This document shows, piece by piece, positions 1 through 64,000 of a DNA stretch of 64,000 nt. The translations under genes and the position numbers were made by a program. Every line of letters begins with the position of its first letter. Positions within the stretch are counted from its first letter, which is position 1. The stretch is from Nocardia ninae NBRC 108245 (GTDB lineage Bacteria; Actinomycetota; Actinomycetes; Mycobacteriales; Mycobacteriaceae). The stretch spans positions 1-64,000 of the forward strand of contig NZ_BJXA01000012.1 in NCBI RefSeq assembly GCF_007990755.1, given 5' to 3'. Under the pieces are notes generated by a model that was given only the letters and a program-made list of their open reading frames with translations, was not told the origin of the DNA and ran no database searches.

Positions 1-309
1 GTGCGCCCCCTGCCCGGCCAGCCAGCGTGCGCACGGCGCCGAACCGCAGCCGATCTCCAGGACTCGCTTGCCGGTTATCTCCCCGAGGAAGCGCATGTCG
101 CCTTCGTGCAGCCCCTCCGGGCACCAGACGAATTCGCCGTCTGGGGAATCCACGCCGAGGAAATCGGCGTGCGTCTCGTGATACTGGCCTGCGTCGGCGT
201 CCCACCAGCGGCGACTGGCCTGTTGACTGGCGGCCGAGCCGATCCGGGTGCGCGCGGTTCCCGCGGTTCCGAGCAGTGTGTTTGCCTCTGCATGGCGATC
301 TTCCGACAC
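1..309 (-). CDS. Class I SAM-dependent methyltransferase (partial, C-terminus outside window)
   Basis: The first 103 codons of a methyltransferase that runs off the left edge. The start is read as the GTG at 309-307. After a variable leader comes ASRRWWDADAGQYHETHADF (residues 31-50), then the SAM-binding glycine loop VLEIGCGSAPCARWL at residues 83-97, motif I of the Rossmann methyltransferase fold. It is divergent from rpsA, with about 245 bp between the two starts. I recall a methyltransferase of this type beside rpsA/polA in mycobacteria. The methyl acceptor cannot be inferred. The family call is firm from the glycine loop; the start could shift by a few codons. Confidence 0.8.
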   Translation of the reverse strand, partial: MSEDRHAEANTLLGTAGTARTRIGSAASQQASRRWWDADAGQYHETHADFLGVDSPDGEFVWCPEGLHEGDMRFLGEITGKRVLEIGCGSAPCARWLAGQGAH

Positions 310-554
310 GCCGTCAGCGTATCCCGGCGTGGCGGCCGGACCGGTTTGCCCGCCTGGACCAAGGTCGCGTACGCTGAACGCGCGAGTGCCTTCTGTACAG
401 CCGTACCGGAGTAAACCACCCGCGCTGAGTTTCACGTGCGTTACGTGCGGTACGTTCCTAGTGTCCGTCTTCACACCACCGCGGTGAATTCGCCAGCGTA
501 CCGAAAGTTCCAATGTCCGCAACCGACCACAATCCGTCCGGAGCAAACCGACAT

Positions 555-2036
555 ATGCCCACCACCGTCACCTCGCCGCAGGTAGCCGTCAACGACATCG
601 GCTCCGCCGAGGATTTCCTCGCCGCCATCGACGCCACGATCAAGTACTTCAATGACGGCGATATCGTCGAAGGAACCATCGTCAAGGTCGACCGCGACGA
701 GGTCCTGCTCGACATCGGTTACAAGACCGAAGGCGTCATCCCTTCCCGCGAACTCTCCATCAAGCACGATGTCGACCCGAATGAGGTCGTTTCCGTGGGT
801 GATGAGGTCGAGGCTCTTGTTCTCACCAAGGAGGACAAGGAAGGCCGCCTGATCCTGTCGAAGAAGCGGGCTCAGTACGAGCGCGCGTGGGGCACGATCG
901 AGGAGCTCAAGGAGAAGGACGAGGCCGTCAAGGGCACCGTCATCGAGGTCGTCAAGGGCGGCCTGATCCTCGACATCGGTCTCCGTGGCTTCCTGCCCGC
1001 CTCGCTCGTCGAGATGCGTCGTGTCCGCGACCTCCAGCCGTACGTCGGCAAGGAGATCGAGGCCAAGATCATCGAGCTGGACAAGAACCGCAACAACGTC
1101 GTTCTTTCCCGCCGCGCATGGCTCGAGCAGACCCAGTCCGAGGTCCGCAGCGAGTTCCTGCACCAGCTGCAGAAGGGCCAGGTCCGCAAGGGTGTGGTCT
1201 CCTCGATCGTCAACTTCGGTGCCTTCGTGGACCTGGGTGGCGTCGACGGCCTGGTGCACGTCTCCGAGCTGTCCTGGAAGCACATCGACCACCCGTCCGA
1301 GGTCGTCGAGGTCGGCACCGAGGTCACCGTCGAGGTCCTCGACGTCGACCTGGACCGCGAGCGGGTTTCGCTCTCGCTCAAGGCGACCCAGGAAGACCCG
1401 TGGCGTCAGTTCGCCCGGACCCACGCGATCGGCCAGATCGTGCCCGGAAAGGTCACCAAGCTGGTCCCGTTCGGTGCGTTCGTGCGCGTCGAAGAGGGCA
1501 TCGAGGGCCTGGTGCACATCTCCGAGCTGGCCGAGCGCCACGTGGAGGTCCCGGACCAGGTTGTCGCCGTCGGCGACGACGCGATGGTCAAGGTCATCGA
1601 CATCGACCTGGAGCGTCGCCGGATCTCGCTGTCGCTGAAGCAGGCGAACGAGGACTACCACGCCGAGTTCGACCCGTCGAAGTACGGCATGGCCGACAGC
1701 TACGACGACCAGGGCAACTACATCTTCCCCGAGGGCTTCGATCCCGACACCAACGAGTGGCTCGAGGGCTTCGACAAGCAGCGCGAAGAGTGGGAAGGCC
1801 GCTACGCCGAGGCGGAGCGTCGCCACAAGATGCACACCGCTCAGATGGAGAAGATGGCGGCCGACGCCGCGGCCGAGGCCGCGAACGGTGGCGGTTCGTC
1901 CAACTACTCCTCCGAGAGCGGCGGCACCGCGCAGGCGTCCTCCTCGTCGTCCAGCTCGACCGAGTCGGCCGGCGGTTCGCTGGCCAGCGACGCGCAGCTG
2001 GCGGCACTGCGGGAGAAGCTCTCCGGCAACGCCTGA
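555..2036 (+). CDS. rpsA: 30S ribosomal protein bS1
   Basis: Ribosomal protein S1, which binds mRNA on the 30S subunit and helps initiation. Four S1 RNA-binding repeats follow one another (roughly residues 35-105, 120-190, 205-275 and 290-362), with typical strings such as GDIVEGTIVKVDRDEVLLDI and GIEGLVHISEL. An acidic linker and a serine-rich low-complexity tail follow (about residues 430-480), the variable C-terminus of actinobacterial S1. I chose the ATG at 555 because mycobacterial S1 begins just before the same TVTSPQVAVNDIG sequence and GGAG lies upstream; an in-frame ATG at 513 would add 14 residues. The product is 493 aa. A strong hairpin follows the stop, so the gene is probably monocistronic. 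Confidence 0.97.
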   Translation: MPTTVTSPQVAVNDIGSAEDFLAAIDATIKYFNDGDIVEGTIVKVDRDEVLLDIGYKTEGVIPSRELSIKHDVDPNEVVSVGDEVEALVLTKEDKEGRLILSKKRAQYERAWGTIEELKEKDEAVKGTVIEVVKGGLILDIGLRGFLPASLVEMRRVRDLQPYVGKEIEAKIIELDKNRNNVVLSRRAWLEQTQSEVRSEFLHQLQKGQVRKGVVSSIVNFGAFVDLGGVDGLVHVSELSWKHIDHPSEVVEVGTEVTVEVLDVDLDRERVSLSLKATQEDPWRQFARTHAIGQIVPGKVTKLVPFGAFVRVEEGIEGLVHISELAERHVEVPDQVVAVGDDAMVKVIDIDLERRRISLSLKQANEDYHAEFDPSKYGMADSYDDQGNYIFPEGFDPDTNEWLEGFDKQREEWEGRYAEAERRHKMHTAQMEKMAADAAAEAANGGGSSNYSSESGGTAQASSSSSSSTESAGGSLASDAQLAALREKLSGNA

Positions 2037-2050
2037 TAGACACCTGTGAC

Positions 2051-2081
2051 GAAGGCCCCGGTCCACTGGACCGGGGCCTTC
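2051..2081 (+). terminator. Terminator hairpin after rpsA
   Basis: A perfect 14-bp stem (2051-2064 with 2068-2081) and a 3-nt loop lie 15 bp after the rpsA stop. There is no long T tract, as is common for actinobacterial terminators. Confidence 0.8.
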
Positions 2082-2127
2082 GCCCATGTCGGGGCCGTGG
2101 CGGCCCATCCGCCCGGTATTCTGAACG

Positions 2128-2763
2128 ATGATGTCCGATGCCGCTGTTGAGCTCCCGTCCACTGCCTGGGAGCGCAGGAAGATCGAGGCGATGAGCCGGA
2201 TCCAGCGGGTCGCGCTGGATCTGTTCGACGAGCACGGGTATCGCAATGTCACCATCGAACGGGTCGCCGCTGCGGCCGGGGTCTCGCCGAGCTCGGTGTA
2301 CCGCTACTTCGGCACCAAAGAGATGCTCGTGCTGCACGACGAGGCGGACCCGAAGGTGCTGGAGGCGATCCGCACCGCCGGCGGCGGCACCACCGTCGAA
2401 CCCGCCGGCCTGATCGCCGTCGCGCGGATGCTCGTCCCGTTGTTGATCGAATCGCTGCTGACCGAGGAGTCGGAGCGGCGTATCCGCCAGCGGCTGCAAT
2501 ACACGGCGGCGATCCCCGAGATCAAGGTCGGCCAGACCAAGCAGATGCGCGAGCTGGAGGACCAGTTCCGGACCCTGTTCGCCGAACGAACCGGTTTCGC
2601 GCCCAACGACTTACGGGTACGGATGGCCGCGGCCACCGCGGTCTGGGGTTGTGTCGCCGCGTTGGACCATTGGGCCGGAACGGGTTTCGCGGGGCGGCTG
2701 AAGGACGTCTACACCGAGGCCATCGGATCGATCATCGATCAGATCGAGACCATGTTCCGCTAG
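2128..2763 (+). CDS. TetR/AcrR family transcriptional regulator
   Basis: A 211-aa TetR-type repressor. The N-terminal helix-turn-helix covers about residues 18-65, with the family signature VTIERVAAAAGVSPSSVYRY followed by FGTKEMLV. The C-terminal ligand domain is not assignable to a ligand. Two adjacent ATG codons (2128 and 2131) can start it. Its stop touches the stop of the convergent MMPL exporter with no gap, and a strong palindrome sits in the exporter's promoter about 2.2 kb away. By family analogy this protein is the likely repressor of that exporter (inference). Confidence 0.88.
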   Translation: MMSDAAVELPSTAWERRKIEAMSRIQRVALDLFDEHGYRNVTIERVAAAAGVSPSSVYRYFGTKEMLVLHDEADPKVLEAIRTAGGGTTVEPAGLIAVARMLVPLLIESLLTEESERRIRQRLQYTAAIPEIKVGQTKQMRELEDQFRTLFAERTGFAPNDLRVRMAAATAVWGCVAALDHWAGTGFAGRLKDVYTEAIGSIIDQIETMFR

Positions 2764-4965
2764 TCACGTCTTCCGCTTCGGCAGCCACCAGTTCCAGCGC
2801 CCGAACAGCCGCATGAACGCGGGCACCAGCACCAGCCGCACGAGCACCGCGTCGATCGCGATGGCGACCGCAAGCGCGAACCCGATCTGCTTGAGCTCCA
2901 ATACATTCGCGGTCACGAAGCTGGCGAAGACGGCGACCATGATCGCGGCGGCCGCGGTGATCGGCCTGGCCGTGCGTTGCAGCCCATCGGCGACCGCCGC
3001 GGCGTTGTCGTGGTGGACATCCCAGTGTTCCTTCATCCGGCGGATGAGGAATACCTCGTAATCCATTGACAGGCCGAACAACACCGCGAACACCAGCATC
3101 GGCAGATAGATCTGGAGGAACCCGGTGCTGTGGAAGCCGAGCGCGGACTCGCCGATGCCGTGCTGGAAGACCGCGACCGTAATGCCCAGTGCCGCACCGG
3201 TGGCCAGCAGATTCAACACGATCGCCTTCACCGCCAGCACGATGCTGCGGAACGCGGCGACGAGGAAGGCGAAGGAGACGGCCAGCACCAGCGCGATCAC
3301 CCAGGGAAATCGACCGGTGATCCGTTCGGACACATCGACGAACAGCGCGGTGGTGCCGCCGATGCGCACCTCGGCATCACCGAGAGACGCTGCGCGGGAA
3401 CGCATATCGGTGACCAGGTCGGACGCGGCGGTGGACCCGAACGCGGCGCGCGGGACGACGGCCGCGAACATCCGGCCGTCCGCGTACTGCGGCAGCACGG
3501 TGGCGATGCGGGGGTCATGGGAGAGTTCATTGATGAACCGGTCGGCTTGCTCGCGTGCCGCACTGGTCAGCGGTGCTGCGTCCGCGCCCGTCGCGACCAC
3601 CTCGATGGGGGCGAGCAGCCCAGGGGTGAAGTTCTTTTCGACCAGGGCGATCGCCTGCCCGGCGGGGCGATCGGTGAGGGCGTCGGTGCCCACGTCGACG
3701 CCGTAGCGCAGGCCGGTGAGCGGCGCCGCCGCCACGACCAAGAGCGCGACGCCGACCGTGCCGAACAGCACCGGCCGTGCCATCACGGTGTGCGCCCACC
3801 GCGCCCATGCGCTCGACGCCGCCGCGGATCGCACCTCGGCGGGACGCATCCGCTCGGGCAGCGCTCCGCGATTCACCGCCGGGCCCAACGTCGCGAGCAG
3901 TGCGGGCAGCAGCGTGAACGCGGCAGTCATGGTGGCGATTACCGCGGTGACCACGCCGACGGCGATGCCGTTCAGCATCGGCAGTCCGACGACGGCCAGC
4001 GAACACAGCGAGATCATCACGATGAGTCCGGAGGCGAGCACCGTCCGGCCGGTGGTGTCCATCGCCGCGCCGACGGCCTCGTGAATGGCGTTGCGGTCGC
4101 GGCGGTTTCGGACGCCACGGCGGGTCAGCTCCTCGTTGAAGCGGCTGACGATGAACATCGCGTAGTCGATCGCGGTGCCGGTGGCGATCATCGTCGCCAC
4201 CGAGAGCACCAGGGAGTCGAAGGCGAGGAAGGTCGTCAGGCCGAAGAGCGCGCCGACGGCTACCGCGATGCCTGCCGCGGTCACCGTGATCGGTAGCAGA
4301 GCCGCGGTCAATGCCCCGAGTGCCAGCACCAGCAGCACCGTCGCCACGGGGATGCCGAGGGTTTCCGCGCGTTGCAGGTCGGCCGTCTCGATCTGCATCA
4401 TCTCGGACTGGATCGGCGCGTACCCGGTGAGCATGACCTGGGTGCCTGCACCAGGTCCGGTCTCGATGGCCGCCCGCAAATCCTGCACGACCCGCACTCG
4501 GGCCGAGATGTCACCGTCGACGCCGATGATGCCGAAGGCGGTGTGCCGGTCGGCGGATATTTGGGCGGCATTGCCGTCGAACGGGCCGATGGCCCCGGCC
4601 ACGCCCGAGGTCTGCCTGGCGACACTGATCGCCCGATCGATCGTCGCGCGGTATGCCGGTGTGTCGACGGTGCCCTCGGCGGAGTGGAAGACGATCAGGT
4701 CCTGCTCGATGCCGAACCGGGAGAAGTGTTCCGCGACAAGATGATCGACCGCGACCGAGTCGGAGCCCGGCACCGAATAGTCGGGGGTGCCGAGCCGGGC
4801 GTGCAGCGCGGGATACGCCGCGCCGCACACCACGACCAACAGCAGCCAGACGCCGAGCACGACCTTGCGATGCCTGGCCATCGCGACTCCCCACCGCCCG
4901 GCCGCACCCCACCGCTGAGTCGGAGCGGGCGGTTCCGGCCGATCGAGGATGGTGGGTTGTGCCAT
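2764..4965 (-). CDS. MMPL (RND-superfamily) membrane transporter
   Basis: A 733-aa integral membrane exporter of the MmpL/YdfJ type, driven by proton motive force. It has an N-terminal membrane helix (about residues 33-54), a large external loop, then two sets of about five helices separated by a second external loop. The motifs AIDYAMFIVSRF and GLSMDYEVFLIRRM are the paired conserved strings of this family. Its length is that of the short MMPL class rather than lipid-exporting MmpL proteins of about 950 aa. The substrate is unknown. The start ATG lies about 20 bp from a 31-bp palindrome, so repression by a TetR protein is likely; the convergent TetR gene at 2128 is the obvious candidate. Confidence 0.9.
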   Translation of the reverse strand: MAQPTILDRPEPPAPTQRWGAAGRWGVAMARHRKVVLGVWLLLVVVCGAAYPALHARLGTPDYSVPGSDSVAVDHLVAEHFSRFGIEQDLIVFHSAEGTVDTPAYRATIDRAISVARQTSGVAGAIGPFDGNAAQISADRHTAFGIIGVDGDISARVRVVQDLRAAIETGPGAGTQVMLTGYAPIQSEMMQIETADLQRAETLGIPVATVLLVLALGALTAALLPITVTAAGIAVAVGALFGLTTFLAFDSLVLSVATMIATGTAIDYAMFIVSRFNEELTRRGVRNRRDRNAIHEAVGAAMDTTGRTVLASGLIVMISLCSLAVVGLPMLNGIAVGVVTAVIATMTAAFTLLPALLATLGPAVNRGALPERMRPAEVRSAAASSAWARWAHTVMARPVLFGTVGVALLVVAAAPLTGLRYGVDVGTDALTDRPAGQAIALVEKNFTPGLLAPIEVVATGADAAPLTSAAREQADRFINELSHDPRIATVLPQYADGRMFAAVVPRAAFGSTAASDLVTDMRSRAASLGDAEVRIGGTTALFVDVSERITGRFPWVIALVLAVSFAFLVAAFRSIVLAVKAIVLNLLATGAALGITVAVFQHGIGESALGFHSTGFLQIYLPMLVFAVLFGLSMDYEVFLIRRMKEHWDVHHDNAAAVADGLQRTARPITAAAAIMVAVFASFVTANVLELKQIGFALAVAIAIDAVLVRLVLVPAFMRLFGRWNWWLPKRKT

Positions 4966-4986
4966 CGCCCCTCCAGGGATCGCTAT

Positions 4987-5017
4987 CTGACAGTCACTAT
5001 CAGGTACTGCCTGTCAG
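4987..5017. promoter_or_regulatory. 31-bp palindromic operator candidate ahead of the MMPL gene
   Basis: CTGACAG (4987-4993) is matched by CTGTCAG (5011-5017), and 11 of 14 arm positions pair around centre 5002. Its size and position, just upstream of the MMPL start, fit a TetR-family operator. The regulator assignment is inference. Confidence 0.55.
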
Positions 5018-5090
5018 CATAGGAACAGCGAGGGAAAATTAGCAAGGGACTGTCATGAGAGGAGTCGGTCCGGCAAGGTCCTCGTCTCAC

Positions 5091-5135
5091 ATGCGGTGCG
5101 GCGGCCCGGGTGTGTCGGGGACCGCCGCACCGCAT
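5091..5135 (-). terminator. Terminator hairpin
   Basis: A perfect 14-bp inverted repeat (5091-5104 with 5122-5135) with a 17-nt loop. It lies about 80 bp past the stop of the minus-strand gene ending at 5217 and separates it from the MMPL promoter. Confidence 0.65.
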
Positions 5136-5216
5136 CGGCATGGCGGCGGCAGGCCGGGGTACGCCGGGGTGATGCCGCCGATCGGTCGACTAGCGGGCAG
5201 GCGCCACGCGTCGAAG

Positions 5217-5792
5217 TCAGTTGTCGGCGCGGCGCTTCCGCTCACCTTGATGGGTGACACCGGTTCGCCGCGAGGGCTTCGTGGTCCCACGCTGCACCTG
5301 CGGCGTGGTGGTCGGCGCCCGCAGCGGGCCGACCGCCTGGGCGGTGGTGAGGGCGACGACCTGGATCTGCTCCAATCGCAGGCCGAGTCCGGCGAGCCGG
5401 GCGATCACGCCGAGGCGATGTTCCGGCAGGCCCGGTCGAATCGGCAGGGGGTCCTGGCCGGGCCTGCGCAGCACGTAGGTCCTGTGTTCGGCGTCGAAGT
5501 CGATCGGCGCGCCATCGCGCACAGCGCGATAGGCGTCGAGGTCCAGGTCGTTGTGCCGGACCGGATCGATCATCAAGGCGTCGATCAACCGCTCGGCGTG
5601 CGCGAGGCGCATGTCCCGATCCGGCGGATCCAGGTGTTCCACCTGCCGCGCGACCCGCCACCGATAGCCATCGGCGGCGGCGCGCAACAGGTACCGATGC
5701 CGTTCGATCTCAGCCGCCAGCTCGACCAGCCGCTCGACATCGACAAACATCGGTTCACGCGGGTCGGGCATCGAAGCTGGAACGTCAGGCAT
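5217..5792 (-). CDS. Hypothetical protein
   Basis: A 191-aa soluble protein that I do not recognise. The start ATG at 5792 is fixed by a perfect AGGAGG seven bases upstream; the reading frame stays open far upstream, but that part overlaps the next gene antisense and is not coding. The protein is rich in Arg, Leu and Asp, with helical segments such as LVELAAEIERHRYLLRAAA, a central acidic part, and a basic tail ending KRRADN. No membrane segment, signal peptide or known motif is visible. It is not obviously linked in function to the MMPL gene or the NAD(P)-binding protein on either side. Confidence 0.6.
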   Translation of the reverse strand: MPDVPASMPDPREPMFVDVERLVELAAEIERHRYLLRAAADGYRWRVARQVEHLDPPDRDMRLAHAERLIDALMIDPVRHNDLDLDAYRAVRDGAPIDFDAEHRTYVLRRPGQDPLPIRPGLPEHRLGVIARLAGLGLRLEQIQVVALTTAQAVGPLRAPTTTPQVQRGTTKPSRRTGVTHQGERKRRADN

Positions 5793-5809
5793 TGCGCCTC
5801 CTCGGTCGA

Positions 5810-5831
5810 GTTGCCAATTACGTTGGGCAAC
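5810..5831. promoter_or_regulatory. Inverted repeat upstream of the hypothetical gene
   Basis: GTTGCC (5810-5815) and GGCAAC (5826-5831) form a 6-bp inverted repeat with a 10-bp spacer, 18 bp ahead of the start at 5792. It may be a protein-binding site; evidence is only its symmetry and position. Confidence 0.25.
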
Positions 5832-5917
5832 AACTCGATCGACGTCCGACCTGGTTTCTATTGTGGCAGAGGGGTACGACAGGTTTCGGCTAGCCGTGCC
5901 GCGGGCGGTCGGCTGCT

Positions 5918-6604
5918 TCAGTAACCGACGGTGAAGCGGCGCTGGAGGTAGCGCGGCTGTTCGACTTCGTCCAACAGGGCGACGGCGAGATCCTCGGCGG
6001 AAAGATCGGGCGCCCCGTCCGCGGCGATGAGCAACTGGTCGCCGCCGACGCGGAAGCGACCCGTTCGAGTGCCGGGGTTGATCCGGCCAGCCGAAGGGCT
6101 GAGATAGGTCCAGTTGCGATTGGACAATCGGTAGACGTTCAACGCGTCCCGCAACGCCCGCACCACCTCGGCGTACTCGGCGGGCACGCCGAGATCCTCG
6201 GTGAGGGTGCGCACGAAGTCCGCGCCGGTGTCGACCAGTTGCAGGCCGGGTGCGATCTCCAGGCTGCCCGCGCCGCCGACGGCGATCACCCGGACCCGCG
6301 GCTGCCGTTCGAGCGCCCGAACCATCGCCTGCGCTCCGACCACGAAATCGCCTGCGCGCGCGATGGTATCGGCGATGCCGTGCCCGGCGTTGACCGCGCT
6401 GATCACCACGTCGAGGCCGGAGATGGCGGCCGCCACGCTGTCGGCGTCGAGCCAGTCGGCGACCTGCCAGGTCACGGTGCCGCGCTCGGTGGGGAAGCGA
6501 CCGGCATCCCGGCTGAACGCGGTCACCCGATGCCCGCGCCGCGTTGCCTCGTCGACGGCGCGGCTGCCGATGACGCCCGTCGCGCCGAAAATCCCGATGT
6601 CCAC
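5918..6604 (-). CDS. NAD(P)H-binding protein, NmrA/atypical SDR type
   Basis: A 228-aa Rossmann-fold protein. The dinucleotide-binding loop GIFGATGVIGSRAV sits at residues 4-17, and AVGGAGSLE near the middle is typical of the NAD(P)H-binding (NmrA-like, YwnB-like) branch of atypical short-chain dehydrogenases. The classical YxxxK catalytic pair is not evident, so it may sense nucleotides or reduce small substrates. It is divergent from a TetR regulator that starts about 90 bp away, with repeated sequence blocks between them, so control by that regulator is likely (inference). Confidence 0.82.
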   Translation of the reverse strand: MDIGIFGATGVIGSRAVDEATRRGHRVTAFSRDAGRFPTERGTVTWQVADWLDADSVAAAISGLDVVISAVNAGHGIADTIARAGDFVVGAQAMVRALERQPRVRVIAVGGAGSLEIAPGLQLVDTGADFVRTLTEDLGVPAEYAEVVRALRDALNVYRLSNRNWTYLSPSAGRINPGTRTGRFRVGGDQLLIAADGAPDLSAEDLAVALLDEVEQPRYLQRRFTVGY

Positions 6605-6617
6605 GATCCACTCCCTA

Positions 6618-6683
6618 AACGCTGTCCAGTTACTACACGCCGTTCAGTAACGACACGGGTGATAGTAGCCAAACGCTGTAGAG
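6618..6683. promoter_or_regulatory. Divergent promoter region with repeated operator-like blocks
   Basis: Three similar blocks occur between two divergent genes: CGCTGTCCAGTTAC (from 6620), CGCCGTTCAGTAAC (from 6638) and CGCTGTAGAGTGTC (from 6674). The first two also contain an inverted repeat, GTTACT (6629-6634) with AGTAAC (6646-6651). They are likely sites for the adjacent TetR protein; this is inference from symmetry and position. Confidence 0.4.
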
Positions 6684-6691
6684 TGTCAACC

Positions 6692-7393
6692 GTGGTGGAG
6701 GCCGTGAAGAGTCGCAGAGAGCGCATGCGTGAGCAGGCGTCCGGGGAGATCAAGGCCATTGCTCTGCGGTTATTGGCCGAGGGCGGCCCCGATGCGGTCT
6801 CGTTGCGCGCCATCGCCCGCGAGATGGGCATGACGGCCGGCGCCATCTACGGCTACTACGCCACCCGCGACGACCTGATCTCCACCCTGATCTCCGACGT
6901 GTACACCGCCCTGGTCGACCGGGTCGAGGCCGCGCGCGACGCGGTCCCCGTCGACGACCCCGCCGGGCGCATCGTGGCGTGGGGTGAGGCCGTGCGCGAC
7001 TGGGCAATCGAGCATCCCGCCGAGTTCCGGCTCATCTACGGCGACCCGGTGCCCGGCTACCAGCCGCCGCCGGGTGGCCCCGCCGCCACCGCCGCATTGC
7101 GGGCGTGCACCGGCCTCGTCGGTCTGACCGCCGCCGCGTGGCCCAGCGCGGCGAAGCACCAAAACCTCGGCGACACAACATGGTCCGACTTCGACGCGGG
7201 TCTCGTCGCCCACGTCCGCGCCGACTTCCCCGAGTTGCCGCCTGCCGCACTCGGTCTCGCGCTACGCATGTGGGGCCGTATGCACGGGCTGATCGCGTTG
7301 GAGGTCTACGGGCACCTGGTTCCCCAATCACTGGACCCCGCAAAGCTTTTCCACCTCGAGATGCTCGATCTGGTCCGCTCGCTCGGCCTGTAG
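6692..7393 (+). CDS. TetR/AcrR family transcriptional regulator
   Basis: A TetR-type repressor of about 233 aa. The helix-turn-helix AVSLRAIAREMGMTAGAIYG followed by YYATRDDLI lies at about residues 34-65. The C-terminal domain has the WGEAVRDWAIEHPAEFRLIY pattern seen in the WHG-type TetR ligand domain. The start is uncertain: GTG codons at 6692, 6695 and 6704 and an ATG at 6725 are all in frame before the DNA-binding domain, and none has an ideal ribosome site. It is divergent from the NAD(P)-binding gene and probably controls it and itself. Confidence 0.85.
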   Translation: MVEAVKSRRERMREQASGEIKAIALRLLAEGGPDAVSLRAIAREMGMTAGAIYGYYATRDDLISTLISDVYTALVDRVEAARDAVPVDDPAGRIVAWGEAVRDWAIEHPAEFRLIYGDPVPGYQPPPGGPAATAALRACTGLVGLTAAAWPSAAKHQNLGDTTWSDFDAGLVAHVRADFPELPPAALGLALRMWGRMHGLIALEVYGHLVPQSLDPAKLFHLEMLDLVRSLGL

Positions 7394-7486
7394 CCGGTAT
7401 ATGGGCTGCTGAGGGGAACGGTCGTCGTGAAGACCTCGTGGTAATTGTTTTCTGGATGGTTGCTCGCTGCGCGCGGACCGGGTCCG

Positions 7487-8620
7487 TCAGACCCCGAGGT
7501 AGCCGAGGGTCGCGGCGAACATGATGCCGGTGAACAGTGGCCAGAACAGGATCTTCGGGAGCAGGTTGTCGCGCCAGGCGAGGGCTTTGCTGAAGGCGCC
7601 GTGCAGCAACATGGTGGCGTTGAGTGCGACGAGCAGGGTCATCACATAGAGGGTGAAATACCAGTACTCGATGTAGGAGATGCCCGCGGAGCCGATTTCG
7701 GTGCGGGCGGCGTTGTCGTTGACCGCCACGACGAGCACGGTGGACACCGAGAAGGTGATGATTGCGAAGGCGGTGAAACCCGAAATGGGTCGGCGGTCGG
7801 GGTCGGTGGTGATCACGAACAGCGACAGGAACATCAGGACGGCGAGCAGTAGCACCGGCACGATCCGGCCGAGCATCGGTCCGAGCAGGCCCCGGCTGAC
7901 GCCGACGTTGAAATACAGCTCGTCGGTATTGGACAGCCCGGGATGGGACAGCATGCTGTATTCCTGACGGTTCAGGCTCCACACCGTGTAGTCCGGTGTC
8001 CAGTCGCCGAATACGAGGTCGGGGTCCAAGCCGTTGAGGGCCTTGCCATCCCACGGCGGGAACGATTCGAACGAGGGCACCAGCTGGACCGGATGGATCA
8101 TGTCGACTGGGCGCATCCGCAGCCAGATGTCCTGGTGATCTAGCGGATAGTCCTCATAGTTGAATTGCTGCCGGATGACCGTAGAGAACGACCAGACGAT
8201 CACGCGGTTCTCCCCGAGCGGATACTCGAACACCTTTTTGGGGCAGTGCGGGTCCTCGGCCTCGAGTAGCAGGACGCCTGACTCGATGTCGTCCGGAAAT
8301 CCTGGCGGGATGTGCTGCCAGATATGTCCGGTGGCTTTCACGTTGTGGGCATTGATGAATTGCAGCGCGTTCAACAGCACGCCGGTGGATACCCGGGGCA
8401 CGACGCGATCCTGGGGGAGATGTGGCGTCACCGCGGCTTCCGCCTCGGCGTAGCTCGACACCGTGACGCCCTTCTCCGCGACCGGCGCGTGCCTGCTTCC
8501 GGCGTGGGTCCAGGAGTACACGGTGCCTGCGGCCAGTGTCAGGGACACGACGGCGGAGGCGAGCCACAACCACAGCTTCGCCTTCGGCGCGCAGCGCGAG
8601 ACCACCTCCCTGATCGACAC
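7487..8620 (-). CDS. Membrane protein resembling a pentameric ligand-gated ion channel subunit
   Basis: A 377-aa protein with an N-terminal membrane segment (about residues 16-38), an external domain of about 210 residues, then four hydrophobic helices (about 255-277, 285-305, 320-343, 357-377). The external domain contains NYEDYPLDHQDIWLRM, like the FPFDxQ Cys-loop region of Cys-loop receptors, and ends with a short strand and an Arg just before a first helix that carries a proline (GRIVPVLLL). A PDRRPISG turn precedes the second helix and ISYIEYWYF starts the third, again as in that superfamily. No Cys pair is needed in bacterial members. The alternative is a DUF4436-like membrane protein. 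It stands alone, and its ligand and ion are unknown. Confidence 0.55.
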   Translation of the reverse strand: MSIREVVSRCAPKAKLWLWLASAVVSLTLAAGTVYSWTHAGSRHAPVAEKGVTVSSYAEAEAAVTPHLPQDRVVPRVSTGVLLNALQFINAHNVKATGHIWQHIPPGFPDDIESGVLLLEAEDPHCPKKVFEYPLGENRVIVWSFSTVIRQQFNYEDYPLDHQDIWLRMRPVDMIHPVQLVPSFESFPPWDGKALNGLDPDLVFGDWTPDYTVWSLNRQEYSMLSHPGLSNTDELYFNVGVSRGLLGPMLGRIVPVLLLAVLMFLSLFVITTDPDRRPISGFTAFAIITFSVSTVLVVAVNDNAARTEIGSAGISYIEYWYFTLYVMTLLVALNATMLLHGAFSKALAWRDNLLPKILFWPLFTGIMFAATLGYLGV

Positions 8621-8721
8621 AGCCAGGAGGTTAGCTCGAGGTTAGCCATCGGAGCGGGATCCGCCGGAACGGCGGGGATGTCGCGCCCGACTCGGTGCAT
8701 GTGTCTGAATTCACTTATAAT

Positions 8722-8740
8722 GCTAATGAAAATCATTACC
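8722..8740. promoter_or_regulatory. Fur/Zur-type metal box ahead of the metallophore-like operon
   Basis: The 19 bases at 8722-8740 match the classical Fur consensus (GATAATGATAATCATTATC) at 16 positions. The core TAATGA-AAA-TCATTA (8724-8738) is a perfect 6-3-6 inverted repeat and contains TGAAAATCAT, the half-site style of actinobacterial Zur boxes. It lies about 150 bp upstream of the first gene of the 8891-13732 operon. It does not match the IdeR/DtxR consensus. Confidence 0.65.
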
Positions 8741-8890
8741 GATAGTCTACGATGCTGACATGGCTTTTTCTCGGATCGGGATGTGTGCTGCCCCAACGGC
8801 ATTCGTGGCGAGCGCGCCGGCCCGTAGCCCGGTGGACGGGGTGCCGCCGTCCGGGCGGCTGCTCGATTCGCCCAACGACATCGGAGTTCT

Positions 8891-9868
8891 ATGAGCAACG
8901 CACTGCACATCCTCACGCGCACCGATCTGGCCGATATCGACATCCCGCCTGCCGAGGTCATCGACCTGGTCGAGGACGGCTACCTGGCGTACGCGCAGGG
9001 CGATTCCCGCTGCCCGGTGAAGCTGATGATGCCGATCCCGAAGACCGAACGCGACGCGGTGTCGTATTCCATGCTCGGCTACGACGGTTCGCTCGAGCAG
9101 CTCGGTTTCAAGACCTCCTACCGGCAGGGCAGCGAGAGCGCGGACAAGTACTACACGACGATCAGCCTCTACGACGACACCACCGGCCTCCCGTTCGCGT
9201 TCATGGACTGCCAGCGCGTCGGTGCCTCCCGCACGCCGGCCACCACCGCGATCATCGCGAAACACTGTGCCCGCGAGGGCGCTACGAGCGCGCTGATGAT
9301 CGGCACCGGTATCCAAGGCCGTAACACGTTGCCGTACTTGCTGACCGCCCAGCCGAACCTGGAGCGGCTGCGGTTGTTCGGTACCCATCCGGACGGTATC
9401 GCGGAAAGCATTGCGGCACTGCGCCGCTGGTTCCCAGACCGGGACATCGAACTGGTCGACGATGTGCCCGCGGCAGTCGCCGAGTCCGACATCGTCGTGG
9501 TGGCCTCCGGCCGGGCGGCGCATCCGAAGGTGCGCACCGAATGGCTGCCGCCGGGTGGGCTGCTGATCTCGGTAGCCAGCAAGGGTGTCGAGAGTGGCGC
9601 CTTACGCGCGGCCGACTACGCGATCGCCACCAGCACAGGGCAACTGGGCGTCACCGGTACCCGGCTTGCGGGACCGGAGGGGCAGCCGGTGATCGATGCC
9701 GAACTGCCCGACATCGTGGCGGGGCGGGTGCCGGGACGGTCCGGCGCCGACGATCGGGTGTTCGCGTTCGCCAGCGGCATGATCATCACCGACATCCCGG
9801 TAGCGCACGCACTGGCGACGCGCGCGGTGGCGGCCGGACGTGGACAGCGGGTGGAACTGTGGTCCTGA
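8891..9868 (+). CDS. SbnB-like dehydrogenase of the ornithine cyclodeaminase/mu-crystallin family
   Basis: A 325-aa NAD-dependent enzyme. The N-terminal half carries the substrate part, and the Rossmann loop GTGIQGRN begins at residue 138. In staphyloferrin B synthesis, SbnB oxidatively splits N-(1-amino-1-carboxy-2-ethyl)-glutamate to give L-2,3-diaminopropionate; relatives can act in the reverse, opine-forming sense. GGAG five bases before the ATG supports this start. It overlaps the decarboxylase gene by 10 bp and is the first gene of a four-gene operon behind a Fur/Zur-type box. I infer a role in building an amino-acid-derived metal chelator. The family call is strong; the exact substrate is not known. 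Confidence 0.85.
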   Translation: MSNALHILTRTDLADIDIPPAEVIDLVEDGYLAYAQGDSRCPVKLMMPIPKTERDAVSYSMLGYDGSLEQLGFKTSYRQGSESADKYYTTISLYDDTTGLPFAFMDCQRVGASRTPATTAIIAKHCAREGATSALMIGTGIQGRNTLPYLLTAQPNLERLRLFGTHPDGIAESIAALRRWFPDRDIELVDDVPAAVAESDIVVVASGRAAHPKVRTEWLPPGGLLISVASKGVESGALRAADYAIATSTGQLGVTGTRLAGPEGQPVIDAELPDIVAGRVPGRSGADDRVFAFASGMIITDIPVAHALATRAVAAGRGQRVELWS

Positions 9869-11208
9869 ACGCCGCACTCCTCGATCTGCCCGCACTGCCT
9901 GCGCTGGAACAGGAATGGCAGCACCGGGTGCGCACGGACCCGCAGCTGCTCTTCGACATCCACCACGCCGTCGGTGGCCCGTTCCACGTCGTCTATCCGG
10001 AGCAGTTCGCGCGAAATCTGCGCTCCTTCCAGAAAACCCTCGCCGGACACGGTGTGCGCGGCCAGGTCTACTACGGCAAGAAGGCGAACAAGGCGGGCTG
10101 CTGGCTGCCCACCATCGCCGATCTCGACGGTGCCGTCGATGTCGCCAGCGAGCCCGAACTGGTGCACGCGCTGGCGCACGGCATCCGCGGCCGCGACATC
10201 GGGGTGACCGGGGCGGCCAAAACCGATGCGCTGCTGCGGCTGGCCGCCAGGCACGACTGCGTGGTCGCCATCGATGCCCTCGACGAGCTGGCCCGGGTGG
10301 CGGAGATCGCGCGGACTGCGGGTCCGGTGCGGATCCTGTTGCGGCGGTTGCCGCCGAACGCCCCGCACAGTCGATTCGGTTTGTCGGCAACAGATCTCGA
10401 GACCGCGATCACGCTGTGTGCGCAATGGCGGCCGCAGCTCGAGTTGATCGGGTTCTCGTTCCACCTCGATGGTTACGCCGTCGCACCGCGGGCCGAATTG
10501 GCCTACGACTTGATCCAGCTGTGCGCCAAGACGAAAGCGCAAGGCTTGCCGATCACCGCCCTCTCTATCGGCGGCGGCTTTGCCTGCCGCTATGTCGGAG
10601 ACGACGATTGGCAGGCTTTCCTGGCCCATCGGCGCGACGACTGGTTCCACGCGGGCAAGCGATTCGAGAAGTTCTATCCGTACGCGCAGGAGCCGACCGG
10701 CGCCGACATGCTGGACGCCATCCTTACTATGGGCTTCGACGGTCGCACACTGGCAAGTCACTTGCGCGACAACGACATCCAGCTGTTCATCGAACCCGGC
10801 CGGGCGCTGCTCATCGATGCGGGCTTCACCGTGTTCCCCGTCCTCGGCTTCAAACAGAACGCCGACTACGGCATCACCACCGTGCACGGGCTCAGCATGA
10901 GCGTGTCCGAGCAGTGGAAAGGCAGCGAGTTCCTGCTGGATCCGATCCTGGTGCCCCGGCGCACGGACCCGGCCGCGCAACCGATCGCCAGCTGCGTCGG
11001 CGGCGCGAGCTGCATGGAGTACGACGTCCTCACCTGGCGCAAAGTGCCGCTGCCGCAACGGCCCGCACACGGTGACCTGCTGCTGTATCCGAATACGGCG
11101 GGCTACCAGATGGACAAGAACGAGAGCGAATTCCACCAGCTCCCGTTGCCGCCGAAGGTAGTCGTCACACATCAGGAAGGCCGGTTCCTGTGGCGCTTGG
11201 ACAGGTAG
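9859..11208 (+). CDS. PLP-dependent decarboxylase, fold type III (SbnH / Y4yA-like)
   Basis: A 449-aa enzyme of the alanine racemase/ornithine-diaminopimelate decarboxylase fold. YYGKKANK at residues 71-78 holds the PLP-binding lysine (probably K75), SIGGGFACRY is the phosphate-binding glycine loop, FIEPGRALL follows, and CVGGASCMEYD provides the Cys and Asp of the second active-site motif. In staphyloferrin B synthesis SbnH decarboxylates a diaminopropionate-containing intermediate, and a similar step would turn the diaminopropionate carboxylate into an ethylenediamine unit. The GTG start at 9859 overlaps the upstream stop, so translation is probably coupled. The frame is open earlier, but only as a shadow of the SbnB-like gene. 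Confidence 0.85.
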   Translation: MVLNAALLDLPALPALEQEWQHRVRTDPQLLFDIHHAVGGPFHVVYPEQFARNLRSFQKTLAGHGVRGQVYYGKKANKAGCWLPTIADLDGAVDVASEPELVHALAHGIRGRDIGVTGAAKTDALLRLAARHDCVVAIDALDELARVAEIARTAGPVRILLRRLPPNAPHSRFGLSATDLETAITLCAQWRPQLELIGFSFHLDGYAVAPRAELAYDLIQLCAKTKAQGLPITALSIGGGFACRYVGDDDWQAFLAHRRDDWFHAGKRFEKFYPYAQEPTGADMLDAILTMGFDGRTLASHLRDNDIQLFIEPGRALLIDAGFTVFPVLGFKQNADYGITTVHGLSMSVSEQWKGSEFLLDPILVPRRTDPAAQPIASCVGGASCMEYDVLTWRKVPLPQRPAHGDLLLYPNTAGYQMDKNESEFHQLPLPPKVVVTHQEGRFLWRLDR

Positions 11209-12323
11209 ACACGCAGGAATACGTGAACGCGCACCCGCGAGCGGCTGCGCGCGACGCGGTGGCGCATCTCCCACGGCGTCGGGAGAACGTCGTCCGCTCG
11301 GCCTCCGAGCTCATCGGCTCCACCCCGCTGCTCGAACTCATCCGCACCGGCACCGGTACCCGCCTGCTGCTGAAGCTGGAGCAGTTCAACCCGACCGGCT
11401 CCGCGAAGGTACGCATGGCGCGGGAGATGGTGCTGCAGGCCGAACGCAGCGGCGAATTACGCCCAGGCGGGCACATCGTCGAACCGACCTCCGGCAACAC
11501 CGGCACCGGACTCGCGCTCATGGCACTGGAACGCGGCTACACCTTCACCGCCGTGGTCGACGGCCACGCCGCCGTGGACAAGCTGCGCGCGATGAAAGCG
11601 ATGGGCGCGCAGCTGGTTTCGGTGGACAGCGGCACCGGCGGCGGCCCGAGCACCGTCGAGCGCAGGCGGATCGCCGCGGAGATCGCCGCCCGCACCGGCG
11701 CGTACCGCCCCGACCAGCACAACAATCCACACAACAACGCGGGCTACCGCGAACTCGCCCACGAACTGCTCGCCGATATCGACACCGACGTCGACTATCT
11801 GATCGGCGCCGTCGGGACCGGCGGATCCCTCTGCGGCACGGTCGAAGAACTCCGCAGGCTCGGCTCGCGGGTCCATGCCCTCGGTGTCGAACCGATGGGC
11901 TCCATCATCTTCGGCGGTGCGGCCGGCGGCTACTGGCAGACCGGCGCGGGCAGCCCCGCCGGATTCCCGGTGGGCGGCAACGTCAAATACGACGCCATCG
12001 ACGAGGACTGCCGAGTCGGCGACATCGATGCGTTCGCCACCGCCCGGGTGGTCGCGCGGCGCACCGGCATCCTCGTCGGCGGAACCGGCGGCGCCGCAAT
12101 CCATGTGGCGTTGCGCCGTCTCGTGCATGTGCCCGCGGGCAGCACGGTCATCGTGCTGGTGTGTGACGCGGGGGAAAAGTACCTCGACACCGTGTACGAC
12201 GACGACTGGCTGCGCGAACGCGGCCTGCTGGACCGGGCGGCGCAACAGCGCATCATCAGGCTCTGCCGGGCGTACGACGAATCGGTGCGGCTGGCGGCAT
12301 ACAGCGTTCGGACGGGAGCTTAG
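11190..12323 (+). CDS. SbnA-like PLP-dependent cysteine synthase-family enzyme
   Basis: A 377-aa fold type II PLP enzyme. NPTGSAKVR at residues 67-75 carries the PLP lysine (K73), PTSGNTGTGLA binds the substrate carboxylate, and GTGGSLCGT binds the PLP phosphate. GSIIFGG and CDAGEKYLDTVYDDDWL resemble staphylococcal SbnA, which joins O-phosphoserine to the amino group of glutamate. About 40 residues extend beyond SbnA at the C-terminus. AGGAAGG nine bases ahead supports the GTG at 11190, which overlaps the decarboxylase end by 19 bp; a GTG at 11223 is the alternative. Together with the SbnB-like and SbnH-like genes it implies synthesis of a diaminopropionate- or ethylenediamine-based product. 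The amino-acid partner (Glu or Asp) is not predictable by eye. Confidence 0.82.
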   Translation: MALGQVDTQEYVNAHPRAAARDAVAHLPRRRENVVRSASELIGSTPLLELIRTGTGTRLLLKLEQFNPTGSAKVRMAREMVLQAERSGELRPGGHIVEPTSGNTGTGLALMALERGYTFTAVVDGHAAVDKLRAMKAMGAQLVSVDSGTGGGPSTVERRRIAAEIAARTGAYRPDQHNNPHNNAGYRELAHELLADIDTDVDYLIGAVGTGGSLCGTVEELRRLGSRVHALGVEPMGSIIFGGAAGGYWQTGAGSPAGFPVGGNVKYDAIDEDCRVGDIDAFATARVVARRTGILVGGTGGAAIHVALRRLVHVPAGSTVIVLVCDAGEKYLDTVYDDDWLRERGLLDRAAQQRIIRLCRAYDESVRLAAYSVRTGA

Positions 12324-12328
12324 GCCAC

Positions 12329-13732
12329 ATGGCGTTTCGAGAGTATCGAGCCATCGTCGCGCTGGCCGCGCCGATCGCGGGTATCCAGCTGGCCCAGGTG
12401 GCGCTGACCACGGTCGATCTGGCGATGATGGGGCTGCTCGGCGTCGCCGCCGTCGCCGCTGGCGGGCTCGCGCTGCTGCTGTACAACCAGCTGCGCACCA
12501 TGTGCGTCGGCATGATCACCGGCGTCGGGAACATGATCGCCGAGGTCGTCGGCGGTAGCGAAAAACGCACCGGGCGAGGTGATCTCGACGAGCAAGCGCG
12601 CGCCGAGATCCGTGGGTTCGTGCGCGCGGCGGCCTTCGTGGCGACGGTGACGTCGACGGCGGGCGCGCTGCTGCTGATCGCGCTGGGCTACGCGTTGCGC
12701 TGGCTCGGCCAGGCCCCGGACGTGCTCGAGCTGGCCCGCCCCATCATGTGGACGCTCGCGCCCGGCCTGATACCCATGCTCTGGCTGAACGTGTTGCGGC
12801 AGTTCGCCGTCGGCATGCGCCGGGCGGGCTCACTGTTGCGGGTGACGCTGCTGTCGATCGGCGTCAACGCACTGCTCAACGCGCTGTTCATCTACGGCTG
12901 GTTCGGCGTGCCGAAACTCGGCCTTGCCGGAATCGGCCTGTCCACCACGCTCGTTCAGCTCTGGACGTTCGGCATCTACCTGCGTACCGTCCGGCGCGAC
13001 CCGCTGCTCGGCGACCTGCTGTCCCTGCGCGCGTGGCAGGCGGACCGGGCCACCGTGACGCGCATCGTCCGGATGGGTACGCCGATCTCGTTGACCTACG
13101 GCGCGGAAGCGGCGATCACCTCCATCGCCGCAGTGCTGATGGGCAGCTTCGGACCGGTGGCGCTGGCCGCGAGCAACATCGTCAACCAGCTGGCCTACAT
13201 CGTCTACCAGGTCAATATCGGTCTGTCCCAGGGCTCTTCGATCCTGGTGAGCCGCACGGTCGGGCAAGGCGACCGGCATGCGGTGGCGGCCATCGCGCGG
13301 CGCACTGTGCTGCTGGGCTTCGCCTTCATGACCCTCGTCGGCCTCGGCTACGTGCTGTTCCCCGGCGCCGTTCTCGCGCCGTTCCTCGGCTCGCACCACG
13401 ACGACACCGCCGTCATCGCCGCCGCTTCGACGCTGCTGTGGTTCGCGATCATCCAGCAGTACTGCAAGGGCTCGCAGAACCTGTCCATCGGCCTGCTGCG
13501 CGGCATCGGAAACACCAAGGCGGGGATGCAGAGCACGCTGATCGGCTACTTCGCCATCGGGGTACCCGCCATGGCCGTCTTCGGGTTCGGGCTCGGCTGG
13601 GACGGACCCGGCATCTGGCTCGGGCTCTGCCTCGGCTTCGGCGCCACCGCCGCGCTGGTGTGGCGGAAATTTCTGCGCGGTGCCGCCGACATGGCCACGC
13701 CCACGCGGGAATCCGTGCCCGCGAACCGGTGA
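12329..13732 (+). CDS. MATE-family efflux transporter
   Basis: A 467-aa polytopic membrane protein with about twelve helices in two similar halves, as in NorM/MatE multidrug and metabolite exporters (for example IVALAAPIAGIQLAQVALTT near the N-terminus and IVRMGTPISLTYGAEAAITS at the start of the second half). These carriers use sodium or proton gradients. It starts 5 bp after the SbnA-like gene and is the last gene of the operon, so it probably exports the product made by the three enzymes. No matching uptake system (ABC or TonB-like) is in the window. Confidence 0.88.
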   Translation: MAFREYRAIVALAAPIAGIQLAQVALTTVDLAMMGLLGVAAVAAGGLALLLYNQLRTMCVGMITGVGNMIAEVVGGSEKRTGRGDLDEQARAEIRGFVRAAAFVATVTSTAGALLLIALGYALRWLGQAPDVLELARPIMWTLAPGLIPMLWLNVLRQFAVGMRRAGSLLRVTLLSIGVNALLNALFIYGWFGVPKLGLAGIGLSTTLVQLWTFGIYLRTVRRDPLLGDLLSLRAWQADRATVTRIVRMGTPISLTYGAEAAITSIAAVLMGSFGPVALAASNIVNQLAYIVYQVNIGLSQGSSILVSRTVGQGDRHAVAAIARRTVLLGFAFMTLVGLGYVLFPGAVLAPFLGSHHDDTAVIAAASTLLWFAIIQQYCKGSQNLSIGLLRGIGNTKAGMQSTLIGYFAIGVPAMAVFGFGLGWDGPGIWLGLCLGFGATAALVWRKFLRGAADMATPTRESVPANR

Positions 13733-13944
13733 AAGCGGGCAAAAGGTGTGAAACACGCAGAACGGCGGGATAATTCGGGCAGCCCTCCGGCAACCAGGCG
13801 GAATCACCCTCTCGCACCGTGCTTTCGCCCACCTCGCGAGCCGGCTAAACGATCTTTCTCTGCGGTGTCGCAGCACGTCGGGTAGGGTCGGCGCGGATCG
13901 CGAAATTCTGCTCGACAGCCCTGGCGGAAAGGTCGGCCGAAGAG

Positions 13945-14331
13945 ATGTGCGCAGCGGGGCCGTTCAGCGGGCTCAATCGCAGACAATTCCTAGCGAAGGC
14001 GGCGGCGGCCGGTGCGGTGGGCGCGTCGGCTTCCTTGGCCGACCCGATCATCGAACGGGCCTACGCCGCCGACCCCGCCGGCCTGGGCGATATCGAGCAC
14101 CTCGTCTCGCTCATGCAGAAGAGTCGCTCCTTCGACCGCTCGGCACCGAATATCGCAAAACCGGTGCTGCCGGACCCGAAACCGAAAATGGATGCCGCGG
14201 TCGCCCAATGCGGCCCGAATATCGCGTTGGGTACGGCGGAGACCGGGATCCCTTATCCGGTGCCGCCGAATTCGATGCCGACACAACAACCCGGTACCCG
14301 GCGCGAGCCGAGCGGGTTGATTCGGGCATGA
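13945..14331 (+). pseudogene. Phospholipase C remnant with a large internal deletion
   Basis: A 128-codon open frame. Residues 1-40 are a Tat signal peptide ([16 protein letters not shown]) like that of mycobacterial/nocardial phospholipase C. It continues with [14 protein letters not shown] and [17 protein letters not shown], a worn version of the catalytic [20 protein letters not shown] segment that starts the phosphoesterase domain. The remaining part, with [10 protein letters not shown] and [17 protein letters not shown], looks like the C-terminal tail of the same family as I remember it. The roughly 350-400 residues between, including the rest of the active site, are missing, and the conserved Asn is changed to Ser. 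The frame is still open, so a short exported peptide could be made, but it cannot be a working lipase. Confidence 0.72.
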
Positions 14332-14332
14332 G

Positions 14333-14364
14333 AGTGGCCCAGCCCTGGCGGGGGCTGGGCCACT
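14333..14364. terminator. Terminator hairpin (both strands)
   Basis: A perfect 13-bp stem (14333-14345 with 14352-14364) and 6-nt loop begin 2 bp after the phospholipase remnant's stop. It also lies just past the stop of the small minus-strand ORF at 14381, so it can serve both directions. Confidence 0.75.
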
Positions 14365-14380
14365 TCTCGACGTGTACGCC

Positions 14381-14593
14381 TCAGCTCGCGGTGGCGGGCA
14401 CCCACCGGACCGACGGGACGGCGGAGCGTTTTCGCATAGCGGCGAAGCTGTGCCGGGCCGGGCTGATCAACGCGCTGAACCATGTGCGGCGGTGTTCGGC
14501 TAACGCGGCCGCGACGGCGGGGATCTGGGTGCAGTGCACACCACCCGCCATGCCCAGGCGGTGGCGAGCCGTCTGGTTGTATCTGGTGCCCAA
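14381..14593 (-). CDS. Small hypothetical protein
   Basis: A possible 70-aa protein that I do not recognise, starting at the TTG at 14593. It is supported by an AGGAA ribosome site five bases upstream, by high G+C at third codon positions, and by a hairpin directly after its stop. It has the helical, basic stretch ALAEHRRTWFSALISPARHS. There is no signal peptide or known motif. It may be the end of a decayed gene; confidence is low. Confidence 0.35.
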   Translation of the reverse strand: MGTRYNQTARHRLGMAGGVHCTQIPAVAAALAEHRRTWFSALISPARHSFAAMRKRSAVPSVRWVPATAS

Positions 14594-14921
14594 TGATGTT
14601 CCTTTGCTTGCTGGTGCTGGCGCCCTGGATCGCCACGGCGAAGATTAGCCGAACGAAAGTGCCGTGCAGAGTATTTTGCGCAAGTAATTGGGTCGGCGTG
14701 TCGGAAAGTTGTCGCCCGAGTACCGGGTCCGGCCGGAATTGTTGCGAAATGGTCTCGGCCTCGTCACGGATCGGGCAATTACGGCGGCGGCAGGTGGAAA
14801 GCGCGGGCCGGATGGGTAATCCGGCTGATTGTGTCGCCGAAGTCGAACGTCGGTCCTTGCGGCACTGCCCGGCGGTGTGGGCGCGCAGGCCGCCCCGGCC
14901 CCGGGATGCGAGACTGGTCCG
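14594..14921. other. Intergenic region before coaE
   Basis: About 330 bp with less G+C than its surroundings and no convincing coding frame on either strand. It probably carries the coaE promoter; I see no clear operator. Confidence 0.4.
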
Positions 14922-16124
14922 ATGTTGCGGATCGGCCTCACCGGAGGCATGGGAGCGGGCAAGTCGACGGTGGCGCGAATTCTCGCCGATCTCGGCGCGG
15001 TGATCATCGATTCCGACCTGATTGCCAGGGAGGTCGTCGCGCCGGGTACCGAGGGCCTGGCGGCGCTCGTGGCCGCGTTCGGCGCCGAGATCCTGGCGGC
15101 CGACGGCAGCCTGGACCGGCCCGCCCTGGCGGCCAAGGCTTTCGCGGACGACGAATCGCGCGCGACGCTGAATTCGATTACGCATCCGCTGGTGGGCAAA
15201 CGTACCGCCGAACTCATTTCCGCGGCCGCGCCCGACGCCATTGTTGTGCAGGATATTCCGCTGCTGGTCGAAAATGGTCTCGCACCATTGATGAACTTGG
15301 TTGTTGTCGTCGATGTCGACGCGGAAACTCGGCTGCGCAGGCTGGTCGAATTCCGCGGCATCGCCGAAGCCGATGCGCGGGCGCGTATTGCCGCGCAGGC
15401 CACCGACGAACAGCGCCGCGCGGTCGCCGACGTGTTGCTCGACAACAGTGGCGCGCCCGCGGCGATCGAGGACGAGGTGCGGCGGCTGTGGCAGGACCGG
15501 CTGGTGCCGTTCGAGCGCAACCTCCGTGCCGGGACGCCCGCGCGCAAGAAAGACATCCGGCTGGTGCCGGCGAACCCGGACTGGGCCGTACAGGCGCAGC
15601 GGCTCATCGCCAGGCTGTGGGTGGCGTGCGGGGCGGCTGCATCGCGCATCGATCACATCGGCTCGACCGCCGTGCCGGAGCTGCCCGCCAAGGACGTGCT
15701 CGATCTACAGATCACCGTGGCGGACCTCGCGGCGGCCGACGGCCTGCGGGATGCGTTGGGGGCGGCGGGATTTCCGGTTCGACCGGAGATCACGGAAGAC
15801 TGCCCGAGGCCGACGGCGCAGGATCCGGCGGGCACGGACGTCACGTTGTGGACCAAGCGCTACCACCAGAACGCCGACCCCGGCCGCCTCGCCAATGTGC
15901 ATGTGCGCGTGGCCGGTACGCCCGGGCAGGAGTACGCGCTGCTGTTCCGTGACTGGCTGCGCGCCGACGCCGACGCACGCGCCGAGTACCTCGAGGTCAA
16001 GCGCGCGGCGAAGGCGAAGGCGACCGGCCTGACCGGCGAGGCGGCGACGATCGCCTACCTCGACGTCAAAGAGCCCTGGTTCGCCGCCGCCTACCCCCGC
16101 ATGCAGGCTTGGCGGGATCGCTAG
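14922..16124 (+). CDS. coaE: Dephospho-CoA kinase fused to a GrpB (UPF0157) domain
   Basis: A 400-aa two-domain protein. Residues 1-200 are dephospho-CoA kinase, which phosphorylates the 3-hydroxyl of dephospho-CoA in the last step of CoA synthesis; the P-loop GGMGAGKS is at residues 8-15, followed by the [17 protein letters not shown] substrate motif. From about residue 207 a GrpB/UPF0157 nucleotidyltransferase-like domain follows ([20 protein letters not shown], then [12 protein letters not shown]). This fusion is usual in mycobacteria and relatives; the role of the GrpB part is unclear, possibly folding or regulation. The ATG at 14922 directly precedes the LRIGLTGG strand; an earlier ATG at 14829 would add 31 unlikely residues. 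Confidence 0.95.
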
Positions 16125-16142
16125 CGCCTTGCCGACCGGGAA

Positions 16143-16667
16143 CTAGAGCCAGGTGAGGGTGACGCCGCGGGATTGCAGCCAGCGGTCCAGGCTGTAGTCG
16201 TGCGCGGCGATGCCGTCGATGGCGGTGGTCGCGGTCTCGATGGCGGCCTGGGCCTCGGCGGCGGTGAGTAGCCCGGCCGTGTGCGCGGCGAGCAGTTCGT
16301 CGACGTCGAGGAGTTCGGTGTCGCGGCCCGTGCGTACGACGATGTCGAGGTAGTGGTCCACCGACTTCCAGCGGTCCGGCTCCAGCTGGCGGAACTCGCC
16401 GAGGTCCAGGTAGAAGTCCTGGTCGCGCTGGTGCTCAGGGTTGTAGTGGAAGACGCTGGCCCGCAGCGCCAGGTCGGGCAGCAGCCACGATTCGATGTAG
16501 TGGAACTGCTCGTGGTCCGAGGTGCGTGCCATGTACAGGCCCCACGGCTCCACCTGGTACCGCTCGACCGGCCGCACGAATCCCTTGGGATCGGTGTTGG
16601 TCAGCGCCGCGAGGTCGAAGTACTCGACCTTGGGCCGATGTACGTCGACGGAAGGTGCCTGGGTCAT
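16143..16667 (-). CDS. DUF402 domain protein
   Basis: A 174-aa protein of the DUF402 (FomD-like) family, small beta-barrel proteins some of which are nucleoside phosphate hydrolases. Typical strings are KGFVRPVERYQVEPWGLYMA, the DHYLDIVV strand with its paired Asp residues (a candidate metal site), and LLDVDELLAAHTAGLL. The ATG at 16667 gives an N-terminus just ahead of the domain. It is convergent with coaE (18 bp apart) and 47 bp downstream of a paralogue in the same direction, with which it probably arose by tandem duplication. The substrate is unknown. Confidence 0.8.
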   Translation of the reverse strand: MTQAPSVDVHRPKVEYFDLAALTNTDPKGFVRPVERYQVEPWGLYMARTSDHEQFHYIESWLLPDLALRASVFHYNPEHQRDQDFYLDLGEFRQLEPDRWKSVDHYLDIVVRTGRDTELLDVDELLAAHTAGLLTAAEAQAAIETATTAIDGIAAHDYSLDRWLQSRGVTLTWL

Positions 16668-16714
16668 GCATTCAGAATCTACCGCCGCCCCGCCGGAGTC
16701 GAGTGACCCGGCGG

Positions 16715-17362
16715 TTACATCCAGGTGAGGGAAATGCCGTGGGTGGCCAGCCAGTCCTCGACGCAGTGGTCGTTGGCGGCGAGGCCGTCCAGCGCCGCCG
16801 TCGCGCACTCGAAGGCCCGGTGCGCCTGTGCGGTGTCCACCAATCCGGCCGCGTGGGCGGCCAGCAGCTCGTCGACGCCGAGCAGTTCGACATTGTGGCC
16901 GCGGTGCACCTCGATGTCGAGGTAGTGGTCGACGGCCTTCCAGTGCTTCGGCTCGATCTCGGTGAACTCACCGATATCCAGGTGGAAATCGTGATCCACG
17001 TGATGCGCCGGGTTGCGGCGGGTCAGCGTCACGCGCAGCGAGAGCGCGGGCAGCAGCCAGCACTCCAGGTAGTGGCGGTGCGGGACGGGCACGATGCGGG
17101 CCATGTACACGCCCCACGGTTCGTGGTGGTAGCGCTCGACCTGACGGACGAAGCCCTTGCAGTCGGTGCTGGTGAGTTCCGCGAGGTTGAAGAACTCGAC
17201 GCGCGGCCGGTGCGGTGGGTGCCCGGGCGGTAACACGGTGTTCGTTGCGGCGGCATTGGCGTTCTGATTCAGTCCGGGGACCGCTGCGCGGAGGTGCCGG
17301 GCGATAGTTCCTGCGAAGCCGGTGGTCGGCACGGTATTGAGCAATGGAATCAGACCTCTCAT
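16715..17362 (-). CDS. DUF402 domain protein (paralogue)
   Basis: A 215-aa second DUF402 protein. It shares with its downstream neighbour the order GFVRQVERYHHEPWGVYMA, DHYLDIEV, LLGVDELLAAHAAGL and a final ISLTWM. It has about 55 extra N-terminal residues before the domain begins at HRPRVEFFNLAEL; these depend on taking the ATG at 17362, and a shorter start inside that stretch is possible. The two paralogues are co-directional and probably co-transcribed. The domain assignment is good; the N-terminus is uncertain. Confidence 0.75.
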   Translation of the reverse strand: MRGLIPLLNTVPTTGFAGTIARHLRAAVPGLNQNANAAATNTVLPPGHPPHRPRVEFFNLAELTSTDCKGFVRQVERYHHEPWGVYMARIVPVPHRHYLECWLLPALSLRVTLTRRNPAHHVDHDFHLDIGEFTEIEPKHWKAVDHYLDIEVHRGHNVELLGVDELLAAHAAGLVDTAQAHRAFECATAALDGLAANDHCVEDWLATHGISLTWM

Positions 17363-17836
17363 GGCTCTTGTTCTTCGCCACATCCGAACGCGTTGTCCGA
17401 ACAACCAAATCAGCGTACACCTGGGGAATGGTGGGTGGGCGCAATGACGCGATATGTTTTTGGCTACGAATTGTGTTGCAGCAAGGGACAATTCGGACAC
17501 ATAACGGTGGCTGAAAGTGAAACGGCATTGGTGCGCCCGCGTTGTCTCGCTATGTGCGGCGGAACTGTGAACAATGGCGGCCGCGCGCATGCGGCCAGCG
17601 CCCGGGCTGCCAGGAATGGATTGCTGGGAATGCGCGAGCACCGACCGTCGTTCAATAACTCGGGACTCGGCGCGAGGACGCTACGGCGACACTGACCGAA
17701 CCCGCTAACCAAGGGACTGTCGCGAAGTCCCATCCGGCGCCTCCGGGGGGCTGGATTTGCGACAGGCCGAGGTCCGCGGCAGCCACCGCCCGCGCGACCG
17801 CGAAATCTGTCGGTGGCTGGGCTTAGGCTGGTGAAC
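17363..17836. other. Intergenic region between DUF402 and uvrB
   Basis: 474 bp without a convincing gene. Open frames here have poor codon use and no ribosome site. The first 300 bp are less G+C-rich and probably hold two divergent promoters. A hairpin repeat related to the one at 34767-34928 lies at 17717-17765. Confidence 0.5.
17717..17765. repeat. Hairpin repeat related to the 34767-34928 element
   Basis: CTGTCGC (17717-17723) pairs with GCGACAG (17759-17765), and the stem continues inwards with one bulge. The inner part GAAGTCCCATCCGG plus CGCCTCCGG (17724-17746) is nearly identical to the left arm of the larger palindrome at 34767-34928. It looks like a shorter or decayed member of one dispersed repeat family. 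Confidence 0.6.
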
Positions 17837-20029
17837 ATGGCATTTGCAACCGAGATTCCGACGGAAGGCTACGCGGAGAGGGCGGCGGCCGAGACGCCGC
17901 TCGCGCACTCCGAGCACCGGCCCGTCGGCGAGATCGAGCGCACCGACGGGCGCTTCCAGGTAGTCAGTGAGCACGTGCCCGCCGGCGACCAGCCCGCCGC
18001 CATCGAGGAGCTGGAACGCCGGATCAAGGCGGGGGAGCGCGACGTCGTGCTGCTCGGCGCCACCGGCACCGGTAAGTCGGCGACCACCGCGTGGCTCATC
18101 GAACGGCTCCAGCGCCCGACGCTGGTGATGGCCCCGAACAAGACGCTCGCCGCCCAGCTGGCCAACGAGCTGCGGGAGATGCTGCCGAACAACGCCGTCG
18201 AGTACTTCGTCTCGTACTACGACTACTACCAACCCGAGGCGTACATCGCCCAGACCGACACCTACATCGAGAAGGACAGCTCGGTCAACGACGACGTCGA
18301 GCGGCTGCGGCACTCGGCGACGTCGAGCCTGCTGTCGCGCCGCGACGTGGTGGTGGTCGCGTCGGTGTCGTGCATCTACGGCCTCGGCACCCCGCAGTCC
18401 TACCTCGATCGTTCGGTGCAGCTCGAGGTCGGCACCGAGGTGGACCGCGACGCACTGCTTCGCCTGCTGGTCGATGTGCAGTACACCCGCAACGACATGG
18501 CGTTCACCCGCGGCTCGTTCCGAGTGCGCGGCGACACCGTCGAGATCATCCCGTCCTACGAGGAGCTCGCGGTCCGCATCGAGTTCTTCGGCGACGAGAT
18601 CGAGGCGCTGTACTACCTGCACCCGCTCACGGGCGATGTGGTGCGCCAGGTGGACATGCTGCGCATCTTCCCGGCCACCCACTACGTGGCGGGCCCGGAT
18701 CGGATGGAGCGCGCGGTCCGTGACATCGAGACCGAGCTGGAGCAGCGGCTGGCCGAGCTGGAGCGGCAGGGCAAACTGCTCGAAGCGCAGCGGCTGCGCA
18801 TGCGCACCCAGTACGACCTGGAGATGATCCGGCAGGTCGGCTTCTGTTCCGGCATCGAGAACTACTCGCGCCACATCGACGGCCGCCCGGCCGGCTCGGC
18901 GCCCGCGACGCTGCTCGACTACTTCCCCGACGACTTCCTGCTCGTCATCGACGAGTCGCACGTGACGGTGCCGCAGATCGGCGGCATGTACGAGGGCGAC
19001 ATGTCGCGCAAGCGCAACCTGGTGGAGTTCGGTTTCCGGCTGCCGTCCGCGGTGGACAACCGGCCGCTCACCTGGGAGGAGTTCGCCGAACGCATCGGCC
19101 AGGCGGTGTATCTGTCGGCCACCCCCGGCCCGTACGAGCTGGGCCAGGTCGGCGGCGAGGTGGTCGAGCAGGTCATCCGCCCGACCGGCCTGGTCGATCC
19201 GCAGGTCGTGGTCAAGCCGACCAAGGGTCAGATCGACGATCTGGTGCACGAGATCCGGCTGCGCACCGAGAAGGACGAGCGGGTGCTGGTCACCACGCTC
19301 ACCAAGAAGATGGCCGAAGACCTCACCGACTATCTGCTCGGGCTCGGCGTGCGGGTGCGGTACCTGCACTCGGAGATCGATACGCTGCGCCGCGTCGAAC
19401 TGCTGCGGCAGCTGCGGCTCGGCGAATACGACGTGCTCGTCGGCATCAACCTGCTGCGCGAGGGCCTCGACCTGCCCGAGGTGTCGCTGGTGGCGATCCT
19501 CGACGCGGATAAGGAAGGCTTCCTGCGCAGCAGCACCAGCCTGATCCAGACCATCGGCCGCGCGGCGCGCAACGTGTCGGGCGAGGTGCACATGTACGCC
19601 GACAAGATCACCGACTCGATGCGGCACGCCATCGACGAGACCGATCGGCGCCGGGCCAAGCAGGTCGCCTACAACACGGAGAAGGGCATCGACCCGAAAC
19701 CGTTGCGCAAGAAGATCGCCGACATCCTCGACCAGGTGTACCGGGAGGCCGAGGAGACCGAGGTGGAGGTCGGCGGCTCCGGCCGCAACTCCAGTCGCGG
19801 TCGCCGTGCTCAGGGCGAGCCGGGCCGCGCGGTCAGTGCGGGCGTCTACGAGGGCCGCGACATCAAGTCGATGCCGCGCGCCGAACTCGCCGACCTGGTC
19901 AAGGAACTCACCGCGCAGATGATGAACGCGGCCCGCGAGCTGCAATTCGAGCTCGCAGGCCGGCTGCGCGATGAGATCGCCGACCTGAAGAAGGAACTGC
20001 GCGGCATGGACGCCGCCGGACTGAGTTGA
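17837..20029 (+). CDS. uvrB: UvrABC excinuclease subunit B
   Basis: A 730-aa damage-verification helicase subunit of nucleotide excision repair. Walker A GATGTGKS is at residues 74-81, the beta-hairpin [11 protein letters not shown] that clamps the strand at about 127-137, the Walker B box is VIDESHV, and the helicase motif VI region is [11 protein letters not shown]-terminal UVR domain ([19 protein letters not shown]), which binds UvrA and UvrC, is present. The ATG at 17837 matches the usual MAFATE-type start of actinobacterial UvrB; an ATG eight codons earlier is possible. It is transcribed alone, with uvrA about 17 kb away on the same strand. Confidence 0.97.
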
Positions 20030-20046
20030 GTGCCGGTGGCGGCGCG

Positions 20047-20517
20047 TCAGCCCTGAGTAGCCATCCACTCGTTGACGCGGCGTTCGGCTTCCTCGCGGGA
20101 GACCTCTTCGACCTTGGTGATGACGGCCCAGCGGTGGCCGAACGGATCGATGACTACGCCGAAACGGTCTCCGGTGACGAAGGTTTGGGGTTCCTCGGCA
20201 CTGCGGGCGCCGTGTTCGATGGCGCGCTTGATCACCGCGTCGACGTCGGGGCAGTAGTGCACGATCGAGGTGTGCACCCACTCGCCGTTCGGGGCGAGCA
20301 CATTGTTGTCCGGGATGGGCATGCCCATTTGGAGAGTGGAGTCGCCGATCTTCAGTTCGGCGTGCGCGGGCTGACCGTCCGGCAGATCGCTGCGGGTGAT
20401 CACCTCGGCGCCGAAGACAGCGGAGTAGAAATCAATGGCCTTGTTGCCGTCGCCGACCGCGAGGAAACAGGTGATGGAGTGGTAGCCGTCGGCGATGGGG
20501 TTCACGGTGTTCGTCAT
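20047..20517 (-). CDS. VOC-family (glyoxalase/PhnB-like) protein
   Basis: A 156-aa protein of the vicinal oxygen chelate superfamily. It begins with the ITCFLAVGDGNKAIDFYSAV strand-helix typical of PhnB-like members and has FGVVIDPFGHRWAV near the end, where family members place a metal or substrate contact. AGGA eight bases before the ATG at 20517 supports the start. It is divergent from an AraC regulator about 70 bp away and convergent with uvrB. Such proteins often bind or modify small toxic compounds; the substrate is unknown. Control by the AraC neighbour is inferred. Confidence 0.85.
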   Translation of the reverse strand: MTNTVNPIADGYHSITCFLAVGDGNKAIDFYSAVFGAEVITRSDLPDGQPAHAELKIGDSTLQMGMPIPDNNVLAPNGEWVHTSIVHYCPDVDAVIKRAIEHGARSAEEPQTFVTGDRFGVVIDPFGHRWAVITKVEEVSREEAERRVNEWMATQG

Positions 20518-20590
20518 GACAACAATCCTGGTCGAGCGGGTGGCGCCGGTCTTGTAAGAAAGCGACACGGTGCCAGACAGGAGCGAAACC

Positions 20591-21484
20591 ATGCCGGGCA
20601 GCACTGATTCCGCGTCGGGGCTGCCCCGGAACCCGGTCGCGCCCGCGGACACCACCGGCATCCTGCACCCGGACGAACAGGCCAAGTACCGCTCCCTGGC
20701 CCGACTACCGGCCGGCCCCGCGGTGGACCGTTTCGTCGAGTGGTATTGGTCGGTGCGCTGGGATCTGCGCGGCCGGCCGCCGTACCGGGCGGAGGTGCTC
20801 TCCTACCCGAGCGTCAACGTCACCTTCGAGCGATCCGCAACCCGCACAGGCGGTTTCGTCACCGGCGTGTGCACGACGAAATTCATCCGGGAACTCGACG
20901 GAACGGGCGAGGTGTTCGGCGTGCGCTTCCGCGCGGGCGGCTTCGGCGCCTACACCGGACTCGACGTCGGTTCGTTCCGCGACACCACCGTCGACCTGAC
21001 CGACGTCATGCCCGAGGCCCGCGGACTGACCGACCGCGTCCTGGCCGCGCCCACCGACGAGCAGCGCAGCGCCATGCTCGACGAGTTCCTCGCGGCCCGG
21101 CCCGCCGCCGACGATCCGACCTACCACTCGGTGCTGCGCATCATCGACGCGATGGCCGGGGATGCGGAGCTGACCAGGGTCGATCAGATCACCGACCGAT
21201 TCGGCATACCCACCCGCACCTTGCAGCGGATGTTCCGGCGCTACGTCGGCGCCGGCCCGAAGTGGGTGCTGCGCCGTTACCGGCTGCAAGACGGCGCCGA
21301 ACTCCTCGCGCGCGGCCGGACCGAAGATCTCGCCGCATTGGCCGCCGAACTGGGATACTTCGATCAGGCGCACTTCTCGCGGGAGTTCACCGCGGAAGTC
21401 GGAATGGCTCCACTGGAATACGCCAAGAATTCGCTACGCTCGCGCAACGAGGTCACCGCAAAGGTCTTGCCGACCAGGACATAG
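20591..21484 (+). CDS. AraC-family transcriptional regulator
   Basis: A 297-aa regulator. The N-terminal part (about residues 30-160) is the sensor half common in actinobacterial AraC proteins (YPSVNVTFE, FGVRFRAGGFGAYTG). The C-terminal double helix-turn-helix runs from about residue 195, with IPTRTLQRMFRRYVGAGPKW and LAAELGYFDQAHFSREFTAE. AGGAG eight bases upstream fixes the ATG at 20591. It is divergent from the VOC gene, its probable target. The inducer is unknown. Confidence 0.9.
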   Translation: MPGSTDSASGLPRNPVAPADTTGILHPDEQAKYRSLARLPAGPAVDRFVEWYWSVRWDLRGRPPYRAEVLSYPSVNVTFERSATRTGGFVTGVCTTKFIRELDGTGEVFGVRFRAGGFGAYTGLDVGSFRDTTVDLTDVMPEARGLTDRVLAAPTDEQRSAMLDEFLAARPAADDPTYHSVLRIIDAMAGDAELTRVDQITDRFGIPTRTLQRMFRRYVGAGPKWVLRRYRLQDGAELLARGRTEDLAALAAELGYFDQAHFSREFTAEVGMAPLEYAKNSLRSRNEVTAKVLPTRT

Positions 21485-21593
21485 TTGCCGGGCCGACCGT
21501 ATTCGACCATTCGACCACGGGCTCGGGAATACCTCCCGGAACTCTTAGTTGAATGTTGCACTACCTACTGTCAGCCAATTGAGGGAGCTGGAC

Positions 21594-22007
21594 ATGGATG
21601 TCGTGGTGTTGATCGGACGGGTGTTGTTCTCGGTGTTGTTCCTGAGCTCCGCGCTCGGTCACGTCATGCAGACCGAGGCGATGGCGGGTTACGCGGCGAG
21701 CAAGGGGGTGCCGATGGCGAAGCTCTCGGTGCTCGGCTCGGGCGCGCTGTTCGGCCTCGGCGGGCTGAGCGTGCTGCTCGGCGTGTGGGCCGATCTCGGT
21801 TCGCTGCTGCTCGCGGTGCTGTTGCTGGTGACCGCGGTGCTGATGCACCCGTTCTGGAAGGAAACCGATCCGCAGGCCAAGCAGGGCGAGATGGTCAACT
21901 TCAACAAGAACGTCGCGCTCGCCGGCGCCGCGTTGATGCTGTTCGCGTTCTTCGCCCACGTCGATGACCTCGGATTGACCATCACCGGACCGCTTTTCGA
22001 CCTCTGA
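21594..22007 (+). CDS. DoxX-family membrane protein
   Basis: A 137-aa protein with four membrane helices (for example VVVLIGRVLFSVLFLSSALG and LGSLLLAVLLLVTAVL), the layout of DoxX/DoxD-like proteins, whose members are linked to thiol and redox stress responses. HPFWKE in the third loop and NFNKNVALAGAAL before the last helix are family features. GAGGGAG seven bases ahead of the ATG at 21594 is a strong ribosome site. It stands between the AraC gene and a tiny ORF at 22060 in the same direction. Confidence 0.85.
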   Translation: MDVVVLIGRVLFSVLFLSSALGHVMQTEAMAGYAASKGVPMAKLSVLGSGALFGLGGLSVLLGVWADLGSLLLAVLLLVTAVLMHPFWKETDPQAKQGEMVNFNKNVALAGAALMLFAFFAHVDDLGLTITGPLFDL

Positions 22008-22059
22008 TCTTGCTTGCCGCGCTAATATTGCGCGTCCTTTTACTGCAGGAGAGGAACAC

Positions 22060-22119
22060 ATGGACATCATCGGAGCGATTCTGGGCTTATTCTGGGCGAA
22101 CTATCGGCAGTGGCCGTAA
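22060..22119 (+). CDS. Tiny hydrophobic peptide ORF with strong ribosome site
   Basis: A 19-codon ORF encoding MDIIGAILGLFWANYRQWP. The ATG is preceded by AGGAGAGGAA, one of the best ribosome sites in the window, and the frame closes with TAA. The first half is hydrophobic and could insert in the membrane; the end is aromatic and basic. It begins 52 bp after the DoxX gene, and a G+C-rich palindrome (22141-22154) follows that could end transcription. It is either a real small membrane protein or a leader peptide; nothing known matches by eye. Confidence 0.45.
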   Translation: MDIIGAILGLFWANYRQWP

Positions 22120-22490
22120 TGGCACGCTAGTCCCAGGCTCGGACGGGCCCGTCCCGGTGCGAGATTCGCGCGCCGAGGCGGGCTGATGTCTGTTCGATCG
22201 ACCCAGGTATGTGACGAATATCCCAGGGGGACAAGATCGTTCACGGGGGTTGTGCTCGATCACAGTTTACCGGCCGGGCAATTGTGTCCGCGCTGGTTGC
22301 CGATGCCCTTCCCGCATTTCCTGGCGAACGTGTGGCGCCAATACCCGGACACCCCTGATGTGATGTGTCGCGATTGCTGTTACTTCCGGTCTGTTTGCCG
22401 CTAGGGTCGATCCAAGTCGCTGCGCCGGGGCACGTCTTGGTGTGGAACCCGGACGTGGGCACCCCTTAAACCGCACAGTTGGAGGAGAGA
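22120..22490. other. Intergenic region before the universal stress gene
   Basis: About 370 bp. It contains a perfect palindrome GGACGGG-CCCGTCC (22141-22154), a possible terminator for the tiny ORF, and then the promoter region of the stress protein. A 72-codon frame at 22186-22404 has atypical codon use and no homology I can see, so I do not call it a gene. Confidence 0.4.
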
Positions 22491-22943
22491 ATGACCGCCT
22501 ACCGGACCATTGTTGTCGGTACTGATGGCTCGGACTCGTCATACGTCGCCGTCGAGAAGGCCGCCGCGCTGGCTGGAGTGTCCGCCGCGACCCTGGTCAT
22601 CGCGTGTGCCTACTACCCGACCGACGATCGCGACGTGGCCGCCGCCGCCGATGTGCTCAAGGAAGAGGCCTACCAGGTGCGCGGGTCTGCCCCGACCAAC
22701 GAGATCCTGCGCACCGCGCGGGACAAGGCCGCGGCCGCGGGCGCGGTGGACATCGTCGAGCGCGCCGTGGTCGGCGAGCCGGTCGAGTCGCTGCTCACGC
22801 TGACCAAGGAAGTGGACGCCGATCTGCTCGTGGTCGGTAACCGTGGGCTGAACACGCTGACCGGTCGCCTGCTCGGCTCCGTCCCGTCGGACGTCGCCCG
22901 CAAGTCGCGCTCGGATGTGCTGATCGTGCACACCGTTCGCTGA
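22491..22943 (+). CDS. Universal stress protein (Rv1636-like)
   Basis: A 150-aa single-domain UspA-fold protein. It starts TAYRTIVVGTDGSDSS and has the nucleotide-binding signature GNRGLNTLTGRLLGSVPSDV (the G-2X-G-9X-GS pattern), so it should bind ATP or another adenine nucleotide. Sequence and genomic position, between uvrB and uvrA, match M. tuberculosis Rv1636, reported to bind cAMP. GGAGGAGA directly ahead of the ATG at 22491 fixes the start. A long hairpin follows, so the gene is probably monocistronic. Confidence 0.93.
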   Translation: MTAYRTIVVGTDGSDSSYVAVEKAAALAGVSAATLVIACAYYPTDDRDVAAAADVLKEEAYQVRGSAPTNEILRTARDKAAAAGAVDIVERAVVGEPVESLLTLTKEVDADLLVVGNRGLNTLTGRLLGSVPSDVARKSRSDVLIVHTVR

Positions 22944-22953
22944 CGGAACTTCG

Positions 22954-22995
22954 GAGAACTCCGCATTGCACCCATTGGTGTGATGCGGAGTTCTC
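22954..22995. terminator. Bidirectional terminator hairpin
   Basis: A perfect 13-bp outer stem (22954-22966 with 22983-22995) continues inwards through G-T pairs to a CATT loop. It lies between the convergent stress protein and the helicase-like gene and can end both transcripts. Confidence 0.85.
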
Positions 22996-23068
22996 TCGTT
23001 TCAGCCAGTTGTTTCCGACGTAGGGTGCGCGGCAGACGTACGACCGTTCGCAACGCAGAGCGCACCTT

Positions 23069-25357
23069 TCAGCGCAGCGCGCGCAACACCTCCGGCAGTT
23101 CCTCGCTGTGCACCACACCCAGCCGCTGCGTCGCACGGGTCAGTGCGACGTACAGGTCGTTGAGCCCACGCGGTGATTCGTCCAGGATCGCTTGCGGCTC
23201 CACCAGATACACCGCGTCGAACTCCAGCCCCTTCACATCGTGCACGGTCAGCACCCGCACCGATTCACCGGCCAGCTCGGCCAGCTCCTCGACCAGCGCG
23301 TGCGGCGCGATCACCGCGGTGGTGCCCGGCCCGGTCTCCCCGGCGACCAGCTTCGCGATCTGGTCGCGCACGTCGCTCGCGGCGACTCGGTATCCGCGCG
23401 GCGGATTTCCGCTGTCGCGCACCGAGCGCGGCGCCGACGCCGCCGGATCGATCGCGGCGAGCACGTCCGCGGCGACGTCCATGATCTCGGCCGGGGTCCG
23501 GTAGTTGACGGTCAGCTCGGTGAGCTTCCACCGTTTGGCCACATACGGTTCCAGCACCCGCTGCCAGGACGAGGCGCCGGCCGGGTCACCGGTCTGCGCG
23601 ACATCGCCGACCACGGTGATCCAGCGATTCGGGATGCGCCGCATCACCATTCGCCAGGCCATCTCCGAGAGCTCCTGCGCCTCATCCACGATGACGTGCC
23701 CGTAGGTCCAGGTGCGGTCGCCCGCGGCGCGCTCGGCGGTGGTCTGCCTGGTGCGCACATCCTGGCGCTCGGCCAGCTGGCTGGCGTCGATCAGGTCGTA
23801 GGCCATCAGGATTTCCGGATCGAGGTCGTCTTCCAGATCCTGTGGCGCCGAACCGGTCAGGATGTCGAGCGCGTCCTGCGCCTCGGCCAGCTGCGCCCGC
23901 CAGCGGCGCCGGGAACGTTCGCGCTCCTCGGTGTCGTCCACGCCGAGCAACTCGGCCAGCTCGTCGAGCAGCGGGGCGTCGGCGGCGCTGAACTCGCCGT
24001 TGTCCGGCCGCACCAGCTCGGCGCGGTCCTCGGCGGACAGCGTGCTCGCGACTCGATCGAGCCGCTTGGGATCGGCGAGCAGATCGGCGAGCACGTCCTG
24101 CGGGGACAGCAGCGGCCACAACGTGCCGATGGCCTGCTGGATCTCCTGATCGGCCCGCATCTCGTCGCGGATCTCGGCGATGTCGGTGCGGCTCAACAGG
24201 CTCGGTCCGCCGGACAGGTCGCCGCCCATGGTCTCGGCCAGCTGATCGGTGAGCGCGTCGATCACCGCGCTGGTGAAGATCGGCCTGGCCAGGTTGTGCG
24301 GCCTGCGCGAGGAGCGCGCCCGGCCGCGGGCCTTGGTGGCGATCTTGCGGTCCAGCGTCACCGGGTAGCCGTCGAAGCTGAGCCGGATCGGTTCGGCCGG
24401 TACTTCCTGCCGGTCGCGGACCGCCTGCTTGAGCACCTCCAGCATGTCCAGCGAGCCCTTGATCTCGCCGGCCCGCAACGAATCCTCCCTGGCGGCTTTC
24501 ACACCCGGGTAGAGGTCGCCGATGGTGGACAGCAGCACGCCGGTCTCACCGAGCGAGGGCAGCACCTGACCGATGTAGTCCAGGAAGGTGGCGTTCGGCC
24601 CGATGATCAGCACACCGCTTTTGGCCAGCTGCTGGCGGTAGGTGTAGAGCAGGTAGGCGGCGCGGTGCAGCGCGACGGCCGTCTTGCCGGTGCCCGGCCC
24701 GCCCTGCACGACCAGCACGCTCTTGTGCTCCGAGCGGATGATCGCGTCCTGCTCGTGCTGGATGGTCTCGACGATGTCGTTCATGTGCCCGGTGCGGGCC
24801 GCGTTGAGCGCGGCGAGCAGCGCGCTCTCGCTGCCGACCCCGCCGTCGTCGTCGGTCGCGCCTGCCCGGCGGGCGGCATCCAGGTCCAGGTACTCGTCGT
24901 TGATCGCGGTGACGCTGCGGTTGCGCGAGCGGATGTGCCTGCGCCGGGTCACGCCGTCCGGTGCGGCGGTGGTGGCCAGGTAGAACGGGCGGGCCAGCGG
25001 GGCGCGCCAGTCCAGCAGCAGCGTCTCGTAGTCGTCCTTCTCGTCGAGGATGCCGAGCCTGCCGATGTAGCGGTACTCGTCGGCCAGATCGATCCGGCCG
25101 AAACACAGACCGTGTTCGGCGGCATCGTATTTGGCCAGATCCTCGGTGTAGAGCTGGCTGAACGATTCACGCTCGCTACGCGCCTGCGGGGTGCCGCCGG
25201 ATTCCAGCAGCACGGTGCGCAACCGGTTGCGCGCGTACTCGCGCATTTCGTCGAGCCGGTCGTACAGCACCGAGAGGTACGCCTGTTCCTGCTCGGTCTC
25301 GCGGGTCAGCTCCGGCGCGCCGTCATTGGCGGCACGATCCTGAGTGAGGTCGGGCAA
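23069..25357 (-). CDS. HelD/HelR-type RNA polymerase recycling ATPase
   Basis: A 762-aa superfamily 1 ATPase without a DNA-repair context. An N-terminal coiled-coil arm (about residues 15-60, EQAYLSVLYDRLDEMREYAR) precedes the split motor: Walker A VVQGGPGTGKTAVALHRAA, Walker B VIVDEAQEL, motif III TVVGDVAQTGD, motif V-like TVHDVKGLEFDAVYL and motif VI YVALTRATQ. This layout is that of actinobacterial class II HelD (HelR), which removes stalled RNA polymerase and gives rifampicin tolerance. I chose the TTG at 25357 because AAGGAG lies six bases upstream and the protein then begins in the conserved acidic leader. I looked for the rifampicin-associated inverted repeat upstream and did not find it. 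Confidence 0.85.
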   Translation of the reverse strand: MPDLTQDRAANDGAPELTRETEQEQAYLSVLYDRLDEMREYARNRLRTVLLESGGTPQARSERESFSQLYTEDLAKYDAAEHGLCFGRIDLADEYRYIGRLGILDEKDDYETLLLDWRAPLARPFYLATTAAPDGVTRRRHIRSRNRSVTAINDEYLDLDAARRAGATDDDGGVGSESALLAALNAARTGHMNDIVETIQHEQDAIIRSEHKSVLVVQGGPGTGKTAVALHRAAYLLYTYRQQLAKSGVLIIGPNATFLDYIGQVLPSLGETGVLLSTIGDLYPGVKAAREDSLRAGEIKGSLDMLEVLKQAVRDRQEVPAEPIRLSFDGYPVTLDRKIATKARGRARSSRRPHNLARPIFTSAVIDALTDQLAETMGGDLSGGPSLLSRTDIAEIRDEMRADQEIQQAIGTLWPLLSPQDVLADLLADPKRLDRVASTLSAEDRAELVRPDNGEFSAADAPLLDELAELLGVDDTEERERSRRRWRAQLAEAQDALDILTGSAPQDLEDDLDPEILMAYDLIDASQLAERQDVRTRQTTAERAAGDRTWTYGHVIVDEAQELSEMAWRMVMRRIPNRWITVVGDVAQTGDPAGASSWQRVLEPYVAKRWKLTELTVNYRTPAEIMDVAADVLAAIDPAASAPRSVRDSGNPPRGYRVAASDVRDQIAKLVAGETGPGTTAVIAPHALVEELAELAGESVRVLTVHDVKGLEFDAVYLVEPQAILDESPRGLNDLYVALTRATQRLGVVHSEELPEVLRALR

Positions 25358-25564
25358 ACTGAACTCCTTCACCGCGATGAGCCGAGCGAACGCTACACAC
25401 GCATGGCAATGCGCACGCGAACGCTCGGAAAACAAGGTTGTCGAGTCTACTGCGATTGCGGCGGGCTCGCCGTAACCGCTGGTGTACCGGTGATCGCGTC
25501 GCCGGCTCGCCGTGGTGTGCGACGGCCGTCGGCGCGCTCTGTGGGGTTGTGTACGGATGCTGTG

Positions 25565-25882
25565 TCAGTCGATCACTGGCGTGCTGTGTTGATCAATCAC
25601 CGGCGAGAAGTGCTCGACCACCGGAAATGGCTCATAGAAGTGATGCAACAGCTCCTTCCACTTCCGGTATTCCGGCGAGCCGCGAAAACCTTCGACGTGA
25701 TCGCTGAGCCGCTCCCATTCCACCAGCAGCAGGTAGGTGCCGGGCGTCTCGACACAGCGGCTGAGCGACAGCGACCGGAACCCGGGCATGCTCGCGATGA
25801 TCGGCCGCGCGCGGGCGAAGGCGGCTTCGAAATCATCGGCCAATTCCGGCCGGACAGGCAGCAGCGCGTGTTCGAGAATCAT
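25565..25882 (-). CDS. Antibiotic biosynthesis monooxygenase (ABM)-domain protein
   Basis: A 105-aa dimeric alpha/beta-barrel type protein. It starts MILEHALLPVRPELADDFEA, continues with FARARPIIASMPGFRSLSL and YLLLVEWERLSDHVEGFRGS, the standard strand-helix pattern of ABM proteins, which cover cofactor-free monooxygenases and stress-related relatives. The last residues repeat themselves (SPVIDQ and TPVID), from a short direct repeat in the DNA. It follows the diguanylate cyclase gene on the same strand by 12 bp and may be co-transcribed with it. The substrate is unknown. Confidence 0.85.
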   Translation of the reverse strand: MILEHALLPVRPELADDFEAAFARARPIIASMPGFRSLSLSRCVETPGTYLLLVEWERLSDHVEGFRGSPEYRKWKELLHHFYEPFPVVEHFSPVIDQHSTPVID

Positions 25883-25894
25883 GGGTGGAGCATG

Positions 25895-27241
25895 TCAGGA
25901 CGCGTGCGTGCTGTTCGGCCTGCGTCCCTTGCTGACCGCGCCCTCGCGGTGCCCGGTCGGCTTGGCCCGGTACATCGCCAGATCCGCGTCGTGCAGGACG
26001 GCCTCGGGGGTGCGGCGGTCGCCCACGGTGAGCGGGGTGACGCCGATCGAGGCGTTCACCTCGATCCGGTGCCCGCGCGCGATGATCGGCTCGGCCATCG
26101 TCGAGCGCAGCCGGGCCACCAGCGCGTCGATATCGACTCGCCGGGTGCGTCCGGACAGCAGCACCAGGAATTCGTCGCCGCCGAGCCTGCCGACCAGGTC
26201 GTCACCGCGCAGCGCGCGCTGCAACCGTTGCGCGACGATCTGCAGCACGGTGTCGCCGATGGCGTGCCCGAGCGTGTCGTTGATCGCCTTGAACCCGTCC
26301 AGGTCGATGAACAGCACGGTGGACACCGGCAGGTCCTCGCTGGTGGCGAGCGCGCCCGCCAGCTGGGACAGGATCAGCGACCGGTTCGCCAGCCCGGTGA
26401 GCGAGTCGTGGGTGGCTTGGTATTCCAATTGCCTTCTGCTGGCCCGGAATTCGGTGATGTCGGCGAACGAGGACACCGCCGAGGAGCGCGGATCGTCGGG
26501 GTTGAGCAGGCGGCTGCTGCCGGAGAGCCAGCGCCGCTGCCCGTCGGCGCGGTCGACGCCGAAGACGTAGCCGGTGATGGTCTCGCCGGTGGCCAGCGTG
26601 CGGGCGATGGGGTGGCGGGTCGGCGGGAGTGGTTGCGCGTTCGCGTCGAGCAGGGTCATCGGCAGGGACTGGATGGTTTTGCCGATGAGCTCGTCACGGG
26701 CGTTCTCGCTGCCGAAGATGCGCATGGCCGCCGGGTTGGCCGACTCGATGCGACCCTCCGGATCGATCACCACCACGCCCTCCTCCAGCTGGGAGACGAC
26801 CGTGGTGAAGTGCTGCTCGGCCAGGTGCTGCGCGGCTTCGGCGTGGCGCTGGGCGGTGAGGTCGTGGATGACCACCTGATAGGCGAGGTGGTCGTGCCAG
26901 GCGGTGAGCACCGACACGGTCTCCACCGGCACCGGGACACCGTCCACCCGGACCAGCGTCATCTCGGTCGGTACCGAGGCGGCGCCCTTGGTGGTGAGGT
27001 GGCTGATCCGCTCCAGCATGCCGGGGATCGAGCCGGGGTGGACGAACTGGGTGAGTGGCTTGCCGATCACGTCGTCGGCGCTGTCGGCGGCGAGTAAACG
27101 CACGGTGGCAGGGTTGACGTAGACAACGACACCGCGCTCGTGCACGCAGATGCCGTCGGGCGTGTGCTCGACCAGAGAACGGTAGCGCTCAGCTAGCTGC
27201 TCGGCGGCGTCGACCGCAGCGGCTACCTTGTCCTCACCCAC
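25895..27241 (-). CDS. Diguanylate cyclase with two PAS domains
   Basis: A 448-aa protein that should make cyclic di-GMP from GTP. The first PAS domain is about residues 17-130 (GICVHERGVVVYVNPATVRL), the second about 145-265 (GVVVIDPEGRIESANPAAM), and the GGDEF domain about 275-435. The active loop GRLGGDEFLVLL is intact, and RGDD five residues before it matches the RxxD inhibitory site, so product feedback is expected. No EAL domain and no membrane segment are seen, so the enzyme is probably cytosolic and senses a small ligand or redox state through PAS. It is upstream of the ABM gene, 12 bp apart. Confidence 0.93.
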   Translation of the reverse strand: MGEDKVAAAVDAAEQLAERYRSLVEHTPDGICVHERGVVVYVNPATVRLLAADSADDVIGKPLTQFVHPGSIPGMLERISHLTTKGAASVPTEMTLVRVDGVPVPVETVSVLTAWHDHLAYQVVIHDLTAQRHAEAAQHLAEQHFTTVVSQLEEGVVVIDPEGRIESANPAAMRIFGSENARDELIGKTIQSLPMTLLDANAQPLPPTRHPIARTLATGETITGYVFGVDRADGQRRWLSGSSRLLNPDDPRSSAVSSFADITEFRASRRQLEYQATHDSLTGLANRSLILSQLAGALATSEDLPVSTVLFIDLDGFKAINDTLGHAIGDTVLQIVAQRLQRALRGDDLVGRLGGDEFLVLLSGRTRRVDIDALVARLRSTMAEPIIARGHRIEVNASIGVTPLTVGDRRTPEAVLHDADLAMYRAKPTGHREGAVSKGRRPNSTHAS

Positions 27242-27379
27242 TCGAACCCCCGATCGTCGACCCGATTATGGCCATTGGAACATGGGATTATTCTGGTATC
27301 GACGTGCAGGAGATCACAGCGTCGACGCTATTGCTTCGATCACAGTTCGAGCACTTGATCGGGCTCTGTCTGGTGATCA

Positions 27380-27399
27380 TTACAGAACCGGTTCTGTAA
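27380..27399. promoter_or_regulatory. Perfect 20-bp palindrome ahead of the ketosynthase gene
   Basis: TTACAGAACC-GGTTCTGTAA is a perfect inverted repeat centred between 27389 and 27390, 53 bp before the ketosynthase ATG. Its AGAAC-NN-GTTCT core resembles the sites of KstR-type TetR repressors of steroid catabolism. The binding protein is not encoded next to it. Confidence 0.6.
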
Positions 27400-27452
27400 G
27401 AAACTTCTGGCCGACCGCAGATCGGCCCAGGAATCGGTGAAGGAGCGATGCT

Positions 27453-28643
27453 ATGCCGGACACCATCCCGAACAACCGACAACAGCATCAAGATCATATG
27501 ACGTTCGCCGGGATCGGTGCCGTCACGGCATACGGCTGGGGTCGTGAGGCTTTGTGGCACGGCCTGCTGAGCGGGAAGTCGGCCGCCTCGGTGCAGTCGG
27601 GCTACGGCCCGGGTCGTGATCAGGATGCGTGGGTGTCGCTGGTGCCCGACGGTGGCGACCACGCGGTCAGCACCAGCCGGTACGGGCGAGCCATGCACGA
27701 GTCGGCCCGCGAGGCGATCACCGATGCGCTGGCGCGGGGATGGCAGCCCGGCCGGACGGTCGGTCTGCTGCACGCGATCGTGCTCGGTGACGTGGTCAAC
27801 TGGCGTGACTTCTACCTCGTCGATCACGGCCATCGCCGATCCCGCGACTACATGCGGTTGATCCCGTCCACGCCGATCTCGGTGCTCATGCAGGAATACG
27901 GCTTCCACGGACCCGCCATGAATGTGTCCGCGGCGTGCAGTTCGGCCAATGTCGCGCTGATCACCGCGCAGCTCTGGCTCGACGCGGGCATCGCCGACGA
28001 CGTGGTGTGTATCGCCACCGACATGTCCGCCACCCCCGACATGGTCGAGCACTTCGTCGGCCTCGGCGCCGCGGTGACCGACACCGAACCGCTGGACGGG
28101 TGCCGTCCGTTCCAGGAGGGCAGCCGCGGTTTCAGCTTCGGCGAGGCGTCGGTGGCGTTCGTGCTGAGCCGCTCGGTGGATCGGCCCTACGCGGCGATGC
28201 TCGGTGGCGGGATGACCAACGACGCCTATCACGTGGTGTCGGTGGACCCCACCCACGAGCAGATCTTCGAGTGCACCCGCCGTGCCCTCGACAATGCCGG
28301 GGTGGCCGCGCAGGACGTGCGCTATTTCAACGCGCACGGCACCGGTACGCGGCAATGCGAGATGGCGGAGCGGGACCTGATGACCAATCTGTTCGACGAT
28401 CGGCCGCACATCTACGCGCTCAAACCGCTGGCGGGTCACTGCCAGGGTGCGGCAGCCGGTGTCGAGGTGGCCGTGGCCGCGCTCGGGTACGACCGCGGCA
28501 TCGTGCCAGCGGCGCCGATCGTCGCGGCACCGCATCCGCGGCTGCTGGATGGACCACAGCCGTTCGAGGGTGGCATCACCGCGAAACTGTCGCTGGGGAT
28601 GGGCGGCAACAACTCTGTCGTGGTGCTCGGGCCTGCCGATTGA
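27453..28643 (+). CDS. Orphan beta-ketoacyl synthase
   Basis: A 396-aa condensing enzyme of the KAS II/polyketide ketosynthase fold. The Cys-His-His triad is visible: C162 in SAACSSAN, H295 in NAHGTGTR and H329 in KPLAGHCQGAA with the supporting K324. It should join an acyl starter to a malonyl extender on a carrier protein. No acyl carrier protein, ketoreductase or acyltransferase lies nearby, which is unusual; it may serve a remote pathway. AGGAG about seven bases ahead of the ATG at 27453 supports the start. A perfect palindrome in the promoter suggests tight repression. It is convergent with the DevS-like kinase gene. Confidence 0.9.
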   Translation: MPDTIPNNRQQHQDHMTFAGIGAVTAYGWGREALWHGLLSGKSAASVQSGYGPGRDQDAWVSLVPDGGDHAVSTSRYGRAMHESAREAITDALARGWQPGRTVGLLHAIVLGDVVNWRDFYLVDHGHRRSRDYMRLIPSTPISVLMQEYGFHGPAMNVSAACSSANVALITAQLWLDAGIADDVVCIATDMSATPDMVEHFVGLGAAVTDTEPLDGCRPFQEGSRGFSFGEASVAFVLSRSVDRPYAAMLGGGMTNDAYHVVSVDPTHEQIFECTRRALDNAGVAAQDVRYFNAHGTGTRQCEMAERDLMTNLFDDRPHIYALKPLAGHCQGAAAGVEVAVAALGYDRGIVPAAPIVAAPHPRLLDGPQPFEGGITAKLSLGMGGNNSVVVLGPAD

Positions 28644-28698
28644 GGTTGGCGGCACAACTCGGCCTCGTCGACGCACGACCTCGTCTCGTCGACGTTCC

Positions 28699-28716
28699 GC
28701 GCCGACGCGTCGGCGC
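28699..28716. terminator. Palindrome between convergent genes
   Basis: A perfect 18-bp self-complementary sequence (GCGCCGACG-CGTCGGCGC) lies inside a degenerate repeat-rich spacer between the ends of the ketosynthase and kinase genes. With no loop bases it is a weak terminator candidate. Confidence 0.3.
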
Positions 28717-28786
28717 ACGACTCCGTCCCGTTGATGCTCGGCTCGGTCGCATGACGGTGCGCTGAGTCTTCGCGGCATGCACTGGT

Positions 28787-30622
<1,836 letters not shown>

Positions 30623-30636
30623 TCAGGGCGTGTCAC

Positions 30637-31410
30637 ATGAAGTCGTCGGGATTGCTGCATCCGTCCGCACCACAACATTGGCTGACCGCGAGTGATCTCG
30701 ATTTGGCGGTGACCACGTTCGGCGCGGTGCCGGACGTGGACGTGACGCGGGCGGTCCGGGCGATCGGCCGGGTGCTGCGCCGCCACCATCTCGACGCGGC
30801 GACCAGGGTCCGGGTCACCGCGCCGCCGGAGACCGACGCGGTGACCGTGGTGCAGGCCAATATTCGTTGCCGCGGCGTCGCCACCCGGGTGCAGGTGACC
30901 GGCCCCGGTGGGTTCGCGGTCACCTTCGCCGCCGAACGGCTGGACCGGCAGCTGGCCCGGCTCGCGACGACCAAGGGCCGGGATTGGCCCGATCCGGCCC
31001 GCCCGCCGCTGGCGCAGGTCACCGAGCCGCGCCCGATCGTGCGCCGCAAGCCGTTCGAGCTACTCACCGGCACCCCCGGCGAGGCGACGGCGGTGATGGA
31101 CGCGATGGACTACGACGCTTACCTCTTCACCGACAGCGAGACCGGCGTGGACGCGGTGGTGGCCTGGGGTGACCCGCTCGGCGTCCGGCTGTCCCGTCAG
31201 GATGCGGTGACGAACAGCCCGCACCGGGTGAATTCGCTACCGATCGCGGTGGATCCGGAACCGGCGCCCGTCCTGGACGAGGACCGGGCCGCGCAGATTC
31301 TGTGTCATCACGGCCTGCCGTTCCTGTTCTTCACCGACTCGATCGACGGCCGCGGCCGGCTGCTGTACCGCCGTTACGACGGCGATCTGAGCCTCGTAGA
31401 ACCGGCCTGA
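30637..31410 (+). CDS. rafH: RafH-like ribosome hibernation factor
   Basis: A 257-aa protein. The first part (about residues 28-112) has the alternating strand-helix of the S30AE ribosome-binding domain. Then come two copies of the hibernation-factor C-terminal fold: IVRRKPFELLTGTPGEATAV to FTDSETGVDAVVAW, and AAQILCHHGLPFLFFTDS to LLYRRYDGDLSLVEPA. This double arrangement is that of the DosR-controlled factor RafH (Rv0079) of M. tuberculosis, which protects 70S ribosomes in hypoxia; the location within a Dos locus agrees. The ATG at 30637 is preferred because it leaves room for a promoter after the DosR-like box; an ATG at 30589 would add 16 residues. Confidence 0.82.
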   Translation: MKSSGLLHPSAPQHWLTASDLDLAVTTFGAVPDVDVTRAVRAIGRVLRRHHLDAATRVRVTAPPETDAVTVVQANIRCRGVATRVQVTGPGGFAVTFAAERLDRQLARLATTKGRDWPDPARPPLAQVTEPRPIVRRKPFELLTGTPGEATAVMDAMDYDAYLFTDSETGVDAVVAWGDPLGVRLSRQDAVTNSPHRVNSLPIAVDPEPAPVLDEDRAAQILCHHGLPFLFFTDSIDGRGRLLYRRYDGDLSLVEPA

Positions 31411-31475
31411 CGGCTCCCGGTGTCCGTACGAACCGGTCTGACGGTGAGGGGCGTCTGAAGCAACCGGCCTGACAG
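31399..31475. repeat. Three 15-bp direct repeats with 31-bp period
   Basis: GAACCGGCCTGACGG (31399), GAACCGGTCTGACGG (31430) and CAACCGGCCTGACAG (31461) are spaced exactly 31 bp apart. The first overlaps the end of rafH. They lie between convergent genes; the role is unknown. Confidence 0.5.
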
Positions 31476-31514
31476 TCAACGGTTTACCGGTGGGGCGCAG
31501 CCACGGCCTCCCGG

Positions 31515-32714
31515 TCAGCTCAGCGGGGCAGACCAGTGCACCCGCGTACCACCGTCGGCACCGCGCTCCACACTGCATCGCCCCTCCGATTCGCCGGCCC
31601 GCTGCGCGAGATTGGCCAGCCCACTGGCGGTTACGTCGCCGGGCACGCCGGAACCGTTGTCCTGCACCAGGATGGTCAACTCGTCGCCGACGGTGATCTC
31701 GATCGTCACCACGTCGCCACCGGAATGCCGCACGGCGTTGCTGACCGATTCGCGCACAACGGCTTCCGCGTGGTCGGCCAGCGCGGACCCGACCACCGAC
31801 AGCGGCCCGTCGACGCGCAGCCGCGCCCGGATCGCGGTCGCCGCGGTCTGCTGCCGGATCGCATCCTCCAGGCGCCGCCGCAGCGAGGCACCCGTACCGC
31901 CGTGCAGATCGAAGATCGTCGTGCGTATTTCGTGCACGATCTCCTGTAGCCGGTCGATCTCGTCCGAAAGCCGTTGCCGGACTTGCGGATCGTCGACCCG
32001 CGCGGCCAGGCCCTGTAGTCCGAGCCCGACCGCGAAGACCCGCTGGATGACGTGATCGTGCAGGTCGCGTGCGATCCGGTCGCGATCGGCGAGCACGTCG
32101 AGTTCACGGGCCCGGCGCTGCGCCTCGGCGAGCTGCATGGCCAGGGCGGCCTGGTCGGTGAACGCCGCGGTGAGCGCGACGAGCTCGTCGGAGTACGGCG
32201 CGGCGTCGGCCGCACGCACCACAATGAGCACGCCGAGCACAACTCCGGCCGTGTGCAGCGGCAGGATCAGCGCGGGCCCGGCCGCGCCGACCGGCACCCC
32301 CAGATCGATGCCCTGCGCATCGGCCAGGTGCACCGTCGTTCGCTCCGCGAAGGCCTTGCCCGTGGCGGTGTCGGTGAGCCGCACGATGCGCTCCGCGTCC
32401 GGCGCGGCCGCCCGCGACCATTGCGCGACAACGAGTTCGGTGGCCTCTTCGGGTGGGATGCCCGGCTCGACCACCGCGAGGATCGCCTGCGCCGACTCGG
32501 TCAACGTGCGCGCGTGCTCGACCACCTGCGCGAGCACCCGCTGCGATTCGGTACCGGCCAGGAACTCGGTGGCGATGTCCCTGGTCGCCTCGATCCACGC
32601 CTGCCGGGTGCGGGCCCACTCGTAGAGCCTGGCGTGGTCGACGGCGATGCGGGTGGCCGTGTCCACGATGGCGCGCAGGGTGTCGATCACGGAGTTCGGC
32701 ACGGCGTCCGTCAT
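31515..32714 (-). CDS. Short DevS-like histidine kinase (single GAF domain)
   Basis: A 399-aa kinase closely similar to the GAF-B and kinase parts of the long DevS-like protein (shared strings [24 protein letters not shown] and [24 protein letters not shown]). H219 in [17 protein letters not shown] is the phosphorylation site, and the ATPase motifs [12 protein letters not shown] and DNGSGVP are intact. The haem-binding GAF-A domain is missing, so it cannot sense gas in the known way and may take input from its lone GAF domain. It starts 9 bp after the DosR gene and is clearly in one operon with it. It probably arose by duplication and domain loss. Confidence 0.88.
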   Translation of the reverse strand: MTDAVPNSVIDTLRAIVDTATRIAVDHARLYEWARTRQAWIEATRDIATEFLAGTESQRVLAQVVEHARTLTESAQAILAVVEPGIPPEEATELVVAQWSRAAAPDAERIVRLTDTATGKAFAERTTVHLADAQGIDLGVPVGAAGPALILPLHTAGVVLGVLIVVRAADAAPYSDELVALTAAFTDQAALAMQLAEAQRRARELDVLADRDRIARDLHDHVIQRVFAVGLGLQGLAARVDDPQVRQRLSDEIDRLQEIVHEIRTTIFDLHGGTGASLRRRLEDAIRQQTAATAIRARLRVDGPLSVVGSALADHAEAVVRESVSNAVRHSGGDVVTIEITVGDELTILVQDNGSGVPGDVTASGLANLAQRAGESEGRCSVERGADGGTRVHWSAPLS

Positions 32715-32723
32715 GTCGCGGGT

Positions 32724-33359
32724 TCAGCGCTCGCCGAGCTTGCTGGCCAGCACCGCCGCCTGGGTCCGCCGCTCCATGCCGAGCTTGGCGAGCAGCCGCG
32801 ACACGTAGTTCTTCACCGTCTTCTCGGCCAGGAACATTCGCGCCGCGATCTGCCGGTTGGTGAGGCCCTCGCCGAGCAAAGCGAGCAGCCGCCGTTCCTG
32901 TTCGGTGAGCCCGGCCAGCGGGCCGTCGTCGTCGGGGGCGCCGTCGCGCAGCCGGGCCCGCAACGCGGCGGCGGCTCGGTTGTCCAGCAACGAGCGGCCC
33001 GCGCCGACCGCTTTGATCGCGGCGGCCAGTTCCATGCCCTTGATGTTCTTCACGACGTAGCCGCTGGCCCCGGCCAGGATGGCGTCGAGCATCGCCTGGT
33101 CGTCGGTGTAGGAGGTGAGAATCAGGCAGCGCAGCCCCTCGACCTCGGCCAGCAGATCGCGGCACAGTTCGATGCCGTTGCCGTCGGGCAGTCGCACGTC
33201 GAGCACCGCGACCGCGGGGCGCAGCACCGGGATTCGCGCCATCGCCTGCGCGACATCACCCGCCTCGCCGATCACCGTCAGCTCCGGGTCGCCCTCCAGC
33301 AGATCGACCAGGCCGCGCCGGACGATTTCGTGGTCGTCTACGAGAAATACCTCGAGCAC
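32724..33359 (-). CDS. dosR: DosR/DevR hypoxia response regulator
   Basis: A 211-aa NarL/LuxR-type response regulator. The receiver domain carries D54 in [13 protein letters not shown] with acidic residues after FLVDDHE. The C-terminal LuxR-type domain ([20 protein letters not shown] then [14 protein letters not shown]) is nearly the same as in M. tuberculosis DosR, which switches on the dormancy regulon in low oxygen or nitric oxide. GTG at 33359 is chosen because GGGAGG lies five bases upstream and the receiver fold begins immediately. The short kinase follows in the same operon; the long kinase and rafH lie downstream. Confidence 0.93.
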
Positions 33360-33508
33360 GGCGGCCTCCCTGTCGTCGTTTTCGCCGAAACGAGCCTGCG
33401 CGAATTCCTCGAGTAGATAACGAGGTTCCGGGTAAGCTTGCAATGAAGTCAACCAGAGGGGCCGTGGGCAGCGGAGCCATAAGGCTCATATGTACGTGGG
33501 AACTCGAG

Positions 33509-33697
33509 ATGACATATTCAGCGACACTAGATTTCAGCGCGATCTTCGGATCGCCGCGCACCTGTCCGGGATGCGGATCCAACGCAGTCGATGCCTTTGA
33601 TGAACTACCCGATATTTCGGTGCGCTGCGGTGGCTGCGGCGCGCAGTGGGGTTCCGCCGAGGAAGGCCGAGGCGTCGAAGAACGCAGGCTCCCATGA
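33509..33697 (+). CDS. Small zinc-ribbon protein
   Basis: A 62-aa protein with two CxxC pairs, TCPGCGSN and RCGGCGAQW, 21 residues apart, a typical treble-clef or zinc-ribbon layout. The start ATG at 33509 has GGGA about seven bases upstream; an ATG at 33443 would add 22 residues of poor quality. Its stop overlaps the start of the glycosyltransferase (ATGA), so the two are translationally coupled. Function unknown; it may bind nucleic acid or a protein partner. Confidence 0.6.
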   Translation: MTYSATLDFSAIFGSPRTCPGCGSNAVDAFDELPDISVRCGGCGAQWGSAEEGRGVEERRLP

Positions 33698-34743
33698 GAA
33701 TCGGGCAGATAGTTCCGCCATGGGTACCGGTACCACCGCCCGCCTATGGCGGCACCGAATCGGTAGTCGCCAATCTTTCCGTCGGCCTCGACATGCTCGG
33801 CCACGACGTGCACCTTTTCACGGTGGGTGAATCCACCTGCCCGGTGCGCCGCTACTCGCTGTACGAGCAGCCGACCAGCCAGATCGGCGTCGGTGAGGCC
33901 GAGCTGATGCACGTGCTCGCCGCCTACGAGACGCTGGCCGACGTCGACATCATCCACGATCACACCTCACTCGGTCCGTTCGTCGGCGCCATCCAGGACG
34001 GACCGCCGGTCGTGGTCACCAACCACGGCCCGTTCTCGGAGATGCGCCAGGAACTGTTCCGCTCGATGGCGCGCCACGCGCACATCGTCGCGATCTCCGA
34101 GTCGCAGCGGCGGATGGCGGGCAGCGTGCCGATCGCCGAGGTGATCCATCACGGAATCGACCTCAACACTTACAAATACGGCCCCGGTGGCGGGGGATAT
34201 GTGGTGTTCGTGGGCCGGATGAACGAGGAGAAGGGCGTGCACCGCGCGGTGCAGATCGCCCGGCTGGCCCGGCGCAAACTGCTCATGATCACCAAGATGC
34301 GCGAACCCGAGGAGCGCCGCTACTACACTGAGCGGGTGCGTCCACTGATGGGCCCCGACGACCCCGAACCGCGCGAGGAACCGACCGCGCGCCGGGTCGA
34401 ACTGGTGCGCCACGCCGACGCGTTGATCAATCCGATCGAATGGCCCGAACCCTTCGGGCTGGTGATGGCCGAGTCGTTGGCTTGCGGCACACCGGTTCTC
34501 GCGTTCCCCAACGGCGCGGCCCCGGAGATCGTCGACCACGGCAGGACCGGATTCCTCTGCCGCGACGTCAACGAAATGGTGGACGCCCTGGACAAGGTGC
34601 ACACGCTGGATCGCCGGGCTTGCCGCACGGCGGCCGAGCAGCGGTTCGGCAGGCTGCGGATGGCGCGCGACCACGAACGGCTCTACCGCCGCATCGTGGC
34701 CGAGCGGACGACCCGGGTCATGGTGCCCACTCCGGTGGCGTGA
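33694..34743 (+). CDS. GT4-family glycosyltransferase
   Basis: A 349-aa retaining glycosyltransferase of the GT-B fold. The N-terminal PPAYGGTESVVANLSVGLDM is the acceptor-side glycine-rich motif of GT4 enzymes, VVFVGRMNEEKGVHRAVQIA starts the nucleotide-sugar domain, and PIEWPEPFGLVMAESLACGT is the EX7E donor-binding motif. The ATG at 33694 overlaps the zinc-ribbon stop. With the downstream debranching-type glycosidase it suggests a glucan or trehalose-like sugar pathway; sugar and acceptor are unknown. A 162-bp palindromic element separates the two genes. Confidence 0.9.
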   Translation: MRIGQIVPPWVPVPPPAYGGTESVVANLSVGLDMLGHDVHLFTVGESTCPVRRYSLYEQPTSQIGVGEAELMHVLAAYETLADVDIIHDHTSLGPFVGAIQDGPPVVVTNHGPFSEMRQELFRSMARHAHIVAISESQRRMAGSVPIAEVIHHGIDLNTYKYGPGGGGYVVFVGRMNEEKGVHRAVQIARLARRKLLMITKMREPEERRYYTERVRPLMGPDDPEPREEPTARRVELVRHADALINPIEWPEPFGLVMAESLACGTPVLAFPNGAAPEIVDHGRTGFLCRDVNEMVDALDKVHTLDRRACRTAAEQRFGRLRMARDHERLYRRIVAERTTRVMVPTPVA

Positions 34744-34766
34744 GTTCGCCGAGCGCCCCCGGGGCG

Positions 34767-34928
34767 AGGCCCTGTGTCGAAGTCCCATCCGGTGCCTCCG
34801 GTGGCTGGATCGCCGCCTGGCCGCGTTGTCGTCGTCGCCGATACAAACCCGGTATCGGCAACTCCTCCGCCTTGCCAGGCGACGATCCAGCCACCGGATG
34901 CATCCGGCCGGACTTCGACACAGGGCCT
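34767..34928. repeat. 162-bp nested palindrome (MITE-like element)
   Basis: The arms 34767-34820 and 34875-34928 are each 54 bp and pair with about 8 mismatches; the outer 19 bp are perfect (AGGCCCTGTGTCGAAGTCC). The centre holds a further hairpin, GCCGATAC with GTATCGGC. It fills the space between two co-directional genes and ends 5 bp before the next GTG. A related shorter copy lies at 17717-17765. No transposase is encoded; no clear target duplication was found. Confidence 0.8.
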
Positions 34929-34933
34929 AGCGC

Positions 34934-37045
34934 GTGACCCATCCCTGGGGCGACGGCTCGGATACGGAGGCGCCGACGGCAATCAACGCTGGGGTCACCC
35001 TCGTCGAGGGCTCGACCTTCTGCATCAGCGACGTCAACGGCGCGATCACGCCGAATCGCGCGGCGGGCTTGTTCGTTCGCGACACCAGGGTGCTGTCGTA
35101 CTGGCGGCTCACTGTCGACGGACTGGAACCGCAACCGCTCACCGTGCGCTACGACGAGCCGTACAGCGCGACGTTGCTGGCCCGGACCGCGCCGCGGGCG
35201 GGCACCGCCGACAGCACCGCGCTGGTGATCATCGGCAGGCATGTCGGCGACGGCATGCGTGAGGACCTGGTGGTGCGCAACCTGTCCAGCGTGCCGTTCG
35301 ACTGCACGATCAGGTTGGAACTGGACGCCGATTTCGCCGATCTGTTCGAGGTGAAGGAGGGGCGCACCGGCCGCGAACAGGTGATGGTCACGGCGGCGCG
35401 GGCGACGGACGGCGCTATCCAGATCAGCCGCGAAGAGCTCGGCATGGCGGTGACCGTCAGTGGCAGCTCGGCCACCGCGACGGGCCGCGAACTGTGCTGG
35501 CAGGTAAGCCTTCCCGGACGTGGGGAATGGTCCACCTGCATCGAGTACCTGCCCGCCCTCGGCACCGATATCGCACCGCCGCGCTACCCCTGCGGCACGC
35601 CGGTGAACCGCAGCGCGCCGGCACAGCGGTTGCGCGAGTGGTACGCCAACTCGCCGACCGTGCACACCGAGGACGAAACCCTCGCCTCCGTGCTGCAACG
35701 CACCCTGACCGACCTCGGCGCGCTGCGCATCTTCGACCCGGACCACCCCGAACGCGCGGTGGTGGCCGCGGGCGCGCCCTGGTTCATGGCGCTGTTCGGC
35801 CGGGACTCGCTCCTCACCTCCTGGATGGTGCTGCCGCTGGATCGCAGGCTGGCCGTCGGCACGCTGCAGAGCCTGGCCGATCTCCAGGGCAAGAAACTGC
35901 ACGCGACAACCGAGGAGCAGCCGGGCCGGATCCCGCACGAGGTGCGCTTCGGCCGGGCGGCCACGCTGCTGCTCGGTGGCGGCACCGCCTATTACGGCAC
36001 CGCCGACGCCACGCCGCTGTTCGTCATGCTGCTCGGCGAGTTGTACCGGTGGGGGCTGGACGCGCGGATCCGCGACGAACTGCTGCCGCACGCCGATCGC
36101 GCGCTGGAATGGATCGAGCGCTACGGCGACGCGGACGGCGACGGTTTCGTCGAATACCAGTGCGCCGCCGAACACGGCCTGGCCAACCAGGGCTGGAAGG
36201 ACTCCTGGGACGGGGTGAACTTCGCCGACGGCACGCTGCCCGAGGCGCCCATCGCGCTGGCCGAGGTGCAGGGTTACGTCTACGCGGCGTATCTCGCACG
36301 GGCCACGCTCGCCGCGGGTAGCGGCGACCACCAAGCCGCGGAGCGCTGGCGAGGCAAGGCCGCACAGTTGAAAACCGCGTTCAACGAGGCGTTCTGGCTG
36401 CCCGACAAAGGCTGGTACGCGATCGGCCTGGACCGGGACAAGCGACCGATCGACGCGCTCAGTTCCAATATCGGGCACTGCCTGTGGACCGGCATCATCG
36501 ACGACGACAAGGCCGCGCGGGTCGCCGACCACCTGCTCTCGCCGGAGATGTTCAGCGGCTGGGGGATCCGCACGCTCGCCACCTCGATGGGCGCCTACAA
36601 CCCGGTCAGCTATCACAACGGCTCGGTGTGGCCGCACGACAACGCGATCTGCGCCGCCGGTCTGATGCGCTACGGCTTCACCGACCACGCGAACCGGGTG
36701 GTCTCCGCCGTGCTCGACGCCTCGACCCGCTTCGGCTACCGGCTGCCCGAACTCTTCTGCGGATTCGATCGCGCCGAGTTCGACATCCCCGTGCCCTATC
36801 CGACGTCGTGTTCGCCGCAGGCCTGGGCGGCTGCCGCACCGTTGCTGTTTTTGCGTACCCTGTTGAGACTGGAACCGAGTGTTCCGGAGGGGGTGCTGTC
36901 GGTCGCACCGGTGGTCCCCGCTCGCTATCTGCCGCTACGCGTGGGCGGACTGCGGGTCGGCTCGAATGTGCTGTCGGTCACGGTCGACGCTGAGGGCTGG
37001 CAGGTCTGCGGTTTGTCCGGCGACCTGCGGCGGACCGAGCACTGA
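34934..37045 (+). CDS. Glycogen debranching-type glycosidase (amylo-alpha-1,6-glucosidase family)
   Basis: A 703-aa two-domain protein. An N-terminal glycogen-debranching beta domain (about residues 18-215, with TFCISDVNGAI and GLFVRDTRVLSYWRL) is joined to an (alpha/alpha)6-barrel like that of GH15/GH63-type enzymes. The barrel shows WFMALFGRDSLLTSWM, QGWKDSWDGV and GWGIRTLA, which in relatives carry the catalytic acids. It should hydrolyse alpha-glucosidic bonds in a storage or compatible sugar. It is co-directional with the GT4 gene, though a long palindrome separates them and takes up the place of a ribosome site, so its translation start (GTG 34934) is less certain. Confidence 0.88.
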   Translation: MTHPWGDGSDTEAPTAINAGVTLVEGSTFCISDVNGAITPNRAAGLFVRDTRVLSYWRLTVDGLEPQPLTVRYDEPYSATLLARTAPRAGTADSTALVIIGRHVGDGMREDLVVRNLSSVPFDCTIRLELDADFADLFEVKEGRTGREQVMVTAARATDGAIQISREELGMAVTVSGSSATATGRELCWQVSLPGRGEWSTCIEYLPALGTDIAPPRYPCGTPVNRSAPAQRLREWYANSPTVHTEDETLASVLQRTLTDLGALRIFDPDHPERAVVAAGAPWFMALFGRDSLLTSWMVLPLDRRLAVGTLQSLADLQGKKLHATTEEQPGRIPHEVRFGRAATLLLGGGTAYYGTADATPLFVMLLGELYRWGLDARIRDELLPHADRALEWIERYGDADGDGFVEYQCAAEHGLANQGWKDSWDGVNFADGTLPEAPIALAEVQGYVYAAYLARATLAAGSGDHQAAERWRGKAAQLKTAFNEAFWLPDKGWYAIGLDRDKRPIDALSSNIGHCLWTGIIDDDKAARVADHLLSPEMFSGWGIRTLATSMGAYNPVSYHNGSVWPHDNAICAAGLMRYGFTDHANRVVSAVLDASTRFGYRLPELFCGFDRAEFDIPVPYPTSCSPQAWAAAAPLLFLRTLLRLEPSVPEGVLSVAPVVPARYLPLRVGGLRVGSNVLSVTVDAEGWQVCGLSGDLRRTEH

Positions 37046-37207
37046 GCCTGGCGGAACCCACCGCGATATCGCCGGCGCGAGCGCCGTTGTAGCTGGTACA
37101 CCTCGCGCGAGCGAAACTTGTCGGTGGGCGCGTTTAGCATGACGGCCGGATACGTCTGGACGCCGTTTGTCGGTTCATCTGAACACGATCGAGAAGGGAA
37201 ACACCTG

Positions 37208-40246
<3,039 letters not shown>

Positions 40247-40257
40247 GTACACCGCGA

Positions 40258-40286
40258 TCGCGCCCCGACGAATAGCCGGGGCGCGA
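40258..40286 (+). terminator. Terminator hairpin after uvrA
   Basis: A perfect 10-bp G+C-rich stem (40258-40267 with 40277-40286) and 9-nt loop lie 12 bp past the uvrA stop. Confidence 0.7.
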
Positions 40287-40396
40287 CCGTTGTTTACGCC
40301 CATCCGTCGGTCGGCGCCCGGTACTCGTCGGTGTCCGGAAACGCTCGCAACGCTGGCCCGGCCGTGCGCGAATCACGTTGTGCCGGAACTGCTTTC

Positions 40397-40684
40397 TCAG
40401 TACTCCCGCGCCGGATCCGGGCTCATCCGCCCGGCAGCTATCAACACCTGCCGGGCGGCCGCCTTCCGTGGGCAGTCCTGTATCCGGCATCCGCGATGCC
40501 GCTGCATAGTCCAATGCGCATCGGACACGGTCAGCGGCTGGTCAGGCGCGTCGTGCGGACCGGGTCCGGTGCCGTGGGACTCGACACGCCGACGCTCAGC
40601 TCTCCATTCGGCCTGAACGCGGTCCACGATCTCTTGCACGGACATGCCGTCCGGCTCGGCCTCCCGCCACCAGTTGAACCCCAC
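40397..40684 (-). CDS. Small hypothetical protein beside the XRE regulator
   Basis: A 95-aa protein. The GTG at 40684 has AGGGG eight bases upstream; the frame is open further but that part is proline-rich and unlikely. It begins GFNWWREAEPDGMSVQEIVD, has the helix RVQAEWRAERRR, and ends with a Cys/His-containing HWTMQRHRGCRIQDCPRKAA. I recall small proteins ending in a similar CPRKAAA block near XRE regulators in Nocardia, but no function is known. It is divergent from the XRE gene at 40956, and the two may work as a pair, as XRE and DUF397 proteins do in Streptomyces (inference). Confidence 0.55.
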   Translation of the reverse strand: MGFNWWREAEPDGMSVQEIVDRVQAEWRAERRRVESHGTGPGPHDAPDQPLTVSDAHWTMQRHRGCRIQDCPRKAAARQVLIAAGRMSPDPAREY

Positions 40685-40883
40685 CGCTGCCACCCCTGTC
40701 GTCGAGTCGGGACACGTCCTGCACCTGGCGAATGCACGGCTGGCCCCAAGGATCGGGCTTTGGCAGGTGCGGGTGTCCTGCGGTAAAGCTTGGTCGTCGG
40801 GCTGTGCCGATCGCAGTGGCAACGGTGGTGGCATCGGATTCTGGCGCGCCTGTGCCGCCGCCCGCCGCTTCGCCCGCGCCAGG

Positions 40884-40907
40884 GGTAGTGGCATCGGTAG
40901 TGGCATC
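40884..40907. repeat. Exact 12-bp tandem repeat in the divergent promoter
   Basis: GGTAGTGGCATC occurs twice head to tail (40884-40895, 40896-40907), with a near copy (GGTGGTGGCATC) some 60 bp upstream. It lies 50 bp before the XRE start and could be its operator. Confidence 0.45.
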
Positions 40908-40955
40908 AGGGCGACGATCACGCCGCACGCCGCGCGTCCCTGGAATGATCGATCT

Positions 40956-42086
40956 ATGAGCAGCAGTACCGGACATCTCATCCGGGAACTTCGTCTGGCC
41001 AAGGGCTGGTCACAAGGCAGGCTCGCCGATGAACTATGTCACCGCTCTGGAGCCAACATAAGTCGTGAATACATTTCTCGCCGTTGGGAATCTGGTGCGA
41101 CCGAACCGTCGCCATTCTGGCTGGCGCACTTGGCCGCTGTGCTGGATTGTCCGACCGAACTGTTGGCGGCCGATGTGGATCGGCGCGAATTCCTGTCTCA
41201 TCTCGGGGCGACGGCGGTCGCACCAGTGGTGGCGTCCGAGCTTTTGGCGCAAGGGTTTTCGGCGCGGCTGCACGCCACCGGGCCTGATGTCGAGGCATGG
41301 GAAGACCGGCTGGTCACCTACGGGACCGACTACATGAGCATGGGCGCGGCCGACATCCAACGCCGGTTGGCCGCCGATCTCGTTGTCCTGCAGCAACAAC
41401 TGGACACACCGCGCCTCTGGGCGGTCGCCGCGCGGCTGATGACGCTCTACGCGAAGACCTACCCGGGTTCGGATGGCAATAAGGCCGTGAACTGGTATCG
41501 GATGGCTGCCGAAGCCGCCGACCGATCGGGGGATACGGCTATGCGCGTCTGGGTACGCGGTCGCGCCGCCATCGCGCTCGGCTATGAAGGTGCCGCCTTA
41601 CCCACGGCGCATATGTTCGCCGACCAGGCCCTCGGCATCACCGACCGGCCGAGCCTGGGCAGGCTCAATGCCACCTGGGGCAAATCGCACGCGGCGGCAG
41701 TGCAGGGCGACACCGGTACCGCCCGCCGATTGATCGCGGACGGCCGCAGAGCATTTGATCGGTCCGGATCCGATGAGCAGACATCCGACTATGCGGTGCC
41801 CTGGTGGCGTGTGAATGTCTTTCTGTCCCTTCTCGCCGCGCGTCTCGGTGACGAACGCACCGCAGTACGCGCCCAAGATGACGCGCACGCCGAACTCCCC
41901 GCGACCTTGCCCCGCTTCGCCACCCACCTCGCGATGCATCGCGGCTTGATGCTGGTTCGTGCCGGCGACAAACCCGAAGGTGTCCGCCTGGCCCGCGCGG
42001 CCTTGAATGCCCTACCGCCAGAAAAACATTCACTGACGCTGCGCATGCTGATGGACGAGATCGCCGGTAGCGACACCGCCGTGTGA
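40956..42086 (+). CDS. XRE-family regulator with helical repeat domain
   Basis: A 376-aa protein with an N-terminal Cro/C1-type helix-turn-helix (residues 5-60, LIRELRLAKGWSQGRLADEL then SREYISRRWESG) and a long all-helical C-terminal part of TPR-like repeats (for example LWAVAARLMTLYAKTYPGSD). Such proteins are plentiful in Nocardia and Streptomyces and often pair with a small partner. The ATG at 40956 follows an AT-rich stretch without a ribosome site, so the mRNA may be leaderless. It is divergent from the small Cys/His protein gene. The signal it senses is unknown. Confidence 0.88.
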   Translation: MSSSTGHLIRELRLAKGWSQGRLADELCHRSGANISREYISRRWESGATEPSPFWLAHLAAVLDCPTELLAADVDRREFLSHLGATAVAPVVASELLAQGFSARLHATGPDVEAWEDRLVTYGTDYMSMGAADIQRRLAADLVVLQQQLDTPRLWAVAARLMTLYAKTYPGSDGNKAVNWYRMAAEAADRSGDTAMRVWVRGRAAIALGYEGAALPTAHMFADQALGITDRPSLGRLNATWGKSHAAAVQGDTGTARRLIADGRRAFDRSGSDEQTSDYAVPWWRVNVFLSLLAARLGDERTAVRAQDDAHAELPATLPRFATHLAMHRGLMLVRAGDKPEGVRLARAALNALPPEKHSLTLRMLMDEIAGSDTAV

Positions 42087-42164
42087 TGAAACGATTTGTG
42101 GCGCAATGGCAGTTACTACAATGATTTAGCAGTACTATTTGTCGGGGAATTGCTTTCTGTGTCA

Positions 42165-42192
42165 GGGGGATTGGGGAGGGGTGGGCTGGGGG
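42165..42192 (+). promoter_or_regulatory. G-quadruplex-forming tract
   Basis: Five G runs in 28 bases (G5-ATT-G4-A-G4-T-G3-CT-G5) lie on the coding strand about 60 bp before the secreted-protein gene; more G runs follow at 42207 and 42221. The short loops predict a stable quadruplex in DNA or in the 5-prime leader. Confidence 0.6.
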
Positions 42193-42253
42193 TTTTGGAG
42201 TCCCCAGTTGGGGGCGTTCGCTGGGGGTGATTGTTGTGTTTTCATGGGGAAGT

Positions 42254-43087
42254 ATGAATCTTATTCGTCGGGCTGCGGCTCGGTATCTTGTTTCGGGTGT
42301 AATCGCTACGGTGGCAATGGGTTTCGTTGCGTTGCCGAGTTCTTTCGCGGAGCCGGGGCCGCCGGGGGTGACGGCTCCGCCGGGTGCGCCGAGTACGCAA
42401 CCGGTACCGCTGGAGCCGGATCAGCAGTCGCGGGTGTATTTCAAAATTCCGGTGGCCAATGAATTCGTGCGGATGCAGACGCGGTTCACGGTTCCGCCGA
42501 AACCGGCGCGGGTGGGGACGATGTTTTTGTGGCCCGGGCTCGAGCCTCGGGAAGGGGGGAGGAATTACTACCCGATCGGGCTGGGTGTGCTGCAGCCGGT
42601 GCTGACGTGGGGTCCGGCCTGCGCGCCGGTGCAGCAGCCGCCGACGTACTCGACGTGGTGGATTTCCGGGCAGTACGTCAACGTGTATTCGAATGATCCG
42701 CGCTACCGCGGGTGCCACTCGGGGCGCGCGATGTCGGTACAGGTGGGGGAGGTGCTGGAGATGGACATCGCCCTGGACCAGTCGACCGGCCTGTGGACGC
42801 AAACCATTACGGGACAAGCGGGTTCGGTGCGCTACTCGATCAATCTGCGCAAGCAAGCCCAGAATATGGCGTTGTTCGCGATCGAACCGTGGGACAACGC
42901 GCGACTCGCCAATCGGCTGGTGTTCTCCGACACCACGCTCACCTTCCGTGACGAAGCCGCGCAGAGCTGCCTGAACCCGGAACTCACCTACACCGGAACG
43001 GGCGGCACCATCTCCCCGCCGACCGTCGACGGGCGCCGCTGCCACATCGACACCGTCACCGTCAACGTCCCGAGGAGTGCGGCCTAA
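42254..43087 (+). CDS. Secreted protein of unknown function
   Basis: A 277-aa protein with a clear Sec signal peptide (basic NLIRRAAAR, hydrophobic YLVSGVIATVAMGFVAL, likely cut after SFA at residue 32), followed by a proline-rich linker. The mature part is predicted beta-rich with many Trp, Tyr and Pro (GTMFLWPGLEP, YYPIGLGVLQPVLTWG, TYSTWWISGQYVNVYSNDP), a pattern like concanavalin-type beta-sandwich secreted proteins; this is only an impression. Three or four Cys residues could form disulphides. The ATG at 42254 has GGGGAAG very close upstream; an upstream in-frame start is possible. A G-rich tract in the leader may control expression. Confidence 0.65.
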   Translation: MNLIRRAAARYLVSGVIATVAMGFVALPSSFAEPGPPGVTAPPGAPSTQPVPLEPDQQSRVYFKIPVANEFVRMQTRFTVPPKPARVGTMFLWPGLEPREGGRNYYPIGLGVLQPVLTWGPACAPVQQPPTYSTWWISGQYVNVYSNDPRYRGCHSGRAMSVQVGEVLEMDIALDQSTGLWTQTITGQAGSVRYSINLRKQAQNMALFAIEPWDNARLANRLVFSDTTLTFRDEAAQSCLNPELTYTGTGGTISPPTVDGRRCHIDTVTVNVPRSAA

Positions 43088-43148
43088 CCGCTTCTGCTGG
43101 TGGCGAAATCGGTTCCCGCCCGCGGGGGTGCGGCTCTACCGTGACGGC

Positions 43149-43940
43149 ATGCATTCACCGATCACGGGCACCGCCGCAGGCGTGCCGTTCACCGCGCTGC
43201 CGCCGACCGGCGACGCCCCCGCGCCGCTGATCGTCACCTGGCACATGCTGGACGCGCCGAGGTCGGACGCGGCGTTCGCCGCCGCGTTGCCGATGGACGG
43301 TCTGCCCGCGTGGCGGGTGCATCTCGGTATGCCGATGTGCGGGGCACGGATGGTCGACGGCAGCATGGACGCCGGGCTGGCATTGATACGCGAGGACGTG
43401 CTGATGTCGTTTCTGCACGCGTTCGTCCAGCAGGCGACCGAGGAGTTCCCGGCCGCGCTGGCGTCGATCCGGGAGCAGCTGCCGGTCGGCGACGGCCCGA
43501 TCGGCGTGCTCGGTGGCTCCCTGGGTGGCGCCGTCGCGCTGCGGGTCCTCGCCGAAACCGAGACGCCGATCTTCGCGGGCGCCGTCGTGAACGCCGCCAT
43601 CCGGATGCGGTCCGTCGTGGACCTGTTCCCCGGCGACTATCCGTACGACGCCGAGTCCGAGAAAGCCGTCGACAGTTTGGATTTCATCGCCAAGGCGGGT
43701 CTCCTCGCCGGCCGCGCACCGCTGCTGGTGGTCAGTGGCGAGGAGGATCATCCCGCGTTGCGTGCCGATGCGTTGCAGCTCGTCGACGCGGTCGGCGACG
43801 GGGCCGAACTGCTGTCGATCCCCGGTTTGGCGCACCCACTCGCCGAAGAGCCCGGCATCGAACCCGCACCCCAGCTGCCGACGGCCCGCGCGGTGGACGC
43901 AGGCCTGACCGAATGGTTCCGACGCCAGCTCGGCGGCTGA
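43149..43940 (+). CDS. Alpha/beta hydrolase
   Basis: A 263-aa hydrolase. The nucleophile elbow is GVLGGSLGGAVAL (Ser in GGSLGG), the acid lies after PLLVVSGEEDHPALR, and the catalytic His is in LSIPGLAHPLAEE. It is probably an esterase or dienelactone-hydrolase-like enzyme without a signal peptide. The ATG at 43149 has no ribosome site but a TACCGT-like -10 seven bases away, so a leaderless transcript is possible. It is followed by a degenerate tandem repeat and a terminator hairpin. The substrate is unknown. Confidence 0.82.
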   Translation: MHSPITGTAAGVPFTALPPTGDAPAPLIVTWHMLDAPRSDAAFAAALPMDGLPAWRVHLGMPMCGARMVDGSMDAGLALIREDVLMSFLHAFVQQATEEFPAALASIREQLPVGDGPIGVLGGSLGGAVALRVLAETETPIFAGAVVNAAIRMRSVVDLFPGDYPYDAESEKAVDSLDFIAKAGLLAGRAPLLVVSGEEDHPALRADALQLVDAVGDGAELLSIPGLAHPLAEEPGIEPAPQLPTARAVDAGLTEWFRRQLGG

Positions 43941-43944
43941 ACCG

Positions 43945-44302
43945 CACCGGCTATCTGGAAGCGCCCCCGGTTCTCGGGACCGCAGGTAGGCACCGGCTAT
44001 CGGGCCCTGCGCCCGTTCTCGGGAACTGCGGGTAGGCATCAGCTGTCGGCCCGCGCGCCGGTTCCCGGGACCCGCGTAGTACCAGCTGTCGGTCCGCGCG
44101 CCCGTGCTCGGGTTCGCAGGTCGGGCGGGTTTGGGTGCCGTGGCGGTTGTCGGGGTTCGCAGGTAGACGCCGGTTGTCGGGGAAGCGCGCCGGTTCTCGG
44201 GTTCGCAGGTTGCGCGGATCCTCTGGCGCCGCGCCGGTTCTCGGGGTCTGAATGTAGGCGCGCCGGTTGCTGACTCCCGCACCAGTTCTCGGGATCCGCA
44301 CT
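43945..44302. repeat. Degenerate tandem repeat, eight units of 42-48 bp
   Basis: The block CGCGCCGGTTCTCGGG...TCGCAGGTAGGC recurs about eight times; copies of the GTTCTCGGG core start at 43970, 44015, 44061, 44104, 44146, 44193, 44237 and 44285. Units have drifted, with some core bases changed. No protein reads through it convincingly. It lies between two convergent hydrolase genes. Confidence 0.75.
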
Positions 44303-44336
44303 GACTTCAGGGGCCCTGATCGGTGCGGATCCCGAG
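44288..44336. terminator. Long hairpin between convergent genes
   Basis: A perfect 14-bp inverted repeat (44288-44301 with 44323-44336) encloses an inner TCAGGG-G-CCCTGA palindrome. It starts in the last tandem-repeat unit and ends 11 bp from the stop of the minus-strand hydrolase. Confidence 0.75.
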
Positions 44337-44347
44337 TGAGGGTGCGG

Positions 44348-45067
44348 CTATTCCGCTGTTCGGTTGGCCACCGTGTGGAGGAGGTCGGCTAGTTCTTTCG
44401 GCTTGGACCACATGGGCCAGTGGCCGGTGGGGAGGTCGATGTATTCGGCATCGATGCGGGTGAGTTCGGCGAAGTCGGGGACTTCGCCGCTGTCGCGGAA
44501 CTTCTTGGCGAGTTCGGCGGTGATGCTGTTGCAGATGATGGTGGTCGGTATCGAGAGGCGCGCGGGGGAGTCGCTGAGTTCCAGGGGGCCGGCGGCGATG
44601 GTGGTCGGTTCGCCGAGGGCTCGTTCGCGGAAGCGATCCAGCGCGGCCTCGTCCAAGCCGTCGAGGCTGTTGCCGGTCTCTTCCAGTTGCGGCCAGTCGG
44701 GGAGCAACCATTCGGGGCCGAGTTCGGCGAGTGCGGGGTTGATGGCGAAGCCGGCGGGCAGGGGAGCGGAGTCGACGTAGATCGCGCGGTGGAAGCGGTC
44801 CGGCGCGCGGTCGGTGGCGAGGTAGGCGGGGGCGGCACCGCCGGAGTGCGCGACGAGCACGGCGGTTTCCGCGGCCGGGACGGCGTCGATGATCGCCTGT
44901 GCTTGCGTTTCCAGTGTGGCCGAAAGCCGTTCGGGGTCGGCGGGATCCAGGCCCGGCAGGGTGAGTGCTCGTACTTCGTTGCCGCGCCCGCTCAGGTCGG
45001 CGGCGACCTCGTCCCAGGCCCAAGCGCCGAGCCAGAATCCGGGGACAAGAACTATCCGTGTAGCCAT
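44348..45067 (-). CDS. Alpha/beta hydrolase (salicylate esterase-like)
   Basis: A 239-aa hydrolase starting IVLVPGFWLGAWAWDEVAAD, the oxyanion-hole strand of the EstC/methyl-salicylate-esterase-like group. The nucleophile elbow is VLVAHSGGAAPAY, with Ser in AHSGG, and DLPTGHWPMWSKP supplies the catalytic His. It is divergent from the helix-turn-helix regulator at 45176, and a 43-bp palindrome lies between their starts, so it is probably under that regulator's control, together with the second hydrolase at 45604. The substrate is unknown. Confidence 0.87.
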   Translation of the reverse strand: MATRIVLVPGFWLGAWAWDEVAADLSGRGNEVRALTLPGLDPADPERLSATLETQAQAIIDAVPAAETAVLVAHSGGAAPAYLATDRAPDRFHRAIYVDSAPLPAGFAINPALAELGPEWLLPDWPQLEETGNSLDGLDEAALDRFRERALGEPTTIAAGPLELSDSPARLSIPTTIICNSITAELAKKFRDSGEVPDFAELTRIDAEYIDLPTGHWPMWSKPKELADLLHTVANRTAE

Positions 45068-45125
45068 GGGCTTACCTTGCCCTACCGCGTCGGCATCCGC
45101 GAGGCGGCCTATGCTTCCCTATTTT

Positions 45126-45168
45126 CCTTAAACACCCCTATTGTGCAGAAACATAAGGATGTTTAAGG
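45126..45168. promoter_or_regulatory. 43-bp palindromic operator in divergent promoter
   Basis: CCTTAAACA (45126-45134) is matched by TGTTTAAGG (45160-45168), and 13 of 15 arm positions pair around centre 45147. It is AT-rich, 7 bp before the regulator's start and 58 bp from the divergent hydrolase start, so it is very likely the regulator's binding site. Confidence 0.7.
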
Positions 45169-45175
45169 TAGTTGA

Positions 45176-45607
45176 GTGAATGATCGCCTCTACTCCGTGG
45201 AACAGGTCGCCGAACGCCTCGGCCTGCACGTCCGCACCATCCGCAATTACGTGCGCGACGGGCGGCTCACCGCGGTCCGCATCGGTAAGCAGTACCGGAT
45301 CGCGCACGAGGATCTGGAAGCCTTCACCGGCCGTCCGGTGCCCGCGCCGCTGCGGGAGACGGTCGAGCGGCAGCGGCACGTCGAGGTGTCGAGCATCGTT
45401 CAGGTCGACGCTGTCGATCCAGGTATGGCCGATCGACTGAGCACGTTGCTGATGGGCGCGGCCAACACCCGGTCCTCTGGTGACGAGCCGCTGCGCATCG
45501 AGACGATGTACGACGCGGAGCGGGCGCGGCTGAAAGTCATTGTCCTGGGCGGACTTGCGGATACGGCACGGCTGTTCGACTACATGGAAGGGGTGCTCGC
45601 ATCATGA
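45176..45607 (+). CDS. Excisionase/MerR-type helix-turn-helix regulator
   Basis: A 143-aa protein. The N-terminal winged helix (residues 3-52, LYSVEQVAERLGLHVRTIRN then GRLTAVRIGKQYRIAHEDLE) is of the excisionase (HTH_17) type. The C-terminal 90 residues (IVQVDAVDPGMADRLSTLLM, LKVIVLGGLADTARLFDYME) form an alpha/beta sensor-like domain I do not recognise. It starts with GTG at 45176. Its stop overlaps the start of the hydrolase at 45604 (ATGA), so the two are co-expressed. It probably represses itself, that hydrolase and the divergent one through the palindrome at 45126-45168. Confidence 0.85.
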   Translation: MNDRLYSVEQVAERLGLHVRTIRNYVRDGRLTAVRIGKQYRIAHEDLEAFTGRPVPAPLRETVERQRHVEVSSIVQVDAVDPGMADRLSTLLMGAANTRSSGDEPLRIETMYDAERARLKVIVLGGLADTARLFDYMEGVLAS

Positions 45608-46476
45608 GCGAGCAAAAGATCTACAAATCCGAGAAAGGCGCGAGCGAGATCCAGCAGCGCTACGCGGAACTACTGAAGACCTGGCCGGTACCGGCCGAGC
45701 ACCTGCGCGTGCCGACCCGTGAGGGGGAGACCTTCGTCGTGGCGTCCGGCCCGCAGGTCGCGCCACCGCTTCTGCTGCTGCACGGGTCAGGGGCGAACAC
45801 GACGATGTGGCGCGGCGACATCGCGTCCTGGGCAACACATTTCCGCACCTACGCGATCGACATCATCGGTGAGCCCGGCGGCAGTGCGCCGTCGCGCCCG
45901 CCGCTCGACTCCGATCGGCTCGCGCAATGGCTCGACGATGTGCTGGAAGGCCTTGGGCTCAGCACGATTTCGGTCGTGGCGACGTCGCTCGGCGGCTGGG
46001 TGGCGCTCGACTACGCCATTCGCCGACCGGAACGGATAACCCGGCTCGCCTTGCTGTGCCCCGGCGGCATCGGCGCGCAGAAGATGGGCTGGCTACCGAA
46101 AGCCTTGTTCCTGAGCCTCTTCGGACACCGCGGTGTGCGGCGGACCGCCCGCATCATGACCGGCCTGGACGCGCCGCTGACCGAAGAAACCCTGGACGAG
46201 ATCGTGCTGACCTTCACCCAGTTCAAGCCGCGCACCGAGCGACTCCCCATCTTCTCCGACGACGCATTGCGCGGACTGACCATGCCGATGCTGGTGCTGG
46301 TCGGTGCCCGCGACGTCATGATCGACTCCGCGGCCACCGCCGAACGCGTGCGCCGGTGCGTCCCGAACGCGACGGTGCACGTGCTCCCTGACGTCGGCCA
46401 CGCCATCCTCGGCCAGACCGAGGCGGTAGCCGATTTCCTCCTCGAAAGGCGCGCACCCCAGCCCACTCCCTCCTGA
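45604..46476 (+). CDS. Alpha/beta hydrolase
   Basis: A 290-aa hydrolase of the haloperoxidase/esterase group. The oxyanion-hole strand is LLLLHGSGANTTMW, the nucleophile elbow VVATSLGGWVALDYA (Ser in ATSLGG), the acid lies in LVGARDVMIDS and the catalytic His in LPDVGHAIL. It is translationally coupled to the excisionase-type regulator (4-bp overlap), so both respond to the same signal. Its end is 43 bp from the convergent flavin monooxygenase gene. The substrate is unknown. Confidence 0.88.
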   Translation: MSEQKIYKSEKGASEIQQRYAELLKTWPVPAEHLRVPTREGETFVVASGPQVAPPLLLLHGSGANTTMWRGDIASWATHFRTYAIDIIGEPGGSAPSRPPLDSDRLAQWLDDVLEGLGLSTISVVATSLGGWVALDYAIRRPERITRLALLCPGGIGAQKMGWLPKALFLSLFGHRGVRRTARIMTGLDAPLTEETLDEIVLTFTQFKPRTERLPIFSDDALRGLTMPMLVLVGARDVMIDSAATAERVRRCVPNATVHVLPDVGHAILGQTEAVADFLLERRAPQPTPS

Positions 46477-46519
46477 CGCACGTCGGCGGCTTGGGGCACG
46501 CTGTTCTTGCCGCTAGGGG

Positions 46520-48130
46520 TCAATTCGCGGGCGAACCGAACCAACGAGTCAACGCTTCGCGCAAGCGTTCCGCGTCGGACTGCGCATCACCGTCGGCCGC
46601 CCACGCCACGTACCCGTCCGGCCGGATCAGCATTGCCGCGGCGGGTGCGTCGGAAGTCGTCGCGACCATGGGGTCGACCCGGTCGCGCCAACCTGCCGCG
46701 ACATCGGCGTAAGCCCCGATCCCGTGACGGTCCCGGGCTCTGAACCCGGCGCTGTTATCGGCACCGGCACTCCCACCTACACGAGCATCGTTGAGCGTGA
46801 GCAAAACGGGGCGCGCCTTCCGCAGCACCTCCGCGACCCGCCGTGTGCCACCGGCGGTTTCGAGGGCGAGATCGGGCACCATCCGCCCGGCCAGCGGGTG
46901 GTTGTCGCCCACCTCGTAGCGGGTGTCCGACCCGGACATCAACCGCGCAATATGGGCGGTGTTCTCCGGCTCCCGCAGCAGCTCGTCGAACAGTGCGCGT
47001 AGCGCGGTGATCTCGGGACCCGGTGCGAAGAGCGCGGTTTGGGCCAGCGAACTCATCATGACGCGGACCCCGACCGGATGCCGTTCGGCGTGGTAGGTGT
47101 CCAGCAGGCCGTCGGGCGCCCACCCGTTGATCTCGGCGGCGAGCTTCCAGCCGAGGTTGGCGGCATCCTGTAGTCCGAGATTGAGTCCGGGCCCGCCGAT
47201 TCCGGAGTGCACGTGTGCCGCGTCGCCGACCAGGAACACATTGCCCGACCGGTACCGCTCGGCCTGCCGGGTGTTCTGATTGTCGATGCGCCGCAACGCA
47301 TGTGGCCCCGGCCCGCGCGGCGCCTCGATCGGCAGGTCGACGCCGAGTACTCGTCGCACTCCCGCGCGCAGTTCCTCGATGGTCATCGGCGTGCCGGCGG
47401 GCACCGGCTCGACACCGAACTCCATGCTCGCGACGAGCGGCCGTCCCGGTTCGAGTTCGGCGAAGACGAACCCGCCGCGTTCGAGTCGGTTGTGTCCGAA
47501 CGGAAGTCGCCCGAAACCGGGCACCTCGACGCCACCGTCGGCGGTCCGCAGCTCGTCGGGCAGCCAGACGTGCCCCATCCGCACGACGCTGTCCGTCGCG
47601 GTGTGCCCGGGGAATTCGATACCGGCCTGTTTACGGACCAGGCTCTTGCCGCCGTCGGCACCGACCAGGAAGGTGGTGTCGAGTCGATACTCGCCCTCGG
47701 GCCCGGCCACCGTGACGACGACACCCCCGTCCTGCTGGATCGACTCGGTGAGCCGATGCCCCCACCGGACCTCGACACCCAACCCGCGCACCCACTTCTC
47801 CAGTAGGCGAACGAGTTTCGGCTGCGGAATGGCGAGTATGGCCATCGGATTGTCCGGCAGCTCGGCGAACGACAGCCGCAGCCCGGCGAAGAAGTACCCG
47901 GGCAGCGGTTGCGGCGCACCGGGCGCACCGCCGAACTCGTGATACAGCCCGCGCATGTCCAGCAGCCGAATCACCTGACCGACAAGGCCATTCGCCTTCG
48001 GCGCGACACTCGGCGCGGGCAACTCCTCCAGCACGATCGCCCGCACGCCGGCCAACGCGAGCTCGCCGGCGAGCATCAGCCCGTTCGGTCCGGCACCGGA
48101 AATGACTACGGCGGCAGAGTTTTCAGGCAT
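46520..48130 (-). CDS. FAD-dependent aromatic hydroxylase-type monooxygenase
   Basis: A 536-aa group A flavoprotein monooxygenase. The FAD-binding VVISGAGPNGLMLAGELALA is at residues 8-27, the middle part has FLVGADGGKSLVR (the DG motif), and NVFLVGDAAHVHSGIGGPGL is the GD motif. A C-terminal thioredoxin-like part follows, as in PgaE/RdmE and MHPC-type hydroxylases of polyketides and drugs. It uses NAD(P)H and O2 to hydroxylate an aromatic ring. It lies 45 bp downstream of a TetR gene on the same strand, which probably represses both. It may inactivate a xenobiotic; the substrate is unknown. Confidence 0.9.
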   Translation of the reverse strand: MPENSAAVVISGAGPNGLMLAGELALAGVRAIVLEELPAPSVAPKANGLVGQVIRLLDMRGLYHEFGGAPGAPQPLPGYFFAGLRLSFAELPDNPMAILAIPQPKLVRLLEKWVRGLGVEVRWGHRLTESIQQDGGVVVTVAGPEGEYRLDTTFLVGADGGKSLVRKQAGIEFPGHTATDSVVRMGHVWLPDELRTADGGVEVPGFGRLPFGHNRLERGGFVFAELEPGRPLVASMEFGVEPVPAGTPMTIEELRAGVRRVLGVDLPIEAPRGPGPHALRRIDNQNTRQAERYRSGNVFLVGDAAHVHSGIGGPGLNLGLQDAANLGWKLAAEINGWAPDGLLDTYHAERHPVGVRVMMSSLAQTALFAPGPEITALRALFDELLREPENTAHIARLMSGSDTRYEVGDNHPLAGRMVPDLALETAGGTRRVAEVLRKARPVLLTLNDARVGGSAGADNSAGFRARDRHGIGAYADVAAGWRDRVDPMVATTSDAPAAAMLIRPDGYVAWAADGDAQSDAERLREALTRWFGSPAN

Positions 48131-48175
48131 GACAAATACACCTCTTGTTCGATGATGAGTTTTCTGGTGGTGCGG

Positions 48176-48790
48176 TCAGTGCGGCGGTTCGGGCAGCCCC
48201 GCGGTGACTTGGTCGAGGGCGCGGCGCAGCAGCGGGGCGATGGGGACCGGCGGGTCCGCGTGTGCGTACGCCACCATGGCCGCGTCGATGACGGTGCCGA
48301 TCATGCCGGTCACCAGCCGCGGATAGACATCGCGTAGTGGGTCGGTCCCGGTGCGCTCCGCGATCAGTTCGAGCCAGTCCTCGGACACCCCGGCGAACAG
48401 CGCGGAGCGTAATTCGGGCGCCCGGAACAGTTTCCGGATCTCGGCCAGCTGGGCGGCGGTGGGGACGCGGAACTCGGCCTGTTCGGCTTCGAGCGGCTCG
48501 AGCAGCGCCGCGGTGAGCGCGCTCCAGAGCGGCTCGGCTGCCGGGCGTTCGCGAAATGCGGCCAGGCTGCGCCGGATCCGGACCGTCTGCCGGTAGATGA
48601 TCGCGTCGTACTTACCGGTGAAGTAGTTGTTGAAGGTGCGCACCGAGACACCGGCCCGCTTTGCGATGTCCTCGCGGGTGACGTTGTCCAGGCCGCGCTC
48701 GAAGGCGAGCTCCAGCGCCGCGTCGCTGAGCGCCATCCGGGTATCGAGCTTCTTGCGTTCGCGCAGGCCGAGCACTTCTTCATCGGGCAT
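48176..48790 (-). CDS. TetR-family regulator of the monooxygenase
   Basis: A 204-aa TetR-type repressor. The helix-turn-helix runs at about residues 34-60 (NVTREDIAKRAGVSVRTFNN then YFTGKYDAI). The C-terminal half is helical with no ligand hint. A strong palindrome lies 26 bp upstream of the start, so it probably represses its own operon, which includes the FAD monooxygenase immediately downstream. The start ATG at 48790 lacks a clear ribosome site, but no better start exists. Confidence 0.88.
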   Translation of the reverse strand: MPDEEVLGLRERKKLDTRMALSDAALELAFERGLDNVTREDIAKRAGVSVRTFNNYFTGKYDAIIYRQTVRIRRSLAAFRERPAAEPLWSALTAALLEPLEAEQAEFRVPTAAQLAEIRKLFRAPELRSALFAGVSEDWLELIAERTGTDPLRDVYPRLVTGMIGTVIDAAMVAYAHADPPVPIAPLLRRALDQVTAGLPEPPH

Positions 48791-48815
48791 GCCACCAGCC
48801 TACGGCAAAAACTTT

Positions 48816-48841
48816 CCCGGCGGGCAAAATTTCCCGCCGGG
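48816..48841. promoter_or_regulatory. Palindromic operator of the TetR-monooxygenase operon
   Basis: CCCGGCGGG (48816-48824) pairs with CCCGCCGGG (48833-48841) around the AT-rich centre CAAAATTT. Flanking GCAAAATT blocks repeat on both sides (48824 and 48841 onward). It lies 26 bp ahead of the TetR start and may also act as a hairpin. Confidence 0.65.
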
Positions 48842-48891
48842 CAAAATTATCGACTGCGGCGAACCTGAGATGCCGCCGACGCTGGGCCGAA

Positions 48892-49233
48892 TCAGTAAAC
48901 GGGCCCCGTGTACTTCTCGCCCGGCCCCTTACCCGGCTCGTCCGGATGCGCCGACGCTTCCCGGAACGCACGCTGCAACGACTGCAACCCCTCACGAATC
49001 GGCCCCGCGTGCGGCCCGAGGTACTCCACCGACGCCGTGACCAGCCCGGCCAGCGCCGTGATCACCCGGCGCGCCTCGTCCAGATCGCGCCGCGTGCTGG
49101 TCTCCGGATCGTCGTCCGCGAGCCCGAGCTTCTCCGCCGCCGAGCTCATCAGCATCACCGCGGCCCGGCTGATCACCTCCACCGCCGGGATGTCAGCCAG
49201 TTCGCGCACGGAGTTGTCGAGCTCTTCAGTCAT
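48892..49233 (-). CDS. DUF1844 family protein
   Basis: A 113-aa helical protein of the DUF1844 family, found in many actinobacteria next to infC. It contains ADIPAVEVISRAAVMLMSSA and the DLDEARRVITALAGLV helix, then a Pro-rich tail ending KYTGPVY. No enzyme motif is visible. It starts at the ATG at 49233, 2 bp after the stop of the DinB-like gene, so the two form an operon that diverges from infC. The function is unknown. Confidence 0.85.
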   Translation of the reverse strand: MTEELDNSVRELADIPAVEVISRAAVMLMSSAAEKLGLADDDPETSTRRDLDEARRVITALAGLVTASVEYLGPHAGPIREGLQSLQRAFREASAHPDEPGKGPGEKYTGPVY

Positions 49234-49235
49234 GG

Positions 49236-49766
49236 CTATGAGGCTAGCGAGGCCGCCCGGAGGAGTCGGAGCTGGCCGATCTCCGCGACGTTCTTCATCA
49301 GCTCCGAGTTCACCCAGCTCGCCAGGTGCGCCACCGTCAAACCCGCGTCGGCGGGCCACGGAAAGACTGCGGGCCGGTCCAGGTCGGCCTCGGTCAGGTC
49401 GTCCAGTGTGCGCACCCAGGTGTCGCGCAGCCAGCGCAGCTGCGCAATTGCCGCGACGCCGTCGCCCGCCCAGTGCACGTCCGCGCGGTCGGGTGGGGTC
49501 CGGCCCGCGAGATGATCGATGGCCGCGCTCCACCACCAGTCGATATGCCAGCTGAGCCAGCCGATGGTCGGCACCGGGATAGGGTCCGGCTCGGTGTCGG
49601 CCCAGTCCGGCCGCCACACCCCGTCGGCGTCGGGGCGTACTGTCCAGTGGAGTTCGGCGGGTGCCCAGCCGAAGTCCTCGACGCGCAGCGCGTCGAGATG
49701 GAGTTCGGTGAGCGACCAGGTGAGGTCGAACTGCCATCGGAGCAGGTCACGGCGTGAAGTAGACAC
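49236..49766 (-). CDS. DinB superfamily protein
   Basis: A 176-aa protein with the DinB/YfiT four-helix bundle pattern: LLRWQFDLTWSLTELHLDAL, then WLSWHIDWWWSAAIDHLAG and a last conserved His in LTVAHLASWVNSE. The spaced His residues are the usual metal ligands of these bacillithiol/mycothiol-dependent transferase-like proteins. The GTG at 49766 is chosen because it starts just before the first helix; no strong ribosome site is seen and a longer frame is open. It is in an operon with the DUF1844 gene and divergent from infC. The substrate is unknown. Confidence 0.8.
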   Translation of the reverse strand: MSTSRRDLLRWQFDLTWSLTELHLDALRVEDFGWAPAELHWTVRPDADGVWRPDWADTEPDPIPVPTIGWLSWHIDWWWSAAIDHLAGRTPPDRADVHWAGDGVAAIAQLRWLRDTWVRTLDDLTEADLDRPAVFPWPADAGLTVAHLASWVNSELMKNVAEIGQLRLLRAASLAS

Positions 49767-49816
49767 CGGGGGAGCGTGGCAGGCACCCGTGCGCGCGGGC
49801 AAGCGGTTTACCGCGA

Positions 49817-49832
49817 TTCGGCGATAGCCGAA
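49817..49832. promoter_or_regulatory. Inverted repeat in the infC/DinB divergent promoter
   Basis: TTCGGC (49817-49822) and GCCGAA (49827-49832) with a GATA spacer, shortly before a TAGACT -10-like box (about 49841) that could drive infC. Possible regulator site. Confidence 0.35.
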
Positions 49833-49964
49833 CGCAATGTTAGACTTTCCGCTGACGACCGCCCCTGGTTGTGTCTTCTTCCAAGATTTCGAGCCTGGGG
49901 CTGATAAGTGGAGCCCGACTCCCACCGTTGCCGACGAGCGATCGTCAGGTCAAACGGTCCGGTC

Positions 49965-50018
49965 ACCCGCCTTCTCGGAGGCGGGTTTCTTGTGCAGCGG
50001 TTCTCTCGCGAGAACCGC
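49965..50018 (+). promoter_or_regulatory. Two hairpins in the infC leader
   Basis: Hairpin 1: ACCCGCCT (49965-49972) with AGGCGGGT (49979-49986), followed by TTCTT, terminator-like. Hairpin 2: GCGGTTCTC (49997-50005) with GAGAACCGC (50010-50018), 9 bp, 4-nt loop. Both lie in the long untranslated leader of the infC operon. Confidence 0.6.
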
Positions 50019-50071
50019 GTGGACAAGATCGCATGCGAGTCTTTGGCGTGCGCTGACCGGTCGACCTCGGG

Positions 50072-50103
50072 CCCCGATGCGGAATACCGCTCCGGGGCTT
50101 TTG
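50072..50103 (+). terminator. Attenuator-like terminator in the infC leader
   Basis: GCCCCG (50072-50077) pairs with CGGGGC (50094-50099), with an inner GCGG-AATA-CCGC stem, and is followed directly by TTTT. This is a classical intrinsic terminator shape, unusual for this genome, 68 bp before the infC start. It suggests that transcription of infC-rpmI-rplT is attenuated. Confidence 0.7.
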
Positions 50104-50170
50104 TGTTGAAAAGGGGTTGCAGTTATTGCGTGCGGTCGTCTTGACGACACCGCTTGACCTAGGAGGCCCC

Positions 50171-50830
<660 letters not shown>

Positions 50831-50842
50831 TACCGATAAGAG

Positions 50843-50866
50843 CCGGCGGTCCGCAAGGGCCGCCGG
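50843..50866 (+). promoter_or_regulatory. Hairpin with GCAA tetraloop between infC and rpmI
   Basis: A 10-bp stem (50843-50852 with 50857-50866, one G-T pair) closed by a GCAA tetraloop, 12 bp after the infC stop and 23 bp before rpmI. It could be a processing site, a partial terminator or an L20 binding site. Confidence 0.5.
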
Positions 50867-50889
50867 GACGAGACAGATTAGAGGAATCC

Positions 50890-51084
50890 ATGCCGAAGAT
50901 GAAGAGCCACAGCGGCGCCTCGAAGCGATTCAAGGTGTCGGGCCGAGGCAAGCTGCTTCGCCAGCAGGCGAACCGTCGCCACCTGCTCGAGCACAAGTCG
51001 TCCCGCCGGACTCGTCGTCTGGATGGCACGGAGGCCGTCGCGTCCGTCGACGTCCCGCGCGTGAAGAGGCTGCTCGGTCTCTGA
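50890..51084 (+). CDS. rpmI: 50S ribosomal protein bL35
   Basis: A 64-aa basic ribosomal protein. It starts [20 protein letters not shown], the invariant bL35 N-terminus, and contains [20 protein letters not shown] lies six bases ahead of the ATG. It sits in the standard infC-rpmI-rplT order. Confidence 0.97.
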
Positions 51085-51184
51085 GAGACCTAGCCAGCGA
51101 CCGCGTTCCGGATTCCGGACGCCGACCGAACTGACAATCTCCGGGTGCCAGCATGCGCCCCCTAGATCGACAAAGGACTGACCC

Positions 51185-51565
51185 ATGGCACGCGTCAAAA
51201 GGGCCGTCAACGCTCAGAAGAAGCGTCGTTCCATCCTCGAGGCCTCCAAGGGCTACCGCGGCCAGCGTTCGCGGCTGTACCGCAAGGCCAAGGAACAGCA
51301 GCTGCACTCGCTCACCTACGCCTACCGGGACCGCCGGGCGCGCAAGGGTGACTTCCGCAAGCTGTGGATCGCCCGCATCAATGCCGCGGCGCGCCTGAAC
51401 GACATCACCTACAACCGCTTCATCCAGGGCCTCAAGGCCGCGGGTGTCGAGGTGGACCGCAAGATCCTCGCCGAGCTCGCCGTCTCCGACGCCGAGGCGT
51501 TCGCTGGTCTCGTCGCGATCGCCAAGGCCGCCCTCCCGCAGGACGTCAACGCGCCCGCCGCGTAA
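51185..51565 (+). CDS. rplT: 50S ribosomal protein bL20
   Basis: A 126-aa 23S rRNA-binding protein needed early in 50S assembly. The N-terminal arm [20 protein letters not shown] and [20 protein letters not shown] are characteristic. In several bacteria bL20 represses its own operon by binding the leader mRNA. It lies 100 bp after rpmI and is followed after 8 bp by the SpoU-type methyltransferase gene. Confidence 0.97.
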
Positions 51566-51573
51566 GTCACCGG

Positions 51574-52401
51574 GTGACAAGCGAATACCTTTCGGAACGA
51601 CCCGTGGACGCGCTCTCCGAGCGCAATCCACGGGTCGTTTCCGCTGTCAAGCTGCACCGCGGTGCGCAGCGCCGCAAGACCCGGCTGTTCCTGGCCGAGG
51701 GTGCCAATTCGGTGGCGGCCGCGCTGGACACCGGGCGGGTGCAGGAGCTGTTCTACTCCGCCGGTGCCGCGGTCCGCGAGCACGAACTGGTCGCCAGTGC
51801 TGCGGGCATGGGGGTGCGCACCACGCTGGTCAGCGATCGGGCCGCCCAGCAGCTGGGTGAAACCGTCACCGCGCCGGGGCTCGTCGCTGTGTGTGCGCTG
51901 ATCGATGTGCCGCTGGCCGACGTGCTCGCGGCACAGCCCCGCATGCTCGCCGTGCCGGTCGAGATGGCTGAACCCGGCAATGCCGGAACCCTCATCCGGG
52001 TGGCCGATTCGGTCGGCGCTGACGGCGTGGTGCTGGCCGGTGACTCGGTCGACCCGCACAACGGCAAGTGCGTGCGGGCCAGCGCGGGCAGCCTGTTCCA
52101 CGTCCCGATCGCCCGGCATCGCGACGTCGGCGAAACGCTGGATTCCATTGCGGCGGCAGGCATCACGATCCTCGCGACGGCCGCTGACGGCGAGGTCGAT
52201 CTCGACGACGCCGACGAACTGTTCGCCGGGCCGGTCGCCTGGCTGTTCGGCAACGAGGCGCACGGCTTGGATCCCGCCGTGACGCGGCGCGCCGACCATC
52301 GCATTCGCATCCCGATCCGCGGCCGCGCCGAAAGCCTGAACCTGGCCACCGCGGCGGCCATTTGCCTGTACGCCAATTCCCGTGTGCGCTACGCGAACTA
52401 G
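51574..52401 (+). CDS. SpoU/TrmH-family RNA 2'-O-methyltransferase (TsnR-like)
   Basis: A 275-aa SPOUT-class methyltransferase that should methylate the ribose of a ribosomal or transfer RNA nucleotide. The N-terminal L30e-like substrate part contains KLHRGAQRRKTRLFLAEG. The catalytic half has the three SpoU motifs: NAGTLIRVADSVGADGV, WLFGNEAHGL and IPIRGRAESLNLATAAAI, the last two forming the SAM-binding knot. The genomic position after rplT matches M. tuberculosis tsnR (Rv1644). The GTG at 51574 is used; a GTG at 51604 is an alternative. The target nucleotide is not predictable. Confidence 0.9.
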   Translation: MTSEYLSERPVDALSERNPRVVSAVKLHRGAQRRKTRLFLAEGANSVAAALDTGRVQELFYSAGAAVREHELVASAAGMGVRTTLVSDRAAQQLGETVTAPGLVAVCALIDVPLADVLAAQPRMLAVPVEMAEPGNAGTLIRVADSVGADGVVLAGDSVDPHNGKCVRASAGSLFHVPIARHRDVGETLDSIAAAGITILATAADGEVDLDDADELFAGPVAWLFGNEAHGLDPAVTRRADHRIRIPIRGRAESLNLATAAAICLYANSRVRYAN

Positions 52402-52583
52402 AGACTGAGCCGCACACGTCTGATTGCCCGCACACCAGTGGATAGACCTTGCGGAAGCGCGCACGTCATCGCCGATCGCCGGGTCCGCGCTCGCCGTGCA
52501 GGAACACCTGCAGCATCTCCCCGTCGGCCAGGAAGACGTCGAAGCCCCTGCTCGAGCGCCTGGCCGCGCTTCCTCCTGCGAGC

Positions 52584-52772
52584 TCAGCCGCAGAAGCCGT
52601 AGAAGACGCAGAAGATGACGTTCTGCAGCCACGCCGGTAGCCACGCGTAGGGGTTCGGTCCCGGCGGGTTGGCGGCCGCCGTCCCGCTGCCGAGCAGGGT
52701 GATGACCAGCAGGCTCACCGTCATGGCAAGGCTGGTGATTCCGACCGTTACCGCCGCCTTCGATCTCCTCAT
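52584..52772 (-). CDS. Small secreted Cys/Trp-containing peptide
   Basis: A 62-aa precursor. Residues 1-35 are a strong signal peptide (MRRSKAAV, then the hydrophobic ITSLAMTVSLLVITLLGSG, cut after TAAA). The mature peptide is only about 27 residues: NPPGPNPYAWLPAWLQNVIF, then CVFYGFCG. Two Cys in a CVFYGFC loop could form a disulphide. It is aromatic and uncharged, unlike usual bacteriocins. The ATG at 52772 is the natural start, though the frame is open upstream. It is convergent with the methyltransferase and divergent from pheS. I do not recognise a family; similar tiny exported proteins of unknown role are seen in mycobacteria and Nocardia. Confidence 0.6.
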   Translation of the reverse strand: MRRSKAAVTVGITSLAMTVSLLVITLLGSGTAAANPPGPNPYAWLPAWLQNVIFCVFYGFCG

Positions 52773-52928
52773 GTCCCCGGACCTCCGTGTTCTCGGGCCG
52801 TGCCCCGCGCGGGCAACATTCCGTACTGCTGTGACCATGGTCGCAATTTCGCGGCTACGAGGTGGTGAATCGGGGTTCCGGAGGCGCTGCGGGGAATCCG
52901 TGTGAATCGGATATGACGCATCCAATAG

Positions 52929-54065
<1,137 letters not shown>

Positions 54066-54113
54066 GCCGGCCCCCACCGAGACCACCCTTCGATCGAGAG
54101 AGCGAAACGTCAA

Positions 54114-56618
54114 GTGCGAGTAGCGCAGTCCTGGCTGACCGACATCATCCAGCGCACCGTCCCCGACTGGTCGGTGACGGCGGAGGAACTCGACGCGGGC
54201 TTCGTCCGGGTGGGGTTGGAGGTCGAAGAAGTCGACAAACTCGAACGGATCGGCGGCGATATCGACAAGCCGCTGGTCGTCGGCCGCGTCGCCGAGATCA
54301 CCGAGCTGACCGAGTTCAAGAAGCCGATCCGCTTCTGCAAGGTCGACGTCGGTAACCCGGACCTTCAGGAAATCGTCTGCGGGGCAACCAACTTCGCCGT
54401 CGGCGACCTGGTTGTGGTGGTGCTGCCCGGCGGTGTGCTGCCCGGCGGCTTCGCCATCTCCTCGCGCAAGACCTACGGGCACGTCTCCAACGGCATGATC
54501 TGCTCGGTCGCCGAACTCGGTATCGGCAAGGATCATGCGGGCATCCTGGTGCTGGAACCGGGCACCGCCGAGCCCGGCGCGGACGCGAACGAGCTGCTCG
54601 GCCTGGACGATACGGTCATCGAGCTCAACATCACTCCCGACCGCGGTTACTGCTTCTCGGTGCGCGGCCTGGCCCGCGAACTCGCCTGCGGCTTCGACCT
54701 CGACTACGCCGATCCCGCCGTGCGCACGCTGGCGGACGACGAGCAGGACGCCTGGTCGGTCCGGCTCGAGCCCGACTCGCAGTGCACCCGTTTCGCGGTG
54801 CGCCGGGTCACCGGTATCGACCCGAATGCGGTGAGCCCCTGGTGGTTACAGCGCAGGCTGCTGCTGTCCGGTGTGCGCCCGATCTCGCCCGCGGTCGACG
54901 TCACCAACTACGTCATGCTGGAACTGGGGCAGCCGCTGCACGCCTTCGACGCGGCCAAGCTGACCGGCGGCCTGGTGGTGCGCACCGCCAACAAGGGCGA
55001 GACGCTGCGCACCCTCGACGAGGTCGAGCGCACCTTGGACGCCGAAGACGTGGTGATCGCCGACGATTCCGGCGTCATCTCGCTGGCCGGCGTGATGGGC
55101 GGCGCGACCACCGAGGTCGGCGCGGAGTCGACCGACATCGTGCTGGAAGCCGCCACCTGGAACCCGCTGCTCGTCTACCGCACCTCGCGCAGGCACAAGC
55201 TGGTGTCCGAGGCGGGCAAGCGGTACGAGCGGGTGGTCGACCCGGAGATCAACGTGGCCGCGCTCGACCGGGCCGCTACGCTGCTCGCCGAAATCGCCGG
55301 TGGCACTGTCGAATCCGCGCTCACCGACGTCCGCGTCCCGGTGCCGCCCGCGGCGCCGATCCGGATGGACATCGACCGGGCCGACCGCGTCGCCGGTGTC
55401 GTCTACCCGACCGGTACGTCCGCACGCAGGCTCGCGCAGATCGGCTGCACCGTCGAGGTCGCCGTCGACGAGACCACCGGCCACGGGCAGCTCGCGGTCA
55501 CCCCGCCGAGCTGGCGGCCCGACCTGGTCCAGCCCGCCGACCTGGTCGAAGAGGTGCTGCGGCTGGAGGGGCTCGAGCAGATCCCGTCCGTGCTGCCCAC
55601 CGCGCCGGCCGGTCGCGGCCTCACCGCCACCCAGCGGCGGCGCCGCGCGGTCAGCCGCGCACTGGCCTTCGCCGGTGCCGTCGAGGTGCCCGCGCCGGTG
55701 TTCCTGCCCGCCGGCGTCTTCGACACCTGGGGTCTGGACGCCGACGACCCGCGCCGCGCGACCACTCGGGTGCTGAACCCGCTCGACGTGGAGCGCGCCG
55801 AGCTGGCCACCACGCTGCTGCCCGGACTCCTGGAAGTGGCCGCCCGCAACATCTCTCGCGGCGCCCGCGACCTCACCATCTACGGCATCGCGCAGGTGGT
55901 GCTGCCCGGCGACAACGTGCGCCCGGTCGAGGCACTGCCGGTCGACCGTCGCCCCACCGACGAGCAGATCGCCGGCCTGATCGACTCGCTGCCCGCGCAG
56001 CCGGTGCACGTCGCGGCTGTTCTCACCGGTCGCCGCGAGCCGCGCGGTGCGTGGGGGCAGGGCCGTCAGGCCGAAGCCGCCGACGCCTTCGCCCTCGCCG
56101 ATGCGGTGGCCGACGCGGCGGGTGTCACGATCGAACGCCGTCCGGCTGCGCAGCTGCCCTGGCATCCGGGTCGCTGCGCCGAACTGGTGGTGGACGGCAC
56201 GGTCGTCGGTCACGCCGGCGAACTGCACCCCGCTGTGCTGGAACGCTCCGGTCTGCCGCCGAGGACCTGCGCCGTCGAACTCGACCTCGACGCACTGCCG
56301 CTGCTCGAATCCCGCCCCGCCCCAACGATTTCCCCGTTCCCGGCGGTGCTCCAGGACGTCTCGGTCAGTGTCGAGAAGAGCACTCCCGCCGCGTCGGTGG
56401 AATCGGCGCTGCGCACCGGCGGCGGCGACCTGCTCGAGGACATCGCCCTGTTCGACGTCTACGAGGGCACGCAAGCGGGTGAGGGCCGCAAGTCCCTCAC
56501 CTACGCCCTGCGTTTCCGGGCCACCGACCGCACCCTCACCGAGGACGAGGCCAGCGCCGCCCGCGACGCCGCGGTAGCGGCGGCGGCCGATGCAGTCGGC
56601 GCGGTCCTGCGCGGATAG
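54114..56618 (+). CDS. pheT: Phenylalanyl-tRNA synthetase beta subunit
   Basis: The 834-aa beta subunit. It begins [13 protein letters not shown] from a GTG, then a tRNA-binding OB-fold (about residues 40-150, with [20 protein letters not shown]), B3/B4 editing domain ([20 protein letters not shown], the Tyr-tRNA editing site), B5, the class II-like core, and a C-terminal ferredoxin-fold anticodon-binding domain ([20 protein letters not shown] then [20 protein letters not shown]). Length and order are standard. It is the second gene of the pheST operon; a hairpin/palindrome follows its stop. Confidence 0.97.
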
Positions 56619-56631
56619 CCTTCGAACCGTC

Positions 56632-56671
56632 CTGCCGCGCATGGAGTTGCCAGCAGTTCCATGCGTGGCAG
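56632..56671. promoter_or_regulatory. Palindrome between pheT and the MarR gene
   Basis: CTGCCGCGCATGGA (56632-56645) pairs with TCCATGCGTGGCAG (56658-56671) at 13 of 14 positions. It begins 14 bp after the pheT stop and ends 26 bp before the MarR start, so it may be the MarR operator, a terminator for pheT, or both. Confidence 0.6.
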
Positions 56672-56696
56672 AACCGGGGTGGAAGCAAGGAGAGGC

Positions 56697-57197
56697 ATGG
56701 CCAAGCGCCTTACTAACCCGTTGGTCGACCGCCCCGCACCACTGGGAAGTCTGCTGTCCGCCGCGGCACGCACCTTGGCGGCCGAACTGGACGCGGGCAT
56801 CGCCGCCGCCGGTTTCACCGACGTGCGTGCCGCGCACGCGCCGGTCTTCCAGCTGATCGAACCAGACGGCACCCGGCAGACTGCGCTCGCCGAGCGGGCC
56901 GGGATGACCAAACAGGCGATGGGCGAGCTGATTCGCCATCTCGAACAGCACGGCTACGTCGAGGTCGAGGTGGACCCGGCCGATCGGCGCGCCCGCCTCG
57001 TCCGCCTGACCACCCGCGGCTGGGCCGTCGTCGACGCGGGCATCGCGGTGGTCGAGCGTTTCGATCGGCACCTGGACGAGATCGTCGGCGCGGACGAGGT
57101 CACCCGGCTGCGCGGCACGCTGCTGCGCATCATCGGTGGCGCGGGCTCGAGCCATGCGGCCGGACCGCAGAGCACGAAAGTCATGCGGGTCGAGTGA
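56697..57197 (+). CDS. MarR-family transcriptional regulator
   Basis: A 166-aa winged-helix regulator. The recognition region is TALAERAGMTKQAMGELIRH, followed by the wing VEVEVDPADRRARLVRLTTR, the classic MarR DxRxR signature. AGGAGAGG immediately ahead of the ATG at 56697 fixes the start. A near-perfect palindrome lies 26 bp upstream, suggesting autoregulation. The alpha/beta hydrolase gene follows by 33 bp and is the likely target. The ligand is unknown. Confidence 0.92.
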   Translation: MAKRLTNPLVDRPAPLGSLLSAAARTLAAELDAGIAAAGFTDVRAAHAPVFQLIEPDGTRQTALAERAGMTKQAMGELIRHLEQHGYVEVEVDPADRRARLVRLTTRGWAVVDAGIAVVERFDRHLDEIVGADEVTRLRGTLLRIIGGAGSSHAAGPQSTKVMRVE

Positions 57198-57230
57198 CCA
57201 TAACGGTCGGGGGAGAGTAAGAACGACATC

Positions 57231-57998
57231 ATGCGACATCCGGCCAGTCCGATCCTGAACGCGCTGACCTATCTGCCGGATCGGCGGATCCTGCAGACGC
57301 CGGCCATCCTCGGCATGGCCTACACCGACCTGTCGATCAGCACGGCGGACGGGGAAACGCTGCACGGCTGGTGGTTGCCCGCGCCGAAATCGGTCGGCCA
57401 CATCCTGTTCGCGCACGGCAACGCGGGCAATATCGGCGATCGGGTCGCGCTGTTCGCGCTGCTCGTAGAGGCCGGGTTCGATGTGCTCGCGTTCGACTAT
57501 CGCGGATACGGGCGCAGCACCGGCCGCCCCACCGAACACGGCACCTATCTGGACGCCCGCGCGGCCCGCCGGGTACTGCTCGAGCAACCCGGTGTCGACG
57601 CGAATCATGTTCTCTACCTGGGGAAGTCACTCGGCGGCGGTGTCGTGCTCGAACTCGCCCAGGCGCATCCGCCCGCGGGCGTGATGCTGATGTCGACCTT
57701 CTCCGGCCTGCGCGACGCCGCCAGATCCGTCTATCCGTTCCTGCCCGGCCCGCTCGTCCCCGACGCGTACCCGAACGCGCGGCGCATCCGCACCCTGCGC
57801 TCCCCGGTTCTGATCATGCACGGCGACCAGGACGAACTCCTGCCGCTGCGGCACGCCGAACGCCTCTACGCCGCGGCCCGCGAACCGAAACGCCTGCAGA
57901 TCTTTCCTGGCGCGGGCCACAACGACCTGATCATGGTGGGCGGCTCGGCCTGGTTCGAGCTGGTGCGTGACTGGGCCGGTGCCATCGTCCGGTCGTGA
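57231..57998 (+). CDS. Alpha/beta hydrolase (BEM46/ABHD13-like)
   Basis: A 255-aa serine hydrolase. LHGWWLPAP and HILFAHGNAGNIGDRV form the oxyanion region, FDYRGYGRSTGRPTEHGTYL is the typical ABHD13/BEM46 string, the nucleophile is in YLGKSLGGGVVLELA, and the acid and His lie in MHGDQDELLPLRHAERL and GAGHNDL. No signal peptide is clear, although the first 30 residues are mildly hydrophobic. It follows the MarR regulator gene in the same direction. The substrate is unknown. Confidence 0.88.
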   Translation: MRHPASPILNALTYLPDRRILQTPAILGMAYTDLSISTADGETLHGWWLPAPKSVGHILFAHGNAGNIGDRVALFALLVEAGFDVLAFDYRGYGRSTGRPTEHGTYLDARAARRVLLEQPGVDANHVLYLGKSLGGGVVLELAQAHPPAGVMLMSTFSGLRDAARSVYPFLPGPLVPDAYPNARRIRTLRSPVLIMHGDQDELLPLRHAERLYAAAREPKRLQIFPGAGHNDLIMVGGSAWFELVRDWAGAIVRS

Positions 57999-58031
57999 GG
58001 CGGCGCGCCTTGTGCTGCGTAGCCTGGTGCC

Positions 58032-58550
58032 ATGACAGAAAACAGCGAGATGGCGGCCCGTCTGGCGGCACTGTCCGACCGCGAACTGATCGGCGTGCTG
58101 CTGGTCGCCACGGCGGAACGACCCGGCTTCGCGACCGTGCACGCGGCCCTGATCGGCCTCCTGGAAACCGGTGATGCGACCGCCTCACCAGGTGTGACTC
58201 CTACCACGATGCCTACGTCGGTGCATGACGCTCCGCCGCTGCACGACGTATCCGGCCAGGTCGGAGGGGGCTCCGCAGTACCCGCGGTACCGGTACCGCC
58301 GACCGGTATCACGGCACCGACTGAGACGGGTGGATATTCCTCCTCCGGTGTCCCTACTTGGGGGTCAGTTCGCGATAAGGTCGAGCAGCGCTACGGCACC
58401 GCGCAGGGGATGAGCGAGCTCGACCAGCAGACCCCGGCGGGCCGCAGCGCCGACGAGCAATGGGACGCGCGCGAGCAGGCGGCGCGTGAACGCCTGGATC
58501 AGATACGGAAGTCGTTGCGCGGCAACGACACCGAAACACACGGGCCGTAA
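58032..58550 (+). CDS. Hypothetical protein with disordered middle
   Basis: A 172-aa protein I do not recognise. Residues 1-45 form a helical start (AARLAALSDRELIGVLLVAT), residues 50-110 are low-complexity Pro/Thr/Gly/Val, and residues 115-170 are charged and helical (WDAREQAARERLDQIRKSLR), possibly a coiled coil. There is no signal peptide or membrane helix. It lies 33 bp after the hydrolase and 42 bp before the next hypothetical gene, all on the same strand, so it may be part of one transcript with them. Confidence 0.6.
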   Translation: MTENSEMAARLAALSDRELIGVLLVATAERPGFATVHAALIGLLETGDATASPGVTPTTMPTSVHDAPPLHDVSGQVGGGSAVPAVPVPPTGITAPTETGGYSSSGVPTWGSVRDKVEQRYGTAQGMSELDQQTPAGRSADEQWDAREQAARERLDQIRKSLRGNDTETHGP

Positions 58551-58592
58551 CCTGGCCGGGCGCCGTACTACGACTGTGATTGGTGGAACTCG

Positions 58593-59615
58593 ATGCCCGA
58601 GCCGCGCGAGATTGCTGAACGGCTACTCGATGCCCAGGTCGACTTCGTGCTGGCCGAGGTCAGTGGCGACCGCTTCGCCGAAGTCGTTGCCCGCGATGTC
58701 GAGTCGGTGCTCGGTGTCGCGGACACTCTGATCTTCCGCGACATCGTCGAGGTCGATCAGGCCAAGCAGACCGTCGCGACGATCATCGACCTGATCGGTG
58801 GCAGTCCGGTGCTCGCCGACATGGTCGGGGTATTCGCCGATTCGATCTACGACCACATCGCGAACAACAACGACTACACCCTCGGCCAGGTGGTCGACCG
58901 CGAACCGGTGGAGGCGTTGCTGGAGAAGATCTTCGGCATGCACCAGGCGCAGGAGCGCATCCTGGACCGGCTCACCGAGAGCCCGCTGGTCGCCACCGTC
59001 GCGTCGAAGTTCGTAGACAAGTTGATCTCCGATTTCATGGAGGCCAATAAGCAGTTCGCCGGCAAGATCCCCGGTGTCTCCTCGCTGATCTCGATGGGCC
59101 AGTCCGCCGCCAAGAGCGCGAAGAAGGCGACCGAGAGCACCTTCATCGGCGACATGGCAGGCAAGGGCGCGGTTTTCGCGCTCAAGCGCACCAACAACGC
59201 GATCCGGGAAATGTTGCGCGACGCACCGGTGCACGACGCCGCGATGGAATTCTGGGACCTGCACGCCGACGAACCGGTGAGTGGGCTGCGCGATTATCTG
59301 TCGCAGCGGGACCTGAACGAACTGGTGCTGCTCTGCTATGAAATCGCGGTCACCACCAGGGAGAAGGAATACTTCGGTCTGCTTGTCGAGGAATGCGTCG
59401 AGGTGTTCTTCACGAAGTACGGCGATTACACGCTCGCGGCCATGCTGCCCGAGCTCGGCCTCTCCGGTGCCGACATCACCACCGAAATCCTGCGCTACGG
59501 CCCCGCCGTCATAGACGGCGCGAAGCGAAACGGCGTGCTGTCCAAGCTGATTCGGGAGCGGCTCGAGCCGTTCTACACCTCCGAGCAGGTCCTCGCGATC
59601 CTCGGCGGCGCGTAG
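58593..59615 (+). CDS. Conserved actinobacterial hypothetical protein
   Basis: A 340-aa, mostly helical soluble protein without a recognised domain. Conserved-looking parts are AERLLDAQVDFVLAEVSGDR at the start, DYTLGQVVDREPVEALLEKI, a glycine/serine-rich stretch GKIPGVSSLISMGQSAAKSA in the middle, and YGDYTLAAMLPELGLSGADI near the end. Its layout, helical arms around a small flexible centre, suggests a scaffold or membrane-associated protein rather than an enzyme. It is the last gene before a long regulatory gap ahead of the conservon-like operon. Confidence 0.75.
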   Translation: MPEPREIAERLLDAQVDFVLAEVSGDRFAEVVARDVESVLGVADTLIFRDIVEVDQAKQTVATIIDLIGGSPVLADMVGVFADSIYDHIANNNDYTLGQVVDREPVEALLEKIFGMHQAQERILDRLTESPLVATVASKFVDKLISDFMEANKQFAGKIPGVSSLISMGQSAAKSAKKATESTFIGDMAGKGAVFALKRTNNAIREMLRDAPVHDAAMEFWDLHADEPVSGLRDYLSQRDLNELVLLCYEIAVTTREKEYFGLLVEECVEVFFTKYGDYTLAAMLPELGLSGADITTEILRYGPAVIDGAKRNGVLSKLIRERLEPFYTSEQVLAILGGA

Positions 59616-60105
59616 TTCCACCGCCACTTGCTGGCGCGTTGCTGATCGGCGCCGAGTAGACGTAACTCTCGGTGCCGCCAAGTGGTGTGTGCCGTGCCGG
59701 CACGAGGTGCGAGCAGGTCGCCGACTCCGCTACTATCCGAGGGCATTTCGGGTCGGCGCCCGGAGTGTCGACGGTTCTTCCTGTTGATCCCCCCGACCGG
59801 GTGGGTTATTAGTTCTGCTTCAACCTTGTACAAGATTAACTGACCGCAACTGGACAGTTAGTAGCAACAGGTTGCAGCTCGGGTTGAAAAGTATGAACAA
59901 AGTTCCCCATCCGGGGTTCTCGAGTTGACGCCGGACCGGGCATATGGGATTTTGCTCGGAGACTTTCCGTGCGCTCGTCGTGGAGCTGTCACGGCCGGCT
60001 TTTCGGAGGAGTAGCAGGTTGGTGCGTTCGCGTCTACGGCAACCAAAGCCCGGGGACACACCGGATCTCATATCTGCGGTTTCCCCCGGGATACCCAGCG
60101 GCAGA
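59616..60105. other. Long regulatory region ahead of the conservon-type operon
   Basis: 490 bp with lowered G+C and no gene. It holds a perfect CTTGTACAAG palindrome (59825-59834) and an inverted repeat TAACTG (59837-59842) with CAGTTA (59855-59860), likely promoter or operator elements of the operon at 60106. An in-frame ATG at 59944 gives an unlikely 54-residue extension. Confidence 0.45.
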
Positions 60106-62766
60106 ATGGCGGCCATCGTCCGGCCCCGCACCATCGGTGGTCAGCTCACCCGAATTCTCGCGCTCGCGCTGATTTTGGTGCTCGCCCTGCTGGGAGTCAC
60201 TGTCTTCCGGGAGATCTCGGACTATCGCGAGTCCAACGACACGGTGAAGGCCGTCTCGCTGGCGCTGAGCGTGCAGGACCTCACCAACCAGATCCAGCGC
60301 GAGCTCGGGCTCAGCAATGGTCTGCTCGGTGGTGACAACCGTCTGCAGCAGCCCCTGATCGACCAGCGGGGCAAGGTCGACGCGGCACTCGCCTCGCTGA
60401 CCGCCGACGCGGCCGGGGACGCCCCCGGCGCCGATCAGGTGCGCTCGGCGCTCGGCCAGCTGAACCTGCTGTCGAACACCCGCACTCAGATCGACTCGCG
60501 CCGCGTCAGCAGGCAGGTCGTCTTCCAGTTCTACACCGACGGCGTGAGCGCGCTGAACCGCCTCGCGCTCGGCCTCGACCAGGCCCGCGACCCGCAGATC
60601 CAGCGCGGACTGCAGGCGCTGTACGCGCTCGGCGCGGCCAAGGAAGAGGTCGACAAGGAGCGAGGCTTCCTCAACGGCGTCTTCACCGCGGGCCGGTTCA
60701 ACGGCGGTGAGTACGTGCAGTTCATGGAGATCCGCTCCACCAAGCTCGCGGGCTTCACCGCGTTCTCCCGCTACGCGACCAAGAGCCAGCAGGCCAAGCT
60801 GGACGCGGCGATGTTGAGCGAGAACGCCACCAAGGCAGAGCAATCGGAGAACATCGCGATCGCCTCCAGCGAGGGCCCGCTGGTCCGCGAGGTCGATCCG
60901 ATGACCTGGTGGACGCAGATGTCCAGCGTCCTCGATGAACAGCGCACCGTGCAGCAGGCGGTCGGCAACGACGTGCAGGAGCGCGCGGACAGCCTGCGTA
61001 ATGCCGCTGCCACCAAGCTGATCGCCTTCCTCGTCATCTCCGCGATCGCCATCGCCGCCATGATCGTGCTGGTGATCACCTCGGTGCGCGCCATCGTGCG
61101 CCCGCTGGCCGCGTTGGCCGGCGAGGCCGACGATGTGGCCTCGCGCCGCCTGCCTCAGGTCATCGAGGCGTGGTCGCGGGCCGACGACAGTCGGCCGGAG
61201 GCGCCGATGCCGGTGCAGGCCCCGCCCGGGGCGAGTACCGAGATCGCCGCCGTGGCAGGCGCACTCGACCGGGTGCAGACCACCGCCTTCGAACTCGCCT
61301 CGCAGCAGGCGCTGGTGCGCCGCAACACCACCGAGTCGATGGCCAACCTGGCCAGGCGCAACCAGAACCTGGTTCGCCGCCAGCTCGGCCTGATCAGCGA
61401 GTTCGAGCGCGAGGAACTCGATCCCAAGGGTCTGTCGAACCTGTTCGAGCTCGACCACCTGGCCACCCGCATGCGCCGCAACGCCGAGAGCCTGCTGGTG
61501 CTCGTCGGTGAGGCCAGCCCGCGGCGCTGGGCCCAGCCCATCGCGTTGAGCGACGTGATCCGGGCCGGCCTGTCCGAGGTCGACGACTACCGCCGGGTGG
61601 TACTGCGCCGGGTGGACGACGTCATGATCACCGGCGCGGTGGTCAGCGAGCTCGCGCACATGCTCGCCGAGCTGATCGAGAACGGACTCGCCTTCTCCCC
61701 ACCGGATCTCGAGGTCGAGATCTACGGCCGCCGGGTGCCGCACGGGTATCTGCTGGCGGTCGTCGACCACGGTGTCGGCATGCCGATGGACCAGCTGGCT
61801 CAGTCGAACGCCAGGCTGCGCGGTGAGCAGGACTTCATCGTCGCGCCCACCCGCTACCTGGGCCACTACGTGGTCGGCCGGCTGGCCGAGCGGCTCGGTA
61901 TCGACGTCGAGCTGAACGTCTCGCCGGTCAGCGGCATCGTCGCGCGGATGTCGCTGCCGCTGGAGATCCTTGTCCAGGAACAGGATCGGCGGCCCGCCGC
62001 GGTGCAGGCCAAGATCTCTGGCGCCGGGCTGGAGCGCTCCTGGGGCGCCGACTCGGAGTCGACCAGCGTGCCCGAGCTCGAACCGTCGCCCACCAACGGC
62101 GCGATGACCTCGCCCGCGGTGATCCGCGGGACCAACGCGCCGGAGCCGACTGTGCCGACCCGGCGGGGTCCCGCACACGCGGCGCCGTCGAACGAGCACA
62201 ACGGCACGCCTCGCCAGGCCGAGGGTCCGTGGACCGCGGCACAGCGGGCGATACCGCGCGAAGAGCGGTTCGACACCGGCCCGCAGCACGCGGCACCGCC
62301 CGCCTCCGGGCCCGCCACCTCCGCGTACTCCCAATTCGTGTCCCCGCCAACGGTTTCCACCCCGCCGGACAACGCGGACCGGTTGCTGACCGATACCGGT
62401 ACGTGGCGGCTGCCGGATGCGCCGCCGGAGCCCCACCACGGCGTCAACGGGGCGGCGCCTGCGGGCGCGGGACCGCGCACCACGCGTAACGGACTTGTCA
62501 AGCGCAACAAGAAGTCTCGTTCCGCGGGCACGGCGCCGGGCACCGAACCGCGCCGGGAAACCAACGGCGCCAACGAACGTCGCGATCGGGCGCCGATTCC
62601 GGAACGCTCGCCGGAGGAAACCCGTAGCATGCTTTCGTCGTTCCGGGCCGGACACGAGCGCGGTGTACCGCCGCCGCCGTCGACGACCCGTCCGTATGTC
62701 GGTGCCCGCGACCACGACGCCCGCGCCGACGATCAGGCTCAGACCATCGCAGAGGAGAACCGGTGA
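60106..62766 (+). CDS. Conservon CvnA-type sensor ATPase with nitrate-sensor-like domain
   Basis: An 886-aa membrane sensor. Two membrane helices (about residues 14-34, ILALALILVLALLGVTV, and 305-330, LIAFLVISAIAIAAMIVLVI) flank an external all-helical domain of the nitrate/nitrite-sensing (NIT) type. A HAMP-like linker, ASQQALVRRNTTESMANLAR then NQNLVRRQL, and a GHKL ATPase domain (ELAHMLAELIENGLAFSPP, DHGVGMP) follow. I see no phospho-accepting His in the H-box position, so it may not act as a normal kinase. The last 250 residues are a disordered Pro-rich tail. The Roadblock gene overlaps its stop. The start is the ATG at 60106. Confidence 0.88.
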   Translation: MAAIVRPRTIGGQLTRILALALILVLALLGVTVFREISDYRESNDTVKAVSLALSVQDLTNQIQRELGLSNGLLGGDNRLQQPLIDQRGKVDAALASLTADAAGDAPGADQVRSALGQLNLLSNTRTQIDSRRVSRQVVFQFYTDGVSALNRLALGLDQARDPQIQRGLQALYALGAAKEEVDKERGFLNGVFTAGRFNGGEYVQFMEIRSTKLAGFTAFSRYATKSQQAKLDAAMLSENATKAEQSENIAIASSEGPLVREVDPMTWWTQMSSVLDEQRTVQQAVGNDVQERADSLRNAAATKLIAFLVISAIAIAAMIVLVITSVRAIVRPLAALAGEADDVASRRLPQVIEAWSRADDSRPEAPMPVQAPPGASTEIAAVAGALDRVQTTAFELASQQALVRRNTTESMANLARRNQNLVRRQLGLISEFEREELDPKGLSNLFELDHLATRMRRNAESLLVLVGEASPRRWAQPIALSDVIRAGLSEVDDYRRVVLRRVDDVMITGAVVSELAHMLAELIENGLAFSPPDLEVEIYGRRVPHGYLLAVVDHGVGMPMDQLAQSNARLRGEQDFIVAPTRYLGHYVVGRLAERLGIDVELNVSPVSGIVARMSLPLEILVQEQDRRPAAVQAKISGAGLERSWGADSESTSVPELEPSPTNGAMTSPAVIRGTNAPEPTVPTRRGPAHAAPSNEHNGTPRQAEGPWTAAQRAIPREERFDTGPQHAAPPASGPATSAYSQFVSPPTVSTPPDNADRLLTDTGTWRLPDAPPEPHHGVNGAAPAGAGPRTTRNGLVKRNKKSRSAGTAPGTEPRRETNGANERRDRAPIPERSPEETRSMLSSFRAGHERGVPPPPSTTRPYVGARDHDARADDQAQTIAEENR

Positions 62767-63191
62767 CCACTCACTTGCCGAGCGCCGACCCGCACACGTT
62801 CAACTGGATGCTCGCCAACTTCGTCCGGGAAACCGACGGCGTCCGCGACACCGTGGCGGTCTCCTCGGACGGATTGCTCATCGCGATGTCCGATGGTCTG
62901 GACCGCACCTCAGCCGACCGGCTCTCCGCCATGGTGTCCGGTCTGGCCAGCCTCGCCAAGAGCGCATCGCGCAGTTACTCGTTCGATGGGCTCAAACTGA
63001 TCATGATCGAGATGAAGCGGGGCTTCCTGCTCGTCTCGGCCATGGGTGACGGCAGTTGCCTGGGCGTCATCGCCGACGGTAACTGCGATGTCGGTCTGGT
63101 CGGCTACGAAATGGCCGTGCTGGCCGAACGCGCCGGGTCGCTCCTTGACCCGACGTTGATTTCCGAATTGCGAGAGACGTTGCGAAGATGA
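62763..63191 (+). CDS. Roadblock/LC7 domain protein (CvnB-type)
   Basis: A 142-aa Roadblock/LC7 protein, a family that binds and regulates small GTPases. It contains FNWMLANFVRETDGVRDTVA, SSDGLLIAMSDGLDRTSADR and GFLLVSAMGDGSCLGVIAD. The GTG start overlaps the stop of the sensor gene and its own stop overlaps the DUF742 gene (ATGA), so the four genes are translated as a coupled set. It is expected to link the sensor to the GTPase. Confidence 0.95.
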   Translation: MTTHLPSADPHTFNWMLANFVRETDGVRDTVAVSSDGLLIAMSDGLDRTSADRLSAMVSGLASLAKSASRSYSFDGLKLIMIEMKRGFLLVSAMGDGSCLGVIADGNCDVGLVGYEMAVLAERAGSLLDPTLISELRETLRR

Positions 63192-63634
63192 GAGATCCTG
63201 ACCGGCCGAGGCTGCCGGACCCGCGGATGATCCCGATGAACCAGATGTTCGGATGGTTCGATCCGGATCGTCCAGGCCAAAAAGAAGCCCCGGCCGAAGA
63301 GCTTGTCGACAGTGATGAACAGTTTGTGCGTCCCTTTGTCGTCACCGCGGGGCGCACCACGCCGTTGATGGACGGTTTGCGCATCGAAACCCTGGTGCAG
63401 GCACCGCCTTCGGCGCTGTCCGCACCGCTGCAGTTCGAGCAGCGCACCGTGGTGCAGCTCTGTCAGCAGCCGCACTCCATCGCGGAAATCGGTACCGCGC
63501 TGCGCGTTCCGGTCGGTGTCGCGAAGGTCGTCGTGAGCGACCTCGTCGCCGGGGGCTACGCGACGGTGCGTGAGGCCGATCAACTGTCCACCGCTGCCAT
63601 CGAGAGGATCAGGGACCTTGTACGGGCACTCTGA
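63188..63634 (+). CDS. DUF742 protein (CvnC-type)
   Basis: A 148-aa DUF742 protein, the third member of the conservon module. RPFVVTAGRTTPLMDGLRIE and SIAEIGTALRVPVGVAKVVV then VSDLVAGGYATV are the family core; the latter resembles a winged-helix fold. The first 50 residues are polar and variable. The ATG at 63188 overlaps the Roadblock stop, and the GTPase gene begins inside its end. It is thought to join sensor and GTPase in a membrane complex. Confidence 0.95.
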   Translation: MRDPDRPRLPDPRMIPMNQMFGWFDPDRPGQKEAPAEELVDSDEQFVRPFVVTAGRTTPLMDGLRIETLVQAPPSALSAPLQFEQRTVVQLCQQPHSIAEIGTALRVPVGVAKVVVSDLVAGGYATVREADQLSTAAIERIRDLVRAL

Positions 63635-64000
63635 CAACCCGCCGCCCGCCCCGACGATGCCGTCCTCGGTCAAGATCGTGATCAGCGGTGGATTCGGCGT
63701 CGGCAAAACCACGTTCATCGGCGCCATCTCCGAGATCGAGCCGCTGGTCACCGAGGCCGCGATGACCGAGGTCGCGATCGGCGTCGACGATCCGGGCCGG
63801 CGCGCGGAGAAGACGCAGACCACGGTCGCGCTCGACTTCGGCCGAATCACCTTGGACCGCTCGCTGATCCTGTACCTGTTCGGTACGCCGGGCCAGGACC
63901 GATTCGTCTTCCTGTGGGACGACCTGGTCGACGGCGCGCTCGGCGCGGTGATCATGGTGGACACCAGCCGGATCGGCGACTGCTACCCGGTGCTGGACTA
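63618..64000 (+). CDS. Conservon CvnD-type GTPase (partial, C-terminus outside window)
   Basis: At least 127 residues of a Ras-like small GTPase; the 3-prime end lies beyond the window. The P-loop is VISGGFGVGKTTFIGAISEI, the switch region has TQTTVALDFGRITL, and the Walker B/G3 motif is YLFGTPGQDRF (PGQ instead of the usual AGQ). The likely start is the TTG at 63618, overlapping the DUF742 gene by 17 bp, with AGAGGA upstream; an ATG at 63657 is the alternative. It forms an operon with the preceding three genes. Confidence 0.92.
   Translation, partial: MYGHSDNPPPAPTMPSSVKIVISGGFGVGKTTFIGAISEIEPLVTEAAMTEVAIGVDDPGRRAEKTQTTVALDFGRITLDRSLILYLFGTPGQDRFVFLWDDLVDGALGAVIMVDTSRIGDCYPVLD

What the first reader, a model, noticed from the sequence alone, without database searches (positions are those of the whole stretch)
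8722..13732. Small metal-regulated operon for a diaminopropionate/ethylenediamine-type metallophore without any NRPS or NIS synthetase
Seen: a Fur/Zur-type box (16 of 19 consensus positions) followed by overlapping or tightly packed genes for an SbnB-like dehydrogenase, an SbnH/Y4yA-like PLP decarboxylase, an SbnA-like PLP synthase and a MATE exporter. Known: SbnA, SbnB and SbnH build the diamine parts of staphyloferrin B. As I recall, a four-gene set of this kind under Zur control makes the zincophore ethylenediamine-disuccinate in Amycolatopsis japonicum. Inference: SbnA-like coupling of phosphoserine to an amino acid, decarboxylation of the diaminopropionate carboxylate, and a reverse (opine-forming) SbnB-like step would suffice to make an aminocarboxylate chelator that MATE exports. 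The same operon in Nocardia would be a new producer or a new variant.
Basis: partly seen in the sequence, partly recalled or inferred. Interest (0 to 1): 0.87.

Follow-up and report, generated by a model that had tools for sequence, protein, structure and literature searches.

The report
Zinc-chelator operon that lost its importer
This bacterium carries a probably zinc-controlled four-gene set that most likely makes and exports a natural EDTA-like zinc chelator, a known kind of system, but the neighbouring genes that bring such a chelator back in have been deleted, leaving a visible scar.

Summary
In detail: a 16-of-19 Fur-type box at 8722-8740 (0 in 100 shuffles) precedes four packed genes (SbnB-like, LysA/SbnH-like, SbnA-like, MATE). 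It is most likely a Zur box: the only other sites within 2 mismatches in this genome lie before mrf with the S14/S18/L33 paralogues and before a ZigA/CobW-like GTPase, and 21 of 24 Nocardia orthologues carry a similar box. The EDDS producer Amycolatopsis japonica has the same four genes behind such a box (57-72% identity). New here: 10 of the 24 Nocardia operons also hold a NikA-like ABC importer between box and genes; 14, the window included, do not, and have no close copy elsewhere. The window keeps the first codons of the lost importer as a scar. At least two deletions were probably independent, while synthesis and export genes stay under purifying selection. A. japonica lacks the importer too. 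A second, EDHA-like paralogue with an IdeR-type box lies elsewhere in the genome.

The parts
8722..8741 (+). Zur-type operator: 19-mer Fur-type match 8722-8740, 15-mer TGAAAATCATTACCG at 8727-8741
   Evidence: 16 of 19, 0 in 100 shuffles; 13 of 15 to a Zur-type consensus (which gives 3 such matches in the window against 0.19 expected); same box before S14/S18/L33-mrf and a ZigA/CobW-like gene; present in orthologues
8760..8894 (+). 44-codon scar ORF: first codons of a lost solute-binding-protein gene, ending like the last codons of the importer's second ATPase; stop overlaps the SbnB-like start
   Evidence: Start matches the SBP start of importer-bearing relatives (coding part z 23.1; alignment and translations). 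The ATPase end is suggestive only: it also holds the SbnB-like gene's ribosome-binding site
8891..9868 (+). SbnB-like dehydrogenase (ornithine cyclodeaminase/mu-crystallin family)
   Evidence: matches 4m54, listed as a putative ornithine cyclodeaminase (S. aureus SbnB from memory), E 8e-18
9859..11208 (+). LysA/SbnH-like PLP decarboxylase
   Evidence: lysine 75 and cysteine 385 line up with LysA structures (their catalytic roles recalled)
11190..12323 (+). SbnA-like PLP beta-replacement enzyme (cysteine-synthase fold family)
   Evidence: lysine 73 aligned with the family's PLP lysine (role recalled)
12329..13732 (+). MATE exporter
   Evidence: (above the TIGR00797 cut-off)

Best explanation
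A Zur-repressed operon that makes and exports an ethylenediamine-type aminopolycarboxylate zincophore, most likely EDDS. Inferred chemistry: the SbnA-like enzyme joins an activated serine to aspartate, the LysA/SbnH-like enzyme removes the serine-derived carboxylate, the SbnB-like enzyme adds the second four-carbon arm by reductive amination with oxaloacetate, and MATE exports the chelator. In relatives the same transcript starts with a NikA-like ABC importer, presumably for the zinc complex. In this lineage the importer was deleted from just after the signal-peptide start, which put the four remaining genes directly behind the Zur promoter. Shown by sequence: gene set, box, conservation, deletion. 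Inferred: product, zinc response, transport substrates.
For: Box and its genomic company. Same order and Zur-type box in A. japonica (57-72% identity), identified because 15 kb of its second contig is 100% identical to plasmid NZ_CP008954.1; the operon is that genome's only match to the decarboxylase at E <= 1e-90. EDDS and Zur control: passages of PMC6103462, PMC4993170 and PMC13379591. Zur-type box with at most 2 mismatches in 21 of 24 Nocardia operons. Importer in 10 of 24: PF00496, two BPD_transp_1 and ABC_tran; nearest named family NikA. Scar. No importer elsewhere in 14 of 14 importer-less Nocardia. dN/dS 0.045-0.208 in 28 gene comparisons of 7 importer-less pairs.
Against: The window's box has 2 mismatches to the Zur-type consensus; 3 of 24 orthologues have weaker sites (3, 3 and 4 mismatches), and L113's listed site may be another palindrome. 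The Nocardia operons are nearest to a proteobacterial set, with the A. japonica set next. No fixed enzyme difference separates zinc-boxed from iron-boxed clades, and at columns that separate the Amycolatopsis-type from the EDHA-type the window agrees with the former in only 17/22 (SbnB-like), 7/14 (decarboxylase), 15/28 (SbnA-like) and 9/20 (MATE). SbnA and SbnB equivalog cut-offs are not met. Gain of the importer cannot be told from loss by the tree alone, and the ATPase part of the scar is weak. No expression or chemistry data.
Confidence: 0.75

Rival explanations
1. The operon makes a different ethylenediamine or diaminopropionate chelator (for example a glutamate- or other amino-acid-armed analogue), still under Zur.
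For: The Nocardia clade is not the nearest neighbour of the A. japonica clade; enzyme columns agree with the Amycolatopsis type only in part.
Against: Same gene order, same kind of box, 57-72% identity, and an orthologous importer (SBP 68% in an Amycolatopsis).
Confidence: 0.3
2. It is an iron siderophore operon of the EDHA kind, and the box is a Fur or IdeR site.
For: Fur-type consensus match; EDHA-type clusters are iron-linked in print (passages of PMC10702961); close relatives carry IdeR-type boxes.
Against: No IdeR-type box here (best has 8 mismatches, as good in 38.5% of shuffles); no hydroxylase in the operon; the genome's other copy has both.
Confidence: 0.07
3. The importer was never there; importer-bearing relatives gained it.
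For: Parsimony counts changes, not their direction.
Against: SBP start codons persist behind the box in importer-less loci: strong in the window, L041, L107, L042, L111 and L048, weak in L113; the full importer also occurs at operons of Amycolatopsis, Kribbella, Gordonia and Tsukamurella.
Confidence: 0.07

Closest known systems
[S,S]-EDDS (aes) genes of Amycolatopsis japonica (Spohn 2016; paper not seen, cited in passages of PMC6103462, PMC4993170 and PMC13379591)
   Same: SbnB-, SbnH-, SbnA-like and MATE genes in the same order behind a Zur-type box; no importer beside them or elsewhere at E <= 1e-40
   Different: 57-72% identity; separate clade; product unknown here. That these four are the published aes genes is my inference: they are the only match at E <= 1e-90
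EDHA (ethylenediaminesuccinic acid hydroxyarginine) siderophore clusters (Spohn 2018; not seen)
   Same: Same four-gene core
   Different: The EDHA-like loci fetched carry an Arg-beta-hydroxylase-like gene and mostly an IdeR-type box; the window has neither, but its own genome has such a locus at C92 (L031)
Staphyloferrin B (sbn) genes
   Same: SbnA, SbnB and SbnH families
   Different: No IucA/IucC synthetase in the genome; equivalog cut-offs not met
NikA/CntA-type ABC importers
   Same: The importer lost here is of this superfamily: TIGR02294 nickel_nikA 110 bits, CntA 64.5 bits
   Different: Well below those families' cut-offs; its box in the Nocardia operons is Zur-type

Membership tests
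EDDS-type (aes) zincophore operon | SbnB-like, SbnH-like, SbnA-like and MATE genes together, no NIS/NRPS | tested here: met
EDDS-type (aes) zincophore operon | Zur operator in front | tested here: met
   (sequence only; binding not tested)
EDDS-type (aes) zincophore operon | Groups with the A. japonica genes in a tree | tested here: inconclusive
   window-type clade is sister to 10 proteobacterial operons, the Amycolatopsis set next
EDDS-type (aes) zincophore operon | Product is EDDS, repressed by zinc | not testable with these tools
   needs culture and mass spectrometry
EDHA-type siderophore cluster | Arginine hydroxylase gene and iron (IdeR) box | tested here: not met
   (IdeR best 8 mismatches); no such gene between 8722 and 13732
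Staphyloferrin B-type (NIS) siderophore | IucA/IucC-family synthetase | tested here: not met
   0 matches in the genome
SbnA / SbnB equivalogs | NCBIfam cut-off reached | tested here: not met
   220 of 350 bits and 102 of 327 bits

The most novel reading that the evidence does not exclude
Zinc-chelator producers that have repeatedly thrown away their own importer while keeping synthesis, export and zinc control. The secreted chelator would then work without re-uptake of its complex, for example by handing zinc to another transporter at the cell surface or by denying zinc to competitors; production without private uptake would be the reverse of the usual siderophore cheater.
Probability: 0.25. 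Interest if true: 0.75.

Novelty: new member of a known kind. Interest (0 to 1): 0.5.

Why it matters
It puts a probable zinc-controlled aminopolycarboxylate operon beside an iron-boxed EDHA-like one in a single genome, names a candidate importer for EDDS-type chelators (none is named in the passages I saw), and shows that this importer is dispensable and repeatedly lost, also absent from the reference producer A. japonica. How Zn-EDDS is used by its makers becomes a testable question.

Tried and rejected
Importer-only 'pirates': 21 further matches (43-47%) to the SBP in Nocardia genomes and matches in 46 of 397 genomes of an order-wide sample. Of 56 SBP loci examined 9 had a Zur-type box with at most 2 mismatches, 8 of them at window-type operons and one (L227) in genome G391, which also has the four genes; the other 47 had none. 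Some of the 47 show by eye TTGCAA-type repeats like a nickel-regulator site (recalled). I take most to be nickel importers and drop the pirate idea; loci not listed were not examined.

Enzyme columns as a pointer to the product: no fixed zinc/iron difference. Functional leader peptide: not favoured, since in relative L042 the junction is out of frame. Dedicated importer elsewhere in G000: best matches only 23-30% identical. Besides the mrf and ZigA-like sites, six other places with 1 mismatch to the Zur-type consensus gave no evident metallophore importer: C71 precedes an ABC ATPase and a DoxX-like gene (by eye), two lie inside called genes, and one (L190) gave no called gene. PADLOC: nothing for the SbnB-like protein. 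Papers: in the open-access library; (at least 3 of the 4 terms Nocardia, zincophore, ethylenediamine disuccinic, Zur) found 0 papers; (producers without receptor) gave 4 listings that I did not open. All papers cited were seen as passages only; Spohn 2016 and 2018 were not seen.
Full report
What is there. The window holds four same-strand genes at 8891-13732 (SbnB-like, LysA/SbnH-like, SbnA-like, MATE) behind a 16-of-19 Fur-type box. The genome has no IucA/IucC domain, and none of its 88 condensation-domain matches lies on contig C12. The operon sits between a 377-aa gene without Pfam match (7487-8620, -) and coaE (14829-16124).

The box. Searched in the whole genome with up to 3 mismatches, the 15-mer TAATGAAAATCATTA gives 17 rows against 5 for the reversed control pattern; only three sites have at most 2 mismatches. 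The two others lie in the divergent region between L33/S14/S18 genes and an mrf-type GTPase (all four above NCBIfam cut-offs), and just before a ZigA/CobW-like GTPase (497 bits, below the 600 cut-off). From established knowledge these are hallmark Zur targets. A Zur-type consensus read off the loci (TGANAATNATTNTCA, at most 1 mismatch) hits 8 places in the genome, each listed on both strands (16 rows), against 2 control rows; the window's own site has 2 mismatches.

Orthologues. In 150 of 150 same-genus genomes the decarboxylase has a match at E <= 1e-20 (list truncated). Twenty-four genomes have one at 72% or more (the window type), 11 matches in 10 genomes lie at 56-61%, and the remainder of the list is at 54% or less. 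All 24 window-type operons hold the four genes. A Zur-type site with at most 2 mismatches stands before the first gene in 20 of 24 within 250 bp (each with 0 of 200 shuffles as good) and in a 21st further up; the last three have 3, 3 and 4 mismatches. Of 15 operons of Amycolatopsis and allies 11 have one. Of 11 'iron-type' loci 7 (5 distinct places, two seen twice) have an IdeR-type box, as do 6 of 7 loci with the hydroxylase.

A. japonica. Genome G449 has contigs of 8,961,318 and 92,539 bases; 15 kb of the second are 100% identical to the A. japonica plasmid NZ_CP008954.1. Its operon (L095) has the same order and a box with 1 mismatch; identities to the window are 72, 57, 67 and 63%. Passages of PMC6103462, PMC4993170 and PMC13379591 say that EDDS synthesis in this species is under Zur and that its genes were found through Zur sites. 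A passage of PMC5120989 gives EDDS a Kd for zinc of 2.3e-11 M.

Tree. In a quick tree of 73 chosen operons (four proteins joined; not all fetched loci were used) the 24 window-type rows are one side of a branch (100*), so are 20 Amycolatopsis-type rows; the window type is sister to 10 proteobacterial operons (99*), then comes the Amycolatopsis type. The product therefore cannot be read from the nearest neighbour. Enzyme columns do not decide either.

The lost importer. In N. colli (L102; the same locus is the named record L137), at the same chromosomal place, five ABC-importer genes stand between box and SbnB-like gene: SBP (PF00496), two permeases, two ATPases (the second recognised by 32% identity to the first). 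Ten of 24 window-type operons have this importer, 14 do not. None of the 14 has an SBP match elsewhere at E <= 1e-40; G000's best are 23-30% identical. Among six Amycolatopsis genomes tested, one has it, one (A. coloradensis, G315) has a fragment, and four, A. japonica included, have no match. The SBP is nearest to NikA among NCBIfam families (TIGR02294, 110 bits against a cut-off of 393). A passage of PMC7312458 notes that E. coli NikA binds Fe-EDTA and may need a natural metallophore, which fits an aminopolycarboxylate cargo.

The scar. The window from 8691 to about 8806 aligns with box, promoter and first codons of the SBP gene (z 75.8 against shuffles; coding part alone z 23.1), then runs as a 44-codon ORF into LDSPNDIGVL-stop, like the end LDSHNDIGV of the second ATPase of L103. 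That end also holds the ribosome-binding site; without the last 25 bp no ATPase similarity remained there (best z 3.5, elsewhere), so the ATPase half is suggestive. SBP starts also persist in L041, L107, L042, L111 and L048 (z 13-34), weakly in L113 (6.2); ATPase ends in L093 (z 40.8) and L097 (12.4); the other 11 of the 20 importer-less loci tested show no clear trace. The junction in L042 differs and is out of frame.

Repeated loss. A careful tree of 29 operons needs 5 changes of importer state among the 24; one scar-bearing operon (L107) pairs with an importer-bearing one (97/95*). Holding the four scar-bearing operons of the window's own group together is rejected (AU p 0.006), with the caveats that I named that group after seeing the first tree and that an operon tree may differ from the species tree. 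In seven importer-less pairs all 28 gene comparisons give dN/dS 0.045-0.208; three importer-bearing pairs give 0.025-0.152 for the same genes. Of 44 operons, stops or short coverage turned up only in two MATE genes. I assume, without proof, that each pair had an importer-less ancestor.

The second copy. G000:C92 (L031) holds a paralogous set (46-57% identity) behind a TauD-family hydroxylase (best solved match L-arginine beta-hydroxylase 4m23, E 2e-47; NCBIfam GntD 232 and VioC 197 bits, both below cut-off) with an IdeR-type box and a divergent family-5 ABC importer. I read it as EDHA-like; the iron-linked N. mangyaensis cluster in PMC10920908 may be its counterpart (not tested).

Verdict. A new member of the EDDS-type zincophore operons. 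The new point is the importer and its repeated loss. Why producers drop it is open: another transporter may take zinc from the chelator, or the chelator may serve to withhold zinc.

Noticed in passing
L031 (G000:C92:8000-27900), 1788-12988: Second, EDHA-like aminopolycarboxylate locus with hydroxylase, IdeR-type box and divergent family-5 ABC importer.
   Followed up: partly
L167, 10001-20347: On a contig labelled Agrobacterium vitis pTi the three enzyme genes occur without a MATE hit, followed by a family-5-type ABC importer (27-31%).
   Followed up: no
L169, 10978-13852: Mycobacterium parascrofulaceum: the decarboxylase match is split into two pieces about 1.5 kb apart, as if interrupted by an insertion.
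   Followed up: no
L101 (G391), 3428-13691: A 2.4-Mb genome of the same family but another genus carries importer and four genes together, with a Zur-type box before the SBP (L227).
   Followed up: partly
L175, 36-14842: Tsukamurella sp. 8F has the importer-bearing operon right beside a divergent match to the EDHA-like importer's binding protein.
   Followed up: no
window 16143-17641 (-): Two adjacent ORFs whose later parts look alike, as if duplicated.
   Followed up: no
L192 and L190 (G000:C34:81980, C22:547): Zur-type sites with 1 mismatch, one upstream of an MFS-like gene (by eye), one on a stretch where no gene was called.
   Followed up: no
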